From Pseudeuparius sepicola (lineage: Eukaryota; Arthropoda; Insecta; Coleoptera; Anthribidae): 64,000 nucleotides of DNA. Below the pieces are notes generated by a model, which saw only the letters and a list, made by a program, of their open reading frames with translations, did no database searches and was not told the origin of the DNA. The stretch is from assembly GCA_963920635.1 (NCBI GenBank), contig OY987298.1:57453949-57517948 (forward strand), written 5' to 3'. Below, piece after piece: positions 1 through 64,000 of the stretch (the stretch's first letter is position 1; every line of letters starts with the position of its first letter). The position numbers and the translations under genes are program-made.

Positions 1-584
1 TAATTGTACGTAACTAGTAAGGTTTTCCCTAGAAGTCCAAAAAATGTCATAATGCGCAAAAATAATCTGGTAACGTTTTACCCAGAAAAACAATAAACAG
101 AATACAGCTGGTGATCTCCCAGTGTCCCAATAATCAAAATACAAAAAGCACAAGTAGTAAAGTTTTCCCTACCTAGCAAAATTCACAATAAACGCAAAGC
201 GCAAGACATAAATTAGCAGGAGGATATCCTGAAAATAGGGTATAAAAGAAAAAAAAAATACTAAAGGTAAAAGAGATAATTTCAAAATTTCAAAAGACAC
301 CAGAAATAATATGAAATAAATGTCAGAATAAATAGCAAAAAAAAAACAGGCTTGTCAAAGCTATTGATTTGGTTAGGCTTGATGTTCTGCCAACCTTACT
401 TACTCACTCTATAGAAAATCAGATAATAAGTCCTTTTGCTAATTACTATTATAGGGGTATTGTAAAGTAACCTTGAAAATGTTTCAAGTAAATAAAGCTC
501 CCACCACTAAAAACCCATAGCAACATATTCTAGAATGATGTTCGTCTAGGATATGTCACTCCAAAAAAAAATTATTTTTAATAT
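1..584 (-). other. 3' region of a Ty3/gypsy element, no gene
   Basis: AT-rich sequence downstream (in minus-strand sense) of the pol stop codon. It should hold the polypurine tract and the start of the 3' LTR. I could not match any part of it to the 5' LTR end near 5236, so the 3' LTR probably lies mostly to the left of the window. No convincing coding sequence is present. Confidence 0.4.
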
Positions 585-3116
585 TTAACTTGCCTCGTCA
601 TCAGAATGTTCACTCGAAAGGTCGTCCGAATCCAGGTCTGAATGATAATCCACAGCGAAATTAGGCTTTAAATCTTTAATATGAAATTTACCAAGACAGT
701 TACCGTCTCTATCCTTAAGTTGGTAAACCAATGGCGACATCACTTTATCAACAATACAAGGAACGTATTTAGGAGCTAATTTAGCTGAATAATCATTTGG
801 GGCGCTAGACAACGTAAAATTTTTCTTCCACACCCAGTCACCAACGTGAAATTGTAATGGACGCTTCCTTAAATTATAATACTTAGCATTTCGATTGTAA
901 GCTTGCTTTAGTTTATTTCTAACATCCTCATATATTTTTGGAAATTGTTGCAAGTCATCAATTAACTGATTTTTATTAGTTATCTCAGGAACATTATTTT
1001 CATTTTCAGCTATTTTTCCATAATAATCTCCAGAAATTGGAATATTACGTCCGAACATTAGGAAGGAAGGGGAATACTCAGTTGCGTCATGTCTGGCTAA
1101 CCTTATTGCTTGAGCAATTTTAAAGATATCTACGTCCCATGTTTTGTGATTTTCGTGGATATAAGATCTCAAAGCAGTGACTATAACTCGGTTCACTCGT
1201 TCAGTGTGGTTCACCTGAGCGTGGTATCTCGCGTTATAATAAATCTTTTGAACCCTGTAATCAGCCATTAATTTCTTAAAATCATTACTAGTAAATTGTG
1301 TCCCATTGTCACAACAAAAAATCTGTGGAACGCCATATACAAGAAATACTTGATTTTCAACAAACTTGGTTATTGCTCTAGTGGTAGCCTTAGATAGAGG
1401 GTGGATCAAAACATACTTGGTAAACCAATCTACAATAACAAATAAATATTGATTGCCATTTTTTGACCTGGGGTATGGACCTAGAAGATCTGCAGATATC
1501 ATTTGAAAAGGAAAATTAATGTTTCTATAAGAACCCATCAAACCAGCACGAGTGGTGTTTGGACTTTTGTTCGCCGCACAAACAGGGCATTTCCGGACGT
1601 ATCGGTACACGTCATTACGTATGCCAGTCCAATAATAAAGTTCCAAAACTCTGGCTAACGTTTTTGACACGCCAAAATGTCCACTTGTGGGATCGTCATG
1701 GTACATACGAAGTACTTCCTGACGGTTTGGTGTGGGAACTACTATTTTCCATTCAGAGCAATTGCTAACCAAAGGAGTCTTAAAAAATATATGTTTATAC
1801 AAAATATTGTCCTTAACCTGAAACGTTGGATATTTATCCGGATTGTCTTGAACTTTTTTAATTAAAGATTGATACCATTTACAAGGCTGGAAACTAGTGA
1901 CATTTAGAACAGCTAACTCAGAAGTACTACGAGATAAAGCGTCAGCAACTACCATGGTCGAACCTTTTCTATGGACTATAGTGAAATCAAACTGGGACAT
2001 TTTGACAGCCCATCTGGCTAATCTACCAGCAGGATTAGATAATTTTTTAAGCCAAATTAAAGAAGCATGGTCAGTTTCTACAGTAAAATGCGTACCCTCG
2101 ATATAACTGCGAAACTTCTCCAAACCGAATAAAACCCCCAAACACTCTTTTTCAGTTACAGTGTATTTCCTTTCACATTTATTCAAGGTGCGACTCGCGT
2201 ATGCCACAGGGTGTTCCATACCATCCGATTTTTGGTATAATACAGCACCAAGACCACTATCACTAGCATCGGTCTGAATTATAAACGGTTCGTCAAATTG
2301 GGGTGCAGCTAAAACGGGACTGGTAGTAAGGCATCTTTTAACCTTTTCAAAGGCATTTTCTGCAGACTCTGTCCATTTAATCGGTTGACCTTTCTTTCGT
2401 CCATGAAGCAAATCAGTGATAGGCGAAGCTATTGAGCTAAAATTCTTAATGAACCTACGATAGTAGCTTACTAGACCTATAAATCTTTTAATTTGAGTTG
2501 TGCTTTTGGGCGTTGGAAAATTCAAAACTGACTCTACTTTCTCTGGACTTGTTCTTAAGCCGTCTTTATCGACCAAAAAATCTAAGTAAGTAAGTGAAGG
2601 GCGACAGAATTCGCACTTGTCCATATTGACAGTTAAATTGGCATCTTTTAAACGGTGAAAAATTTTTGTTAAAACATTAATATGAGTTGAAAAATCGGGT
2701 GTAGCAACGATAATGCCATCTAAATAAACAAAAGCAAAAGGTTCAAGACTCGGGTCGATAACCTGATTCATTAAACGCATCATAGTTTGAGGAGAATTTG
2801 AAAGGCCAAATGGCATAACCTTAAATTGGAAAACACCTCTTCCCTGCACTATAAAAGCTGTTTTTGGACGGGAGGATTGCTCTAAAGGTATTTGATAAAA
2901 GGCCTTACGTAGGTCAATAGATGTTAAATACTTGGCATCGCGTAATTTGTTCAAAATGTTGTCGATTAATGGTAAAGGATATGAATCTTTGACAGTGAGT
3001 TCGTTTAACTTACGACCATCAAAACAAACACGATATTCGCCTGATTTCTTCGTAACTAACCATAAAGGGCTAGACCATGGTGACTGTGACGGTTCAATTA
3101 TCCCAAGTCTAAGCAA
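585..3116 (-). CDS. Ty3/gypsy pol: reverse transcriptase, RNase H, integrase (defective)
   Basis: The 843-residue frame carries the core of an LTR-retrotransposon polyprotein. Reverse transcriptase occupies roughly residues 1-200 (motifs LTSIDLRKAFYQ and MPFGLSNSP), RNase H about 280-400 (TDASDSGLGAVLYQ, TDHASL), and integrase about 470-700 with an HHCC zinc region (KCPVCAANK) and a D,D,E core (ADLLGPYP, CCDNGTQF, NHTERVNR). The reverse transcriptase catalytic box, normally YxDD, reads YLDG at residues 131-134, so one of the two metal-binding aspartates is lost. The frame opens directly at the SPWSSP motif. The usual stretch of about 100 residues between protease and reverse transcriptase is missing, which points to an internal deletion at about 3100-3120. 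The element is very unlikely to be active. Family assignment is secure; the clade is not determined. Confidence 0.93.
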   Translation of the reverse strand: MLRLGIIEPSQSPWSSPLWLVTKKSGEYRVCFDGRKLNELTVKDSYPLPLIDNILNKLRDAKYLTSIDLRKAFYQIPLEQSSRPKTAFIVQGRGVFQFKVMPFGLSNSPQTMMRLMNQVIDPSLEPFAFVYLDGIIVATPDFSTHINVLTKIFHRLKDANLTVNMDKCEFCRPSLTYLDFLVDKDGLRTSPEKVESVLNFPTPKSTTQIKRFIGLVSYYRRFIKNFSSIASPITDLLHGRKKGQPIKWTESAENAFEKVKRCLTTSPVLAAPQFDEPFIIQTDASDSGLGAVLYQKSDGMEHPVAYASRTLNKCERKYTVTEKECLGVLFGLEKFRSYIEGTHFTVETDHASLIWLKKLSNPAGRLARWAVKMSQFDFTIVHRKGSTMVVADALSRSTSELAVLNVTSFQPCKWYQSLIKKVQDNPDKYPTFQVKDNILYKHIFFKTPLVSNCSEWKIVVPTPNRQEVLRMYHDDPTSGHFGVSKTLARVLELYYWTGIRNDVYRYVRKCPVCAANKSPNTTRAGLMGSYRNINFPFQMISADLLGPYPRSKNGNQYLFVIVDWFTKYVLIHPLSKATTRAITKFVENQVFLVYGVPQIFCCDNGTQFTSNDFKKLMADYRVQKIYYNARYHAQVNHTERVNRVIVTALRSYIHENHKTWDVDIFKIAQAIRLARHDATEYSPSFLMFGRNIPISGDYYGKIAENENNVPEITNKNQLIDDLQQFPKIYEDVRNKLKQAYNRNAKYYNLRKRPLQFHVGDWVWKKNFTLSSAPNDYSAKLAPKYVPCIVDKVMSPLVYQLKDRDGNCLGKFHIKDLKPNFAVDYHSDLDSDDLSSEHSDDEAS

Positions 3117-3823
3117 GTCTGCTGATCACCAGATAATTCGGATACAGGTTGAATAGTATTTACTGTTGAAATATTTGGACGGTTTGGTTCAGGTAAAGAA
3201 TAAGTCGAATCACCATAATTAATATTAAATTTAAAAGCTTTTAGGGCGTCCATACCCAAAATAAATTCGTGCATAAGTGAAGGGATAACTAAAACAGGTA
3301 TACGTCTGGTTTGATTGTTCAATTTTAATGGCAAACAAACATAACCTCGAAAATCGATAGGAAAACCATCAGCGAGGGAGACACTTGTGGCATCGTCAGT
3401 ATAAAGTTTAATATTATTTTTACGCAAGAATTCAATACTACCGGAACCTAAAATTGTGGCATTTGAGCCATCTTCTACCAACGCAAGGAACTTATGACCA
3501 TAAATTGAAATAGGGATGTAGTTACGATTATCTTGACTCTTTTTAGAAAAAAGGGAATTAATATTATATTTAACTGGCTTGACTTCTAGAAACTTGCGAA
3601 CTACCTCACGCCATTTTTCCCAATCAAGATCCCTTAGTTCCGTCGTTGGTTTGTGGTCTCTTTGGACTGATTGTTGTGATTGTTGTTGTTTGTTCTGGTT
3701 GACGAAGTATCTAGATTTTGTGAACTTCGAAAACTTCCGGGATTTTGAGTATTTTGGCCAGTGACTGCTCGAACGGTACCGCCACTGGCGCGTGTCACGT
3801 TTTTTGAATGACAATTTTGACAC
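3098..3823 (-). CDS. Ty3/gypsy protease region (altered active site)
   Basis: A 241-residue frame overlaps the end of gag in another frame and runs into the start of pol. Residues about 103-210 look like a retropepsin: a strand ending in ALVEDGSNATILG, and the later hydrophobic segment HEFILGMDAL that matches the usual ILGxD motif. The active-site triplet, normally DTG or DSG, reads EDG at residues 117-119, so the catalytic aspartate is replaced. The N-terminal part is basic and Gln/Ser-rich and may be a frameshifted gag tail. It belongs to the same minus-strand element as the neighbouring gag and pol frames. The change in the active site fits the other damage in this copy. Confidence 0.8.
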   Translation of the reverse strand: MSKLSFKKRDTRQWRYRSSSHWPKYSKSRKFSKFTKSRYFVNQNKQQQSQQSVQRDHKPTTELRDLDWEKWREVVRKFLEVKPVKYNINSLFSKKSQDNRNYIPISIYGHKFLALVEDGSNATILGSGSIEFLRKNNIKLYTDDATSVSLADGFPIDFRGYVCLPLKLNNQTRRIPVLVIPSLMHEFILGMDALKAFKFNINYGDSTYSLPEPNRPNISTVNTIQPVSELSGDQQTCLDLG

Positions 3824-5016
3824 TTATTCCTAGTGGTATTTTTTGCTCCACAAGAGTAACAAAAAATATTTCTTGGTCGCGTGCAATCCCAACAAACATG
3901 TCCATTTTGATCACAATTCCAACAGCGAATATCAGAAATTACATTTACATTATGCGAGTTGTTTCGAGAGGTAAAATTTTGACGACTGGATGGCGGTAAA
4001 CAACTTAAGTCTGGCTCCAGTAGGCCAGATGTACGAGAAGGTGGGGTATGATACCTTTCGGACCAAGAAAGTGATTCTTCGATTCTCTTACATAAGGTAG
4101 AAAGCTCTGAAATGGTCTTAATTTCATGTAATGCCAAATGGGAAATAAAATGAGGCAAAAGATTCCTCCTAATTTGCGTTACGATGGAAATCTCATCGGG
4201 TAATTTAGTAAGTCTCTTAAAAAGACCTTCCATAACGGTAATAAAAAGTGATACACGTTCATGAGAACCTTGTGTTCTATTTTTTATTTCCTCCATTAAA
4301 TCATAATCGTAATGGTAAGGTAAAAAATCTTCTTTAAGTTTTTGCACTAACTCATCCCAAGTGTTAACTCTATTTTTATTATTGGCATACCAAGTCCAAG
4401 CTTGTCCCTTGAAAAGGTCACACGCCGAAGAAAATAATTCAGATTTTGTGACTCCACGAGCCTCTCGCAATAACTCAACTTTTTCCAGAAAAGAAAGAAG
4501 AGATTCCTGACTGGTGGCAGCAAAAGATAAGTTCCATTTATGTGCAGAAATTGACCTTGAGGCAGATGGCAAGGTCATAATAGCATGTTCGGTAGGAGTA
4601 GATGCCACAGGCAAAGACTCAACTGTTTTTGAAGCAAACTCTCCTTCGAGATCGATTAATTTTAATTTGAACGCTGCCACTTGACTGTCATCGTCTGCAG
4701 TCTCGGCATTCATGTGTGAAATTCTATTTGAAAGATGGTTAAGTCTCGAATCAATCCTACGATAAGAAGCATCACCTTTGGTCCCAGAGAAACTAGAAAT
4801 AATAGTCACCAAATCGGAATAAGAATTTAAAAACTGTTTGACATCATCAGCAAAAGGAATCGGGTTGGCTATGTTCGCAAAACTCCTATTAGAAGCTTCT
4901 TGGTGCAAAACGCCTCTCAAACGTTTACGTTTGGTTTCTACATTGCCGGTAGCATCTATACCTCGAACTTTAAGTTCATAAGTGAGTTCAGGTTCTTTCA
5001 AGTTATTAGGCTCCAT
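3634..5016 (-). CDS. Ty3/gypsy gag (nucleocapsid with zinc knuckle)
   Basis: This 460-residue frame is the gag of the same minus-strand element. The N-terminus (about residues 11-37) resembles a SAP-like helix-turn-helix (LTYELKVRGIDATGN). Residues about 160-320 form the capsid-like retrotransposon gag domain (FKGQAWTWY, FLPYHYDYDLMEEI). A CCHC zinc knuckle, CWNCDQNGHVCWDC, lies at 365-378. A second knuckle near 386-399 (CYSCGAKNTTRNKC) has threonine where histidine is expected and is probably dead. The tail is Asn/Ser/Thr-rich. The start is the first Met, about 220 bases inside the LTR end. Gag overlaps the protease frame by 190 bases, as expected for programmed frameshifting, but I could not single out a slippery site. 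Confidence 0.88.
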   Translation of the reverse strand: MEPNNLKEPELTYELKVRGIDATGNVETKRKRLRGVLHQEASNRSFANIANPIPFADDVKQFLNSYSDLVTIISSFSGTKGDASYRRIDSRLNHLSNRISHMNAETADDDSQVAAFKLKLIDLEGEFASKTVESLPVASTPTEHAIMTLPSASRSISAHKWNLSFAATSQESLLSFLEKVELLREARGVTKSELFSSACDLFKGQAWTWYANNKNRVNTWDELVQKLKEDFLPYHYDYDLMEEIKNRTQGSHERVSLFITVMEGLFKRLTKLPDEISIVTQIRRNLLPHFISHLALHEIKTISELSTLCKRIEESLSWSERYHTPPSRTSGLLEPDLSCLPPSSRQNFTSRNNSHNVNVISDIRCWNCDQNGHVCWDCTRPRNIFCYSCGAKNTTRNKCQNCHSKNVTRASGGTVRAVTGQNTQNPGSFRSSQNLDTSSTRTNNNNHNNQSKETTNQRRN

Positions 5017-5209
5017 ATTAATAAAAGTAAAAAAAATTCAGATACCAAAAAAATCTCAGAACACTATACAGTTCCAGGAAATCAAGAAAAAATTCAAAAA
5101 AGAAAAAATCAACAAGAAACTTTCAAAGTGGTAATCAAAAATTCCAAGTCAAGAATAAACTTCTAAGCTTTTATTTGAACTCCAAAAACTTCTGAACTCA
5201 GCAAAAATC

Positions 5210-5235
5210 GGGCCCCACGAATGGTTACGCCAAAT
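5210..5235 (-). promoter_or_regulatory. Primer-binding site next to the 5' LTR
   Basis: Read on the minus strand, the LTR appears to end in CATACA and is followed by ATT and then TGGCGTAACCATTCGTGGGG, a TGG-initial sequence typical of a tRNA primer-binding site. The errantivirus-like element at 14618 has the same layout (ACA, ATT, TGGTGTCAG). I did not assign the tRNA. Confidence 0.5.
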
Positions 5236-5480
5236 TGTATGACTAAACGGCTCTGATTTTTGGTAGCCAGATAATTATACTTTTTTTTATAACACCCAAA
5301 CTGAGTATAGAAGATGGATCTCAAATAAAACAAGACAATAAAAAAAATACCAGATTTAATGGTTATCTTTATGAACCACGTCTTACAAGTCTGTAGGAAA
5401 TCGCTCAGCTTTTTACAACAAAAAAATTAGGTAAAATTATCGTTTAAAAGTTCGTTATATAAGTTTGTACTTGTTAGAAC
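5236..5480 (-). repeat. 3' part of the 5' LTR of the minus-strand Ty3/gypsy element
   Basis: The LTR's inner edge is at about 5236. A TATA-like sequence CTTATATAACG (minus strand) at about 5453-5463 lies about 220 bases upstream of that edge and is a plausible core promoter. The far (U3) edge was not found because no second copy is in the window; the LTR could extend past 6 kb. Confidence 0.4.
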
Positions 5481-7226
5481 AGTCGACACCTTAAAGGTTC
5501 TTTGGAATTTTCGACTAGCACTGCTTTTGGAGGATACCTCGAATATTGTGGACGATAGGTAGCTGCACAGCCACACGTCACCCAGACTCCTTTGAATACG
5601 GTGTGCACTTCCACAGCTAGCTCTCGCTGGAGGCAGGTCGTGAGTTTTGAGTGGGGTTCGGTGATGTGCTGCGACAGGTACCAATATAGTACGATCGTGG
5701 TTGGTTGGTGGTAGTGTTGGTATGCGTAGTCCTTCCTTTGTTGGTGTGGTTACATGTAAAAAGAAATCAAAACCACAGTGTCTGTTCTAACACTCAGAAA
5801 ATAAGCCGGTGGCTTTTACAAAGATCAACTAGGTGCTATACCTATTTAATAATGGTGAAATTTTTATATTATAATAATACAACTGTGCACAGTGACAGCT
5901 TAAGAAATTTCCAACAAACTATAACTATACGAAAAACGACAATCAAATGGTGATATTCCTGACTTGAGAAAAGTGATTAAAACATGATGCAGTACAAAAG
6001 CTTGTACTGCTATATTGTACAATAAGAACTTGATTTCCTTGACACTTAATAAAAAAAACAAATATGTAATCGCTTTTAATATAAAAAATTACTGAAATTT
6101 GATCAGCAGATAACAAAAAAATTCAGGCTTCTTCTCTACTCAAAACATTAATAAGAATATAAAAAAAACAATCTGTCATTTAAACAACAAGGCTGCGGCA
6201 CTCAAAAAGCGGCTGATTTAGTGTAAAAGAATAATAATAATGCTCCGAGCTAATCAACTATTTTTACCGTGTGCTACTGACTCGAAAACGGTGAGTTCCT
6301 TTCACCATAAAATTTAATATTAAAATAACAATAATAACGGTCTGATAAGGCGATCAGCCAATAGCTAGTGGTTCCCAAAGGCACAGTCGATCTGGTAGTG
6401 AGATATTTTTCGCAAAGACGGCAAAGCCAATATTCAAAAAAAATGAAAAATCGAAAAATACTCACCCCAAACCGCGGTGTCGTCGCAGCCAGAACCAAAC
6501 GCTATCAACCTTCGCTTCTCAGCCTTCAACGGTGTCCTCGAGACCGCTTGGTCCGTGGAAAACCTAACACCACCGACGAAACTCCGGCGTGGTCACATGA
6601 AAAATAACAGAAAACCAAAATATCAGCCTAGCACGCAAAACTTAATGATAACAGTCTTTTTTACACTAAATCACGCTAGTAAAAGATGAAACCCATGCAC
6701 GATGAACAAAGATTGAAAATTCCGAAGGAAAAATCAAACGTGCATAAGCTGAATCAGTACCGCACTTGTTGTCTCGACGACGAGCAGAGAGGAAAAAGCC
6801 AGCGGAAATTGTCTGTCACTCCCACCTATCCTTGTGATTTCCAGACCACCAAAACAATAAAGGTTAGGTTCGTCTTCTTCAAGCAACCAACATATTATTT
6901 GAGGCCTTTGCTCTTATACATACCTCATAAATTTCAATTTGTTAATTATATGAATTTGTTTGAGGCTAAATTAGAAAGGCAAAGAACAACGTACCTGTAT
7001 ATGAATAAACTTGTGAAATTTGTAAATTCCAGGTATTACGGATACTTTCCTTCACTGTGTATGGCTGGTTGCCTAATGGTGGCGGTAAATTGTGGTTCAA
7101 AATCCACGGTATATCGGGAGAGTCAAAAGGTTATTACCGTAGTAACGAAAGTTAGCATAAATTTCGTTACAACATTTTTGATTATGTACATAAGCCTGTA
7201 AAGCCGAGAAATTAAAAATGTAAGGA
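5481..7226. other. No supported gene; probable LTR and flanking DNA
   Basis: AT-rich DNA that probably contains the rest of the 5' LTR (U3) and flanking genomic sequence. A 171-codon plus-strand open frame at 6686-7201 has no recognisable domain and no splice context, so I do not call it a gene. Confidence 0.3.
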
Positions 7227-7415
7227 ATGATTTGTTGTGAAGCTGTCTGCTAGGCAAAGGCACAGGGTGAAGATACGATGTTTCTTAGATTCCCGAAGGG
7301 ATCCACAAATATATAAGGAATGGGTTTGAAGATGCTAAAGTACAAATTTTCACCGAAAAATAAACGCATTTGTAGTAGACACTTTCATAAGCGCAAGGTT
7401 TTGAAAATGAAATGA
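7227..7415 (+). pseudogene. Degraded THAP-domain exon
   Basis: A short decayed reading frame has the spacing of a THAP zinc-coordinating DNA-binding domain (C-x2-4-C ... C-x2-H). It begins M-I-C-C-E-A-V-C, continues after a stop codon with TMFLRFPKG (the conserved F.FP motif), loses frame around the expected tryptophan (KEWV in the next frame), and ends with KNKRICSRHFHKRKVLK, the C-x2-H half. At least two in-frame stops separate the blocks. No transposon ends were identified around it. THAP domains occur in P-element transposases and in many host regulators; this one is a relic. Confidence 0.6.
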
Positions 7416-9849
7416 AAAGAACATTGTTCGGTACTTGCCCCAGAGAATCAAAAAGACAGGTGAGCATTTTGGACACTTTTGTTTGGGGATTTAATTAATA
7501 AGGAATATTATTTAAGCAATACTGTCTCTGTTATTACTCCACAACTTGGGCGAAGTACAAGAAAGTGTGAGATAAATCGTACGCTACTTCCTCATCTCAA
7601 AGATCAAGACGGACTGCAGAGAGAAACGAAACGAAGCGTATTACAGAAATCAGAAATCTTTAATACTACTTGATAAGAACAAGAATGAAGTAGATTGATG
7701 TTCAGATAGCTAGAGGAATATTTATTTATTTGTCGAGCTTTTTTAAAGTATTGTTATTTTTTTAAGGTATAGAAGAGAATGTTAGTGTGCTACACAGCCA
7801 AATAGAAGTCGCATCTAAAAGTTGTAATCGAAATACCTAAACAAGACTTACTTAAAGGCCTTGCAGGAGGAAAATGATCTGTTAAAACAAAAAAATCTAT
7901 GAATTCGAAGAATGTTCATAACGTCTGGAAAACAATCTCCCTAGTCGTACGAAAAACTCAACTTTTCGACCTTGTATCATAAACTACTGTTATGAGTTGG
8001 AACATCTTACTTTAATAGCATTTTTGTCCCCTTTGTTATTATATATAAGTAAATTAATTAAAATAAGCTGGACTTTTTATAGTAAAATAATAAAATGTAT
8101 GAAATTTATGGTAATCTAATTGACTAGGTTACAAAACATCCTTTTTAAAATATATACTATAGTCGCAACACGTTTGTTGTTTCATAAATTATTGTCGTTA
8201 TCTTCCCTATCTAATATTTACCTTTTCATAAATTAAGTACCTACTTAAATATTTCTATAACGACTATCATGAGTAATAATCCCTGCTACTTATAACCACT
8301 AATTTCACATCCCTTTTTCTTAAATCCATTATGCAAGTAAATTTTAATATAAAAATCCGATATATTGACACTTATTTGGACATTCATCACTGTTTTTCTT
8401 CAAAATAATATCGAAATTGAATTCCTCCACTACAAAAACTTTAGAAAATGACATATCACTTGCTGTTTTCAAATTCACACAATTGCACACCTCTCAACAA
8501 CCCATTATATAATAATATAATACCCTCTGCATTTATTTTTTTGTCAGATTTTCCACAAAAATATAGCTTTTTGGAACATATTTTGTGCCTACACCTACGT
8601 GATTTGTATTATTATGTTTAAAAATCTGCAACAGGGGGAAAATAGTTCATCCTATAATTTTGACATTGTAGGTATTTTAAAAAGGTTTTGCAAATTGTAT
8701 TTTGATAAATCTCTGACATTTACTTTTTTACAATATTATTACAATACTGACAATTCAAAAATTTCATTCCTGTACCTGCATTTAATTTAGTTTAATTAAA
8801 AATTCCATATGTTTGGCTATTCAAGACATGTCTAATATTTGAATTTATATACCGAGTGACGTCATTCCCGCGTTAACTATGATTGGCCAGAAGTTAAGAG
8901 GCAACCTTCTCTCCTCTAGAGATCTTGCTCCACGGCATGGCACTGGAATATCCCTCATACAGCCAAAAAAGAAGTGCCCAATCGCCCCGACACTGCATCC
9001 AATGGCGGCTGCGCGAACAGGTGCGCAGAATTTTCCCGCCATAGAGAGTATTACTGCTGGTTGTTTTATATGCTCTGTCAGTAACTGACATACCAATAAC
9101 CAGAGAGAGAATGAGAATAATACCCCGCTATAACCTATAATAAGTCGCCATTTTTTTTCGTCGAGTGGGGCGACCACAGTCCGTGTAAAACAACAATGAA
9201 ATATGACGTCACGCTCGGGTCTTTATACTCTTTATACCCTGATTTCTGTAAGAAGTCCCGATTTTGTCAGATGACATTCTCCACAAAATCCCTAAGAATT
9301 TTCTGTTAACCATGGGTATAACAGGGGTATATATATGTATCTCAACCCGTTAGTGACGTCACTCATTGATTTTATGATATGAAAATAAATTACCCAAGTG
9401 ATGAGAAAAAAAGAACATAATAAAATAAAAACCCTATTGCAATCACTATTATACCGCTACAAATAAAAATAACTATGACTGCAACTCATTTTAATAATAA
9501 TTTCAATCGTCATGGAAACACTTTCATTTTGGTATTTTGGTATACCTTAATTTTGTGTTTTTCATCTTATAACAATCTAAAATTCTACTGAAAGTTCAAG
9601 CTGTCTCACATCTCACCGGATCAGTATAGGTAGGTAGGTATCTCAATTCGAAAGAATACCACTATTATATAATATTTAATCTGTGGGGTTTATTGATACT
9701 TAGTTAAAAATAACCTAAAAACCGCCAGATCTAGCCTGCTAGCCCTACTTAGCGCTAACCGAAAGCACACACTGCTAGCCCTAAGTTAGCGCAAAAGCGC
9801 TAGCTAGCGCTAGCAAAATAATGTTGCGTCAAACACAACCATTGTGTCG
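7416..9849. other. No supported gene
   Basis: AT-rich intergenic DNA. 8846-9240 is a GC-richer island bounded by inverted sequences around TGACGTCA (near 8857 and 9202), possibly a small MITE. It contains a 110-codon open frame on the minus strand that begins with GTG, not ATG, and has two hydrophobic stretches; I could not relate it to any family. 9738-9825 is unusually rich in GCTAGC/AGCGCT. Confidence 0.3.
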
Positions 9850-9910
9850 GTCCAGCCCAAGAACGGTAGACGTACAGGATTGCTCGATCGGGCAAATCTC
9901 TCCGCCGGCG

Positions 9911-9928
9911 TGACGTCACCGCTAGACT
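9911..9928. promoter_or_regulatory. Subterminal TGACGTCA site, P1 left end
   Basis: TGACGTCACCGCTAGAC sits about 55 bases inside the left end. Inverted counterparts occur near 12085-12106 (P1 right end), 37513 (P2 left) and 39118 (P2 right). The core is a perfect CRE palindrome. Subterminal inverted repeats are known transposase-control sites in P elements; that role here is inferred. Confidence 0.5.
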
Positions 9929-10160
9929 GCTATCTGCTAAGCGCGCCGGGCGCTACCGTTTAAAATATAGAAAGGGTGGGTTTTCTGTGGATGTTCTGTG
10001 TTTTTGAGCTACTTTTGCCAATCCTTTGATTTTTATACACTATTAAGAGTACAGAACTTTTATTTTTTACTTAGAATGTATCAAGACTAAGGGATTAATT
10101 TATAAAATTGCCAATATATGGAATAATTGCATATTGAAGAAAATTTCGAAAATAGTTATT

Positions 10161-10282
10161 TATGTACCAAGGCACTGAAGTTCAACTTTTTATGACTCAT
10201 GTGAAATTTAGTTGCCAAGGCCTCTGGCCGAGGCAAATAAACCACATGAGTCATAAAAAGAACTTCAGTGCCGAGGTACATA
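10161..10282. repeat. 122-bp hairpin repeat with AP-1-like sites
   Basis: Two arms of about 40 bases are near-perfect inverted copies. The left arm runs from TATGTACC to ATGACTCATGTG and the right arm from CACATGAGTCAT to GGTACATA. The loop of about 36 bases itself contains GGCCTCTGGCC. Each arm carries TGACTCA/TGAGTCA, an AP-1-type motif. It lies within P1 and may be a tiny foldback MITE. Confidence 0.6.
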
Positions 10283-10340
10283 TTATATATTTTTTTTAAA
10301 TCGGAAAAAAAAGTTTTATTAGGCAAGAAAATAATAATAA

Positions 10341-10428
10341 GGGATCACCCGTCCACGAACCGACTACGCGCGGCGTTGCTTGACTTTACCGATCGCTCTA
10401 CCTAGGACAAGTATAATGACGTACGGCA
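10341..10428 (-). repeat. 5S rRNA-derived SINE head
   Basis: On the minus strand this segment reads like a diverged 5S rRNA. The stretches AAGTCAAGCAACGCCG and GTGGACGGGTGATCCC correspond to the internal control region and 3' half of eukaryotic 5S RNA, in the right order and spacing, with TCGGT-TCGTGGACGG where 5S has the AGTACTTGGATGG region. It is followed (minus sense) by an AT-rich tail with TTATTATTATT. A 5S-headed SINE (SINE3 type) or a lone 5S pseudogene fits. It lies inside P1. Confidence 0.55.
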
Positions 10429-11108
10429 CCTTTGAACAGAAAAACCAAACTGCTGCTTCTTGTGCAGCCTACACAACAAATCTATTGATATTCAAATTTA
10501 CTAAAATATATGTAGACTGAAGGATTGCGCTTCTATAGGAAACAATTTCGCAATGTGTACGAAAAGTTAAATGGGCCTTTATCGGCCGGGTTTTGTCGTC
10601 ACTTTTGACGGGCGATTTCTCCGCGTCTGACGTTTGATGTTTACATCTCGCCAAGGCCTACTTATTGAAAAAATCGTACAATAATGTAGCCCATTATTGT
10701 ACGATTTCTGTGCTTTTATGACGATTTTGGGACACTTTAATGCCGATTTCAAGAAAATATTATTATTATACAAAGTATTTTGAACGTTTGAAAGACGGTA
10801 AGTATGATACTAATCTTTTGCGATATTATTTTATAAATTAATATTAAAAATAATGTATGCAAAATTTTAGTTTCAATTTATTACGAGTATACTCTTAATA
10901 AACACTATGAAAATTATGTTTCACAAAAGGTTCGATAAAAGGCGCTTATAGGACTTGACATTTGGTTTTATTGCACCTGTACTGGTACACACTCTGTAAA
11001 AGAAAAAAGTAAAAGAAAATGCAAAACAAGACAAACAATGATGTATTAAGTAAAGGTGGCCTTACGCGGCTGTCATTAGGTACATTTATCCTCAACTTAT
11101 TGTTTTAT

Positions 11109-11760
11109 TTAACTTCCTCTTTTTTTTCTATTTTCATCATTATCTGCATATTCTTGGTTTCCGGCAGGATTTCTTTTCTTTCTTGATTTAATTTGAGCTT
11201 GTTTCGATAATAAGTTTCTATAATTCATCCTTACAGTTGTCCTTACTTTACAAAAACTTTTTATAATATTTAACCCCATAGTGTTATCCTTCTTAAAAAT
11301 TTTAATAGACAAATTGTTCACAATGCCGGCTCCTTTTCTATAAGAATGACCATGGTGATCTTCAAAGTATCTGTTCCATTTTTTTATTTTTTGTAGCCAT
11401 TGTTTGGATGGTAAAATAAAAATAAATAATAAAAATAAGTTATACCTATGTATACCACAATAAAGTCGATATAAAGGTTAAACTCTTTTACCTAGCAGTT
11501 CACTCTGTAAATCTCTTTCATAGTCATTTTCCGTAAAATGACGAGAACAAATATGACTGTTATTAGGGTTGAAACTGTCCATTCTTTTACATCTTGCCAC
11601 CCATGCTCTCCTAATCGTTTGTGAAACCATATCTTTTGACTTGGGGAAGGTATGGAACATGATATTTTCGCCTGCTTTTTTTAAAGCGTAAGTTATATTA
11701 CAACTATTAAACAGCACACCTCGTTCCTGTCATAATGTATTCTAAATAAATAATAAAAAT
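11109..11760 (-). pseudogene. THAP-domain gene of P-like element 1 (two exons, damaged)
   Basis: Exon 1 (about 11760-11484, minus strand) opens with M-T-G-T-R-C-A-V and then hits stops, where the sister copy in P2 continues CAVYRCNNTYA. The rest of the domain is intact: IMFHTFPKSKD, RRAWVARCKRMDSF and HICSRHFTENDYERDL. It ends at a plausible donor (LLG followed by GTAAAAG). A second block, about 11402-11109, is open and encodes a basic segment with KQWLQKIKKWNRYFEDHHGH and KSRKKRN before a stop; whether it is spliced to exon 1 is unproven. THAP domains bind DNA through C2CH zinc coordination and are the DNA-binding part of P transposases. No RNase H-like catalytic region follows, so this would encode at most a DNA-binding or repressor-type protein, and the N-terminal stops argue for a pseudogene. 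Confidence 0.65.
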
Positions 11761-12153
11761 AAACTATAGGGTACAGTGTATTTAAAATGATAAAATATAA
11801 GTAGGTACCTACCTATTAAATAACCCAGTACCTACAAAAAAATCGAAGACAATGACGAGGAGATCTCGAATCTAACTTCTAACTTATAATGGCACAAAAC
11901 ATTCGATATTAGAGAGATAATTTGACAAAATATGTTAGTTCTTACGTTTTTAATACTAAGCAAGATGTACTAATTTAGTATAAATATTCAATAATAGATT
12001 GAAAACTAAAAACAGGTTACATAAAATAAAGAAAACACAGTCAAAACCCGCGTCAAAACCCGCACCGCTCATGTACAAATAACACCGTTAGTCTAGCGCT
12101 GACGTCACACCCATCTGCCGACTGGCGAACATTACGCTTATAGTGGAGTCAAC

Positions 12154-13436
12154 GTAGACGAAAAATGGTGTTAATTAGGAATTAATTAGGGAAGTCATGG
12201 ATTTGAATAAAACCTTTTGAAACACCTTCAAACATACTTTAATTTAAAAGTCCGCAGGTTGAAAAAGTGCGCTTTTTATATTTTAAATATAAAAAAAATC
12301 GATCTTTCACCGAAATTTCTCAAAAATCGTCTACAATTAATTGTAGAATCATTATTTTTCAATGAAAATGTATATTTTTATGTTTTTTGAGATGCTGATT
12401 ATGAATATGAAGTAAAAAAATGAAAAATAAAATGACGCCTAGTAAAAATAAAGTTGAATGCAAGAATAATGGAATTTTAAATTTTTAATTTTTTTTCCGA
12501 GATAATTTCATATCAATACGACAGGTAAGGTAAGTAAATTAGAAATACGTTTAAGGGAATAAAAAGTGAAAATCTAGCTATTTACGAAAAGCTCAAGCAG
12601 ATTTTTATTTATGTATTTCATGGCATGCTTGACCACGAAAATCTTTGAAAACAAATACCTACCTTCTTCTTTCAAATAACAGGTTAATATTTATTCTTTT
12701 GGCGATAACTCCGAAACTAATGAAGATATCACAATACCAAAGTATTTTTTGTTGTAAATGTAATCTACTTTTGATTATAACAGAATAAATGTAATTGAAT
12801 TTACAATTTCGGAGAAAATTGTAATAAAAGGGAAATTTTTCGAATTGCGCCCTCTAGCGGTGACCACGAAATTCGAAATGATCTTACTGGAATATCATTT
12901 GATAGAAGAAGGAAATCTCTCTTCAACAAGCCCAAATTCAATCAATTTGGTTAAACCAAATCGGAGTTAGCAGCATTTTTTCAAGTCAATTTTTATCCGC
13001 CCGTCTCACCTCTATTTGAAGAGCACAAGCAAAAAATCCTTAACGAAAATTGTTCAGTATTTGCTGAAGAGTGCAATAAAATTATTTTTCATCATTTTTT
13101 CAAATTTACTGTTGCGAATACGCCCCCTAGCGGCCTACCTACAAACTTAAATATAATTTCCAACGATTTTTCGTGACCATATTACTTAAGAAGATTTTTC
13201 CCCAAAGCTCCAGGACTATTAATTCCTGAGATATGGTACCTCTTCACCCTTAATAAAACACCCTGTATATAGCTTGAATTTTTCGGGGGGGATATATATA
13301 TATTTAAAAGCTGTGCCATTCGTCCCCACGTCAATATACAAGCTGTGCTCCAAGGGAACAGAAATGACATCTGCCGACTACCTGCCGACTAAAACACGCC
13401 TCACAAACACACGCACATACAAACGCATGTTCTCAG
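12154..13436. other. Left flank of the TTA element, no gene
   Basis: AT-rich non-coding DNA. Two passages share the motif GCGCCCTCTAGCGG/CGCCCCCTAGCGG near 12846 and 13119, and a CACCCTGTATAT block lies at about 13259. I see no coding sequence. Confidence 0.4.
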
Positions 13437-14205
13437 TAGAGGCCCTGTATGACACGAAAAGTGACAGTTATTCCTTTTAACAGAGGTTGGACAACGATCG
13501 GATGTCTCTCTCTGGCGAGGGTCTTATTTTCCCTATAAAATTCATTTTGTGCAACAGACATATATTTTTTCGCTCTTTCTAACATTCCCCTAGCAGCACG
13601 ATGAATCAAAATTGGATTTTAAGGTTAAGCTAACGACAGTTAACTGCCATAAGCGTAGGTAGATGAGGGCACAGTTTAAAATGTATAAAAATATAGATAA
13701 AACCAATAAATAGGTAAATAGGTTAGGTAGTACTATGTTATTTGCAAAGCTTCACTAATAATAATTATTGAAGGTTGAATGGAAAAGTGAAGAAACATAT
13801 AATTTGTTCCAAGAAAATAGAAATTTTAGGATATCAGGATAAACACATTTATTAAATTTTTGTAGAAGGGTGGTATATGTAGATAGATATGTACATAAAA
13901 TTAAACAAGGCTCTAGCATACCAACTAATCAAACTTTCGAATATTTCTTCAATAGGAATCATAGCTGCAATAATAATTATTATTCCGTTCATTTAAAAAT
14001 AAATAAGGTCTTTTAAATGGTTTTACTGTATGGTTTCGTTTCTTCAAACTCTCTTCTTATACCTACCATCATAATTTTAAGACAATTAATACTGAAATTT
14101 GTACGGAACAAAAAGTTGGAAAGTTTGTTTTGGTAATATGAATCAACCAACAATAATAGGAATTAGGCTGAATAAAAAAATGAGTACCTAGGTATTTAAT
14201 ATCGA

Positions 14206-14617
14206 TGTTATATCCGACCTCAAGCATCACCTTGATCATAACCTTGTTTTTACCCTTGATTCTGTTTACTGTTGGATATTATGTTCTCATTCTCTATTGT
14301 TCAAGATGCTTACTACAAAGATATCATTTTTCATTGTATATTGTTCTAGAATGATTACTAGAACATATCATATTCCTTTTGAGTATTGTTAAAACTTGCT
14401 TACTGCAAGAATTGCAGAATTTGATCTTCCCTTTGTCTTTATATTCTTTTCCCATGAGAACCACAACACCTCAGCATAACAGATCTGTATAAATAGGACC
14501 TAGTAAAGTAAGAGTGTTAATTCTAGTCTTGTCTGTAGTCTAAGCCGAAACTCTGTAACTCGCGTTACTCAAATAAAAGTTTTTTAAAAAGTCTTCGTCT
14601 TCACGTCGCCCGTAACA
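14206..14617 (+). repeat. 5' LTR of the errantivirus-like element
   Basis: This 412-bp repeat starts TGTTATATCC and ends CGCCCGTAACA. It has a TATA-like box TATAAATAGG at 14488 and an AATAAA polyadenylation signal near 14574 (in CTCAAATAAAAG). Its partner is at 34630-35041. Confidence 0.95.
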
Positions 14618-14640
14618 ATTTGGTGTCAGAAGTGAGATCC
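14618..14640 (+). promoter_or_regulatory. Primer-binding site
   Basis: ATT followed by TGGTGTCAGAAGTGAGATCC directly after the LTR end. This is the expected position and TGG start for tRNA priming of minus-strand DNA synthesis. The tRNA was not identified. Confidence 0.75.
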
Positions 14641-14644
14641 TCGA

Positions 14645-14790
14645 TAAAAGGGTCTTCAACGAGGGAGATCCGGAGGCACTTAGAAGGACAGTCTCCTCGG
14701 GGGTCACCACACCACTACGATTGGAGCCAGCTGAAAAGGGTCTTCGACAGGAAGATCCGGAGGCACTAAGAAGGACAGTCTCCTGAGGCC
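14645..14790 (+). repeat. Duplicated block in the retroelement leader
   Basis: Two imperfect direct copies, about 100 bases apart, share the frame AAAAGGGTCTTC ... GATCCGGAGGCACT ... AGAAGGACAGTCTCCT (14646-14698 and 14744-14786). They lie between the primer site and gag, where packaging and dimerisation signals sit in retroelements; that function is inferred. Confidence 0.7.
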
Positions 14791-14957
14791 AGCATCCAGC
14801 AACAACAGCAGCATCAACGACATCCAGCGAGCATGAAGTTACTTCTATTGTAAGTGAAAAACTTGAAGTGAATTTTATTTGTGATTTTTTTTTGAACTTT
14901 CTACGTTGCTATTATTGAACTTTCTACGTTATAACGATATTACCTTTTCATTTCAAC

Positions 14958-16154
14958 ATGCCGAATAACGAAGCTATAAACTCTAATGTAAACAATGAAG
15001 CAAACGCTTCAAATAACGACGAAGTACCATTTAAATTAAGCGAAATATTTTCTATCATCCCTGAATACGATGGGGATCAAATCAATTTAAATACTTTTAT
15101 CATTGCATGTGATAGGGCCATGCAAATGACTGTTGGCGACCAAGCCATTTTACTTGTTATAAAAATTAAAAATCAATTAAAGGGACGTGCAGCCCAACTC
15201 ATTAATTCAAGAGATTTGAGTACCTGGGGCGAAATCAAACAATTACTTAACGTTCATTTCGGAGATCCTCGCGATCTAACTTCACTAATTCAAGATTTAC
15301 AAAGAATGTGTCAATCCCAAAATGAAAATGCTTTGACTTTTGTAGGCAGAGTTCAAACTCACTGCTCGAAAATGTATGCCGCAATAGGAAAACAAGGCCT
15401 TCTCACTAGGGAACAAAAAGAATCGCAAGCTACATTAATCGATAGCATGTGTTTAAATACAGTTTTGACAGGTTTAGAACCAAGAATAGGGCAACTAATT
15501 CGTGCTAGCAATCCACCCAACATGATGGATGCTATAGCTTTAATTAAGAGAGAATTGCAACTTTCTTATTTTGAAAATCAAAAATTTCAGAGGCAAAATC
15601 GTGTACCAGTCTTCAATAATAATATCAAAAGAACCAGTAATAATTTTCCAAAATTTTGTAATTATTGCAAAAGAAATGGACATACTATCAATGAATGTCG
15701 AACTAAAAATCAAAATAGTTATTACAGAAATGGTCCAAATCCTTCTAGCTACTCTAACAATTCCCAAAATAACTCCCAAAGAAATAATTTCTCCCAAAAT
15801 AGGTTCCATCAAAGACCATCTTTTCCTCAGCAAAATAATTTTCAAACTCCTTCTTTCCAACCTAGGAATCACCCTCAAAACTTCCAACCAAGAAATCAAC
15901 CTCCTAGAAATTTTTCTAATAATATTCCTAGAAACAATTTCCCAAAAACTTTTAATAATAATTCAGGTTTCCAGCCTTCTAATCAAAATTTTACTCCTAG
16001 AGTCCCAAATTCAAATCCAAATAACCAAAATAGAACTCCCCAACAACATTATCTGGGCCAAAGCGAAAATTTTCAATTAACAGCCTCGGACCAGAATCCT
16101 ATTCCCAACTTCAAGAATCTTGGTATGACCAATACGGACCAAACGTTTGCATAA
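14958..16154 (+). CDS. Gag of the errantivirus-like element
   Basis: This intact 398-residue frame begins at an ATG about 340 bases past the LTR. Residues about 25-200 form a capsid-like domain (IIPEYDGDQINLNTFI, LKGRAAQLINSRDLSTW, FGDPRDLTSLIQDL). A single CCHC zinc knuckle, CNYCKRNGHTINEC, lies at 234-247. The remaining 150 residues are low-complexity Asn/Pro/Gln/Phe-rich (repeats of NNF, PRN, QNF) and probably disordered. The protease-pol frame opens before the gag stop in the -1 frame, so expression by -1 frameshifting is likely. Confidence 0.92.
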   Translation: MPNNEAINSNVNNEANASNNDEVPFKLSEIFSIIPEYDGDQINLNTFIIACDRAMQMTVGDQAILLVIKIKNQLKGRAAQLINSRDLSTWGEIKQLLNVHFGDPRDLTSLIQDLQRMCQSQNENALTFVGRVQTHCSKMYAAIGKQGLLTREQKESQATLIDSMCLNTVLTGLEPRIGQLIRASNPPNMMDAIALIKRELQLSYFENQKFQRQNRVPVFNNNIKRTSNNFPKFCNYCKRNGHTINECRTKNQNSYYRNGPNPSSYSNNSQNNSQRNNFSQNRFHQRPSFPQQNNFQTPSFQPRNHPQNFQPRNQPPRNFSNNIPRNNFPKTFNNNSGFQPSNQNFTPRVPNSNPNNQNRTPQQHYLGQSENFQLTASDQNPIPNFKNLGMTNTDQTFA

Positions 16155-18202
16155 ATACCGTTGACAATAGCAATCTATATTATATTAAAGATAATACCGA
16201 TAAGTACAAAATTTTAATTGACACAGGAGCTGGTATTTCAATTTTCAAACCAGAGACGGTTCAGCAATTTTTAAATCGATGTCCAGAAAATTTTCAAATT
16301 AAAGGTATTTCTGGCCAATCAATTCCTATTACTGAAGCGGTATTTGTTTCTTTTACGGGTCCTCTTTCTCCCCATAAAGTTTATATTTGCGATCTAGATA
16401 TAGGATTTGACGGAATTTTAGGCGCTGACTTTCTAGAAAGGTACGGTGCAATAGTAGATTTTAGGAATAAACAATTAATTACGTACTATAAGGTACACGA
16501 ATTACTCAAAGACGGAGATGAATTAAACGAGTTAACGAATAATAATGATAATAATAATCGAGTTGTTTATAAAAGACAAGTTAATGTTGACGAAAGATAC
16601 GATAGCCTTCATATAAACGCTTATGAACGAAATAATAATAATAATAACGATTACACGGAAAATATAAATAATTTTGAAAGCGAAAATACGAGTTATAATA
16701 TAAATCAGGTTACGATAGAACCGCGTTGCGAAAAAATATGCAAATTTCATACGAATAAGTATACGAATAAAGAAATGATTTTATGCGCACAACGAGTAGA
16801 AAAGGTATACGTGCCAAATGCTATAGTAAAAATAAACGAAGACGGTAATTTTTATACGACGATATTAAACGCTAATGCCATAACAAAGGATATTTGTTTC
16901 GAAGAATTTGAATTTGAGCCTTACATTAAAGAAACGAACGCTAGTGCTAATATTATTTGTAATTTTAATAAAACGAAAAGCAGAGTAGAAAAAGAATTAA
17001 TTACTAATTTATGTTTGAATTTTGAAGATATATTTTACTTTGACGGAGATTTCCTAAGTTTCACTAATGAAATAAAACATACTATCGATACAGGCGACGC
17101 TAAGCCAATTTTTACTAAATCTTATCGATATCCACAAGTTCACAAGGAAGAAGTAAAAACACAAATTAATAAAATGCTTTCTCAAGGAATAATTAGACCT
17201 TCTGTTTCACCATGGTCGTCCCCAGTATGGGTCGTTCCAAAAAAATTAGACGCTTCAGGTAAACAAAAATGGAGAATCGTAATTGATTATCGGAAATTAA
17301 ATGAATTAACAGTTAATGACAGGTATCCACTGCCTAATATTTCAGATATATTAGATCAGTTGGGTAATTGCCATTATTTTACTACTTTAGATTTGGCTTC
17401 TGGTTTTCAACAAATTGAAATGAATCCAGAAGACATTTCGAAAACTGCTTTTTCCGTTGAAAATGGACATTTCGAATATTTACGTATGCCCTTTGGCCTT
17501 CGTAATGCGCCCTCAACCTTTCAGAGGGTTATGGATAATATACTAATGGGGATACAAAACGAAAGGTGCTTAGTTTACATGGACGACATTATTATTTATT
17601 CTTCCACAATTAATGAGCATATCTCTCGTATTACTGAAGTTTTTCAAAGATTAAGAAATTCAAATCTAAAAATACAGCCAGATAAGTGTGAATTCTTACG
17701 AAAAGAAGTAATTTATTTAGGACATGTTATTACACCTGAAGGGGTTAAACCAAATCCACAAAAAGTACAAGCTGTTATCGATTTTCCTCAACCTGCCAAT
17801 ACTAAACAAATTAAACAATTTTTGGGTCTTACTGGTTACTACAGGAAGTTTATTCCAAACTTCGCAAAAATGACAAAGCCTTTAACTCGACTTTTAAGAA
17901 AAGACGTACCATTTATTTTTGATAAAGATTGTCGTGAATCTTTCGAACAACTTAAAAATGCATTAATAACTTCACCAATTCTAATATATCCTGATTTTGA
18001 AAAAGAATTTGTTTTAACTACAGATGCAAGCGCTTTTGCTGTAGGCGCGGTACTTTCGCAAGGACCTGTTGGAAATGATCTTCCCATAGCATACTTTTCA
18101 AGAACCTTAAGTCCAGCAGAAATGAAATATAGCGTTATAGAGAAAGAACTTTTGGCAATAATTGCTGCCGTAAAAAACTATAGACCTTATCTTTTCGGAT
18201 GA
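16100..18202 (+). pseudogene. Protease and reverse transcriptase, ended by a stop codon
   Basis: The frame is open from inside the gag tail (-1 relative to gag) to TGA at 18200-18202. Protease comes first, with ILIDTGAGISIF at about 16211 and GILGADFLERYG near 16420. A charged Asn-rich linker follows (about 16500-16760), then reverse transcriptase: SPWSSPVWVVPKK, LDLASGFQQIEM, MPFGLRNAPSTF and the catalytic box YMDD at about 17576-17587, all conserved. The early RNase H segment TTDASAFAVGAVL is also present. The stop falls inside RNase H just before the conserved LVTDHRPLTW stretch, in the same frame as what follows, so it is a single nonsense change. Protein before the stop looks under normal constraint, which suggests recent decay. 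Confidence 0.9.
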
Positions 18203-18211
18203 AAGTTCTTA

Positions 18212-19366
18212 TTGGTTACAGATCATAGACCTTTAACCTGGCTTTTCTCAATAAAAGATCCCGGTAGTCGTTTAGCACGTTGGCGACTTAAATTAGAAGA
18301 ATATAATTATCAAATAATTTATAAACCTGGAAAAATTAATCGAAATGCCGACGCTTTATCTCGAATCAAAATCAATCATATAAAAGAAGCTGTTTCCTTT
18401 CATACTTCCCTAGATGAACCATCTACTTCCCATGATAATCCTCAAGACATTGACCCGCCTATTGACAATAATGAGACTGACGAAATTGCTATAATCTGTA
18501 ATGAATTTGACAGATTTTTTGATCTATACAAGACGACTTCAATGATCGATTATTCTAAAATCCAATATACAAATAATCAACTTTTAGACAAAACACACAA
18601 GGATATTGTACTAATTTTTCAACAAGACAAATTAACAGACCTTCACGAAAAAGTTATTGATGATTTACTTGAGCTAAATCCTAATTTTAACTATAATAAA
18701 GCAAATGTTCTTTCCAGTCAAACCGTAGCTAAAAGAAAATATTATATAATTCCTGTTCCTTTTAATTTTGAAACCGCAATACAAGTACTCTTCATATCTC
18801 TTTATTACAGTAAAGATATATTCGAAGAAAATAAAACTTATTACATTGAAAACAATCCAGATTTTACAATTTTAGAAATGTTTAATTTTTTGTTCTCAGA
18901 TAAAAATTTCCAACTAACAATTTGTCAGAACATTGTGACTATACCAGACGAAGACCAAATACCTATAATAATAGATCAATTTCATTCAGGCAAGACAAAC
19001 TTACATCGAGGAATAAACGAAACAATTAGACGCATCAAACAAAAATATAATTGGACAGGACTAACTAAAGACGTCGAAACATTTATTCGGCAGTGCGAAA
19101 TCTGCCAAAAGACAAAAATTTGTAGACAAAACTTGGACAGTCCCTTAGTTATTACCGAAACTCCTAAAACTCCTTTCGAAAGAATAAATATTGACATCCT
19201 AGAAATCCCAGTGAAAAATAATATCCTTACCATAAGAGACGAACTGACAAAATTTACCCAGGCTTATGCACTTCCTAATAAAACAGCGAGATCTGTAGTA
19301 GACGCTCTTTTACTCTATTTTCAACATTTTGGAACTCCTTTAAGAATCCATTGCGATGATGAATAA
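18212..19366 (+). pseudogene. RNase H end and integrase N-terminal half
   Basis: It continues the same frame after the TGA. It holds the end of RNase H (LVTDHRPLTWLF, NRNADALSRI), a spacer of about 200 residues, and the integrase HHCC zinc region with CEICQKTK at about 19100. The first catalytic aspartate is in INIDILEI and the second in the block IHCDD at the very end. A +1 frameshift at about 19356-19366 ends this frame in TAA, and the rest of integrase continues in the next frame. Confidence 0.88.
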
Positions 19367-20498
19367 TCAATTAATGAAAGATCTTTGTAAATTATACAAT
19401 ATAAAATTAACTTTCTCTAGTGTTAGTCATCCGCAATCAAATGGCTCCTTAGAAAGATTTCATGCCACCTTAACTGAAATGATACGCGCGTGTAGTACAG
19501 AAAATCCTAACGAACACCCATTTCAAATGCTCCCTTACGCTTGTATAGCATATAACAATTCTATAAATAAAACACACGGCTTTACTCCTTACGAATTGCT
19601 ATTCGGTCACACCTCGTCTCGACCTCCAGAAGTTTTGTATAATCAGCAAGAATTAATCTCTAAGTACGTTCGCGATTTAAACAATAAAATAAAGCATTAT
19701 TATGAAGTGGCAAGAAAGCGTACGGATATGCGCAAACAAAAGGCGAAACAGCGATTTGATACACACGTTTCGGAGCAGCGACAATTTCGCGTAGGAGAAA
19801 AGGTTTATGTCAAGGAGTCCCAAATAAAAAATAAACTAGCTAACAAATTTAATGGACCCTATAAAATTAAAGAAATTTATACGAATTCAGCTTTGCTACA
19901 TAACCCAATTACTAACCAAACTACAAAAATGAATTTTGATATGCTAAAGAAATGTCACGAATTACAGGAAGAAGAACTAACGGTTAAAGAATTCTTTTAT
20001 ACTCTAGATCGAAAAATCCCTATTGAAAATAATAACGTTTCCATTGAACTGGGCAATTTATTTGATGCCCCTGAAAATATTTCATTAGCTCACTGTGTAT
20101 CTAAAGATTTAGAAATGAATGCAGGAATTGCAAAAGAATTTAAGAATAAATTTGGACACGTAGATGAACTAAAAAATCAAAATAAGTCAATTGGTGAAAT
20201 AGCAGTACTTCAACTTCCGACAAGAAATATTTATTATTTAATAACTAAAGAATTTTTCTATTATAAACCAACTTATGCTAATTTATTTAATTGCTTAAAG
20301 GAATTACGAACAATTTGTCTCGAGAGCACTGATGAAAAAGATAAAATTATAGCTATACCCAAGTTAGCTTGTGGATTAGACAAATTAGATTGGGATACAG
20401 TTCTCCCTATGATCAAATATATTTTCAAAAATACTGATATTAAAATAATTTGTTATATCGAACCGTTGATTGAAGAAGGGGAAGATATCCTCCCTTAG
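19356..20498 (+). CDS. Integrase C-terminal half fused to a TARG1-like macro domain
   Basis: This 380-residue open stretch begins just after the integrase frameshift. Residues 20-110 are the end of the integrase core, with the third catalytic residue in HPQSNGSLERFHATL. Residues about 146-190 are the C-terminal GPY/F-type domain (RVGEKVYV, NKFNGPYKIKEI). After a short linker, residues about 226-368 form a macro domain of the OARD1/TARG1 type: SIELGNLFD, SLAHCVSKDLEMNAGIAKEF, GEIAVLQL, NIYYLITKEF, KPTYANLF, IAIPKLACGLDKLDW and DIKIICY, all in family order. Known TARG1 enzymes remove ADP-ribose from glutamate/aspartate side chains using a lysine after YYLIT and an aspartate after GCGL. Both are present here (K298, D342). 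The domain is in frame with integrase and ends 12 residues before the stop, so the fusion is not an artefact of joining frames. I infer an ADP-ribosyl-glycohydrolase carried by the retroelement. Confidence 0.9.
   Translation: MMNNQLMKDLCKLYNIKLTFSSVSHPQSNGSLERFHATLTEMIRACSTENPNEHPFQMLPYACIAYNNSINKTHGFTPYELLFGHTSSRPPEVLYNQQELISKYVRDLNNKIKHYYEVARKRTDMRKQKAKQRFDTHVSEQRQFRVGEKVYVKESQIKNKLANKFNGPYKIKEIYTNSALLHNPITNQTTKMNFDMLKKCHELQEEELTVKEFFYTLDRKIPIENNNVSIELGNLFDAPENISLAHCVSKDLEMNAGIAKEFKNKFGHVDELKNQNKSIGEIAVLQLPTRNIYYLITKEFFYYKPTYANLFNCLKELRTICLESTDEKDKIIAIPKLACGLDKLDWDTVLPMIKYIFKNTDIKIICYIEPLIEEGEDILP
20031..20459 (+). other. Macro domain (ADP-ribosyl-glycohydrolase, TARG1/OARD1-like) region
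   Basis: The predicted catalytic lysine codon is at 20247-20249 and the catalytic aspartate codon at 20379-20381. The ADP-ribose-binding loop region is SLAHCVSKDLEMNAGIA (the family has SLAHC.S.D..M.AGIA). Base composition and codon use are as AT-rich as the rest of pol, so if the domain came from a host gene the capture is old enough to have equilibrated. Confidence 0.88.
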
Positions 20499-21116
20499 GG
20501 TGGCATGCGAATATGATCCTTATGGTCTGTCTGTCACATTCCCACTTGTTACTAAATGTTTCTGTCTCGTTCTCTTACATTTCACCGACACGCGTCCGTA
20601 CGGTGGCGCCAAATTCCGAAACCACCATTCGAGTCGGTCGATGGAGAAAGGAATCTTCAATCAACGGTTCGGGCAAAAGGTCACTCCATCGACGACGGAA
20701 GAGCGCAGAAAACTACGCGGTCAGCGCACCGCCACCTATGGACAAGGCCATACAACTACTGTCGTCCGACGCGACGACGTCCAGCTGTTTTTGTTTTTGA
20801 TCTGTATCTGTTCCTCGTTTTCCTCGTTTACTTATTTTTATTTCCACTTATATTATCGTTACTGGGTAATCTGTGATTGTTATTACGTGTATTTGGTGGA
20901 TACAGTAGTGTGCAGAGGACCAGTGGTGTTCTAGTCCGATAATTAGTGTGTGCCTATCAAAAACATTTCATGTTTGAGCCATCAGATAAAGGATACCTAA
21001 ATACGAAGGTTAGGAAGTGAAAGTGTGTTTTGTTGTATACAGAGACTTGCCATCAAGGCAAGTCTCTCATTGTATGTATAATATCAAAATGGGTGTTTTC
21101 TTGTGTTTTCTCAGCC

Positions 21117-21455
21117 ATGCCCGAGAAGTGTTGTGTCCCAAATTCGTCGATGAAGGAACGAATTAATCGACGCCCAAATTGCCTAACCTAACCGAGCCAA
21201 AGCCAAAAGTGTCCGTTTTTGCCTTTCCTAAGGATCCGGTTTTGAGCGCAAAATGGGTGCAGGCCATAAAAAGGGCTGACTTTGTAGTCAAGAAACATTC
21301 TAAGGTAAGTTACATGTTACATTTTTATATATTTTTCATAAAGCTTTGGGTTATTGTAGGTCTGTGAACAACACTTTTAACACAAGACATTGAAAGGGAG
21401 ACTACGTGTGTTCGTCGATGGTCCTCAATCAACGGTGTGTTGTAGAATCGACTGG
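21117..21455 (+). pseudogene. Decayed THAP-domain gene fragment with an intron
   Basis: The first block starts MPEKCCVPNSSM, then loses frame and resumes as VSVFAFPKDPVLSAKWVQAI and VVKKHSK. A donor GTAAGT follows at about 21304. After about 55 bases an acceptor TTGTAG leads into VCEQHF, completing the C-x2-H half, and DIERETTCV follows in yet another frame. This is the exon-intron layout of THAP genes, with at least three frame breaks. No catalytic domain follows because a MITE begins at 21526. Confidence 0.65.
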
Positions 21456-21525
21456 TGAAACTTTACGTGCACCCAGGGTTGCCACCCGTCCCGTATTTCA
21501 AGGGACAGTCCTGTATTTAAGTAAA

Positions 21526-22199
21526 GGAAGTGGCTATTTATACGTCCGACGGATACAAACGTCAGTATACGTCTTGCGCTCTCATTGGCGGGCTGAGTCA
21601 CATGACTTCTTTGGACGTGCATTTAACTCCGTACACGTCCGAAGCCGAAGTAAACTAATATTTAGATACGTCGGAAGTGCATTTTTCTCAAGCATCTTTG
21701 CAATAAGGAGCGTATGCACTGCTCCTTTTTGGGGGATAGACACTGCCGTATGAAAAAAGAAGTGGTAATAATTTCCAATGGTGTAACCCACCCCCGATTT
21801 TCTTGAAATTTTGGCTAGGTAGGTACCCCGTATTTTCGCCCGATGCGATGTTCGGCATTGTAACCCACCCCCGATTTTCCTGAAATTGTGGCTACCCTCC
21901 GACATTCGGCGCGGTGCCGAATGTCGGGTGGATTACATCATTGTAAATAATAAAATAACCACTTCATTTTTCATTCCGCAGCGCCCATCGCAGAAAAAGT
22001 AGGGCATACGCAATACAAAATGAGACAAGATAAGGTCTGAATAATCTCGGACATCATCCAATCGACTTAGTAAACAAGCCGATTCATAATCCATCGAACG
22101 GTAGAAGTAAGGTTATGTGTCACGTGACTCAATCGACCAATAAGAGCGCAAGACGTATACTGACGTTTGTATCCGTCAGACGTATAAATAGCCACTTCC
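21526..22199. mobile_element. MULE-like MITE with 9-bp target duplication
   Basis: Long inverted repeats start GGAAGTGGCTATTTATACG at 21526 and end with the complement at 22199. Similarity continues for well over 80 bases. TTAAGTAAA flanks both sides (21517-21525 and 22200-22208). A 9-bp duplication and long TIRs fit Mutator-like MITEs. A diverged half copy lies at about 39925-40190. The interior repeats a sequence around CCCACCCCCGATTTTC. Confidence 0.75.
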
Positions 22200-22208
22200 T
22201 TAAGTAAA

Positions 22209-25200
22209 ATGTCCCGTGTCCCGGCAAACATTCATACGGGACGCTATAAATCCCGTATTTTCAAAATTTAAGGTGAAAAATTAAAAATGTTACATGCGAA
22301 CGGCATTCACACAATCACCACCATCTAGAGTCCAAGCCGCGACTCACATGTGAACACAAAATTTACTAAATTATAGTCCTTCATGCCTTCATTGGCACCA
22401 CACTACAATTTTCATAAATGTCAATTTCTTGTGTGTTATGTGATATATCACAAAAAATGTTCTGGGATTTATTTTTATTTTTAAAGGATTTATTTATTTT
22501 TGGTTAGTCGTGATTAGCCAGCCATGATAATTTGTTTTTGGAAGTTTATCCCTTCAAGAAAAAAAAACAAAAAATGTTCTGGTTTATTTTTTTATTTTTA
22601 AAGAATCTATTTAGTTTAGTTTCATAATTTGTTTTGTTTTGTTTTTGTGTTATCTTCAAGAAAAAACAAAAACAAAAAATAGTGGTTTTCTTTTATTCCT
22701 TTTCATTGGCCTTTTTCAGTAAAACATTTTGTAGCCCCCTCCCCCCCCCCCCGAACGCCCGTCACGTCCCGTATTTTAAAATTGAAAAGGTGTCAAAAGG
22801 AAATTTGAAAATTCATTTTCTCGGAAACTACGTCCGGCCTCAAAAAACTGAGGTTAGATTCTTGGTCAGGGAAAATAGGTGGGTAGCCAAAATTTCAAGA
22901 AAATTGGGCGGTGCATATACTACGTTCCATAATTACCTCAAAAATTTGTTATATTGCCTAGTGGGATAGTCGCTGGTTGAAGGCGAAAGGAAGCGAAGGA
23001 AGGGTCACATGTAGAGTAGTCACTGAAATGTTTATTCTCGTAATAATTTTTTTGTTGTGATATTTTTATTGTTGAATTGTCATTTATTAAATAACTTAAA
23101 TTATTGCTCTATTAAAATATTTTTGTGTTCCACAAATTAGTTGCTAAGTTATGTTTGAAATTGTAGTAGTATTTTACCTGGACACAAAAAAACGACAAAC
23201 TTTGCAGAAGTTTCAGTTATTATGTGTTTTTAAGATGCTAGTTGAACGTAAATAAAAATCGTTGGTATCGTACTGTCATGCTTGAAGATGTGCCTCAAAA
23301 TGCATAGCTAATATTAATATTATCTATTATACAGTGAATAAAAAATGCGAAAGTGTGATTTTTCTTCTTCTTTTGGATAGGTGGCTGTGAATTCATATTT
23401 GACATTTTCTTGGGATTCCAAACAACTTTTCTTAGTGCTATACTGCTGTAGTTCTAAAAATAAGACTCTTGAGGAATTTTCATATTTTTCAACCTTCCCT
23501 GTATACGAATAGAAATTTTAAAATTTTTACAGGTCGATTTTGAGTTTAAGCACAAGCACTAACTTTTATCAAGAATAATTTGTTTTGAGAAACTTCAAAT
23601 AAAGAAAATTCCCATTTGTGTCCAACTTTCTGTCATTATTATTATTATCTCGAAAACAGGGCGGTATTGGAAAGTTATACCGTAAAATAGTCTTAAGACA
23701 CTGTATACAGGGTGTACTGAACTGAAGGTCAAAAATGAAACCACGTATTCTTGGAGTCAAAATAAGGGCACTTCTTCATATATTTTTTTCTTCTACGGGC
23801 CTTAGTTTTTTTTATACAGAGCATAGAAGTTTAGAGAAAAATACACGTATTTTTTAGTATCTCTAGAATTATACGAGATAGTTTCTTCAAACTTGGCGTG
23901 TCACATGATCGGATGAGCCGTCAAACTTAAGGTTGAAATGAAGCTTCTGAGGCTCACAGTTGCGGAGATACAGGGTGTTATTAGAATTTATTACTTCAGA
24001 AAAATGTTTAACAAAAAGTATCTCTTAGTATTTTTTCATATTCGCAGCCGATGGAGGAAGGGAACAATGACGTATCTGTTCTCCAAAGTTCTACATCAAC
24101 GCTTTGATACCTTTAATCCTTGTTTATAATAGGTATATAATCAAAGTTTATATCGTCGGTTCTCAAACAACGGAATATACTTATAATATTATCTTCATGT
24201 TTTGTTATTCGATTATCCTCGATCGATAGCGTTTATTATACACAATATTTCATAAGCATAAGTATTAACACTGACATACCTAAGTATAAAAAATATTATG
24301 TCTAGCTAAATTTATATAGTTGTCATTCATACAGAAAATTTGGTTTAGACGTCGATGGAAGATTCAATCAACGGTTTACAGCATAAATAATATAACAAAA
24401 TTTTAACGAAAAAATTAAAACCGACTTCAAAAATTTGCCCATATGCACATTTCAACTAAAATTTTAGAAATATTTTTCTCTTTCTAAATTGAGTTACCTT
24501 TGGATTTGGTGACAGTCAAGGCAAAGAATTTACATCTATTTAGATATGAATACACAATGACGTCAAAACCTATAGACGTGGTGCCCCATTGTTAAAATGC
24601 CCTTTATTTTGACGCCAAGATTAAATATATCCATACTACTCTAACAACATGCTACAAACAAAGACAGAAAGTCAACCATCAACCAACTATACACCCGGTG
24701 ATTCCCGGTTATAGTTCCTCCAGAATCACACTTAGATATCGCATGTTTTTTCTTGTTTGGGGGCGCCGGAAGCATCGGAACCTCACCTGAAGACTCGGGG
24801 GATGGTCTAACGACGCCAGCCTCCGAGCCCAGAGTCGAAATAAGTTCGCTACGGCTCGACAAAAAGGGGCAATTTCTGACAATCTCGCGACATTTTCGGA
24901 ATAATTTAATGGAGCGCTTAGATTGTGATTAGTTCTGGGCGTCAAGCGTTTATCAAAACAAACCTGTCTATAGGTTCTGACGTCATTGTGAATACATCAT
25001 ATCCTACATACATCATAACCAGGGCCCCCATGGGAGACCCCTCCGGCAGGGCGCCAAACGTTGGTCCACCCTGTACTTAAAACTTATAGTTTTTTTTAAA
25101 TGTTTGTTTCATACTTTACTTTTTGTAATATTTTTTATAAATTTTATATAACTGATCAACTTATTTTTTATATACAGGATGATTATTTTAGAACTATACC

Positions 25201-26422
25201 ACCGCGATTTTCTCACTTATTTTGCGCCCTACAATAAAAAATCGTGAAGAAACAAAAATGTGGCAATTTTGGACAGCTAAGTGGTGCTGCAAAAGAAATC
25301 GGCAGCCATAGCCAACTTGACGCGCAATATAAAAAATACCTCAAATTGAGCAAAACAATTTAATAGCCCTAGAATATTTATTTTAAGAGATAGAGGAAAA
25401 CTATCATATTGAAAATTGATGGCACTAAGAAGCTTTATGCAACTGGGTACTCAGATAGTTTCAGAAAATTACACAGGGTGTTCGGCTCTCTTGAGGCTAT
25501 GCATTTTTTGTTTATTTCTTATTAAGCGATTTTCTCGGTTATTTTAGGTCGCACAGAAAATAGATAAGAAAATAAAATATGGCAATTTTGGCCAGCCGAC
25601 GTTAAAAAAGAAATGGGCCTCCATGCCCAATTTTTCGCGCTGTGCTGAAAAAACTTCAAATCGACAAAAATGTTCATGCCCTCAAGAGAGCCGAAGACCC
25701 TATGTAATTTGTCAAAACCCAATTAAAAGTTACCACCTGGTACCAAATTTTGGAAAGATGGGCTAGAAGTGGCTTCTAAATACAAGGTATCGAAAAATTT
25801 TATGAGAAAAAGTTGTTTAGAATTAAAACTTATTGCCGTGTACCAAATTTTGAGACAATCAGCCTACTTAATTTTTTCATTTTTTCTTTAGCGCCTTAGA
25901 AAAAAAAGTGGGAAAACAAAGTAGACCGATCTTTCCAAAATTTGGTACCCTGGAGTAATTTTAATTGGGAACAACTTTTCTTAATGAATTTTTTTGTTAT
26001 CTTTAAAGGAAAAGGCACTTCACCTACAATGAAAATAAATAAATGGTCGCTGTCGACGCCATCTTGATTTTTCAAAAACGAAAATATGCTAAAAATTAGT
26101 TTCCAGTCATAAGTCAAGCAAATCAGAACCACAAACAATCAAATTTAAACGCGAATTTTTTTTTTCTTTTACACATATTGGCTCACTTATCCTGGGCCAC
26201 CCTGTATATTGTAAACAGCCAGTATTTGTTTTTTTTTAATTTATGTACCTGTGGCTTTGAGTTAAATTTTATTTTTGTTATATTACTTGATCACAAATTC
26301 TTTTTTGTTTCCCTTGGGTGGTATTTATTGGTTAATAGCATGAACTAGATCAATAATTCTAACAAAATCATAAGTTGATTAAACTACAAAACTTGACAGT
26401 TGCATATTATAGGTAAAAAATA
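22209..26422. other. Repeat-derived DNA, no gene
   Basis: It includes a cytosine run (22739-22752), blocks of ACAGGGTGT type near 23710 and 23970, and two related passages at 25190-25450 and 25515-25700 (both with CGATTTTCTC..TTATTTT and TGGCAATTTTGG). No coding sequence is supported. Confidence 0.4.
24720..24945 (-). repeat. Dispersed repeat family member (copy 1)
   Basis: Shares, in inverted orientation, GTCGAGC, CGGCTCGG, GATGCTTCCGGCGCCCCC and the CGCGAGATT..CAGAAATTG region with 40808-41040 and 48725-48925. Three copies in one window show a common repeat; its class is unknown. Confidence 0.6.
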
Positions 26423-26765
26423 GCTAGGTACAGGGGCGGATGGACTGTACCTAACCAGCCCGGGCATTTGTCTCCCAAGCGGCCCCTAAACATCTCATTT
26501 GGCTTTAGATTTTTCTTTTCTTAATTATTATCATAATAACTGTGATATATGGTAGGGCTTGTTGAGAATTTACAGAAACACGCACTACGTCACAAAAACA
26601 TCTATTTAAAAATCTCACAATTTAAGTATACAATCGTACTATGCTATCGAATACCCGTAGCCAACTGTGTCTTCGACACAGTGCAGACCAAAATAAACAC
26701 CTTAGTTTTTTACATCGTACCTATACGGCGAAACAATAAACTCAATAAGATATGAATATATCACA

Positions 26766-26782
26766 CACCTCCCCCCTACATA
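26766..26782 (-). promoter_or_regulatory. Polypurine tract
   Basis: On the minus strand, GTAGGGGGGAGGTG directly precedes the 3' LTR (26541-26765). This is the expected primer for plus-strand DNA synthesis. Confidence 0.75.
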
Positions 26783-26803
26783 AAATGTTCAAATGAAAAA
26801 AAA

Positions 26804-29800
26804 TTACAATTTGTCGTATACTAATCTATCAATTTGTTTTCTTTCGCGTTTAGGGCGTTCACCTTGAGCACTACACTGCACATTTTCCACTTTTTCTACA
26901 TCATCTACTGGACTAGGCATATCATCCACAATATTTTCAGATACTTCAAAATTTTCTTGCTGATTGCCATTTATTAAAGAAGATTCATACAAGTGAATTT
27001 TTTTTATTTGATTGACGTGCCTTTTCCAGGATAGATTACCCAACTCAGGAATATTTACAATGTAAGTCGTTTTACCAATTTTTTTTACAATGGTTCCCTT
27101 TATCCAAGTAACTTTATTTATTTTTCTATAATCTTTAACAATTACGGTTTCGCCAACATTAAATAATACAACTCGACGACCTTTGTGGTACTTTCTTTGT
27201 TTATTTTGACTTATTAAAACTTTATTTTGTAGATCGTTATTACTTATAGACTTTTCGGGTCTAAGCAAATCAAAACGCGTTCGTAATTTCCGGTTAAACA
27301 TTAATTCTGCTGGGCTAAGTCCTGTACTGCAGTGTTTTGTGTTTCTATAATCGAACAAAAAATTATTCAATGCCCAGTTAATGTCTAATGTACTATTTTT
27401 CCCTAACGCATTTTTGAGAGCGTTTTTTATCGTTTTAACTGCGTTTTCCGCCGCTCCGTTTGAAGATGGGTGAAAAGGAGGAGATGTAACATGTTGCAAA
27501 CTATTCTTTGATAAAAATAACTGAAATTCGTTTGAACAAAATGTCGTTGCATTATCTGTCACTATTTTGTGTGGAAGACCAAAACGGGCAAATAATGATC
27601 GCAAAACTTCAATCGTTACTTTGGAGGTTATTGAATTGAGAGGAAACACCTCAACCCATTTTGAATATGCATCCATTACAATTAAAAACTGTTTATTCAA
27701 AAACGGCCCCATGATATCTAAATGCAAGCGGGACCATACTTCTTGCGGATAAGGCCATGGGGTAAGTATTGCCTTGTCTGGTGATTTTTTATGAATTAAA
27801 CAATTTTCACATGATTGACAAATTTGTTCAATCTGTTTGTCTAAACCAGGCCACCAGAAGTATGATCGGGCTAGGCTTTTCATTTTTACTACGCCCATGT
27901 GACTGGCATGAAGCTGTTTAAGTAATTCGGGACGTAATATAAAAGGAATTATTATTCGATTATTCCATATTACACAGTCGGATTCTAAACTAAGATCATT
28001 TCTGATACGAAAATACGTTTTAAGTTCATCTGGAACCTTGTTCGGCCAGCCGTTCTTTATAAAATTTATAACTTTATTTAAACTTGCATCTTTGGCAGTT
28101 TTCAATTTAACAAGATTAAAATTAATTGGAAAATCTGTATTATTAGAAAAATAATTTACAAAATTGATTTCGTCGGCATGGCTGTCTTCGTTCGGGTTTT
28201 CCAGAGGTAACCTTGATAGAGAATCGGCATAATTTTGATTCGATTTCACAAAACAAATTTCATAATCAAAATTTGACAAGATAATTGACCATCTTCTTAA
28301 TCGATTTGCTGAAAATTGGGGAATACCCTTTTCTGGATTAAAAATGTACGTTAGCGGTTTATGGTCAGTTACTAAATAAAATTTAACTCCATAAATGTAC
28401 TGAAAAAATTTTGATACTCCAAAAACTAAAGAAAGAGCCTCTTTTTCAATTTGGCTATATTTTTCTTCAGATTTTGACAGTGTGCGGCTTGCGTAAGCAA
28501 TAGGTCTTTCGGATTTGTCTGGCATAATATGGCTAAGAACAGCACCAATACCATAATTTGACGAATCTGTACATAATCTTATGGGTAAATCCGGATTAAA
28601 ATGCACCAGAACATCAGCCGACGCAAGTAATTTTTTTACCTTGCAAAAAGCTTTGTCACATTCTTGTGACCAAACCCAATCTATATCTGCTTTTAACAGC
28701 TGGTACAACGGATGTAAAATCATGGATAAATTTCTTATAAATTTTCCATAAAAATTTACCATTCCAAGAAAAGATTTTAATTGTGTTACATTACCCGGAA
28801 TTGGAGCATTTTTTATGGCTAAAATCTTTTCTTCGGAAGTATATACACCGCGACTGTCAATAATGAAACCTAAGTAAGATATTGAAGGTTTGAAAAAGTC
28901 ACATTTATTCAAACACAAACGTAGGCCAGCCTCTTGTAATCTAAACAGAACTTTTCTTAATCGTTCAATGTGTTGTTGTCGGTCACACCCGGTAACCAAA
29001 ATATCATCAAGAAAAACAATGGTTCCGTCAATATCTTGCAACAAAGAATCCATAATTTTTTGAAATTTCGCCGGCAAACTAGCAATACCAAAAGGAGCTC
29101 TCGTGTAACGAAATAAACCCTTGTGGGTGGATATTGTAACTAATTCCCGAGATTTGTCATCCAATAATATTTGCTGATAAGCTGAAGACAAATCTAATTT
29201 TGTAAAATGTGTACCGCCCTGTAATTTAACTAGAAGCTCCTCCACTCTTGGAAGGGGGTATTTATCGATTTCAATGTAAGGATTCACACTAACTTTAAAA
29301 TCACCACAAATTCGTACTGCACCATTTTGTTTCAAAACTGGAACAATTGGTGTTCCCCATTCGCTAAATTGAACAGATTCTATTACTCCTTGAGCTTGTA
29401 ATCGCTCCAGTTCTTGTTCAACTTTTCCCTTTATCGCAAAAGGTAATGGGCGAGGTCGAAAAAATTTTGGTTTGACTAAACTATTTTTTAAATCTAAAGA
29501 AATAGTTCCTTTGGTAAATGTACCCAAACCTGGCAAAAAAACTTGTTTATATTTCTGAAGTAAAATTTTTAAATCAGCAGGTAGCTCAGCCTCAACAAAA
29601 TTAAGGTTTTCTTTTGGAACAACGACAAGTCCAAATAGATAATAAAAATCTCTACCTAACAAAGGTGGTCCAATTGAATTACTTATTACATGAATTTTTA
29701 ATTCTTTTTCCTGATTATTAAAGAAAATTTTACAAGTAAAATATCCTGTCGTTGTTAGATAATTTCCATCATAAACAATAAAAAAGGTATCAGGTGGCAT

Positions 29801-30910
29801 TAAGGATTTATGAGAAAAATTAGATATAAAATAATTTTCCGAAACAACACTACGCGCAGAACCTGTGTCTAATGTGTAAACACAAGACTTTTTATCGACA
29901 AAAATTTTTATTTTAATCGGAGGATTTCGTGTAGAATCTCGCTTCGAATCTAACGAAAACAATGAAGCCCCCGATTCTTCTAAAAAATGCTGGCTATTAT
30001 TTTGATATGCCTTATTATTATTGTATTTTTTAGAACACATTGGAGCCAAATGCCCTTTATTTTTACATTTGTAGCAAAAACATTCGCGGAATGAGCACTT
30101 ATCTGCCTGATGGTTTCTTCGTCCGCATACACCGCATTTCGGTGCCCTTGGAGCGCCTGCCGCGGTACCATAATATGATGGCCCGGGCCCGGCGACGGCG
30201 GCGATGGCGGTTTGGTGGGGGGCGCGGGGGGTACCCTGCGCTCTGGCCGCCGCCTGCTGACTGCCGCTCCTGCCGGTACCGCCGCCCCCGATTCCGCGAG
30301 TGTGCGCAGAACCATTCCTTATCGATCGGCTGCTGGCGTACTGAAGTTCCACTGGTTCCTTTTTGATACCCAAATTCTCGTAGGAATTTAAATGCTGGTG
30401 TGCGGCGGCCTTGGCCGTCGCTATCTCTACGACATTCTCCAATGTCACTGTTTTCTTTTCTTCAAAAAGTCGGTCTTGAATTGCGCCTTTGTCATATCCA
30501 ATAATGAACTGGTCTCTCAGAATCTGCTGTAGCTGATTTGTTTCAAAATCGCACAAGTTGGCTAATTCACGAACTCTTGCACAGCATTCTCTTGCTGATT
30601 CGGTAGGTAGTTTTCGGGAAGTATAAAACTTATAACGTGCTGCAAAAACTGACATTGTGGGTTTGAAATACTCCGATAACAGTTTCACCAATTCATCGTA
30701 TTTCTTTTTTTCGGGTTCAGTCGGCAAACACAAATTATGCACCAATTTATATGCGTCTTCTGTGAGTGCGTTAAGCAGTATAGCTCTTCTTCTATCCACA
30801 TCAATGATTTCATTTGCTAGAAAATAATTTTCCAGTCTTCTTTTGAAAATAACCCAATCGGCATTGGCAGGGTCGAATTCTCGAAGATGTCCAAAATTCG
30901 TGGTTGCCAT
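26804..30910 (-). CDS. Gag-pol polyprotein of the intact Ty3/gypsy element
   Basis: One 1368-residue frame encodes everything. Gag capsid region lies at about 1-180. A Gly/Ala/Pro-rich linker covers 200-256. Two zinc knuckles follow at 259-292 (CGVCGRRNHQADKC, CYKCKNKGHLAPMC). Protease has YTLDTGSARSV (DTG 348-350), reverse transcriptase about 500-700 (LDLSSAYQQI, APFGIASLPAKF, catalytic FLDD 633-636), RNase H about 745-880 (LCTDSSNYGIGAVL, VTDHKPLTYIF), and integrase about 1010-1210 with the zinc region CQSCENCLIHKK and D,D,E core (HLDIMGPF, VTDNATTF, SSNGAAENAVKT). A chromatin-type chromodomain is not visible. All catalytic residues are present. Gag and pol are in one frame, as in the K02A2.6/mag-like group. 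Nothing disrupts the frame. Confidence 0.95.
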   Translation of the reverse strand: MATTNFGHLREFDPANADWVIFKRRLENYFLANEIIDVDRRRAILLNALTEDAYKLVHNLCLPTEPEKKKYDELVKLLSEYFKPTMSVFAARYKFYTSRKLPTESARECCARVRELANLCDFETNQLQQILRDQFIIGYDKGAIQDRLFEEKKTVTLENVVEIATAKAAAHQHLNSYENLGIKKEPVELQYASSRSIRNGSAHTRGIGGGGTGRSGSQQAAARAQGTPRAPHQTAIAAVAGPGPSYYGTAAGAPRAPKCGVCGRRNHQADKCSFRECFCYKCKNKGHLAPMCSKKYNNNKAYQNNSQHFLEESGASLFSLDSKRDSTRNPPIKIKIFVDKKSCVYTLDTGSARSVVSENYFISNFSHKSLMPPDTFFIVYDGNYLTTTGYFTCKIFFNNQEKELKIHVISNSIGPPLLGRDFYYLFGLVVVPKENLNFVEAELPADLKILLQKYKQVFLPGLGTFTKGTISLDLKNSLVKPKFFRPRPLPFAIKGKVEQELERLQAQGVIESVQFSEWGTPIVPVLKQNGAVRICGDFKVSVNPYIEIDKYPLPRVEELLVKLQGGTHFTKLDLSSAYQQILLDDKSRELVTISTHKGLFRYTRAPFGIASLPAKFQKIMDSLLQDIDGTIVFLDDILVTGCDRQQHIERLRKVLFRLQEAGLRLCLNKCDFFKPSISYLGFIIDSRGVYTSEEKILAIKNAPIPGNVTQLKSFLGMVNFYGKFIRNLSMILHPLYQLLKADIDWVWSQECDKAFCKVKKLLASADVLVHFNPDLPIRLCTDSSNYGIGAVLSHIMPDKSERPIAYASRTLSKSEEKYSQIEKEALSLVFGVSKFFQYIYGVKFYLVTDHKPLTYIFNPEKGIPQFSANRLRRWSIILSNFDYEICFVKSNQNYADSLSRLPLENPNEDSHADEINFVNYFSNNTDFPINFNLVKLKTAKDASLNKVINFIKNGWPNKVPDELKTYFRIRNDLSLESDCVIWNNRIIIPFILRPELLKQLHASHMGVVKMKSLARSYFWWPGLDKQIEQICQSCENCLIHKKSPDKAILTPWPYPQEVWSRLHLDIMGPFLNKQFLIVMDAYSKWVEVFPLNSITSKVTIEVLRSLFARFGLPHKIVTDNATTFCSNEFQLFLSKNSLQHVTSPPFHPSSNGAAENAVKTIKNALKNALGKNSTLDINWALNNFLFDYRNTKHCSTGLSPAELMFNRKLRTRFDLLRPEKSISNNDLQNKVLISQNKQRKYHKGRRVVLFNVGETVIVKDYRKINKVTWIKGTIVKKIGKTTYIVNIPELGNLSWKRHVNQIKKIHLYESSLINGNQQENFEVSENIVDDMPSPVDDVEKVENVQCSAQGERPKRERKQIDRLVYDKL

Positions 30911-30961
30911 CTTGCACTTCTACTTGCGTGGATTTTGCGGAAAATCGTTAATATGAACTTC

Positions 30962-30990
30962 TTTTCCCGCATGTAACTCGTCGCCACTTT
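30962..30990 (-). promoter_or_regulatory. Primer-binding site of the intact element
   Basis: On the minus strand the 5' LTR ends ATATCACA, followed by AAAG and TGGCGACGAGTTACATGCGG. The position and TGG start fit a tRNA primer site; the tRNA was not assigned. Confidence 0.6.
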
Positions 30991-31376
30991 TGTGATATAT
31001 GGTAGGGCTTGTTGAGAATTTACAGAAACACGCACTACGTCACAAAAACATCTATTTAAAAATCTCACAATTTAAGTATACAATCGTACTATGCTATCGA
31101 ATACCCGTAGCCAACTGTGTCTTCGACACAGTGCAGACCAAAATAAACACCTTAGTTTTTTACATCGTACCTATACGGCGAAACAATAAACTCAATAAGA
31201 TATGAATATATCACAATAACAATTAAAAAAACAAACAATGTGGATAATGTATTTTTTTAATAAAACAAAATATACATGTTTTATGAAAACATAAATAAAA
31301 ATAAAATAAATACAAATAAAACAAATAAAACTTTTTTCTCTAAATATAAAGATATAAAAATAACAAAACATTCAGA

Positions 31377-31705
31377 AGGACCACACCGTTATTTTATTTT
31401 TATTGAATTCGAAATTCCGACTTTTAAAGTCGAAGGCCAACTTTGAAGTCAAAATTCCGACTTTATAAAGTCGAAATTCCCACTTTTAACTCGAAATTTC
31501 GACTTTGAAATTCGAAATCCGACTTTGAACTCGAAATTCCGACATTGAACTCGAAGTTTTGACTTTATGAACTTCCAACTTTCAAAGCCGAAGTTCAAAG
31601 TCAAAATTTTGTGTTCAAAATCGGCATTTCGACTTCAAAGTCGGACTGCGACTTTAAAAGTCGAAATTTCGAGTTCAATAAAAATAAAATAATGGTGTGC
31701 CCCTT
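31377..31705. repeat. Palindromic MITE built from GACTTT/AAAGTC units
   Basis: Terminal inverted repeats of about 50 bases start AGAAGGACCACACCGTTATT and end AATGGTGTGCCCCTTCT. Between them, some twelve short units of the type GACTTTRAAGTCGAAATTYC occur in both orientations, so the whole segment can fold into many alternative hairpins. It lies inside the small hAT element. Confidence 0.6.
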
Positions 31706-32060
31706 CTACATTGCCGTAAAACACGTAAAGAAATAATAGAACAAAAATAACAAAACAAAAATAATTAATTAAGGCCAGTTGCACCGTCCTATCTTAAATT
31801 AACTACCTACTTACAACAATTATTGTAACAATGATTGCCTTTTGTTTTGTCAAGTAGTTAAGACTGTCTTAAAATTTAAGATGCGATGGCCGATGAGCCT
31901 TCGAGCCTGCGGCGGCCCTCCGGGGCCCTTCGAATGACCGGCCCACCGGACATTTGTCCAGTGTCCCGGTGGTCCCATCCGCCCCTGGCTAGGTACCTAA
32001 CTACTGTCCCGGTTTTCGTCAGCCAGGAGTTGGTCACCTTGTTGTATATGAATATTATAA

Positions 32061-32140
32061 CCGTCGATGGAGGAAGGAATCAATCAACGTTATAACCACA
32101 GAAAATATAGCGTATATTTTCTGTGGTTATAACTCCATTA
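32061..32140. repeat. Perfect 45-bp hairpin next to a CGTCGATGG...CAATCAACG motif
   Basis: GTTATAACCACAGAAAATATA is followed by GCG and then its exact complement (about 32090-32134): 21-bp arms with a 3-base loop. It directly follows CGTCGATGGAGGAAGG and AATCAATCAACG, a motif pair also seen at 20642, 21415 and 24352. Confidence 0.7.
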
Positions 32141-32394
32141 TAAAGAGATTATTTTAAAAAGACTCGAGAAATTTGTTATTAACAATTAATAACGTTACTC
32201 GCTACTTTAAAAAAACCGCCTCCATAGGCAAAGAGGGGGGCGGGGCCGCGGCCGGGCGACTCGAATCGAACGCTGGAATACAAAATCTAAAATATATCTT
32301 TCAGCCGTCGATCGATGGCGATGACTCATTCGTACCAGCACAAAAAACGCAAACAACCAAGGTCAAATCAACAGATTTGGCAAGCCGCGAAGCG

Positions 32395-32570
32395 CGCCAT
32401 CTGCCGAACAAAAGTTCGTCTTGGGAAGCCGCATTACAAGTGCGCAGTGCGCCATCTACCGGACAGAAGCCTCTCTTCCACCTCAACGCCGAGACGTAAT
32501 CCGAGGATGGTGCAAGTGCGCCATCTACCGAACAACCGTGTCGGACTGGGAAGCCTCGTTTCCCCACCGC
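32395..32570 (+). repeat. Short repeats upstream of env
   Basis: GCGCCATCTRCCGRACA occurs three times (near 32395, 32447, 32518), twice followed by CTKGGAAGCC. This leader is GC-richer than env and may still belong to the mosaic insertion. Confidence 0.5.
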
Positions 32571-32714
32571 GCCGAGAAGTATTCGACGGTGGCTCCATCT
32601 TCTTCCGAAGAGTATTGAGTCAGTCGGTATTTCGCATTAGGAAACTAATCTTTACCTTCCTCTATCGACGATCGAACCAAGTTCCTAATTCTGAAACTTC
32701 GTTACAGATTTTCT

Positions 32715-33455
32715 TTGTTCGCTACCGCTATGGCACAATATACACTGCGACCAATTAATAACACCATAGGCGTGTTCTATCAAGAGCAATCCGGACTCAA
32801 AATTTCTAATGACAAGTGGAGTTTATTGGTATATAAAGACATTTCATCTCTAAAAACAACGTTCGAAAATAATAATAAAATTTTAGAAAATATGCAATTT
32901 ATAATTCAACCAAAAGACGTACGAATGGCCGCCTTTCTAAGCGAAGTTAAGTCACATCTCACTTTACTAAATCAACTTTCCGAAAACATTGCGCTCAAAT
33001 TTGAAGAATTAGCTATTGATGTAAGAAGATATAAAAGAGGTTTAATTAATGGTTTAGGGTCAGTTTGGAAATTTATTACCGGAAATTTAGACGCTTCAGA
33101 CGGACAGTATTATAACGATTGTATCGACAAAATTAACAGAGACGAACACGAATTAGAAAAATTAATGAAAAAACAAATTTTAGTAACTACTTCAGTTATC
33201 AAACATTTTAATGACTCTATCAACAAATTACAAATTGATGAAATTACTTTTAATAATGACATAAAACAAATCGAAAATTACATTTATAGCATTTCTGATA
33301 ATTTTAATTATTACACTGCAAAATTACAAGTTTTAGAGATGGCCGAAAGACTCCTAGAATCCTATACCTTTATCGAAAGCAATTTAAATGACATTCTAAA
33401 CTCTATTACTTTTGCAAAGTTACATATCATTCACACGTCAGTTATAACTTCCTGA
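32715..33455 (+). pseudogene. Envelope fusion protein, N-terminal part (baculovirus F-like)
   Basis: This open stretch encodes the ectodomain start of an errantivirus-type envelope, a membrane fusion protein of the family shared with baculovirus F proteins. The key feature is a furin-type site RYKR (residues 105-108) followed at once by a hydrophobic glycine-rich segment GLINGLGSVWKFITG, the likely fusion peptide, and then charged helical sequence. A splice acceptor-like TTACAG lies just upstream at about 32703-32708, as expected for spliced env mRNA. A frameshift at about 33445-33455 ends the frame. Confidence 0.85.
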
Positions 33456-34581
33456 AGACCTGGTTCATCATTTGCAAATAATCGCTCAAACTTTAAACAA
33501 AAATAATTTGCCCTTAACTCCTCAACTTCTAAATGTTGCAACTTATCTTGATTTTATAGAACTAAAGGTTTTTTAAACAGAAAATAGACTTGTTTTTATA
33601 TTAGACATTCCTTTAGTAGAACCTCAATGGTATACTCTTTATAGAATTTATCCTATTCCAATTTTCGACAATAAAACTGGATTTTATCACATGGTATCCA
33701 CTGATACTAAATTTGTAGCAAAAAGCGATGACCCAACTCTCTATGTAATTCTCTATGATATAAAAAATTGTAAAGAACTAGCATTTGATTTAATAATGTG
33801 CAAAGATTTATATCCTACTCCTATTGACTCACATTCAAGATGTGAAGCTCAATTATTAGAGGTAAAAACCCATTTACCTAATACTTGTGACATAGTCACA
33901 ATTTCAATTGAAAGTTACAATGTACAATTGATTCAAGAGAATCAATGGTTAATAATTTTAAGTGAAATATTTCCTATAACTATTAAGTGTAAAAATCAAA
34001 ATCCTTTGACTATAATGCTAGACAAAACTTCAATTTTAACGTTAAAATCTGAATGCATTGCTTATATTGGAAGTACTAAAATTCAAACGAAAAATTTAAA
34101 TAAATCTAATCAAACCTATAAATTTCACCCAATTAATATACCATTTGAATGTTGCAAAGAAACTCCAAATAAACTAAAATATCCTGACTTAAAACCTTTA
34201 CAACTAAATAAATTTAATTATGACGATTTAAATGTCGCAAAGCATAAATTAGACGAATATGCAAAGGATCTTGATAATATTATTAACGAACCAACTGTAA
34301 ATAAGTATACGCCAATATTGACATATCTATCCATTACTTTAATCATACTTTTAATTATTGTGTACTTTTATTTTAAATGTAAAAAGTCTAGGAACATTAA
34401 AATAAGCATTATTACTACTAACAACGGAGACGATCCTCCACAACCTCCTAGAACTCGAAATCACGTTTTTCAAAATTTAAGAAAATTTGTTACTGTCAAA
34501 AGAAGACCTTCGTATAGATTGGACGAACCTCGCGAAGAAGAAGAAATTGAACTAAATTCTAATACTAAAACATATGCCTAA
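33456..34581 (+). pseudogene. Envelope protein, C-terminal part with transmembrane anchor
   Basis: After the frameshift coding continues, meets a stop near 33573, and is then open to 34581. The last 296 residues (from the Met at 33691) include paired cysteines typical of the env ectodomain (IMCKDLYP, CEAQLLE, FECCKE), a transmembrane helix at about 206-229 (TPILTYLSITLIILLIIVYF), and a basic then acidic cytoplasmic tail ending in YA. The two breaks in env and two in pol show the copy is inactive. It ends 38 bases before the polypurine tract. Confidence 0.85.
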
Positions 34582-34618
34582 TTTAATGTCAAAATTTGTT
34601 AACACAAATTTTTAATAT

Positions 34619-34629
34619 AAGGGGGAAGG
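34619..34629 (+). promoter_or_regulatory. Polypurine tract
   Basis: AAGGGGGAAGG lies directly before the 3' LTR, the normal plus-strand primer of an LTR retroelement. Confidence 0.8.
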
Positions 34630-35041
34630 TGTTATATCCGACCTCAAGCATCACCTTGATCATAACCTTGTTTTTACCCTTGATTCTGTTTACTGTTGGA
34701 TATTATGTTCTCATTCTCTATTGTTCAAGATGGTTACTACAAAGATATCATTTTCCATTGTATATTGTTCTAGAATGATTACTAGAACATATCATATTCC
34801 TTTTGAGTATTGTTAAAACTTGCTTACTGCAAGAATTGCAGAATTTGATCTTCCCTTTGTCTTTATATTCTTTTCCCATGAGAACCATAACACCTCAGCA
34901 TAACAGATCTGTATAAATAGGACCTAGTAAAGTAAGAGTGTTAATTCTAGTCTTGTCTGTAGTCTAAGCCGAAACTCTGTAACTCGCGTTACTCAAATAA
35001 CAGTTTTTTAAAAAGTCTTCGTCTTCACGTCGCCCGTAACA
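34630..35041 (+). repeat. 3' LTR of the errantivirus-like element
   Basis: Same length and ends as the LTR at 14206. Of about four differences, one changes the polyadenylation signal AATAAA to AATAAC (near 34998). Confidence 0.95.
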
Positions 35042-35111
35042 TCGATATATTAGTCTCTCATTCTTTTTTTTGTAAAATAAAAGTTAATAACTTTTTAATG
35101 CAAGAGAGATC

Positions 35112-35990
35112 ATCTACATTTCAATAAAGAAGACAACAGTATTTTTGTTTTCAAAGATATATTGTAAGTAAATAGGAAAAATCAAACTAGTACAAGTTCT
35201 CAGACATTTATGCATATTTAATAATGGTTCTTTCTTGCTAAAGTCACGTTCATCAAACGTTGCAGGAGATGCTCCTTTCTTCAGCACAACCTGACACTCA
35301 AAATCCATGTCACAGAAGTGAACCTGTGAAAGTTAAAGAACTATAAATTTAAGCTACCTAAACATAATAAAACGCTGCCATCAAATGCTATTTTTTTATC
35401 AGCAAGAAATTTGTAATGGAATATAAGCTCACACATTTAACTGACTACACAAAAAGGGTTCTTTATATTCCCACCCGTGTTAAGTTCTTTTTTGTCCGAT
35501 TTTGTTTGGCTTGGTGTAAAATAAAGCTCCTTCAAAACTTCCTCTCTCTAACACATATACTTACTTACATTTTTATTATTCCATGAAACGAAAAATGCCT
35601 ATCCCGGTCCAGTAAACATACCTACCTAACAGGTTTTACCTCCTTGAAGGGCAAAAATTTTAATTTTATCTCTTTAACATTGGGAAATTTTCATAAGAAT
35701 TCTAATAGGGGGTTTGTAGAACCTTATGGACTTTTATTGAAAATAAATAGGTAGGTACTAATATTTAATACGTATATTAATTTATGTATCTTATGTTATG
35801 TTGCTGATGCAGATTAAGAAAATTATTCTGCAGATTAAAATCACAGATCAAACAAAAAATAAAAAGGAACTTGAGATACTTATGTAATTAAATTTACTTA
35901 CCTCGCAAATTTTCGTATCATTTCCAACTCTCATGTTAGGGTATTTCATTTGCACCATCCTGCTCGTTCTTCTGCGCTTTTTGGAAAGGG
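35112..35990 (-). pseudogene. THAP-domain gene fragment inside the hAT-like element
   Basis: On the minus strand a first block (about 35990-35902) encodes, across shifted frames, FPKSAEERAGWC and NMRVGNDTKICE, and ends at a donor GTAAGT. About 570 bases on, an acceptor TTTCACAG opens VHFCDMDFECQVVLKKGA, then SPATFDERDFSKKE and a stop after the last block at 35114. Joined in order these give ICE-VHF and the LKKGA.P motif that close a THAP domain. The first block has frame breaks. No catalytic domain follows. Confidence 0.6.
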
Positions 35991-36251
35991 TGTTATGAAA
36001 AATTCATCCTGCTCAGAATTCTTGCAGTTTCTTATTACACAAGATATCACTTTTAACTGTTAACATTCCTTTTTGCAAAAGAAAATGAGCACTCTCAATA
36101 ATTTGTTGACAGTTTTGTTGACAAACTGGCACCCGCCAAGATAAGAATATAATAAAAACAATGTTACTAGATCTGCCAAAATCTGTTGTCCAACCTCTGT
36201 TAAAAGGAATAACTGTCACTTTTCGTGTCATACAGGGCCTCTAGTTCTCAG

Positions 36252-37398
36252 TAGATCGAAAATGGGGACTATAGTAGTATACAAACATGTATGAAGTATT
36301 TACGAGAAAGAAAGTGGAAATTATTCTATTTATTATTGAATTCGTATTATTGTATGAAAGCTGAGAACACATGAAGAGAGTTTTTTTTTCCAAAAGCTGA
36401 TAATCACGAGCGGAAATTATGTAGAAAAAATCTTTTGACTAGGAAATCGGAAGTTTAAAACGTGTACTTTCACTTAGGATTGGTCTCATTATCCCAGTAA
36501 GAAACCTCCTTCAGCTTGATTCTTGGATTTAAAAATAAGAAAAATTGAGTTCTGCGTTTTGGGACATTAATAATTATAACGCGGTTTACTGCAAAAATAA
36601 ACGAGAAAAAAGAGAAATACATTAAAATAACTTATGCTATCAAAAAGCAAACGTTTTAAGCTTCAAAAAAGTCACCTATTGAGTTTCAATATCTAATTTT
36701 ATGCGGATATTATGAGCGTTTGAAATAAATATTAAATATACGATAGCAAGAATTTATGAAAAATCTCTATGTTCAAAGTAAAAAAAAAACGAGGTTTGCT
36801 ATCGTAATCTTATATTGCTTATTCAAAACTACATACATTTAGTAGAAACATTCTGTAATATTGCATGAAATTTTGATCAATGTCTAACTTTACAATAATA
36901 TGACAGGCGTATCCCTTCATGGAAATTAATGCTACAAGATTTTTTTAATTGCTTTACGGTGTCACTTTCCAATAAACTTTGTTGCATATAAATTAGTTGT
37001 GTGTGTAAAAAGTTATTACTGTTTAACTGTCCCGCGCTCCACGCGCCGCTCTCAATTTCGGCTGTCTCTTAAATACGAGGAAGCATGAAAACGTATGATC
37101 TTTAAAAAATTCTAATTCATTACTTAATTATTTTACAAAAAATATGTAAATACATTTTTTTGAGAAATTGCCTGCTCTTTCGAATGGTCTTACTTAAATT
37201 CTATAAAGACGCTTATTAAATAAGTTATTAACAAAAAACCTATATTTTTGACAGTTATTGTCAGATAAAAAAAATCGCACACTGTTTTGCGCTGCGGACT
37301 CTTCGGATTTTGTTTCAAAACATCAAAACGAACACGTTCCAACAAAATCTAAAACTCCCGGAATTTCTTCGAAGTTATTTTCCTAGTTGACTCCACTA
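36252..37398. other. Right flank of the TTA element, no gene
   Basis: AT-rich non-coding DNA between the hAT-like element and the right TIR of the TTA element. No coding sequence is supported. Confidence 0.4.
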
Positions 37399-37445
37399 TT
37401 ACGAGATCGAGCAATCCTGTGCGTCTACCGTTCTTGGGTCCAGCC

Positions 37446-39198
37446 CAAGAACGTTAAACCAGACAGGATAGCTCAATCTGAATGGTGTAATGTTCGCGGC
37501 GCCCACCGAGTGCGTGACGTCACCGTTAGACGTCGTTAGGTGAAGGTTATATCGTACGCCCGTTGTTTACCTTTGTTTTTCTAGTTTTCTATCGTATTTC
37601 TTTCGGTTTTACTTTATTATTGTAAGTTTTTTGAGTTTTACCTGTTATAAAGTGTGTCTGTGTGTTGTTTTTATTTGATTTTTGTGCCGTGTTTATTATT
37701 ATTCAGAGACACTAAGTGCCTGATACTTGAATTTCTACAGAAGGCAAGGTGAGCATTTCTTGACATATTATTAATAATAAAAGTACGAGGTTGATAATAT
37801 ACTACTTTACAGAATAGTCCTATACACGAAAATATGCCCGGGACTAGGCCAGGGGGAACAAGGTGTGCCGTATATAGGTGTAATAACACTTATGCTACAA
37901 AAGCCCAAACTGGGCAGAATATCATATTTCATGCTTTTCCAAAACCAAAGGACTTTTTTTCTCTAAAACGATACAAAGTGAGTGAATATCAAGGTGCAAA
38001 AGAAAAGACAAATTCAACCCTAACACTAGCCATATATTATGTTCACAACATTTTGTAGACGATGACTACGAAAGAGATCTTCGAAATGAAGTATTAGGTA
38101 AGTAAAATTTTCTTTGCTAGCTAGCCATCTAAAAAATGCAAGAATATAAATATTTATATATATTTTTTAATTTAAGGCTTACCTTTAAGAAAGCATTTAA
38201 AAAAACGCAGTTCCTACATTAAAAATACCTTCCACAAAAACTATTACTGCAACAACCTCGGCAACAACTAATACATCATGTTCTGATAGACTTACCGAAA
38301 GACAAAGAAAGGAAGAAATAGAAAAATTACTTGTTGATTTGTCTGCAATAGAAGGTGGAGAAACTGCAAAATTAGAAGGCATGCAGTTCTTCCCCAGCGA
38401 CACTTACTGAAATTGGAATTCCCCGACAAGCAATTATTCAGTAATCAGATGTTTGTAGTTATAAAAGATTTTTGTAAATTAAGAACTATTATTAGAATCG
38501 ATTTTCGAATTAATAATACTTTACAAAGAAATAGTTCTGTGGATCCTCTTCGAAAAAAAAAGCGGAAATTAAACAAAATTATAAATTAGAATATTTATTA
38601 TTTATGAATTATGAATAAATAAATGACTACCTATGTTTTCAACTGTGTTTTAATTTGTCTTGGAGCATTTTATCAGTGTTCTATTTTTTTATTATTGATT
38701 CACCATTCACATATTATAATATGAATATCATAATCCAAAAATGCTCTTTAAAATCAAACTATAATCAAAGGAGGCCCACAATTATTAACAGAATAATTCT
38801 GTATAATATATTATAATCTGTGTGCCATAATAAAAACTATTTAAGGCAAAATTCGCACCTTCTGAAAACACATTTGCTGCAATAATGCGTTTTTTTCTCG
38901 TATTGGTTGGAGAAATTGTCATAAAAAATTCGTGTTTAAAAAACAAGAGTGAACTTTATTGATTTCTATTTGTTTACAATCGTTAAAAAATAAATCCGAA
39001 AAAGCAAAAGCATCTAAAGCTCACTTTTTGTTTTTATGAACTTTAAAAAAAAATCACAAGTCGCTTTCTGAAGGTGCGCGATTGGGTGTTTGGTGGTGCG
39101 AGTTTACGCAGTACGTCTAACTGTGACGTCATCACGTCGGGCGGCTCGGCGGACAGATTCGCGTGAGTAAGCTATCCTGTCTGGTTTAACGTTCTTGG
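37446..39198. mobile_element. P-like element 2
   Basis: Perfect 28-bp inverted repeats start CAAGAACGTTAAACC at 37446 and end with the complement at about 39198. GTCCAGCC is present on both sides (37438-37445, shared with P1, and 39199-39206). Subterminal TGACGTCA sites lie near 37513 and 39124. The element is 1.75 kb, carries a THAP gene on the plus strand and no transposase catalytic region, so it is a non-autonomous sister of P1. Its right end is about 340 bases upstream of the first Rpn13 splice donor. Confidence 0.8.
37834..38410 (+). pseudogene. THAP-domain gene of P-like element 2 (frameshifted)
   Basis: Exon 1 starts MPGTRPGGTRCAVYRCNN (the C-x4-C half) and continues IIFHAFPKPKDF. 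It then shifts frame before the expected C-x2-H; HFVDDDYERDLRNEVL appears in another frame and ends at a strong donor GGTAAGT (38098). After about 75 bases of intron an acceptor TTTAAG opens LPLRKHLKK; a further shift is needed to reach VPTLKIPSTKT, SDRLTERQRKEEIEKLLVDL and a stop at 38410. The layout matches P1's THAP gene and ordinary THAP proteins, whose domain ends in an A/V-P motif. At least two frameshifts make it a pseudogene. A possible polyadenylation signal AATAAATAAA follows near 38612. Confidence 0.7.
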
Positions 39199-39206
39199 GT
39201 CCAGCC

Positions 39207-39542
39207 CTGTCCCTCTCACAAAATATATAGGTTAGGTCACCGGTTACCGTCGAACTGACGTTTGTCAGTGCTCAGTGCGATGACCGGTAACCCCTCAGCC
39301 ACAGTAAGCTGTGCCTCAGCTTTATTCATTAGTCGGAGGGTAACCCTCTCCCTCAATAAACTAAACATATATATATTTTGTGGTCCCGTCCAAGGTTAGT
39401 TTGGTTGGTCCCGTCGTCCCGCCGCGTCGTGTCTTGTTGCTATTTGCTAGCCCGGAAGAGAAATCGTATAGAAAAGTCCTGGATCTGAATAGATAATCCA
39501 GTTTTCAACTCTTTTTCACCGACTTACTACACAAACTAATAG
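39207..39542 (+). promoter_or_regulatory. Rpn13 promoter region and 5' UTR exon
   Basis: A donor AG|GTAAGT at 39542/39543 ends a non-coding first exon whose start I cannot fix. The segment is GC-richer than its surroundings, with repeated GGTCCCGTC (39382, 39409), a TATATATAT stretch at 39368, and two copies of ACCGGTTACC/ACCGGTAACC. It begins right at the target duplication of P-like element 2, so the element has inserted into the gene's 5' flank. Confidence 0.6.
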
Positions 39543-39642
39543 GTAAGTTTTAGGTATCCCTTTATCATTTTTGGTTTTAGCTAACTTATAACCTATAATA
39601 TATATTTAATGACTTGCATATTATCATTTTTTACATGTTCAG

Positions 39643-39755
39643 CTTCAAAATGCCAGGAGGAACAGCCTTGTTTGGAAGTGCAGCTACAGGTCCTGGATCC
39701 ACAGGAGGCAACAAGCATTTGGTAGAGATGCGAGCAGGAAAAATGAATCTCAAAG
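39643..39755 (+). CDS. Rpn13: Rpn13/ADRM1 coding exon 1 (from ATG 39650)
   Basis: An acceptor TTCAG at 39642 precedes CTTCAAA and the ATG at 39650. The 35 codons read MPGGTALFGSAATG, a Gly/Ser-rich start, then NKHLVEMRAGKMNLK, the conserved first strand of the Pru (pleckstrin-like receptor for ubiquitin) domain (family: KYLVEFRAGKM). Donor AAAG|GTAAAT at 39755, phase 1. Rpn13 is the 26S proteasome subunit that docks on Rpn2 and captures ubiquitin through Pru and UCH37 through its C-terminal DEUBAD domain. The next coding exon is almost 7.9 kb away, the intron having been filled with repeats. Confidence 0.92.
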
Positions 39756-39924
39756 GTAAATAATAAATTATAAACCTACACCTAAAAGTCGAATTTTCAA
39801 AATTAATGAATTATTAATAATGTATCTACCTATCTAGACATCTAGCTGACTGTGCGGTTCCAAGTTGCACAACTGAGTGTACATTACGAAAATCACAAGA
39901 AAATTGGTGCTGAGCTCTATTTTC

Positions 39925-40195
39925 CGTAATACAGGGTGTTCCATGACGATAGGCGTGAAAGACCACTTCTTTTTTCATCCCGCAGTGCCCATCGGCGAAA
40001 AAGGAGGGCATACCCTCCTTATTGCAACGATGCTTGAGAAAAATGCACTTCCGACGTATCTAAATCAGTTTACTTCGGACGTGTATGGAGTTAAATGTTC
40101 GTCCAAAGAAGTCACGTGACTCACCTCGCCAATGAGAGCCCAAGACATATACCGACTTTCATATACGTCGGACATATAAATAGCCACTTTAATAA
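39925..40195. repeat. Diverged half of the MULE-like MITE
   Basis: Matches the 21526-22199 element: GAAAAATGCACTTCCGACGT, GTCACGTGACTCA and the end ATATAAATAGCCACTTT. Only one terminal half is recognisable, and no target duplication was found. Confidence 0.6.
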
Positions 40196-40720
40196 TAATA
40201 ATAAGTTGGCCTACTTTGATTTTTATAATTTTTCAAGCATTGTTGCCAACTGCCACACTAAGGAGCAATTAAGTATGCCCTTTTTTCAGTTTCGGAAAAG
40301 CCATTTGGCCCCTGCAATTTATTTCGATTTTTTTCAAGGTTCAACTTTTGCACGGGGCTCCGGACCGATATGGGCTTCACTCGTGCCGAAGGGCGCCCCG
40401 ATCGAAAAAGCCGTTATTTCTAAAATCGTGCGAAAAGTACCTTTTGTATTGACCCTCTCTCGGCCGACCGGTATTTTTTAGGGGTATGAAAATTGGCATA
40501 CCAGAAACACAATCTCGAAACCGAAAAAATTCTCTTCGCTTAAATACGGCCGCCGGAAGCGGTGGTAAGGCGGGGCTCTCGAGGTGTGCAGTAAGGAGTT
40601 GGATAGGAATGTGGGTACAGTGGCCCGTAAAAACTGCCTCGAGCGATGCGAAAAAGATTCTTAAATAGAGTCGTAGCAACAGGGAAATCGCAAAGGGAAG
40701 GAAGAGGAAGGCCCGATGAA

Positions 40721-41104
40721 GAGATTTAACACTTCTTCGGATTTTCAAAGCAGAAAATACGAATGATATTAAGCTTTTCGGATCATTTTCATGTGTCGTT
40801 CTCTACTTAAAAATTAGTCCGAAAATGTCGCGAGATTGACACAAATTGCCCTTTTTTGTCGAGCTGCAGCTACGTTATTTCGGCTCGGGGCTGTCTTCGG
40901 GTCAGGTTCGGATGCTTCCGGCGCCCCCAAAAAGTTGAGAAATAATAAATAACACGCAATTTCCAAGAGTAGTTCCCGAGGATTTCCCGCCGATTTCGGA
41001 CGGATACAGGGGGGTGAGAATTTGAGGTTACAGAACTGAGAGCATGCACACCTGTTCGCGGAAGGTCCAATTAAGAGATTTAACACTTTTTCGGATTTTT
41101 AAAG
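40721..41104. repeat. 33-bp direct repeats bounding a dispersed repeat (copy 2)
   Basis: AAGAGATTTAACACTTCTTCGG at 40721 recurs with small changes at 41072, each followed by ATTTT-AAAG. The interval 40808-41040 is a copy of the dispersed family also at 24720 and 48725. Confidence 0.6.
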
Positions 41105-41109
41105 AGGTA

Positions 41110-41817
41110 AATGTGAGAGTTGTTATGCTTTTTTCCCAACAGAAATCGGATCATTTTTATGTAGGGCATAATCTTTAAAGTGGCCCACTATTTGGCCTCT
41201 CAGAATAGTTTCTATGATCTTAGATATTATTGGCAACATTGATATAGGTCTGTAATTACTGATTTCATTAGGGTCACCACCCTTAAACACTGGAATTACT
41301 TTGGCAGTTTTCAAGCAGGCAAGGAAAGACCCATTTTTGATGCACTCGTTAATGAGTTTTGTTAAAGGAATCACAATTAGATGCTTTATGGTCTTTATTA
41401 AGCTAGTTTCTATCTCATAGAAGTCTCGACTTTTTTTTTTAGTCCGCTCATTACGGCCCTTACTTGGGCAAAGGTTACTTCTGTAAAGTTGAAATTGGGT
41501 ATTGGATGGGATGCTTGTAAAGGCAAAGATGTGACGGCCGGGTGGTTTGTTGGGGGCAGGCCAGCTACTATACTATTTGGGATGTTAGTAAAATAATGAT
41601 TAAGACAGTCTGCTGAAAAGAGGGGTATTTTCTTTGGGGATGCTTTGGCTTTGGGTCTTTTAGTGTTTAATATATCCCAACATGCTCTATTTTTATCAGT
41701 TGCATTATCAATGTAATGTTTATTGCACATACGTCTGGATTTATTCAGAGCGTTCTTATAATCCCTCCGAAAGAGTTTTGAACATTAAGATTATGAATAG
41801 TTTGGTTGCTGTTATAA
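41110..41817 (-). pseudogene. Non-LTR retrotransposon reverse transcriptase, N-terminal piece
   Basis: Two minus-strand blocks remain. One (41730-41410) is the linker before reverse transcriptase (ACWDILNTKRPKAKA, ADCLNHYFTNI). The other (41374-41123) has the family hallmark LKTAKVIPVFKGGDPNE followed by YRPISMLPIISKIIE, the start of a jockey/CR1-like reverse transcriptase. Sequence breaks off there: the catalytic YADD part and 3' end are missing and replaced by the repeat at 40721-41104. Frameshifts separate the blocks. Confidence 0.85.
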
Positions 41818-42720
41818 TTATCTGATAGGAATTGAAGTTTGGATCGCATGCTTGAATTTCAGAAGAAAACCATAAGCATTGTTTGTGATAATTCTTCTCT
41901 CCGGAAAGCACTCTGGGACAGCCTCCGTAAGAGATGACATAAAGATTTGGAACTTATTATCAATATCTAACCTTGGGCCATCCACAAATAACCAGTCGGT
42001 AGAATCAATCTTATTATAAAAGAGGAACCTACCTGCTTCCGTGTAAGGACGAACAAAGTTGAGATTGGGCGTGTGTGGAGATTTCGGTATCGTGATGGAT
42101 AACAATATTGCCCTATGGTCAGATAGCCCCAGGTCAACTACATCTGAGTTCATGTTACAGGCAAAGTTGACAAATGTATTGTCTATGCAGTTTTTTATTC
42201 TAGTGTTTTCGCTGATGATCGGCCTAAAACCGAAAGAGGAAGCCAAGTCAACAAGCTTTAGATTAGAGAGGTCATTCGTATGGAATTTCACATTAAAGTC
42301 CCCATTTATGATGACAAATCGGTCACTGATTAGTTTAACGAACAAAAGGTTTATACAATCAAGAAATAGACTAAAAATGCCACCAGGTAATCGGTAAACT
42401 GTGACAACAATAGTTTTTCCATTTATTAGTTCGATGGCACATATTTCACAATGTTTCTCAATGGAGATGCTGTTTAGGTGGTGTAGTTCATTAAAGTTCG
42501 TAGAGCGATGACACAGTATAACCGCTCCTCCCCGCTTTTGAGAGGTGCGGCAGAAGTGTGAGGCCACGCAGTAGTCCGTTAATGGAAAGATTCTCCATTT
42601 CGTGGGGCAGTAGAAAATGCTCGGTGAGACACAGTATGTCATAGTTGTATCCAATTAGTGCAGCTTCAAGGGCATTTTGTTTGCAGCGGATCGAATGGAT
42701 AAATATCCATTCAGATATTG
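41818..42720 (-). pseudogene. Non-LTR retrotransposon endonuclease domain
   Basis: A 278-residue frame encodes most of an AP-type endonuclease, which nicks target DNA for target-primed reverse transcription. Visible motifs are RGGAVILCH, VTVYRLPGG, the catalytic NGDFNVKF and the C-terminal LSDHRAILLSI with its catalytic Asp-His. The N-terminal E/N strands run out of frame upstream at about 42655-42720. It belongs with the reverse transcriptase piece downstream; the element lies antisense in the Rpn13 intron. Confidence 0.88.
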
Positions 42721-43520
42721 GACAGATCTTAGGTTTTTATTGGAGGAGTGTTGGCTATGTGAAAATTTGAGTTCTGGTTCTTGACTTGCTGAAGTCTTTC
42801 CATGTATCTGCGTTCTTTCAGGGGGTTAATTTTGCTATAAACTTCTCTCGGCCAGAAAGCATCGGTATATACCTCATCTTTGTGCTCTAATGCGAGGCCA
42901 ACTTTAAAGCATTTGTTGTCCTTAGTCTTGTGATAAGTTTGGATTTCTTCTATTATTATGTCGTCTTTTTCATAGTTTTAGTTTCAAGAAAATCTTTTAT
43001 TATGTTTGTGGTGACATGGTCCTTTACTTTGGACAGAAAGGCCCCTATACGCTTTTCCCCAGCCCTGCCTGTGAAACCGCCACCATTACACATGACAGGA
43101 TCGGCATTGCCAAAATGTATGTTCTTTTTCTTCCTGCTAGAAGTCACTTTCTTAAACGAGCCGTCATCTCCAATGTCCTCAATTTCGAGACTATTATCAT
43201 TATTATTATTATTATTTGTTTTCAATCTCCCATCTGGTATTATATCAGCTTGTTTAACAGTTATATGAGCAGCTTGTTTAGCATTTATGTCAATAAGGAG
43301 TTAGTTTTGCTATTTTTTAGTGCTGCTGGGTTGTTTGTGGTTTTTATTAAACTTGGCCCCAGCCTTGTCGCACATGTTATTTTTTGTTGGCTTTTTATTG
43401 GAAGTAACATCTTTTCATATTTATTTTCGAGTTTAGCTATTTTTTCTTGGAGTAGGGAAATGACTAGTTCCTTATCTTTAATTATGATCTCCCTTTCTTG
43501 CAGAAATTTTGCTGCCAAAA
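42721..43520 (-). pseudogene. Non-LTR retrotransposon ORF1 remnants
   Basis: Three minus-strand blocks upstream of the endonuclease remain in different frames. 43518-43285 starts MAAKFLQEREIIIKDKELV and is a coiled coil. 43225-42956 is Asn-rich and then basic (SSRKKKNIHFGN). 42930-42720 includes FKVGLALEHKDEVYTDAFWP, a motif of ORF1 proteins in this group of elements. The function would be RNA binding. The order and strand match the endonuclease-RT pieces. Confidence 0.6.
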
Positions 43521-43839
43521 AATGACTTTTAGGTTATGGAGAGCTTTCAAACTCGGCGTGCGTACCGGATGTCCCTTTCCGGAAGATGTGATGGGAAATT
43601 TAGTTGAAAATTCCATACCTACCTTTTTTGACCAATCATAGGCTCGTTTTTTGCTTCATTGTCATGGCAATTCAAAAAATTTCCGGAAATATTCTCACTT
43701 GCTCTAGGCAGCAGGAGGTGATTACAGCGGAAATTTTTTTGACAAATGTCATTATTATAATGTGACATTGTAACAATTAGATACCCGACAAAAATTCTGA
43801 TAATAATTTCGTTTAGGTAATTTACGTGCAGGTATGGAA

Positions 43840-44900
43840 TTTGGAAAAAAATGGATGACGAAATTTTTTCATGGCTGCCTCGATTTTGATAGAACAAGTG
43901 CAACTTTGCTATCTTTAGAGATAGAAGATCTGGGTTTCTTTTGTTGGGTTGCCAGGGTGAAATGATTGGGAAATGTGAGAAACATTATTTCATGGCCTAC
44001 TCGATTTCGCGGGAAAACACAACTTTTTTATGCATCAAGATAGAAAGACGGGACAAAGTGCGTTAGGTGTAGGAGGTAAACTGACGCTGTGGCGAAAATT
44101 TTTTTCCTTGGCCTACTCAGATCCTTCGGACTTTCTTATTAGTAGAGGTGGAGACTTCTGGTTTTTTTCATCGGCCCCAAATGCCAAGGGGAAAATTATC
44201 GGAAAAAAAAATTCCAAGGCACACGCGATTTTCCCAGAACAGATACAACTTTTTTGTTTGGCGAGATAAAAATTTCGTTTCAGCGGCGATCGAATGGGTG
44301 AGGGAAAGGAAGGAAAACGACATGGAGAAAAATTTCCCCACCTACTTGATTTTAGAGAAAACAACAAAAACTTTTTTATTTTCAGAGATAGAAAAACATG
44401 GAAAAGTGCAATTTCAGTCTCAAGATTTTCCATGTTCCAGTTTTTTTTTGTATCGCCCCCAAATACCAAGGGCAAAATTATCGAGGAATTATTTTTTTCA
44501 CGGCACGCTCAGTTTTCCCAGAACAGATACAACTTTTTTGTTTGCTGAGATAAAAATTTCGTTTCTGCTACGATGGAATGTGTACGGGAAAGGAAGGAAA
44601 CTGATTTTAATGGAAATTTGTTTCCATAGCCTACCTTAATCCTTTCGGAAGTGAATAACTTTCTCGTTAGTAGAGATAGGCTCTTCCGTTTTTTTTTTTG
44701 TATTGGCCCAAATGCCAAGGGGAAAATCATCGAGGAATTATTTTTTCCATGGCACACTTAGTTTTCCCAGAACACATACAACTTTTTTGTTTGGCGAGAT
44801 AAAAATTTCGTTTCTGCTGTGATGGAATGTGTACAGGAAAGGAAGGAAACCGACACGAAAAAAATTTCCCCAGCCTACAAGTGACAGTGGCATTGCAAAA
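43840..44900. repeat. Degenerate tandem array, ~250-285 bp units
   Basis: Three clear units start near 44180, 44466 and 44712 with CCAAGGGGAAAATTATCG. Each also has TTTTCCCAGAACA, TACAACTTTTTTGTTTG and GAGATAAAAATTTCG followed by GGAAAGGAAGGAAA. Weaker units extend left to about 43840. No convincing coding potential. Confidence 0.75.
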
Positions 44901-45059
44901 AGAAATCCGCGTAGACGTTTATATAAGCCTGCCGTGGTTTCAGCGCGGCAACATCTTGGCACCCCTAAGTTGGTGGCGCTCCTAGGTCGGTACTGGTTCC
45001 AAACTCACCCATCTCACAAAATAAAATGTAACTTTTAGCACTTATAAATTACAGAAAAA

Positions 45060-47492
45060 ATTATTTTGTACACTAGTTATCACACCAAATTTCTTTTGAA
45101 TAATTCGAAAAATATCGAAAAGCCTTTTTTTCTTAAATTTCAATGCCTTATATATCGAAAACAAAGCCGTTTATGGGCATATCTTTTATAATAACTAGAA
45201 AATCTTACCTTAAAGTTTGTCTACGTACACATCCCTGCCACTGACTATTTGAGGAAGTTGGTATTATTACATTTTGCAAAATTTCAGCTCAACTGGTTTG
45301 AAGATTTGGCAATATTGGACCCGCACATACTAACTAACATAGCTACTAGCAGGTGAAGTCAAATAAAAGCTATAATAAAAGACCAATAGGTGTTTTGGGT
45401 TTTTAACCTTAGGATGCATAGGGTACAAAAAGTAATTCTACAGTAAAGTGTCTGCTAACTAGTTGAAAAAAAAAAATTCTTTGTCCTTCTTAAGGCTGGA
45501 ATAACTCTGCAGGCGAGGCTTCAATTGAAAATTTTTACATGATGGACCCTCCTTAAAACTACCGGCAGAACACTTCCTCCAAATATTTGCAGATCGTTAC
45601 AGAGCAACCTCTATAAAATTCGTTTTTTAAAAATCAACTTTTACCACCCTTTATCTGAGATAGAGGTGTCTAAATAATAAAAAATAGCAAGAAAAAGGTT
45701 ACATTATTTTATCCCAAAGAATCTGTGGTTAATGGAAGGAAAATTAACCAACTTTTTTAACATCGTGTAAGTATAAATTTGAGAAAGGACATGCGGATGT
45801 TGCCGGTTTTAAAGCACATAACCCTGTTTAATCTCGTAAAATATAAGGTTCAACATTAATATCTCGATTTCCAAATTATGATGTCCTTCAGTGTTTCAGT
45901 TTTCCGCTTGTTCTGTGTGGCCAGATTTTTGGGGCGCCACTGCCGGCATCAGAGAAAAACATCCAGGGGGCAGCCGGCGCCGGCAGCCATTAGTTTATTT
46001 TGCCGGCACTGTTGCCGGCAGCTGAGGCACTGCCAAAAATAAAACATGAAAATTTTTGAGAATTTACACACCACACACACCATTAAATACATGAATTTAT
46101 TATGAGTGTATATGGACAAACTGTAAGGGAAGATATCTTGGCCGATTTAAGACAAAAGTTTTCAACTTTCTTTTCGATATACAGGGTACCTACAGGTCTA
46201 ATGCCGAGCCTAGTGCAGAAAAAATTATTTTGCACATTAGTTATCATTGCACTGCAAACTGAATAGTTATTAAGTACATATACAGGAGAATATCACGACA
46301 CCCCAAAATCCTCATGTACCAAATTTGAACAAAAAATGTGCAAGGAGTTCCATGCTACAGAGTGCCAAAATTGAGCAAAATAGTAATTTTAAAGTCATCT
46401 GGCAAGTCAACTGTGCCATGGAATCCCCTCCAAACAGTTGAATGGTCAACAGGGCCACTCAAAGTTTTGGTGTGCAAAGATCCAATTCAAAATATACAAG
46501 CCTTGTTTATGGAATCCGTAGTTAGCCAATGTGTGACAGAATCATAAGGATACGAGAGCAATATTGGATACAAGCAACAGATGGCGCCAAAAATTAAAGT
46601 GGCCCAGTCATTGTCTACTAATTTTCTACTATTAAAATCTACCAAAAAAACAGCTGGTCAACTTTATTTTTTGCATAATCTGTCCTCTGTACCTACTATA
46701 TTTCTGTCATGTCCATATGTCAGTGTCAGACATTGGCTAACTATAGTACCTATCCATAAACAAGGATACAAGGTGTCTTTCTCTGTGCCATCTCAAAGTA
46801 CTGAATACGTATGATACCTGGTTATTTGTAGTAATTCCTCGTAGAATCTATATGTATTATATAATAATAGTAATCCAATCTGTAGTAATAATTATATTGA
46901 TCTATTTCAACTAACCGTAACAAGAAATACCTAAGGATTGTAAAAGTTAATACATAATACATCGCATAAACCACATACACAGGTAGACTGAAAAACTTGA
47001 TGATAGTAGCATACAAAAAATATAGTAATTGAAAAATCTAGTAATTGACAAATCTTGTAGCAGAAAAATTTCTATTTTTCAAGATCCTCCATTTGTAGCA
47101 AAAAAAAACTTGAAAAGCACTTAAGGGGTAGATTTTTTTTATATAGAGTATTAAGGGTCTAACTTTAAAGGTTAGGGAGTTATTTCCATTTTATTCTAAG
47201 AAAGGACTTCAAAAGGACAGATTACCTTATTAGGGTGTCAAAATGCCAGTGTTTAAGTTATAAAAAATGAAAAGGCATTTCCTTGTTAATTTTTGGTACA
47301 CTGTTCATAGGGATTTTTTTTTCACTTTAAATAATACAATTAATTTGTAAATTTTGAAAGCTGTAGGTGGAGATTTAATTTTTTGAATTTTGAAAGTAGG
47401 TACTATTTTTCTTAAATTTTTTGGATATAGTCTAATATGCAAAATTTTATTATTGTTTCTCATTTTACTATGTATTTTGTAGTTTTTGGAAC
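45060..47492. other. Intronic DNA, no gene
   Basis: AT-rich intron sequence. 45960-46030 has a cluster of GCCGGCA. 46361-46500 is a dispersed repeat shared, inverted, with 57690-57830 (both contain AGCAAAATAG, CATCTGGC and GGTGTGCAAAGATYCAAT). Confidence 0.5.
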
Positions 47493-47524
47493 ACTGAAGA
47501 TGGCTGTATGTCAGCCGAAACGTT
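47493..47524 (+). ncRNA. Hammerhead-like hairpin motif
   Basis: CTGAAGATGGCTG-TATGT-CAGCCGAAACG has the arrangement CUGANGA, a short helix (GGCTG/CAGCC) and GAAAC found in hammerhead ribozyme cores and at ends of some Penelope-like elements. One base is unpaired at the helix base and helices I and III were not found, so self-cleavage is doubtful. It lies about 100 bases before Rpn13 coding exon 2. Confidence 0.25.
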
Positions 47525-47626
47525 GGTGCAAATATAATTTTAATCTGTTCTTTTTATGGACCCAAATCCCAACTACCTTGTACTTTAAAAATCTATATTC
47601 TAATTTTGAATTTGTATTTGTTTCAG

Positions 47627-47722
47627 GACGCATGGTGTATCCTGACAAGCGTAAGGGCTTGTTGTATGTTTACCAGAGTGAAGATTCTTTAATGCACTTT
47701 TGCTGGCAGGACAGAACAACAG
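47627..47722 (+). CDS. Rpn13: Rpn13/ADRM1 coding exon 2
   Basis: Acceptor TTTCAG at 47626 and donor ACAG|GTATGT at 47722. It encodes [18 protein letters not shown] and [14 protein letters not shown], the central strands of the Pru domain. The HFCWxDR segment is part of the known ubiquitin-contact surface in Rpn13 and is conserved. Phase 1 at both ends, so it joins exon 1 (…MNLK-G) and exon 3 without a break. Confidence 0.95.
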
Positions 47723-47777
47723 GTATGTGATGCACTTATTTACATAACACAATTTTTTTTAATTAATATTTCCACAG

Positions 47778-47908
47778 GCGTTGTTGAAGATGACCTAATA
47801 ATTTTTCCCGATGACTGCGAATATGTGAAGGTTCCCCAGTGCACCACTGGAAGAGCCTACTTGCTGAAATTTAAGTCATCTAGTAGAAAGTACTTTTTCT
47901 GGCTTCAG
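47778..47908 (+). CDS. Rpn13: Rpn13/ADRM1 coding exon 3
   Basis: Acceptor TCCACAG at 47777 and donor TTCAG|GTGCG at 47908. It encodes [20 protein letters not shown] and [23 protein letters not shown], the C-terminal half of the Pru domain. The FPDDC loop and the FFWxQ helix start are family hallmarks involved in ubiquitin and Rpn2 binding. The preceding intron is only 55 bases, in contrast with its neighbours. Confidence 0.95.
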
Positions 47909-48135
47909 GTGCGTAAATGAGTATATGTAAAATTATGTAGCAGCAATACACAGCCAATAGTGTCTAGATTTTTTTTGTAGTGTTCTCTAAGTAATCATGG
48001 CTATTATGATTCCTTAAGAGGGCACATAGAAATATACGAGGTGTCCCAGTTGTAAATGTCATAAATAAAACGTTAGTAGAAAATCTCATTTTAAGAAAGA
48101 AAACCATGTAACATATTTTTTAAAATTTAAGGAAA

Positions 48136-49284
48136 CTAGTATGAGAGCTGGCCGCATGATTTCAACTTTCATAAGATTATAGAATAAAATGTTATGTAAA
48201 ATGTAGACAGTATATTTCTTTACTTGAAGCGAGTAGGTTGCCCCAATTAATATGGGCCCGATCATTGTTATTGAAAGAAGTTGTGGTTAATTTTTAGGCA
48301 AATCTACTCTCATATGATTATAGAACAAAATAGGAAAGAAGGCCCATGGAGCAACGATAAAAAAGGGTCCCTTGGTCCATTAGAAATCTGATGGGCGTAT
48401 TTTCAGGCTCCGAAAATTCTCCGCTGTTAAATACGGACCTCGGAGGCGCGAGTTGTGTGCGAAGTCCCGCTATACGGCCAGTGCCATATACTGTTTGATG
48501 CCCAGGAATTTTTTTTTTTTAAATGCGTTCAGGATATCTGACGGTACGGCGAGATGGTCGCAGAACGGGTCAACATATTTAACGAAACTTTTTCAGGTAA
48601 ATTATTTACTGTTTTCAAGTTATTAAGGATTTTCGGCGGAAAAAAGGACCAACACAGGTGGTACGCATCTTTTTTACGTGATTGGCCGGCATTTCCCGTC
48701 ACCAAAAGTCAAAGTCCGTAAACTGTCAGAAATTGTCCTTTTTCGCCGAGCTGCAGCCTTCAGCTAAGTTATTTCGGCTCGGGGCTCTGGGCTCGGAAAT
48801 TTTAAAGCTTCCCTCAAGTCTTCAGGTGAGGTGCAGATGTGTCCGGTGCCCCCGAAAAATAAAAAATATGAGAAAAACACGCAATTTCTAAGAGCGGTTC
48901 CTCAGGATTTCTCGTCAATTTCGCTAATTCTACCCTTTTCTTGAAACTTGAAAATCGGGAGTCGGGAAATTTGGTTAAATATCGGATTTTCGAGGTTTCT
49001 TTCGGTATTGGAGGAAATTTACCACCTCCTTCGATTTTTAGAACGGCACTTTTGGAATTTATCAAAAGACTTTTTCGAAAAAGTAGTGAATATGTTCGTA
49101 AGACGGGTTGTACCTATTAAAAAATTAAAAATTAACCACAACTTTTTTAAATAACAATGATCGGGCCCATATTATCTGAGGCAATCTACTCGCTTCAAGT
49201 AAAGAAATATACTCTCTACATTTTACATAACATCTTATTCTATAATCTTATGAAAGTTGAAATCATGCGACCGGCTCTTGGACT
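48136..49284. mobile_element. TIR element in an Rpn13 intron
   Basis: The ends are inverted repeats of about 170 bases. The left end has GCATGATTTCAACTTTCATA, TTCTTTACTTGAAGCGAGTA and GGGCCCGATCATTGTTATT; the right end has the complements at 49115-49280. The interior includes the third copy of the dispersed family (48725-48925). No transposase is visible. The target duplication was not resolved. Confidence 0.7.
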
Positions 49285-49343
49285 ATTGATTGCAAGTTCC
49301 CAGAAACCATTAAATTGCTACATGTTGTAATTTACTGTTGTAG

Positions 49344-49543
49344 GAGCCACGCGCTGACAAAGATGAAGACAACTGTAAAAGAATCAATGAGCTGTTGAAC
49401 AACCCTTCAGTGGCCGTGCAGTCTTCTCCAAATCCGGAGCAAGACTTGCATTCGCTTCTGAACAACATGTCTCAGTCCCAGCTGCTGCATTTCTTTGGCA
49501 GTGCCAACGTGGGGGGACTGTCGAGCTTGCTGGGAACAATCAG
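49344..49543 (+). CDS. Rpn13: Rpn13/ADRM1 coding exon 4
   Basis: Acceptor TTGTAG at 49343 and donor TCAG|GTAGTT at 49543. It encodes EPRADKDEDNCKRINELLNN, the end of the Pru domain and its C-terminal helix, and then the linker with LHSLLNNMSQSQLLHFFG and GGLSSLLGTIR, which precedes the UCH37-binding DEUBAD domain in this family. It ends in phase 2. The remaining coding part (linker and DEUBAD) was not found up to 64000, so the next intron is at least very long, or the exons escaped me. Confidence 0.93.
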
Positions 49544-50820
49544 GTAGTTGTTTACTGTTTAACATACACTGAACTGAATCTGTGGTCTATAATGTCTATA
49601 GCATATTTTCCTTCCACCACCACCCAACCAGTACTCCTCCCACGAAGTAATGGCTGACTGTGCGAGTCCAATGGTATCTGCGACCGGCGGGGGGGGGGGG
49701 GGGGGGGGGGGATAGTGATATCTGCTGAGATTGCTAGCGTTACAATCTACTGTTATTTTTAAGAAATTGGGAAAGTAGGAAAAATTTAATGAATTTAATT
49801 TACTCAAACGAAAAGCTTGGCTAATGTTCGTAGAGAGTTTTCTGATAGGTTGGGATACTCTAAGGCTCAAAGAGGGGGATTTTTGAGCCTTTCATTAAAA
49901 TGGTATTTTAATAGTTTTTTTCAGAATTATGTCTTATTGATTGATGCAAAACCAATAAAAAATAAATGAACATGAAGTCAAAAAAACTGTGCCTCGATCA
50001 AAAATAGCCACGGTCATACAAGAGTTGGGTTTACACCTAAGATTTATGAAAAATCTCATTCCATTCAGTTGAAGTAAAAAAATCAGACAATTGTTCATCA
50101 ATGCTGACAGTTTCCATGTCAAATTGATAATATAGGATACTTAAGCTATGTTCATACCGTCGCGATTTGCAGTAGCGAAGATTTGCATGATAAAATTGCA
50201 AAAGATGCACTTACTTCATACACCCGTGTTTTATTTTTTATGAAATTTAGAGAATTTTAATCATAATATAACATAACTGAAAATATGCCCAAAAATTTTA
50301 ACTTTTCTTCTCGGGAATATTGTCAGTTTAAGTTGACCAGACTCAAATGGACATCAGATGAGTTTAAAAATCGCTTTAAATTTTGTTTGGCTGAAGTAAG
50401 AAAGCTTTTACCTATTATTATTAATCAGTTTGCATATTGGATATATTTGGCAACTTGCAAATAAACAAATTTGAAAGTGTTTATCTGTGTTCACAGATTT
50501 ATATAGCCTATTGTATGGAAAATTGTTTGTCCGGCATGGGTATATTTGTTAACTTTCCAATGTGGGGGAACACCAAATGCCAAATAGTGATATGTGGCAT
50601 TGGCCGAATACCGAATATTCGGCAAACTAATCGACCGAATATTTAAAAGTTCTGGATCAAATTTATAGTAGGTTTTTCTTATCTACTAGCCATTCGACTA
50701 CATTCCACTTAGCTAAAAATGTCGTGGTGGTTATGAAACATTTATTATAACAAAAAAAATTATTACTTATAACAAATTAATTAGCATTTCATTTACATTA
50801 AATGTTCAAAATAGACCGGG
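49544..50820. other. Intronic or intergenic DNA, no gene
   Basis: It contains an uninterrupted guanine run of about 27 bases at 49684-49711 and AT-rich sequence. No coding sequence is supported. Confidence 0.5.
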
Positions 50821-53222
50821 AGATAGTGACAAATTTTTGGACGTGATTTTACTCAGTATGCCTTTGAAAGGGCATTATGTTGCGTATATTCTCACAATAA
50901 TAAGGTACGAATCAGAGAGTTATCCTGGGTTCTTCATATGGAAAAGTGAGTTTTCATTTATTCGAAAAATATGTGTACCGTTTGCACATGTACAAGTACA
51001 CTTTATATCGAATAAATCGTTTAAGTGATTAAATAACGTTCAATTTAAACTATTCTTGGACATGCGCAAACGGTATGCGATCCTTTTTTCAGGAGTTTCA
51101 TAGCAAGAACTTGCATAATATGGAAGCCTGTTCAGAAACGTGAAAAAATTGATTATTAAAATACAAGTTTACGTGACAATACTAGCCCTTTGGGCCCACG
51201 CCAACTGTATTATATGCCTATGGTTTTCCGAGGAATTTTCTATTTTGAACTTAATGGGCTCGTATACTTCGGACAAAAATATGAATTTTTTTTTATCTAT
51301 CGGTAGAAAATGACAAAAAAATCGACCCGTGTCTTTCACTTTTTTCATATTTGCTTTAGATTTGCTGTAATTTTATAAATAATACTTTCCCGCCAAAGGT
51401 TGTGACGTAGTTGCCCTTCCTTATACAAGTGGTATTTTATAATTTTTACTGGAATTCTGATCTAGTTTGTTGGCATATTATGGTATTATTAAATACCTGA
51501 TGTACCTTTTATTAAAAGAATTTATTATTGTTAATATCTTTCAATATAATTTCAATGCAGATCAGGGTAATGAACAAAAATATTATCATTATATTAATAC
51601 ATTCTATACGACCCCCGTCGCCAGGTAAACGGCCATGGAAGTTTGGCAATACTGCTTATTTACGAGGATTCATTTGACACTCAACGTCTGACGCGTTAGA
51701 ACTTACTTATACAGTTCAAATTTGCACTGCAAGTTTGTGTTATTATTTGAATAGTCTTTTACATATCAAATTGAACTTTTCAAAGTATGGAGCAAGGATT
51801 AGTGAACGCGACATCGGACAATCTGCCATATTACCTATGTGGAATTGGAAATGGTGTGTTCGTTTCTTCTTTTTAGGTTCTGAATATTTGTCATTAACAA
51901 AAAGAAAATGAAAATATCACTTTAGACATGAATTATTATTCAAACTTTACTAAAAAGGTAATCAATTAGGGAAAGAATGAACACAAAATAATTTACAGTT
52001 TATTGAGCAATCATTTACAATACAACTTATTTAACTTAAATATATTTCATAAAATTAAAGGCCTCACACAATAACCATTATGTGATCTAAAAGGTACCTA
52101 TATTAATTGATGATTTACCCTGGAATGTATATTGAGCTTTGCAAATTCTCGAATTCGTCTTATTATCCTCTCTACATGAATTGAAAGGGAAGCAATTCGT
52201 TTGCTTTTTATGCTTTTTATGTAGCACTGAGGCACAACTTCCTTTTTCAAGATAATAATCTTGCTTACCACAGTTTTGAAGAACAGGCAATTCTTAGCAT
52301 CACGCTCAAGCTAAAAAAAAGAAAAATGTATCTTACTATTCTTTTACAGAAATTATTGCAATAAAAGGTGCTCGATTAAAGAGTAAGTAAGAACTTAATA
52401 TTAGTATACACTTTTAATCTCTATATGTAATATAAATTATTAACAGGGGTTATTTTGAGGTTTATTACATTCAGGTAGATGTAGTCTTAAGTAATAACCC
52501 CAAGACAGTAAGTAAGTATTAAAAAAAGAAGTAAAAGTGCTTCAAACTATCTATAACAGATAATATGTACTTACGTTGAAATGGTCTTCGTAACAATATA
52601 AAAACGTTTTCCTCATTGGAAGGCCAACTATTTCCAACCACCGTTTTCGGTGAATTTCGTCGGAGTCGATAAAAACAATTTTCCAGAGTTTCTGCTGGAG
52701 TTTCCACAAGAGTGAACGAACAACCTCCATCACTATTATAACGACGCGCAAACAAGTAAATAACTAAAGATCACTTGCTTATTTTTTGCTAACGCATTGG
52801 GCAAAGGGCTGATAATTTTCGCAGGTAGAAACGTTTTCAGACAACTATTGATAGTTTGACAGCGGTTGTATTTATAAAGGTTAACAGGCCAGGTCAGGTT
52901 ATTTTATTTGATGGAAGACGAAGAGAGGAGAAGGCGACGTTGCCGGTTCTTAAATTATTGCTAACTACGTCATAGGCATTTCATTATGTATTCAACTCAA
53001 TTTTGCAACTAAACTACCGGGAAAAAAATTTTTTCTTTAGCGTTTCCGGACGTTTAAAGGCGATATCTATCCATTGCAAAAATAAAAAAAAATTGGTATA
53101 CGAGCCCATTATAAAACACATGGCAGCCTGACTAAAATCATATCAAGACGCATATTAACGCAACGTAATGCCCTTTGAAAGGCATACTGAGTAAAATCAC
53201 GTCTAAGAATCTGTCACTGTCT
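50821..53222 (-). mobile_element. TIR DNA transposon with THAP-DDE remnant
   Basis: Inverted repeats of about 60 bases contain GACGTGATTTTACTCAGTAT and GGGCATTAYGTTGCGT (50836-50890, and inverted at 53158-53210). A second inverted pair, AATGGGCTCGTATAC, lies inside (51249 and 53099). The element is 2.4 kb and carries a minus-strand gene with a THAP domain and a transposase tail. I could not find a clean target duplication. It is non-autonomous, as the DDE core is absent. Confidence 0.7.
52103..52755 (-). pseudogene. THAP domain fused to the C-terminal tail of a DDE transposase
   Basis: Exon 1 (about 52755-52573) carries, after one frame change, SDEIHRKRWLEIVGLP and TFLYCYEDHFN, typical of THAP domains, and ends at donor GTAAGT. 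An acceptor TTTTTAG at about 52313 opens LERDAKNCLFFK and IIILKKEVVPQC, completing the THAP domain with its V-P motif. The frame then runs straight into KRIASLSIHVERIIRRIREF, the C-terminal signature of DDE_Tnp_4 (Harbinger-like) transposases, and stops at about 52104. The catalytic domain between them is missing, as after an internal deletion. A product, if made, could bind transposon ends without cutting. Acts like a repressor only by inference. Confidence 0.65.
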
Positions 53223-53699
53223 AAAATGGTTTGCATTATTCTTTACACATAACCTATTCAATTCAATTGAATTCTTTGGTTCTTGGGGTGGGCTACAAGG
53301 CCATTCACCCTATTCCGGTGATTGCATCACCCTTCTGCTTCCTGAAGGTACTACTCTGGCTTTTGCCATTTCCCCCAAATTGACCGAACTTCTTTTTTTT
53401 CCTTGTGTGCTCACTGTATATCTTCTTTGTTTCTTAGTTGTCTTCTTATTCGTTTGATTTAAAAAAGCATGTTAAATAGACAAAACAGCATAGGATTTAA
53501 ACTCTTCTCGCTCCCGGACACCAAAGGAGCATTACACCACCCAAAAGGTGCCACGGATGATAGTAAGATAACCCAGGGGAATTTTTCAAAAAAAGGCATT
53601 CTTGATAAAAAAAAAGTCTGTTTGTTCTTAAAATAAGATTAGCATGGGAAAAGTTAAGATTACTTATACTGGGTGACCAGAAAATTGAAGAAACGTAGA

Positions 53700-54420
53700 T
53701 TAGCATGAGAGTAAACTATCTCTACTTGTAGAGATATTGAAAAAACTTATAAAGAAAATTTGTCTGAACTTGGGACATTACTCAGCTTGAATAGTTCTTT
53801 ATATAGTTGTGGTCTAAAGTACAATGGGCATTCAAATAAAATATGTTCCAAAGTACCCTGCTCACCGGAGTGACAGTTTTCTCATATGCCGTTTTGTGTA
53901 GATGGTATGGGGTCAGGCAGTGTCCAGCGTGCATTCTTATAATTCTGATGTCGTGTCTTGTGTTCTTAAATTGACGATCATTGTACCAGGGTTTTTGTGA
54001 GAAATACCTGGTTACACAAGAATATGTACTATTCTTCTTTGAATTTGTTAAAAATGTTTTTTTTTATGATAGGTAAAAAGTCTGTACCTTCTACCACAGC
54101 TTACCCTAGGTAAGCTGTGCTTCTACTTTGTATTCTAAGGGATATTAAGGTTCCTGCCAATGTTCGCTAACTTGTCAGCTATTACATTACCTGTAATACC
54201 GCAATGACTTTGAATCTATGCTAGTCTGATGTCCATTCCTTGTTCTTCCATTGTTAAAATTGCAGCCTATGTATTTACTGCTATGCTGTGTGTACAATTT
54301 AGGTCCGCATTATTTATCTTTTCTATGTCACTCTTTGAATCAGTGCATATTTCTGCGTTTTTAATCCTTTTTCAAATTTCTTTTGTATATTTGTTTCAGA
54401 AAAACACTTCCATGATATAA
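53700..54420 (-). pseudogene. Non-LTR retrotransposon RNase H remnant
   Basis: Minus-strand blocks in shifting frames, in order: AEICTDSKSDIEKI (RNase H with a catalytic aspartate), IQSHCGITGNVIADKLANIG (the HCGI.GN..AD.LA motif), RIIRMHAGHCLTPYHLHK and then HSGEQGTLEHILFECPLYF. This is the C-terminal part of R1/jockey-type elements. It is too broken to be coding. Confidence 0.7.
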
Positions 54421-54918
54421 ATGTGTTCTGACCATGGCCTTGTATATAATGCTCAAAATTCTGGGGTCCGAACCCCCACCAAACTCCTGCTAACGATCTC
54501 ATTATGTTGAAACTTTTTTGAGCCTTATTTGATACTGCATGGTGTGTGTTCTGTCCACGATGTATGAGGATAAGGTGAAACGACGCAGTGTTCAAGTGGT
54601 GCCGCTTCTTGTCCATAGTCGCGATATATTTCCGAGCGACAAGGAGTGCAAACGAAGTCTCATGCCAGCCTGTATAAGTCGTTATGAGGACAATAAGTAA
54701 AAAGTTTCGTTATTAAACTGCCTAAAATTAGGCTTATTGAGTGGAATAAGGCCATCCCCCGAAAGGACTTCTAATGATCGGGTAAAAACATTTTAAAGAA
54801 GATATAAGAAGAGAACTTAAACTTAAAACAGATTCGTACACAGTAAATTTAGTATTTACCCCTTTATCTTTACATCAGGTTCTTAACATTGTGTCTTTAT
54901 TTTTACAAGCTTTTATAG

Positions 54919-56067
54919 AGGGTGTTTCTAAATTATGGTGCCAACGTAGTACGACAGATAGAAAATGTCATTTTGAACAAAAATTTTCCTAGAAACATGG
55001 GTCCTAAAATGCATAATAAGAAAGTTTCAGGGTGATGAAAGTATAGTTTGAAAAACATCTTTATCGCAATAACTTCTACAGAAGTTATGCAATTTAAATG
55101 AAACTTGGTGCAATTCTTTAGTAACTGAACTGAAACAATTTTGTGTAAAAACGTCTTATTTCCATCGACCAGAGGCGGACTCGCGTGGTAACACAATGGG
55201 TTTTCTACTCATAACTTTTTTGAGGTTACCTTTTTGGTCTCCCAGGTTCATCATTTTAGTGCATCTTTTTATTTTGCAACAAAAGGGTACTCTTGTTTCA
55301 TAACGATAAAATCAACCGTTTGCCTTGAAATCGGCAAAATGTGCTTCGAAACACCTGTTAACTCCAAAATTCGAAAAATAAAATTTTCAACTACCGCTTT
55401 CAAATTTTACAAAATAATTGTACCATTTAAAGTGACAAAAAAATCCCTATGAACTATGTATCAAAATTTTTTCTTTTTCAAAATGGAACTGATTTAACTT
55501 GACAAAATTTTGAAATCCATATTTCAGCAAAACCAGTGATGTTTTACTTAATATCCATTAGGCATTTTTTCTTAATTTTGAACATACAATTCATCTGTAA
55601 AACATTTAAATACGGTAGGCAATAATTTTATTTTTCGAATTTTGGAGTTTTGGGGCAAATTTTGCCGATTTCAACACAAACGGTTGATTTTATCATCATG
55701 AAACAAGAGTACATTTTTGTTGCAAAATAAAAAGATGCACTAAAATGATGAACCGGCGAGACCAAAAGATAACCTCAAAAAAGTTATGAGTAGAAAACCC
55801 ATTGTGTTACCACGCGAGTCCGCCTCTGGTTGATGAGAATAAATCATTTTTATACTAAATTGTTGCACTTCAGAATTGCACCAAGTTTAATTTAAATTGC
55901 ATAAGTTCTGTAGAAGTTATTGCGATAAAGATGTTTTTCAAACTATACTTTTATCACCCTGTAACTTTCTTATTATGCACTTTAGTACCTATGTTTATAA
56001 ACTTATTGTTCAAAATAACATTTTCTATCTGTCATATTACGTTGGCACCATAATTTAGAAACACCCT
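54919..56067. repeat. 1.15-kb palindromic element
   Basis: It starts AGGGTGTTTCTAAATTATGG and ends with the complement at 56067. Arms of roughly 560 bases are inverted copies of each other over most of their length (shared blocks include GAGGCGGACTCGCGTGGTAA and its complement near 55160 and 55810). No gene. It is a foldback/MITE-type repeat. Confidence 0.8.
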
Positions 56068-56089
56068 GTATAACTTGCAATGTTTGTTT

Positions 56090-56515
56090 GTTTAGGACCA
56101 ATTTTGCAAGCTAAATTTAACCCACTTCCCAAGGTTCAATTGAGCAAGTCAGATGACAATGCAATATTATGGTGTCAATAACCTGGTCCAGGGCCGTACT
56201 TAGAAGAGGGGGCTAAAATTTTAAATGAACCCTACTTCCCGGTGTTCAATTGAGTTGAAATTTTGCATACGTATTTAAATCAGGTGGCAATAAAATATTA
56301 TGATGTCAGTAAACTGGTTCAGGGCCTTACTTAGGAGAGGGGTGCAAAATGTTGTATTTAACCCTGCCTTGGATGTTTTTTCGCTGAAATTTTCATGCGT
56401 ATTTAAGACGAGTGACAATTAAATTTTATGGTGTTATTGTGTTGGCCCAGGGCCGTAGTTAGGGGTAAATTTAAACTTAACCTATTTTCGGGTGTCCTAT
56501 TAAGCTGAAATTTCG
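56090..56515. repeat. Tandem repeat, ~130 bp, about three copies
   Basis: Units share AACCCACTTCCC/CCCTACTTCCC..GTTCAATTGAG, TGACAAT..AATATTATGGTGTCA and CTGGTCCAGGGCCGTACTTAG (near 56185, 56315, 56445). Non-coding. Confidence 0.65.
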
Positions 56516-56529
56516 GATAAGAGAAAAAT

Positions 56530-57648
56530 AGAACAAAAAAAGGGAGAGAGATAGTCGACCATATGCAGTACTGTTTCGGGACGGTAATCCCTCATCAGTA
56601 TGGCTCACCCGACTATCAATTTATAGACAAACGTGCCTAAACGATATATTTACTATAGAAGGAATCAATTAATTACCGAAGCAATTAATTGATCATGGAG
56701 TATTATAATGATAGCACCCGAAGATGCGGGACAAAGCCACTGGTCTTGATCGGCAAAGGCTCAAACCACAAGCCACAATTACCGAGACCCGCCATCTGCC
56801 GTCTCCACGGCATCGGTTAACCAACCGAAAACATCGATAGAACAAAAAAAGGGAGAGATAGTCGACCATATACAGTACTGTTTCGGGACGGTAATCCCTC
56901 ATCAGTATGGCTCACCCGACTTATCAATTTATAGACAAACGTGCCTAGACGATAGATTTACTATATAAGGAATCAATTAATTACCGAAGCAATTAATTGA
57001 TCATGGAGTATTATAATGATAGCACACCCGAAGATGCGGGACAAAGCCACTGATCTTGATCGGCAAAGGCTTAAACCACAAGCCACAATTACCGAGACCC
57101 GCCATCTGCCGTCTCCACGGCATCGGTTATCCGATAACCGATACCCGATGCCGTTATCCGATAACCGATACCCGATGCCGTGGAGACGGCAGATGGCGGG
57201 TCTCAGTAATTGTGGCTTGTGGTTTAAGCCTTTGCCGATCAAGATCAGTGGCTTTGTCCCGCATCTTCGGGTGTGCTATCATTATAATACTCCATGATCA
57301 ATTAATTGCTTCGGTAATTAATTGATTCCTTATATAGTAAATCTATCGTCTAGGAACGTTTGTCTATAAATTGATAGTCGGGTGAGCCATACTGATGAGG
57401 GATTACCGTCCCGAAACAGTACTGTATATGGTCGACTATCTCTCTCCCTTTTTTTGTTCTATCGATGTTTTCGGTTGGTTAACCGATGCCGTGGAGACGG
57501 CAGATGGCGGGTCTCGGTAATTGTGGCTTGTGGTTTGAGCCTTTGCCGATCAAGACCAGTGGCTTTGTCCCGCATCTTCGGGTGTGCTATCATTATAATA
57601 CGCCATGATCAATTAATTGCTTCGGTAATTAATTGATTCCTTATATAG
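56530..57648. repeat. Foldback element of four units (two forward, two inverted)
   Basis: A unit of about 300 bases (AGAACAAAAAAAGGGAGAG ... CGTCTCCACGGCATCGGTTA) occurs twice in direct order (56530, 56836), then after a small GATAACCGATACCCGATGCC centre twice inverted, the last one incomplete. The 12-base TAAGAGAAAAAT lies on both sides (56518-56529 and 57649-57660), a possible target duplication. Confidence 0.8.
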
Positions 57649-57654
57649 TAAGAG

Positions 57655-57840
57655 AAAAATGCCCTGTGTACCTATATTGTTGTATTGAATCTTTGCACAC
57701 CAATACTTTGAGTTGTCCTGTTGACCATTGAATGGTTTTAAAGGGATTTAATGGCACATTTGACTCGCCAGATGCCTTTAAAATTCCTATTTTGCTCAAC
57801 TTTGATACCCTGCAGAATGAAACTCCCTGTATATTTTTTG
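57655..57840 (-). repeat. Dispersed repeat shared with 46361-46500
   Basis: Inverted relative to the copy in the Rpn13 intron. Roughly four fifths of bases agree by eye, with no sign that the matching open frames are real genes. Confidence 0.5.
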
Positions 57841-58718
57841 TCAAAATTTGGTCTATGGGGATATGGGGGTGTTGTGATGAAGGCTGTGGTGTAAGATTTT
57901 AAAAACAAAAATCGCTAAATCATTTTTGTGAAAATCGGGGGTATAAAAAAATCATAGGCAGTCCTGGAGTTTTCTTTCAAACAAACAAAAGTTTAGGCGA
58001 TTATCTCCAAAAGTAAAGATTTAACAGATTTGTTCAGTTTTAAAGTTGGATACCCTATATATTATTATGTAGTGTAATTTATGTAAAATAATTCTTGTGC
58101 ATGTTTCTATCATTCAGATATGTTCCTGTTACCATTGCCTTACTTTGTTTAAAAGTAAATATAAATTTCTTCGGATGGTATCTCTCTCGCACAGTTTGTA
58201 TTACCATTGGCTAGCTGTGTCAGCTATCCTCATACAAGTTCATATGAACTTTTCCTTTTATGAAATCAGTAAGGTTCATATACTTTGCACAGATATTTAT
58301 TTATTAAAATCCTGACAGAGCGCTTTCGGTTAAACAACCATCTTCTGTTATAAAACACAAGATCAGTCAAACTGATAAACTTACTTGTCAAATACAAACT
58401 CTAACAATTCAGGTTACTATTTAACATAACCCCAAGATATTTTATGCTGTTTTTCTACTTGGAGATAATTTAAGATTATGCCCTTCCAACCATTCTTGCA
58501 CGCAGGGTTGGGAACGTAAAATACGTTTTGTATAAAATGTATTATACAAGGGGTATAATACTGTATAATACCCTGCCGTATAAAACCCCCGTATAATACG
58601 TAATATAAGTGACACAAAATAAAAATACACAAAAATAGAAAAATCACATTGCATTGCAACACATTTTTTTTTATTAAAAAGAAAACAATCAGAAAATATT
58701 TCGTTGCTAGATTAATAT

Positions 58719-59506
58719 TCATCTGACGCTGTATCCTGCATTTTTAGGGAATAATAGACTTTTACTAATTTTTTCAGCTCCCAACCTGTTGCGTAGTCTA
58801 TTATGTATGTAAGACCAGTTACTAAAAACTCTCTCAATTTGGGCAGAAGAGGCTCGAATTGATAATAATTTTTTGGCTGTATTACCTAGATTTATACACT
58901 TTTTAGATGCTAGTTCCCAGTATACAAGCGGCTTAAGACCATCTTTTCTATTTAAAATATTAAAAATTCCCTCATTGTTGTTAAATTTAAGTAGGTCATC
59001 TAAACCAGTGGCATCCAAGTTTTCTAGTAAATAACCATTTACTTCATCTGTTTGAGTTTCGTCAAGCCTTTTCCCTCTATAAACTGGGTGCAAATAATTT
59101 GCAACCAAGAGTGGAACTTTGAGAGCATATTTTCTTCTCTTCTCTAGACTTTTCTCTGCTTCCATGAATCCTGGTGGCAGCTGTAAGCTAAGCCAGGCCT
59201 CAGCTGCACATGCAATACTTACAAATTGTTGATCAAAAATCATGGCAGTTATGTGGGCTGGGATGGATTTTTGTGGGTTTTCTGCTATAATACGTTTGAT
59301 ATATGGAAGATTTTTTAAGAAACAAGCAAACGAGTCCCTATTTGAGCACCACCTCGTCTCGCATGGTAGGATTATTCTTGAGCCACCAAACTTTAAAATT
59401 TGTGCTTCCATATCAGGGCCATTAAACAGTTTTAAAATAGATGTTACTCGAGTAGCTAGTGCGGTAGGCAAAATATCTTTAGCCAATAACTGCCCTGTGT
59501 GAGAAT
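58719..59506 (-). pseudogene. hAT transposase, C-terminal part
   Basis: The frame is open from the insertion edge to a stop at 58719. It starts SHTGQLLAKDILP, continues through the insertion-type helical domain (RWCSNRDSFACFLKN), and ends with the hAT dimerisation region, KLLSIRASSAQIERVFSNWS followed by RLRNRLGAEKISK. hAT transposases cut and paste elements with CAGGG-type ends. This part looks well preserved; the gene is disrupted by the 4.2-kb insertion immediately upstream. Confidence 0.9.
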
Positions 59507-62500
59507 GGACTAATACACCACTTTTTTTTATTTGCTCATCGGATAGTATTGGGTGAGATATACTTGCTGTATTTTTTTAATTTTTTTTTTCGCCCCCGTT
59601 TTGCCGCAATTAATTTTTAAAGTTCAATATACGTAACTACTTGTTGGATTTTATTTTTACCTAAATTTACTGCCAGGCGCCATGTTTGGCAACGCCGCGC
59701 CAGGCGCGCCTCAATGTCAAGAGAACTTAACCTATAAATCTGCAAGGACAAATCAGATCCTGCTAATATTTTACCCACATTTGATCTATTTTCACTGTAT
59801 TTTCGCCATTCATTCCATTAGATGACGGAAATGATTAGGAAAAAGACTTTTTTGTACCTGTTTGTTCAAGTACAAGCGAAATTTCAATAAAATTGTATTT
59901 TTGTTTGTCAATAATAATACTTGTTTTACTGAGATTCAGGTAGGTAGCAGCATCACAATCATTCTATTCTCCTGAGAACTCTATTAACGACTCAGAGATA
60001 ATGCCAGTTAGTCTACAAAACCTAGCAATTTGTTTATTGTAAACAAGAGTCGATTTTATTTAGGTCTGACAAAAGTATAGGAGTGTGGTACAAAAGGATA
60101 CAAGTGCTGATACATTATGAAGCAAAAAATGATAAGAACCGACCAGGTTCAAAGTAATATTTTATAATAGTTGATGATTTTTGTCATACAGTTTTCTGTA
60201 AAGTATATTCCGCCGATTGCTAGTTGTATGAAGGAACTGATATTTTGGCCTGAATCTAATGATATTCAAAAAGCATTACCAGTTCTTTTCAAAGCAAGAC
60301 ATAAACAGTGGAGTTAATAATTGATTTATTAGAAATTGAGACAGAAAAGTCATCGAATCCTATAGACGTCCAGCACTGACCTGGTTAGAATATAAAAAAA
60401 TTGTTACAATGGTTTATTAATTAAACATATTGAGCCCTTACTTACAGAATGTAAGTCAGTAAGACCTGCATCGGTTCCAACACATATAATAGGTGTCAGC
60501 TCTAGATATTGTTCAAAATATGACATGTAAAAAGCAATAAAGCCAAGTTTTTAGTCGAAAACCTTTATAGTAGGTCATCGCTTGAATTGAATCGACTACT
60601 TCAAACCCATTTAGGTAAATTATATTCCCGAATGCATACTCGTAAAAAATGATATACCATGGAGTAAAGAAATAACACGAAGAAAGTTTGCACCAGAAAA
60701 ATGATACATCTCTGAAAAGTAACTGGCATATTAAATAAAGTGGTGGTTTTATTTTCTACACGGGGTAAATCATAAAAACGTCAAAAAGGTGTTTTATGGA
60801 ATAGAAACTTGAAACTTCATTGCTGGCCTTACCTTTTAATTTTAAACTTTTCATAATACCTACATGTTTTCTCTAAAATTAACAATACCTAAGGGCGTTG
60901 AGTCCATATAAAATTGCGTGTCCGGTCAGAGTGTGCTTACCCTGAAGTCCCTCGTTGCCCCCACTCGTTCTAGCCGCCTAGCGACCACGAATTTTTACAA
61001 CTTGTTTACGGTTTCGAGAACACTGATCCCTGTGCAACGGGCTAACGGTACAATTTTATATATTTTTTATTTTTCTGGAAGGATATGTATTTTGTTGTCT
61101 CGGACGCTTTTCGGGCCGGCTATGCTGCGTCCCGTAAGGCTGCGTTTCTTATTCTTCATATTCATTCAACGCTAAGGGTACTTTCTAGTCTTTTTCATAT
61201 TTTCGAACCTACCCCATATACGAAATGAGATATTCAAATTTTGAAAACTGCGTTTTGAGTTTGCAGGAATGCACAACCTTTTATCAAGAATAAAATTTTC
61301 TGATAATTTAAAATTAAAAAAAAAAAACATGGTGTGTACTTTCTGCCGGACACTGTATATTCGACACTGGGTACTGTTGTAATAAGAAAAAATATATGTC
61401 TAACATAGTAGTTACATTGCAACTTTTATATCTTATCGACAAAAAATATAAAAATAATAGGGGGGGTCGGATTTTTCGCATGAAGTACATAGAAATAAAA
61501 TACTTAGACCTGTGACTTTTTCAAATTTTATTTCCAATATATCATTATCCATTAGAAACACCATTAATTGTTTTATTTATACTTTGGTAATCTTTCTTAT
61601 AACAACTATTGGATGTTAGAATTTTTCTTGTATTTTGTATTTTGATTCCCCCGAACGCCACGTACACACCTGAGTTTTTTCATTTCTGTGCTACCCCAGT
61701 ATCCAGCAAGCCTCTAGTGACATTTTGTTAAATATTTCAAGCTGCAAAAAATTAATTGCGGAAATTTGGATTTTTCTTGTTTTTGATCTCCCGATTGCCA
61801 CGTACGCACCTGAGTTTTTCGTTTCTGTGCTACCCCAGTGTCTAGCATGACTCCAGTGCCATTTTGGTAAATAGTTCAAGCTGGTGAAAAATCAATTGTG
61901 GAAATTTGGATTTTTCTTGTTTTTGATCTCCCGATTGCCACGTACGCACCTTAGTTTTTCGTTTCTGTGCTACCCCAATGTCCAGCAAACCTCTAGTGCC
62001 ATTTTGTTAAATATATCAAGCTGCAAAAAATTAACTGTGACAATTTGGATTTTTCTTGTTTTTGATCTTCCGATTGCCACGTACGCACCTGAGTTTTTCG
62101 TTTCTGTGCTAGCCCAGTGTCTAGCAGACCTCCAGTGCCATTTTGGTAAATAGTTCAAGCCGGTGAAAAATCAATTGCGGAAATTTGGATTTTTCTTGTT
62201 TTTGATCTCCCGATTGCCCCGTACGCACCTGAGTTTTTCGTTTCTGTGCTACCCCAGTGTTCAGCAAGCCTCTAGTGCCATTTTGTTAAATATATCAAGC
62301 TGCAAAAAAATAATTGTGACAATTTGGATTTTTCTTGTTTTTGATCTCCCGATTGGTGCTACCCCAGTATCTAGCATGCCTCCAGTGCCATTTTGGTAAA
62401 TAGTTTAAGCTGGTGACAAATCAATAATTGTGGAAATTTGGATTTTTCTTGTTATCTGAATTTTTTCGTTTGGGGTTGCCCCATAGGTATATATCAATTT

Positions 62501-63690
62501 TGCTGCTGGCATCATTTCTTGGTAAACTGCAAGATACGAAAACATCTCTGGAAATAAGAATTTTAAACAATTTATTTCATTCTCAATAATTATTACTATA
62601 CAAACCTACCTTTTAATTTATTCAATTGTTGTTTTCTGGTGTACTGACTAAGTATTTTATCAATTTGTGGTAGACATTAGTGCACTATGCGTAGGACCAG
62701 TACTTAGCTGGTGTGCTGTAAAAACGAGATTCGTGATTCTGATTTCGTTGCCGTCTCGAGAAACGTAATGCTGCATGTGCATAATTTAGGACTAATCTAC
62801 TTATGTTGGGCAATCACAACACATTTTATACATTCCACAACCGAATATCTTTACGCATTGGTAACCACAATGGCATTATAATTATTGTTCTTGTTAACGG
62901 GGTCGGGGTTATTTTTGCCTTAACCCAGCATTCATTATTATTTTGTCCTTTCTTCTGCACATATCCATAAGTCCATTCTCTAGTTGACCTAAAGGGAGCA
63001 TTCACAGATACGTATATAATCGTAATATTACAACAATAATCAAACAAACAACATACCTTCCTCTTAATTTTTCCGGGTTTTGCTCGCAGTTTGTATTAAT
63101 AACTTGACACACCAAAGCAAGTAGTGAACAGAACAAGCTTTAACAAAACTTGTCTTCATTATAATCCGAAAAAATAAAGTATTCACAGCCAGATTCTTAT
63201 AACAAACTGAGAACAGAAATGATTAAGTTCCCGTCTACGAAAGTGAGGTTATAAACGCACAAAACACAAAACACAATGTCAACTGCAAAATGCGGTGTTG
63301 CCGCTGATTATCCATAAACAATCGACTCGTATGTCATCTGTCATATTTTATGGGGGGCGTCTAATAAGTTCAGAATGGGATCGGTAAAATCCAAATATTT
63401 CATTGAAATGCTTGGAAATTTGATTATTTCTCACCAGGCGTATAAAAGCTGGATACAATAATTTATCTGGGAATGCTTGGTTATATAAAAAAAGACGAAA
63501 TAACTACTAATAAAATAGCAGGTACTTATTGAAATTAGGGATCGTGACGTCACATTCCCTACTTTTGCGACCGTTTTTTTCAATTTTTGAGCAAACTAAT
63601 GGACAAAAAAATCTGTTGGTGGGGTTCCGTGATTATCTAGACATGTTTTACAAATTCCAATGAAAAAAAATATTTTTTATTCCTAAGTCC
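59507..63690. mobile_element. 4.2-kb insertion inside the hAT transposase gene
   Basis: Its ends are weakly inverted: GGACTAATAC at 59507 and CCTAAGTCC at 63690. Each side is bordered by AT. Removing the insertion and one AT puts the transposase codons for C-N next to S-H in frame, as expected in this family, so the boundaries are probably right. The class is unknown. The interior has a tandem array (61645-62465) and no gene that I can support. Confidence 0.55.
61645..62465. repeat. ~140-bp tandem array, six copies, alternating types
   Basis: Each unit has GATCTCCCGATTGCCACGTA, CACCTGAGTTTTTCGTTTCT and CTACCCCAGTGTCTAGCA (starts near 61645, 61782, 61925, 62066, 62206, 62342). Units alternate between TCAAGCTGCAAAAAAT and TCAAGCTGGTGAAAAAT, giving a dimer period of about 280. 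Open frames here are by-products of the repeat. Confidence 0.85.
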
Positions 63691-64000
63691 ATTGCATGTC
63701 AAATGCATTATATCTGTTACTCGACCCATCTTTATCATGTTCGCAGCATTATCACTAATTACCGCGAATATTCTTGTTTGGTACATATCTTGTGCTTGCT
63801 TTTTTGCAATCTCAATTATTTCTGCTAATTTTTCTCCTGATTCCTTTTCTTCACTTAGGTCCCAATTATCGAGAAAAACAGCTTTGCCTGATGCGGAATG
63901 CAACAAAACAGTGACATTTTTTGTATTGGGATTTTCATTCTTCCAACCATCAATAAGCATGACTGATTCCGCTTCGAATTTGATACCTTCTGTAAACTTA
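63691..64000 (-). pseudogene. hAT transposase, DUF659 part
   Basis: Minus-strand coding enters from beyond the window. It reads VMLIDGWKNENPNTKNVTVL, then VISDNAANMIKMGRV and DIMHLTCN, the RNase H-like catalytic core start (DUF659) of hAT transposases. It breaks off at the insertion edge at 63691, and the continuation is at 59506. Confidence 0.88.

What the first reader, a model, noticed from the sequence alone, without database searches (positions are those of the whole stretch)
19356..20498. Retroelement pol fused in frame to a TARG1-like macro domain
Seen: after the integrase GPY/F-type domain the same frame continues into about 143 residues with the full motif order of OARD1/TARG1 macro domains, including lysine 298 (after YYLIT) and aspartate 342 (in CGLD). 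Known: in TARG1 these two residues carry out removal of ADP-ribose from acidic side chains, and viral macro domains reverse host ADP-ribosylation defences. Inference: an errantivirus-like element has captured a host-type ADP-ribosyl-glycohydrolase, perhaps to blunt PARP-based silencing or antiviral marks, or to act on integrase-DNA repair complexes. I do not know of a described Ty3/gypsy element with this fusion.
Basis: partly seen in the sequence, partly recalled or inferred. Interest (0 to 1): 0.95.

Follow-up and report, generated by a model that had tools for sequence, protein, structure and literature searches.

The report
Beetle retrovirus integrase carrying ADP-ribose eraser
A recently active virus-like jumping gene in what is probably a beetle genome carries, joined to the end of its DNA-inserting enzyme, a well-preserved copy of a cell enzyme that removes ADP-ribose tags, so it may control a host DNA-damage or defence signal while it inserts itself.

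Summary
ORF 19356-20498 is the second half of a Ty3/gypsy integrase running in frame into a complete TARG1/OARD1-type macro domain (PDB search E=1.5e-36, TARG1 fold TM 0.93) with both catalytic residues (K298, D342). It is not a one-copy accident: the window's own genome (769 Mb) holds at least 107 further places with the same integrase-macro junction at 99-100% protein identity, and 49 of the 108 listed lie in a 1,495-1,499-codon pol frame. K298/D342 are kept in 50 of 50 copies read; macro pN/pS is 0.07-0.13 (copies ranked by protein score, so biased low). Six of eight LTR pairs from open-frame copies show no mismatch: recently active. The element has 412-bp LTRs, a TCGA duplication and a Baculo_F-type env. 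Here a 12.2-kb insert sits two codons before the pol stop. Related pols (64-73% identical) end right after integrase, so the fusion is a lineage-specific gain. Also, the RNase H-integrase spacer is predicted to be a second, degenerate macro fold (moderate model, no significant sequence match). Most likely the domain is an active ADP-ribosyl hydrolase delivered with integrase. Activity and target are untested.

The parts
14202..14205 (.). target site duplication TCGA, left (right copy 35042-35045)
14206..14617 (+). 5' LTR, 412 bp, TG...CA, 4 differences from the 3' LTR
14958..16154 (+). gag-position ORF, 398 aa (no Pfam hit; called gag by position)
16034..18202 (+). pol, first open stretch (722 codons between stops): protease-like DTGAG read by eye, RT, RNase H; ends in a TGA that breaks pol in this copy
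18212..19366 (+). pol, second open stretch: end of RNase H, pre-integrase domain, H2C2, start of the integrase core; a frame break at about 19356-19366 separates it from the next ORF in this copy
18545..18931 (+). pre-integrase domain between RNase H and integrase with a predicted macro-like (TARG1-like) fold, degenerate
   Evidence: model residues 59-187; not significant by sequence:
19356..19961 (+). integrase, second half, to the end at which relatives stop
19962..20030 (+). 23-residue linker between integrase and macro domain
20031..20464 (+). TARG1/OARD1-type macro domain, residues 226-370 of the ORF
20247..20249 (+). codon of lysine 298 (human TARG1 Lys84)
20379..20381 (+). codon of aspartate 342 (human TARG1 Asp125)
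20465..32670 (.). foreign insert of 12,206 bp two codons before the pol stop, between 8-bp repeats ATCGAACC (20457-20464 and 32671-32678), with imperfect inverted ends (by eye); it contains a younger gypsy element at 26541-31215
   Evidence: sequence printed (positions by my count)
32715..34581 (+). env, Baculo_F type, broken in this copy (ORFs 32715-33455 and 33691-34581); in the 3 copies printed it follows the pol stop and a TTACAG splice-acceptor-like site
34618..34629 (+). purine-rich tract before the 3' LTR
   Evidence: sequence
34630..35041 (+). 3' LTR, followed by TCGA

Best explanation
A high-copy, recently active, env-bearing Ty3/gypsy (errantivirus-like) family of a probably beetle genome carries an intact TARG1-type ADP-ribosyl hydrolase as the last domain of its pol polyprotein, directly behind the integrase C-terminal (GPY/F-type) region. 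The domain has spread with the element and is kept among copies (shown, with a sampling bias). It is most likely enzymatically active (inferred from the conserved fold and catalytic pair). Most likely it travels with integrase into the nucleus and removes ADP-ribose put by host PARPs on integrase, capsid or chromatin proteins, or on the ends of the viral DNA, at the DNA breaks that integration makes, so that integration and gap repair go through (inferred).
For: Family-wide junction: 108 scored places (of 4,409 candidates), 99-100% identical over residues 2-370, 107 of them without a stop inside; 49 of 108 in a frame of 1,495-1,499 codons, one of these being the copy with an internal TAA (my count). 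Catalytic pair kept in 50 of 50 copies read, the window's included. Macro pN/pS 0.07 (29 copies), 0.13 (20 copies), 0.10 (49 together), against 0, 0.10 and 0.05 for integrase. Recent spread: 6 of 8 LTR pairs without a mismatch, the other two with 1 and 3 mismatches plus 4 and 5 gap columns in about 410; all 8 were picked from open-frame copies. TARG1-specific sequence and fold. Base composition like the rest of the element: A 39% in macro, 36-41% in gag, pol and env pieces, 31-34% in the flanks. TARG1 cleaves ester-linked ADP-ribose on Asp/Glu and at nucleic-acid ends and interacts with PARP1 (PMC7050489 passages), and reverses thymidine-linked DNA ADP-ribosylation (PMC8501950 abstract).
Against: No activity or target was measured. 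The copies read were ranked by protein score, which lowers pN by an unknown amount; a sample chosen by DNA outside the frame could not be obtained. Related elements do without the domain, so it is not needed for integration in general. Whether it stays fused to integrase or is cut off by the protease is unknown. The window's own copy is broken in pol and env.
Confidence: 0.6

Rival explanations
1. Tether: the macro domain works like the chromodomain of chromoviruses. It binds ADP-ribosylated chromatin (for example at breaks) and steers integration there; catalysis is secondary or serves release.
For: [quoted passage not shown] Macro domains are readers as well as erasers (PMC7050489 passage).
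Against: The full catalytic pair is conserved in 50 of 50 copies, which a pure reader would not need. Insertion sites were not analysed.
Confidence: 0.2
2. Counter-defence in the cytoplasm or particle: the domain removes antiviral mono-ADP-ribosylation from gag/capsid or viral RNA, as viral macro domains do, and is in pol only for packaging.
For: Known role of viral macro domains (recalled). Some fish endogenous retroviruses also carry macro-domain ORFs (PMC4977317 passage citing Basta 2009).
Against: Position behind integrase rather than in gag or a separate frame; no insect PARP antiviral system was examined here.
Confidence: 0.15
3. Passenger: a captured cell gene carried along without function.
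For: Related families lack it. Among 49 copies 15 macro codons carry an amino-acid change against 14 in the longer integrase stretch.
Against: pN/pS 0.07-0.13, near that of integrase, catalytic pair in 50 of 50, no stop in 107 of 108 matches. Copies were ranked by protein score, so these figures are biased towards intact copies and do not exclude decayed ones.
Confidence: 0.05

Closest known systems
TARG1/OARD1/C6orf130 (ALC1-like class macro domain hydrolase)
   Same: Fold (TM up to 0.93), 42-47% identity, Lys/Asp catalytic pair, whole domain length
   Different: TARG1 is a free single-domain cell protein; here it is the C-terminal domain of a retroelement pol in over 100 copies
Errantiviruses / env-bearing insect Ty3/gypsy elements
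   Same: LTRs with 4-bp duplication, pol order RT-RNase H-H2C2-integrase, Baculo_F env behind a splice-acceptor-like site
   Different: The nearest pols found (P0002-P0006; Anoplophora and unnamed sources) end after integrase; this family goes on into a macro domain
Chromoviruses (Ty3/gypsy with a chromodomain behind integrase)
   Same: A host-type, mark-recognising domain at the same place of pol (PMC3605345, listing)
   Different: Macro domain with an enzyme's catalytic pair instead of a chromodomain; animal env-bearing lineage
Fish epsilon-like endogenous retroviruses with macro-domain ORFs (Basta et al. 2009, as cited in PMC4977317; original not held)
   Same: A retroelement carrying a macro domain
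   Different: Described there as additional open reading frames of vertebrate retroviruses, not as an integrase fusion in Ty3/gypsy; macro subfamily not known to me
RNA-virus macro domains (coronavirus, alphavirus nsP3)
   Same: Virus-borne macro fold
   Different: About 9-16% identity in the fold searches, not TARG1 type; their MacroD-like class is recalled

Membership tests
TARG1 (ALC1-like macro hydrolase) | Sequence and fold nearest to TARG1 among solved macro domains | tested here: met
TARG1 (ALC1-like macro hydrolase) | Catalytic Lys84 and Asp125 | tested here: met
   K298 and D342; kept in 50 of 50 copies
TARG1 (ALC1-like macro hydrolase) | ADP-ribosyl-ester hydrolase activity | not testable with these tools
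   needs a bench assay
TARG1 (ALC1-like macro hydrolase) | Minimal stand-alone domain without extensions | tested here: not met
   fused behind integrase, 49 of 108 places in a 1,495-1,499-codon frame; so it is a TARG1-type domain, not TARG1 itself
Errantivirus-like Ty3/gypsy | LTRs TG...CA with short target duplication | tested here: met
   412-bp LTRs, TCGA
Errantivirus-like Ty3/gypsy | pol order RT-RNase H-integrase | tested here: met
   Pfam RVT_1, RT_RNaseH, Integrase_H2C2 in order; rve below its cut-off in the broken piece (25.1 of 32.6 bits)
Errantivirus-like Ty3/gypsy | Baculovirus-F-like env | tested here: met
   PF12259 on both env pieces, E 3.1e-8 and 4.1e-12
Errantivirus-like Ty3/gypsy | Place in the errantivirus clade by RT tree | not tested
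   no reference set held
Chromovirus | Chromodomain behind integrase | tested here: not met
   Pfam finds Macro and no chromodomain in the ORF at E <= 0.001
Macro domain (for the pre-integrase spacer 18545-18931) | Macro fold | tested here: inconclusive
Macro domain (for the pre-integrase spacer 18545-18931) | Significant sequence similarity to macro domains | tested here: not met
   hhalign probability 5, 1.4, 13 and 14% against macro profiles and 0.6% against P0014 alone, no macro hit in PDB sequences; the same position in P0014 is a TARG1 relative, E 3.5e-7

The most novel reading that the evidence does not exclude
Ty3/gypsy elements have recruited TARG1-type macro domains into pol more than once. 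An old, degenerate macro domain between RNase H and integrase is a standing part of pol in this clade (recognisable by sequence in P0014 and in the tail of P0018, by predicted fold here). The beetle family then added a fresh catalytic copy behind integrase, so integrase is flanked by two macro folds. ADP-ribose would then be a basic interface between these elements and the host nucleus.
Probability: 0.55. Interest if true: 0.9.

Novelty: new variant of a known kind. Interest (0 to 1): 0.85.

Why it matters
A recently active animal retroelement family joins an ADP-ribose eraser to the enzyme that cuts and joins host DNA. Whether PARP signalling limits or guides retroelement integration is an old open question (recalled); here evolution supplies a natural fusion with macro-less relatives as built-in controls. 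It also offers a new kind of pol domain at the place where chromoviruses carry their targeting domain, and a possible fold for the RNase H-integrase spacer.

Tried and rejected
Rejected: (1) chance or mis-read frame: E 1.5e-36 and TM 0.93 exclude it. (2) A TARG1 pseudogene or retrocopy dropped into one copy: refuted by 107 further places with the same junction. (3) Macro domain as part of the 12.2-kb insert: the insert starts behind it, at 20465, between 8-bp repeats. (4) A recent duplication of the pre-integrase domain into the C-terminal macro: only 13% identical.

Not favoured but not excluded: a source outside animals. The macro profile finds relatives in IMG/VR contigs at 30-42% identity (80 loci kept of 95, which I did not classify), against 42-47% to human TARG1 and 61% over 71 columns to Molorchus P0010. 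In the unrooted tree without P0014, window, Molorchus and Coccinella rows are together (91/67, not strong), but that trio and four rows (three IMG/VR loci, labelled phage by me, and Logan P0015) lie on the same side of a branch (93/96). With P0014 included, the rows P0014, Coccinella, window and Molorchus are one side of a branch (92/76).

Not obtained: an env-anchored DNA search for macro-less or decayed copies and a search for the host's own TARG1 gene (not completed).

Full report

The element. LTRs 14206-14617 and 34630-35041 are 412 bp with 4 differences and are flanked by TCGA. Between them: gag-position ORF 14958-16154 (no Pfam hit), pol with RT, RNase H and H2C2, and rve below its cut-off in the broken piece, the macro domain, and env pieces that hit Baculo_F. 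In this copy pol has a stop at 18200-18202 and a frame break near 19356, and env is broken. GC goes from 0.24-0.33 (windows within 20000-20499) to 0.49-0.54 (windows 20500-20699 and 20600-20799). Other copies explain why: 29 of 29 fetched have ...YIEPSS at the place where the window diverges, with a stop shown for the 15 printed, and in the 3 printed a TTACAG site and env follow. In the window a 12,206-bp foreign stretch (20465-32670, between two ATCGAACC) lies two codons before that stop (positions by my count). It holds a young gypsy element with identical 225-bp LTRs (26541-31215).

Is the fusion real beyond this copy? Yes. After several unanswered requests, searched the window's own genome (769,049,646 bp, 16 contigs). 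It scored 108 of 4,409 candidates. The window matches over residues 1-380; the other 107 match at 99-100% over 2-370 (one over 2-371), so integrase and macro together. 107 of 108 have no stop inside the match. By my count of that table, 49 of 108 lie in an open frame of 1,495-1,499 codons, one of them (L087) with an internal TAA. Counts are lower bounds, and the list is of the best candidates, so it says nothing on how many copies lack the domain. K298 and D342 are present in 30 of 30 fetched loci and in 50 of 50 with 20 lower-ranked ones (the window's copy included). LTR pairs from 8 copies, all picked by me from open-frame copies, could be compared: 6 have no mismatch, two have 1 and 3 mismatches with 4 and 5 gap columns in about 410 (the first few bases of the 5' LTRs were outside the fetched stretch; a ninth pair held no LTR).

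Selection. Average pairwise pN/pS in the macro domain is 0.07 (29 top-ranked), 0.13 (20 bottom-ranked of the 108) and 0.10 (49 together, window left out); integrase C half 0, 0.10 and 0.05. The 500 codons upstream give 0.11 over 300 of 406 pairs, the rest dropped for more than 60 differences. pS is about 0.023-0.033, so there is signal. In the 49, macro has 17 codons that vary silently and 15 with an amino-acid change (one of these a stop), integrase 33 and 14. These copies were ranked by protein score, which favours low pN, so the ratios are too low by an unknown amount; the macro domain is somewhat looser than integrase but of the same order. I could not get a sample anchored on DNA outside the frame.

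How the lineage got it. Five of five relatives that reach the integrase end (P0002-P0006; one named, Anoplophora) end at query residue ~198-202; P0007 also ends there with a diverged tail, and P0008 is cut inside integrase. I did not see whether each end is a stop codon or a contig end, but five different ends at the same place favour stops. So the ancestral pol ended there and the macro domain was added. The domain has no intron and the base composition of the element. In the tree without P0014 it groups with Molorchus P0010 (a half-length row) and Coccinella P0009 (91/67, not strong), but the branch behind that trio also takes in IMG/VR and Logan rows (93/96); with P0014 included, P0014, Coccinella, window and Molorchus are one side of a branch (92/76). 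Capture of a spliced beetle TARG1 mRNA is the simplest reading (inferred; the host gene was not found).

How it may work. Shown: fold, catalytic residues, family-wide fusion, low amino-acid change among the copies read, recent spread. Known: TARG1 cleaves ester-linked ADP-ribose on Asp/Glu and at nucleic-acid ends and interacts with PARP1 (PMC7050489 passages); it reverses thymidine-linked ADP-ribosylation of DNA (PMC8501950 abstract). Inferred: it is active; it arrives with integrase; it acts on PARP marks at integration. The chief rival is a tether like the chromodomain, which chromoviruses carry at the same place (PMC3605345, abstract start in the listing).

Novelty. A review passage says some fish epsilon-like endogenous retroviruses have macro-domain ORFs (PMC4977317; original not read), so a macro domain in a retroelement is not new in itself. 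An in-frame integrase-TARG1 fusion in Ty3/gypsy was not found in searches of an open-licence library, whose listings were capped and which misses most subscription journals.

Noticed in passing
window 18545-18931: RNase H-integrase spacer of the same pol has a predicted macro (TARG1-like) fold; the catalytic lysine's column holds proline in the alignment. May be a general feature of this clade.
   Followed up: partly
P0012 (Logan, 535 aa): A protein with a weak PHD hit, a TARG1-type macro domain and a GDSL/SGNH hydrolase; by recall this order resembles ORF1 of CR1-like LINEs, so a second retroelement type may carry TARG1.
   Followed up: no
P0014 and P0018: gypsy pol fragments with a degenerate TARG1 relative (P0018: only its tail) directly before the integrase zinc domain.
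   Followed up: partly
P0024 and P0010, Molorchus minor, contigs of the same length 117,462 bp: Two gene models with 60-68% identical macro pieces, one joined to an integrase p58 C-terminal domain; may be another macro-bearing element or merged gene models.
   Followed up: no
window 26541-31215: Intact-looking gypsy element on the minus strand: single 1,368-aa frame, 225-bp LTRs 100% identical, ATAAC on both sides (by eye).
   Followed up: partly
window 20465-32670: 12.2-kb insert with 8-bp repeats and imperfect inverted ends; a THAP-like reading near 21118 seen by eye suggests a P-element-like DNA transposon (not tested; the stretch holds stops).
   Followed up: partly
window 585-5016 (minus): A further Ty3/gypsy pol ORF (Pfam) and gag-like ORFs (by eye).
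   Followed up: no
window 58719-59486 (minus): hAT transposase C-terminal piece (PF05699).
   Followed up: no
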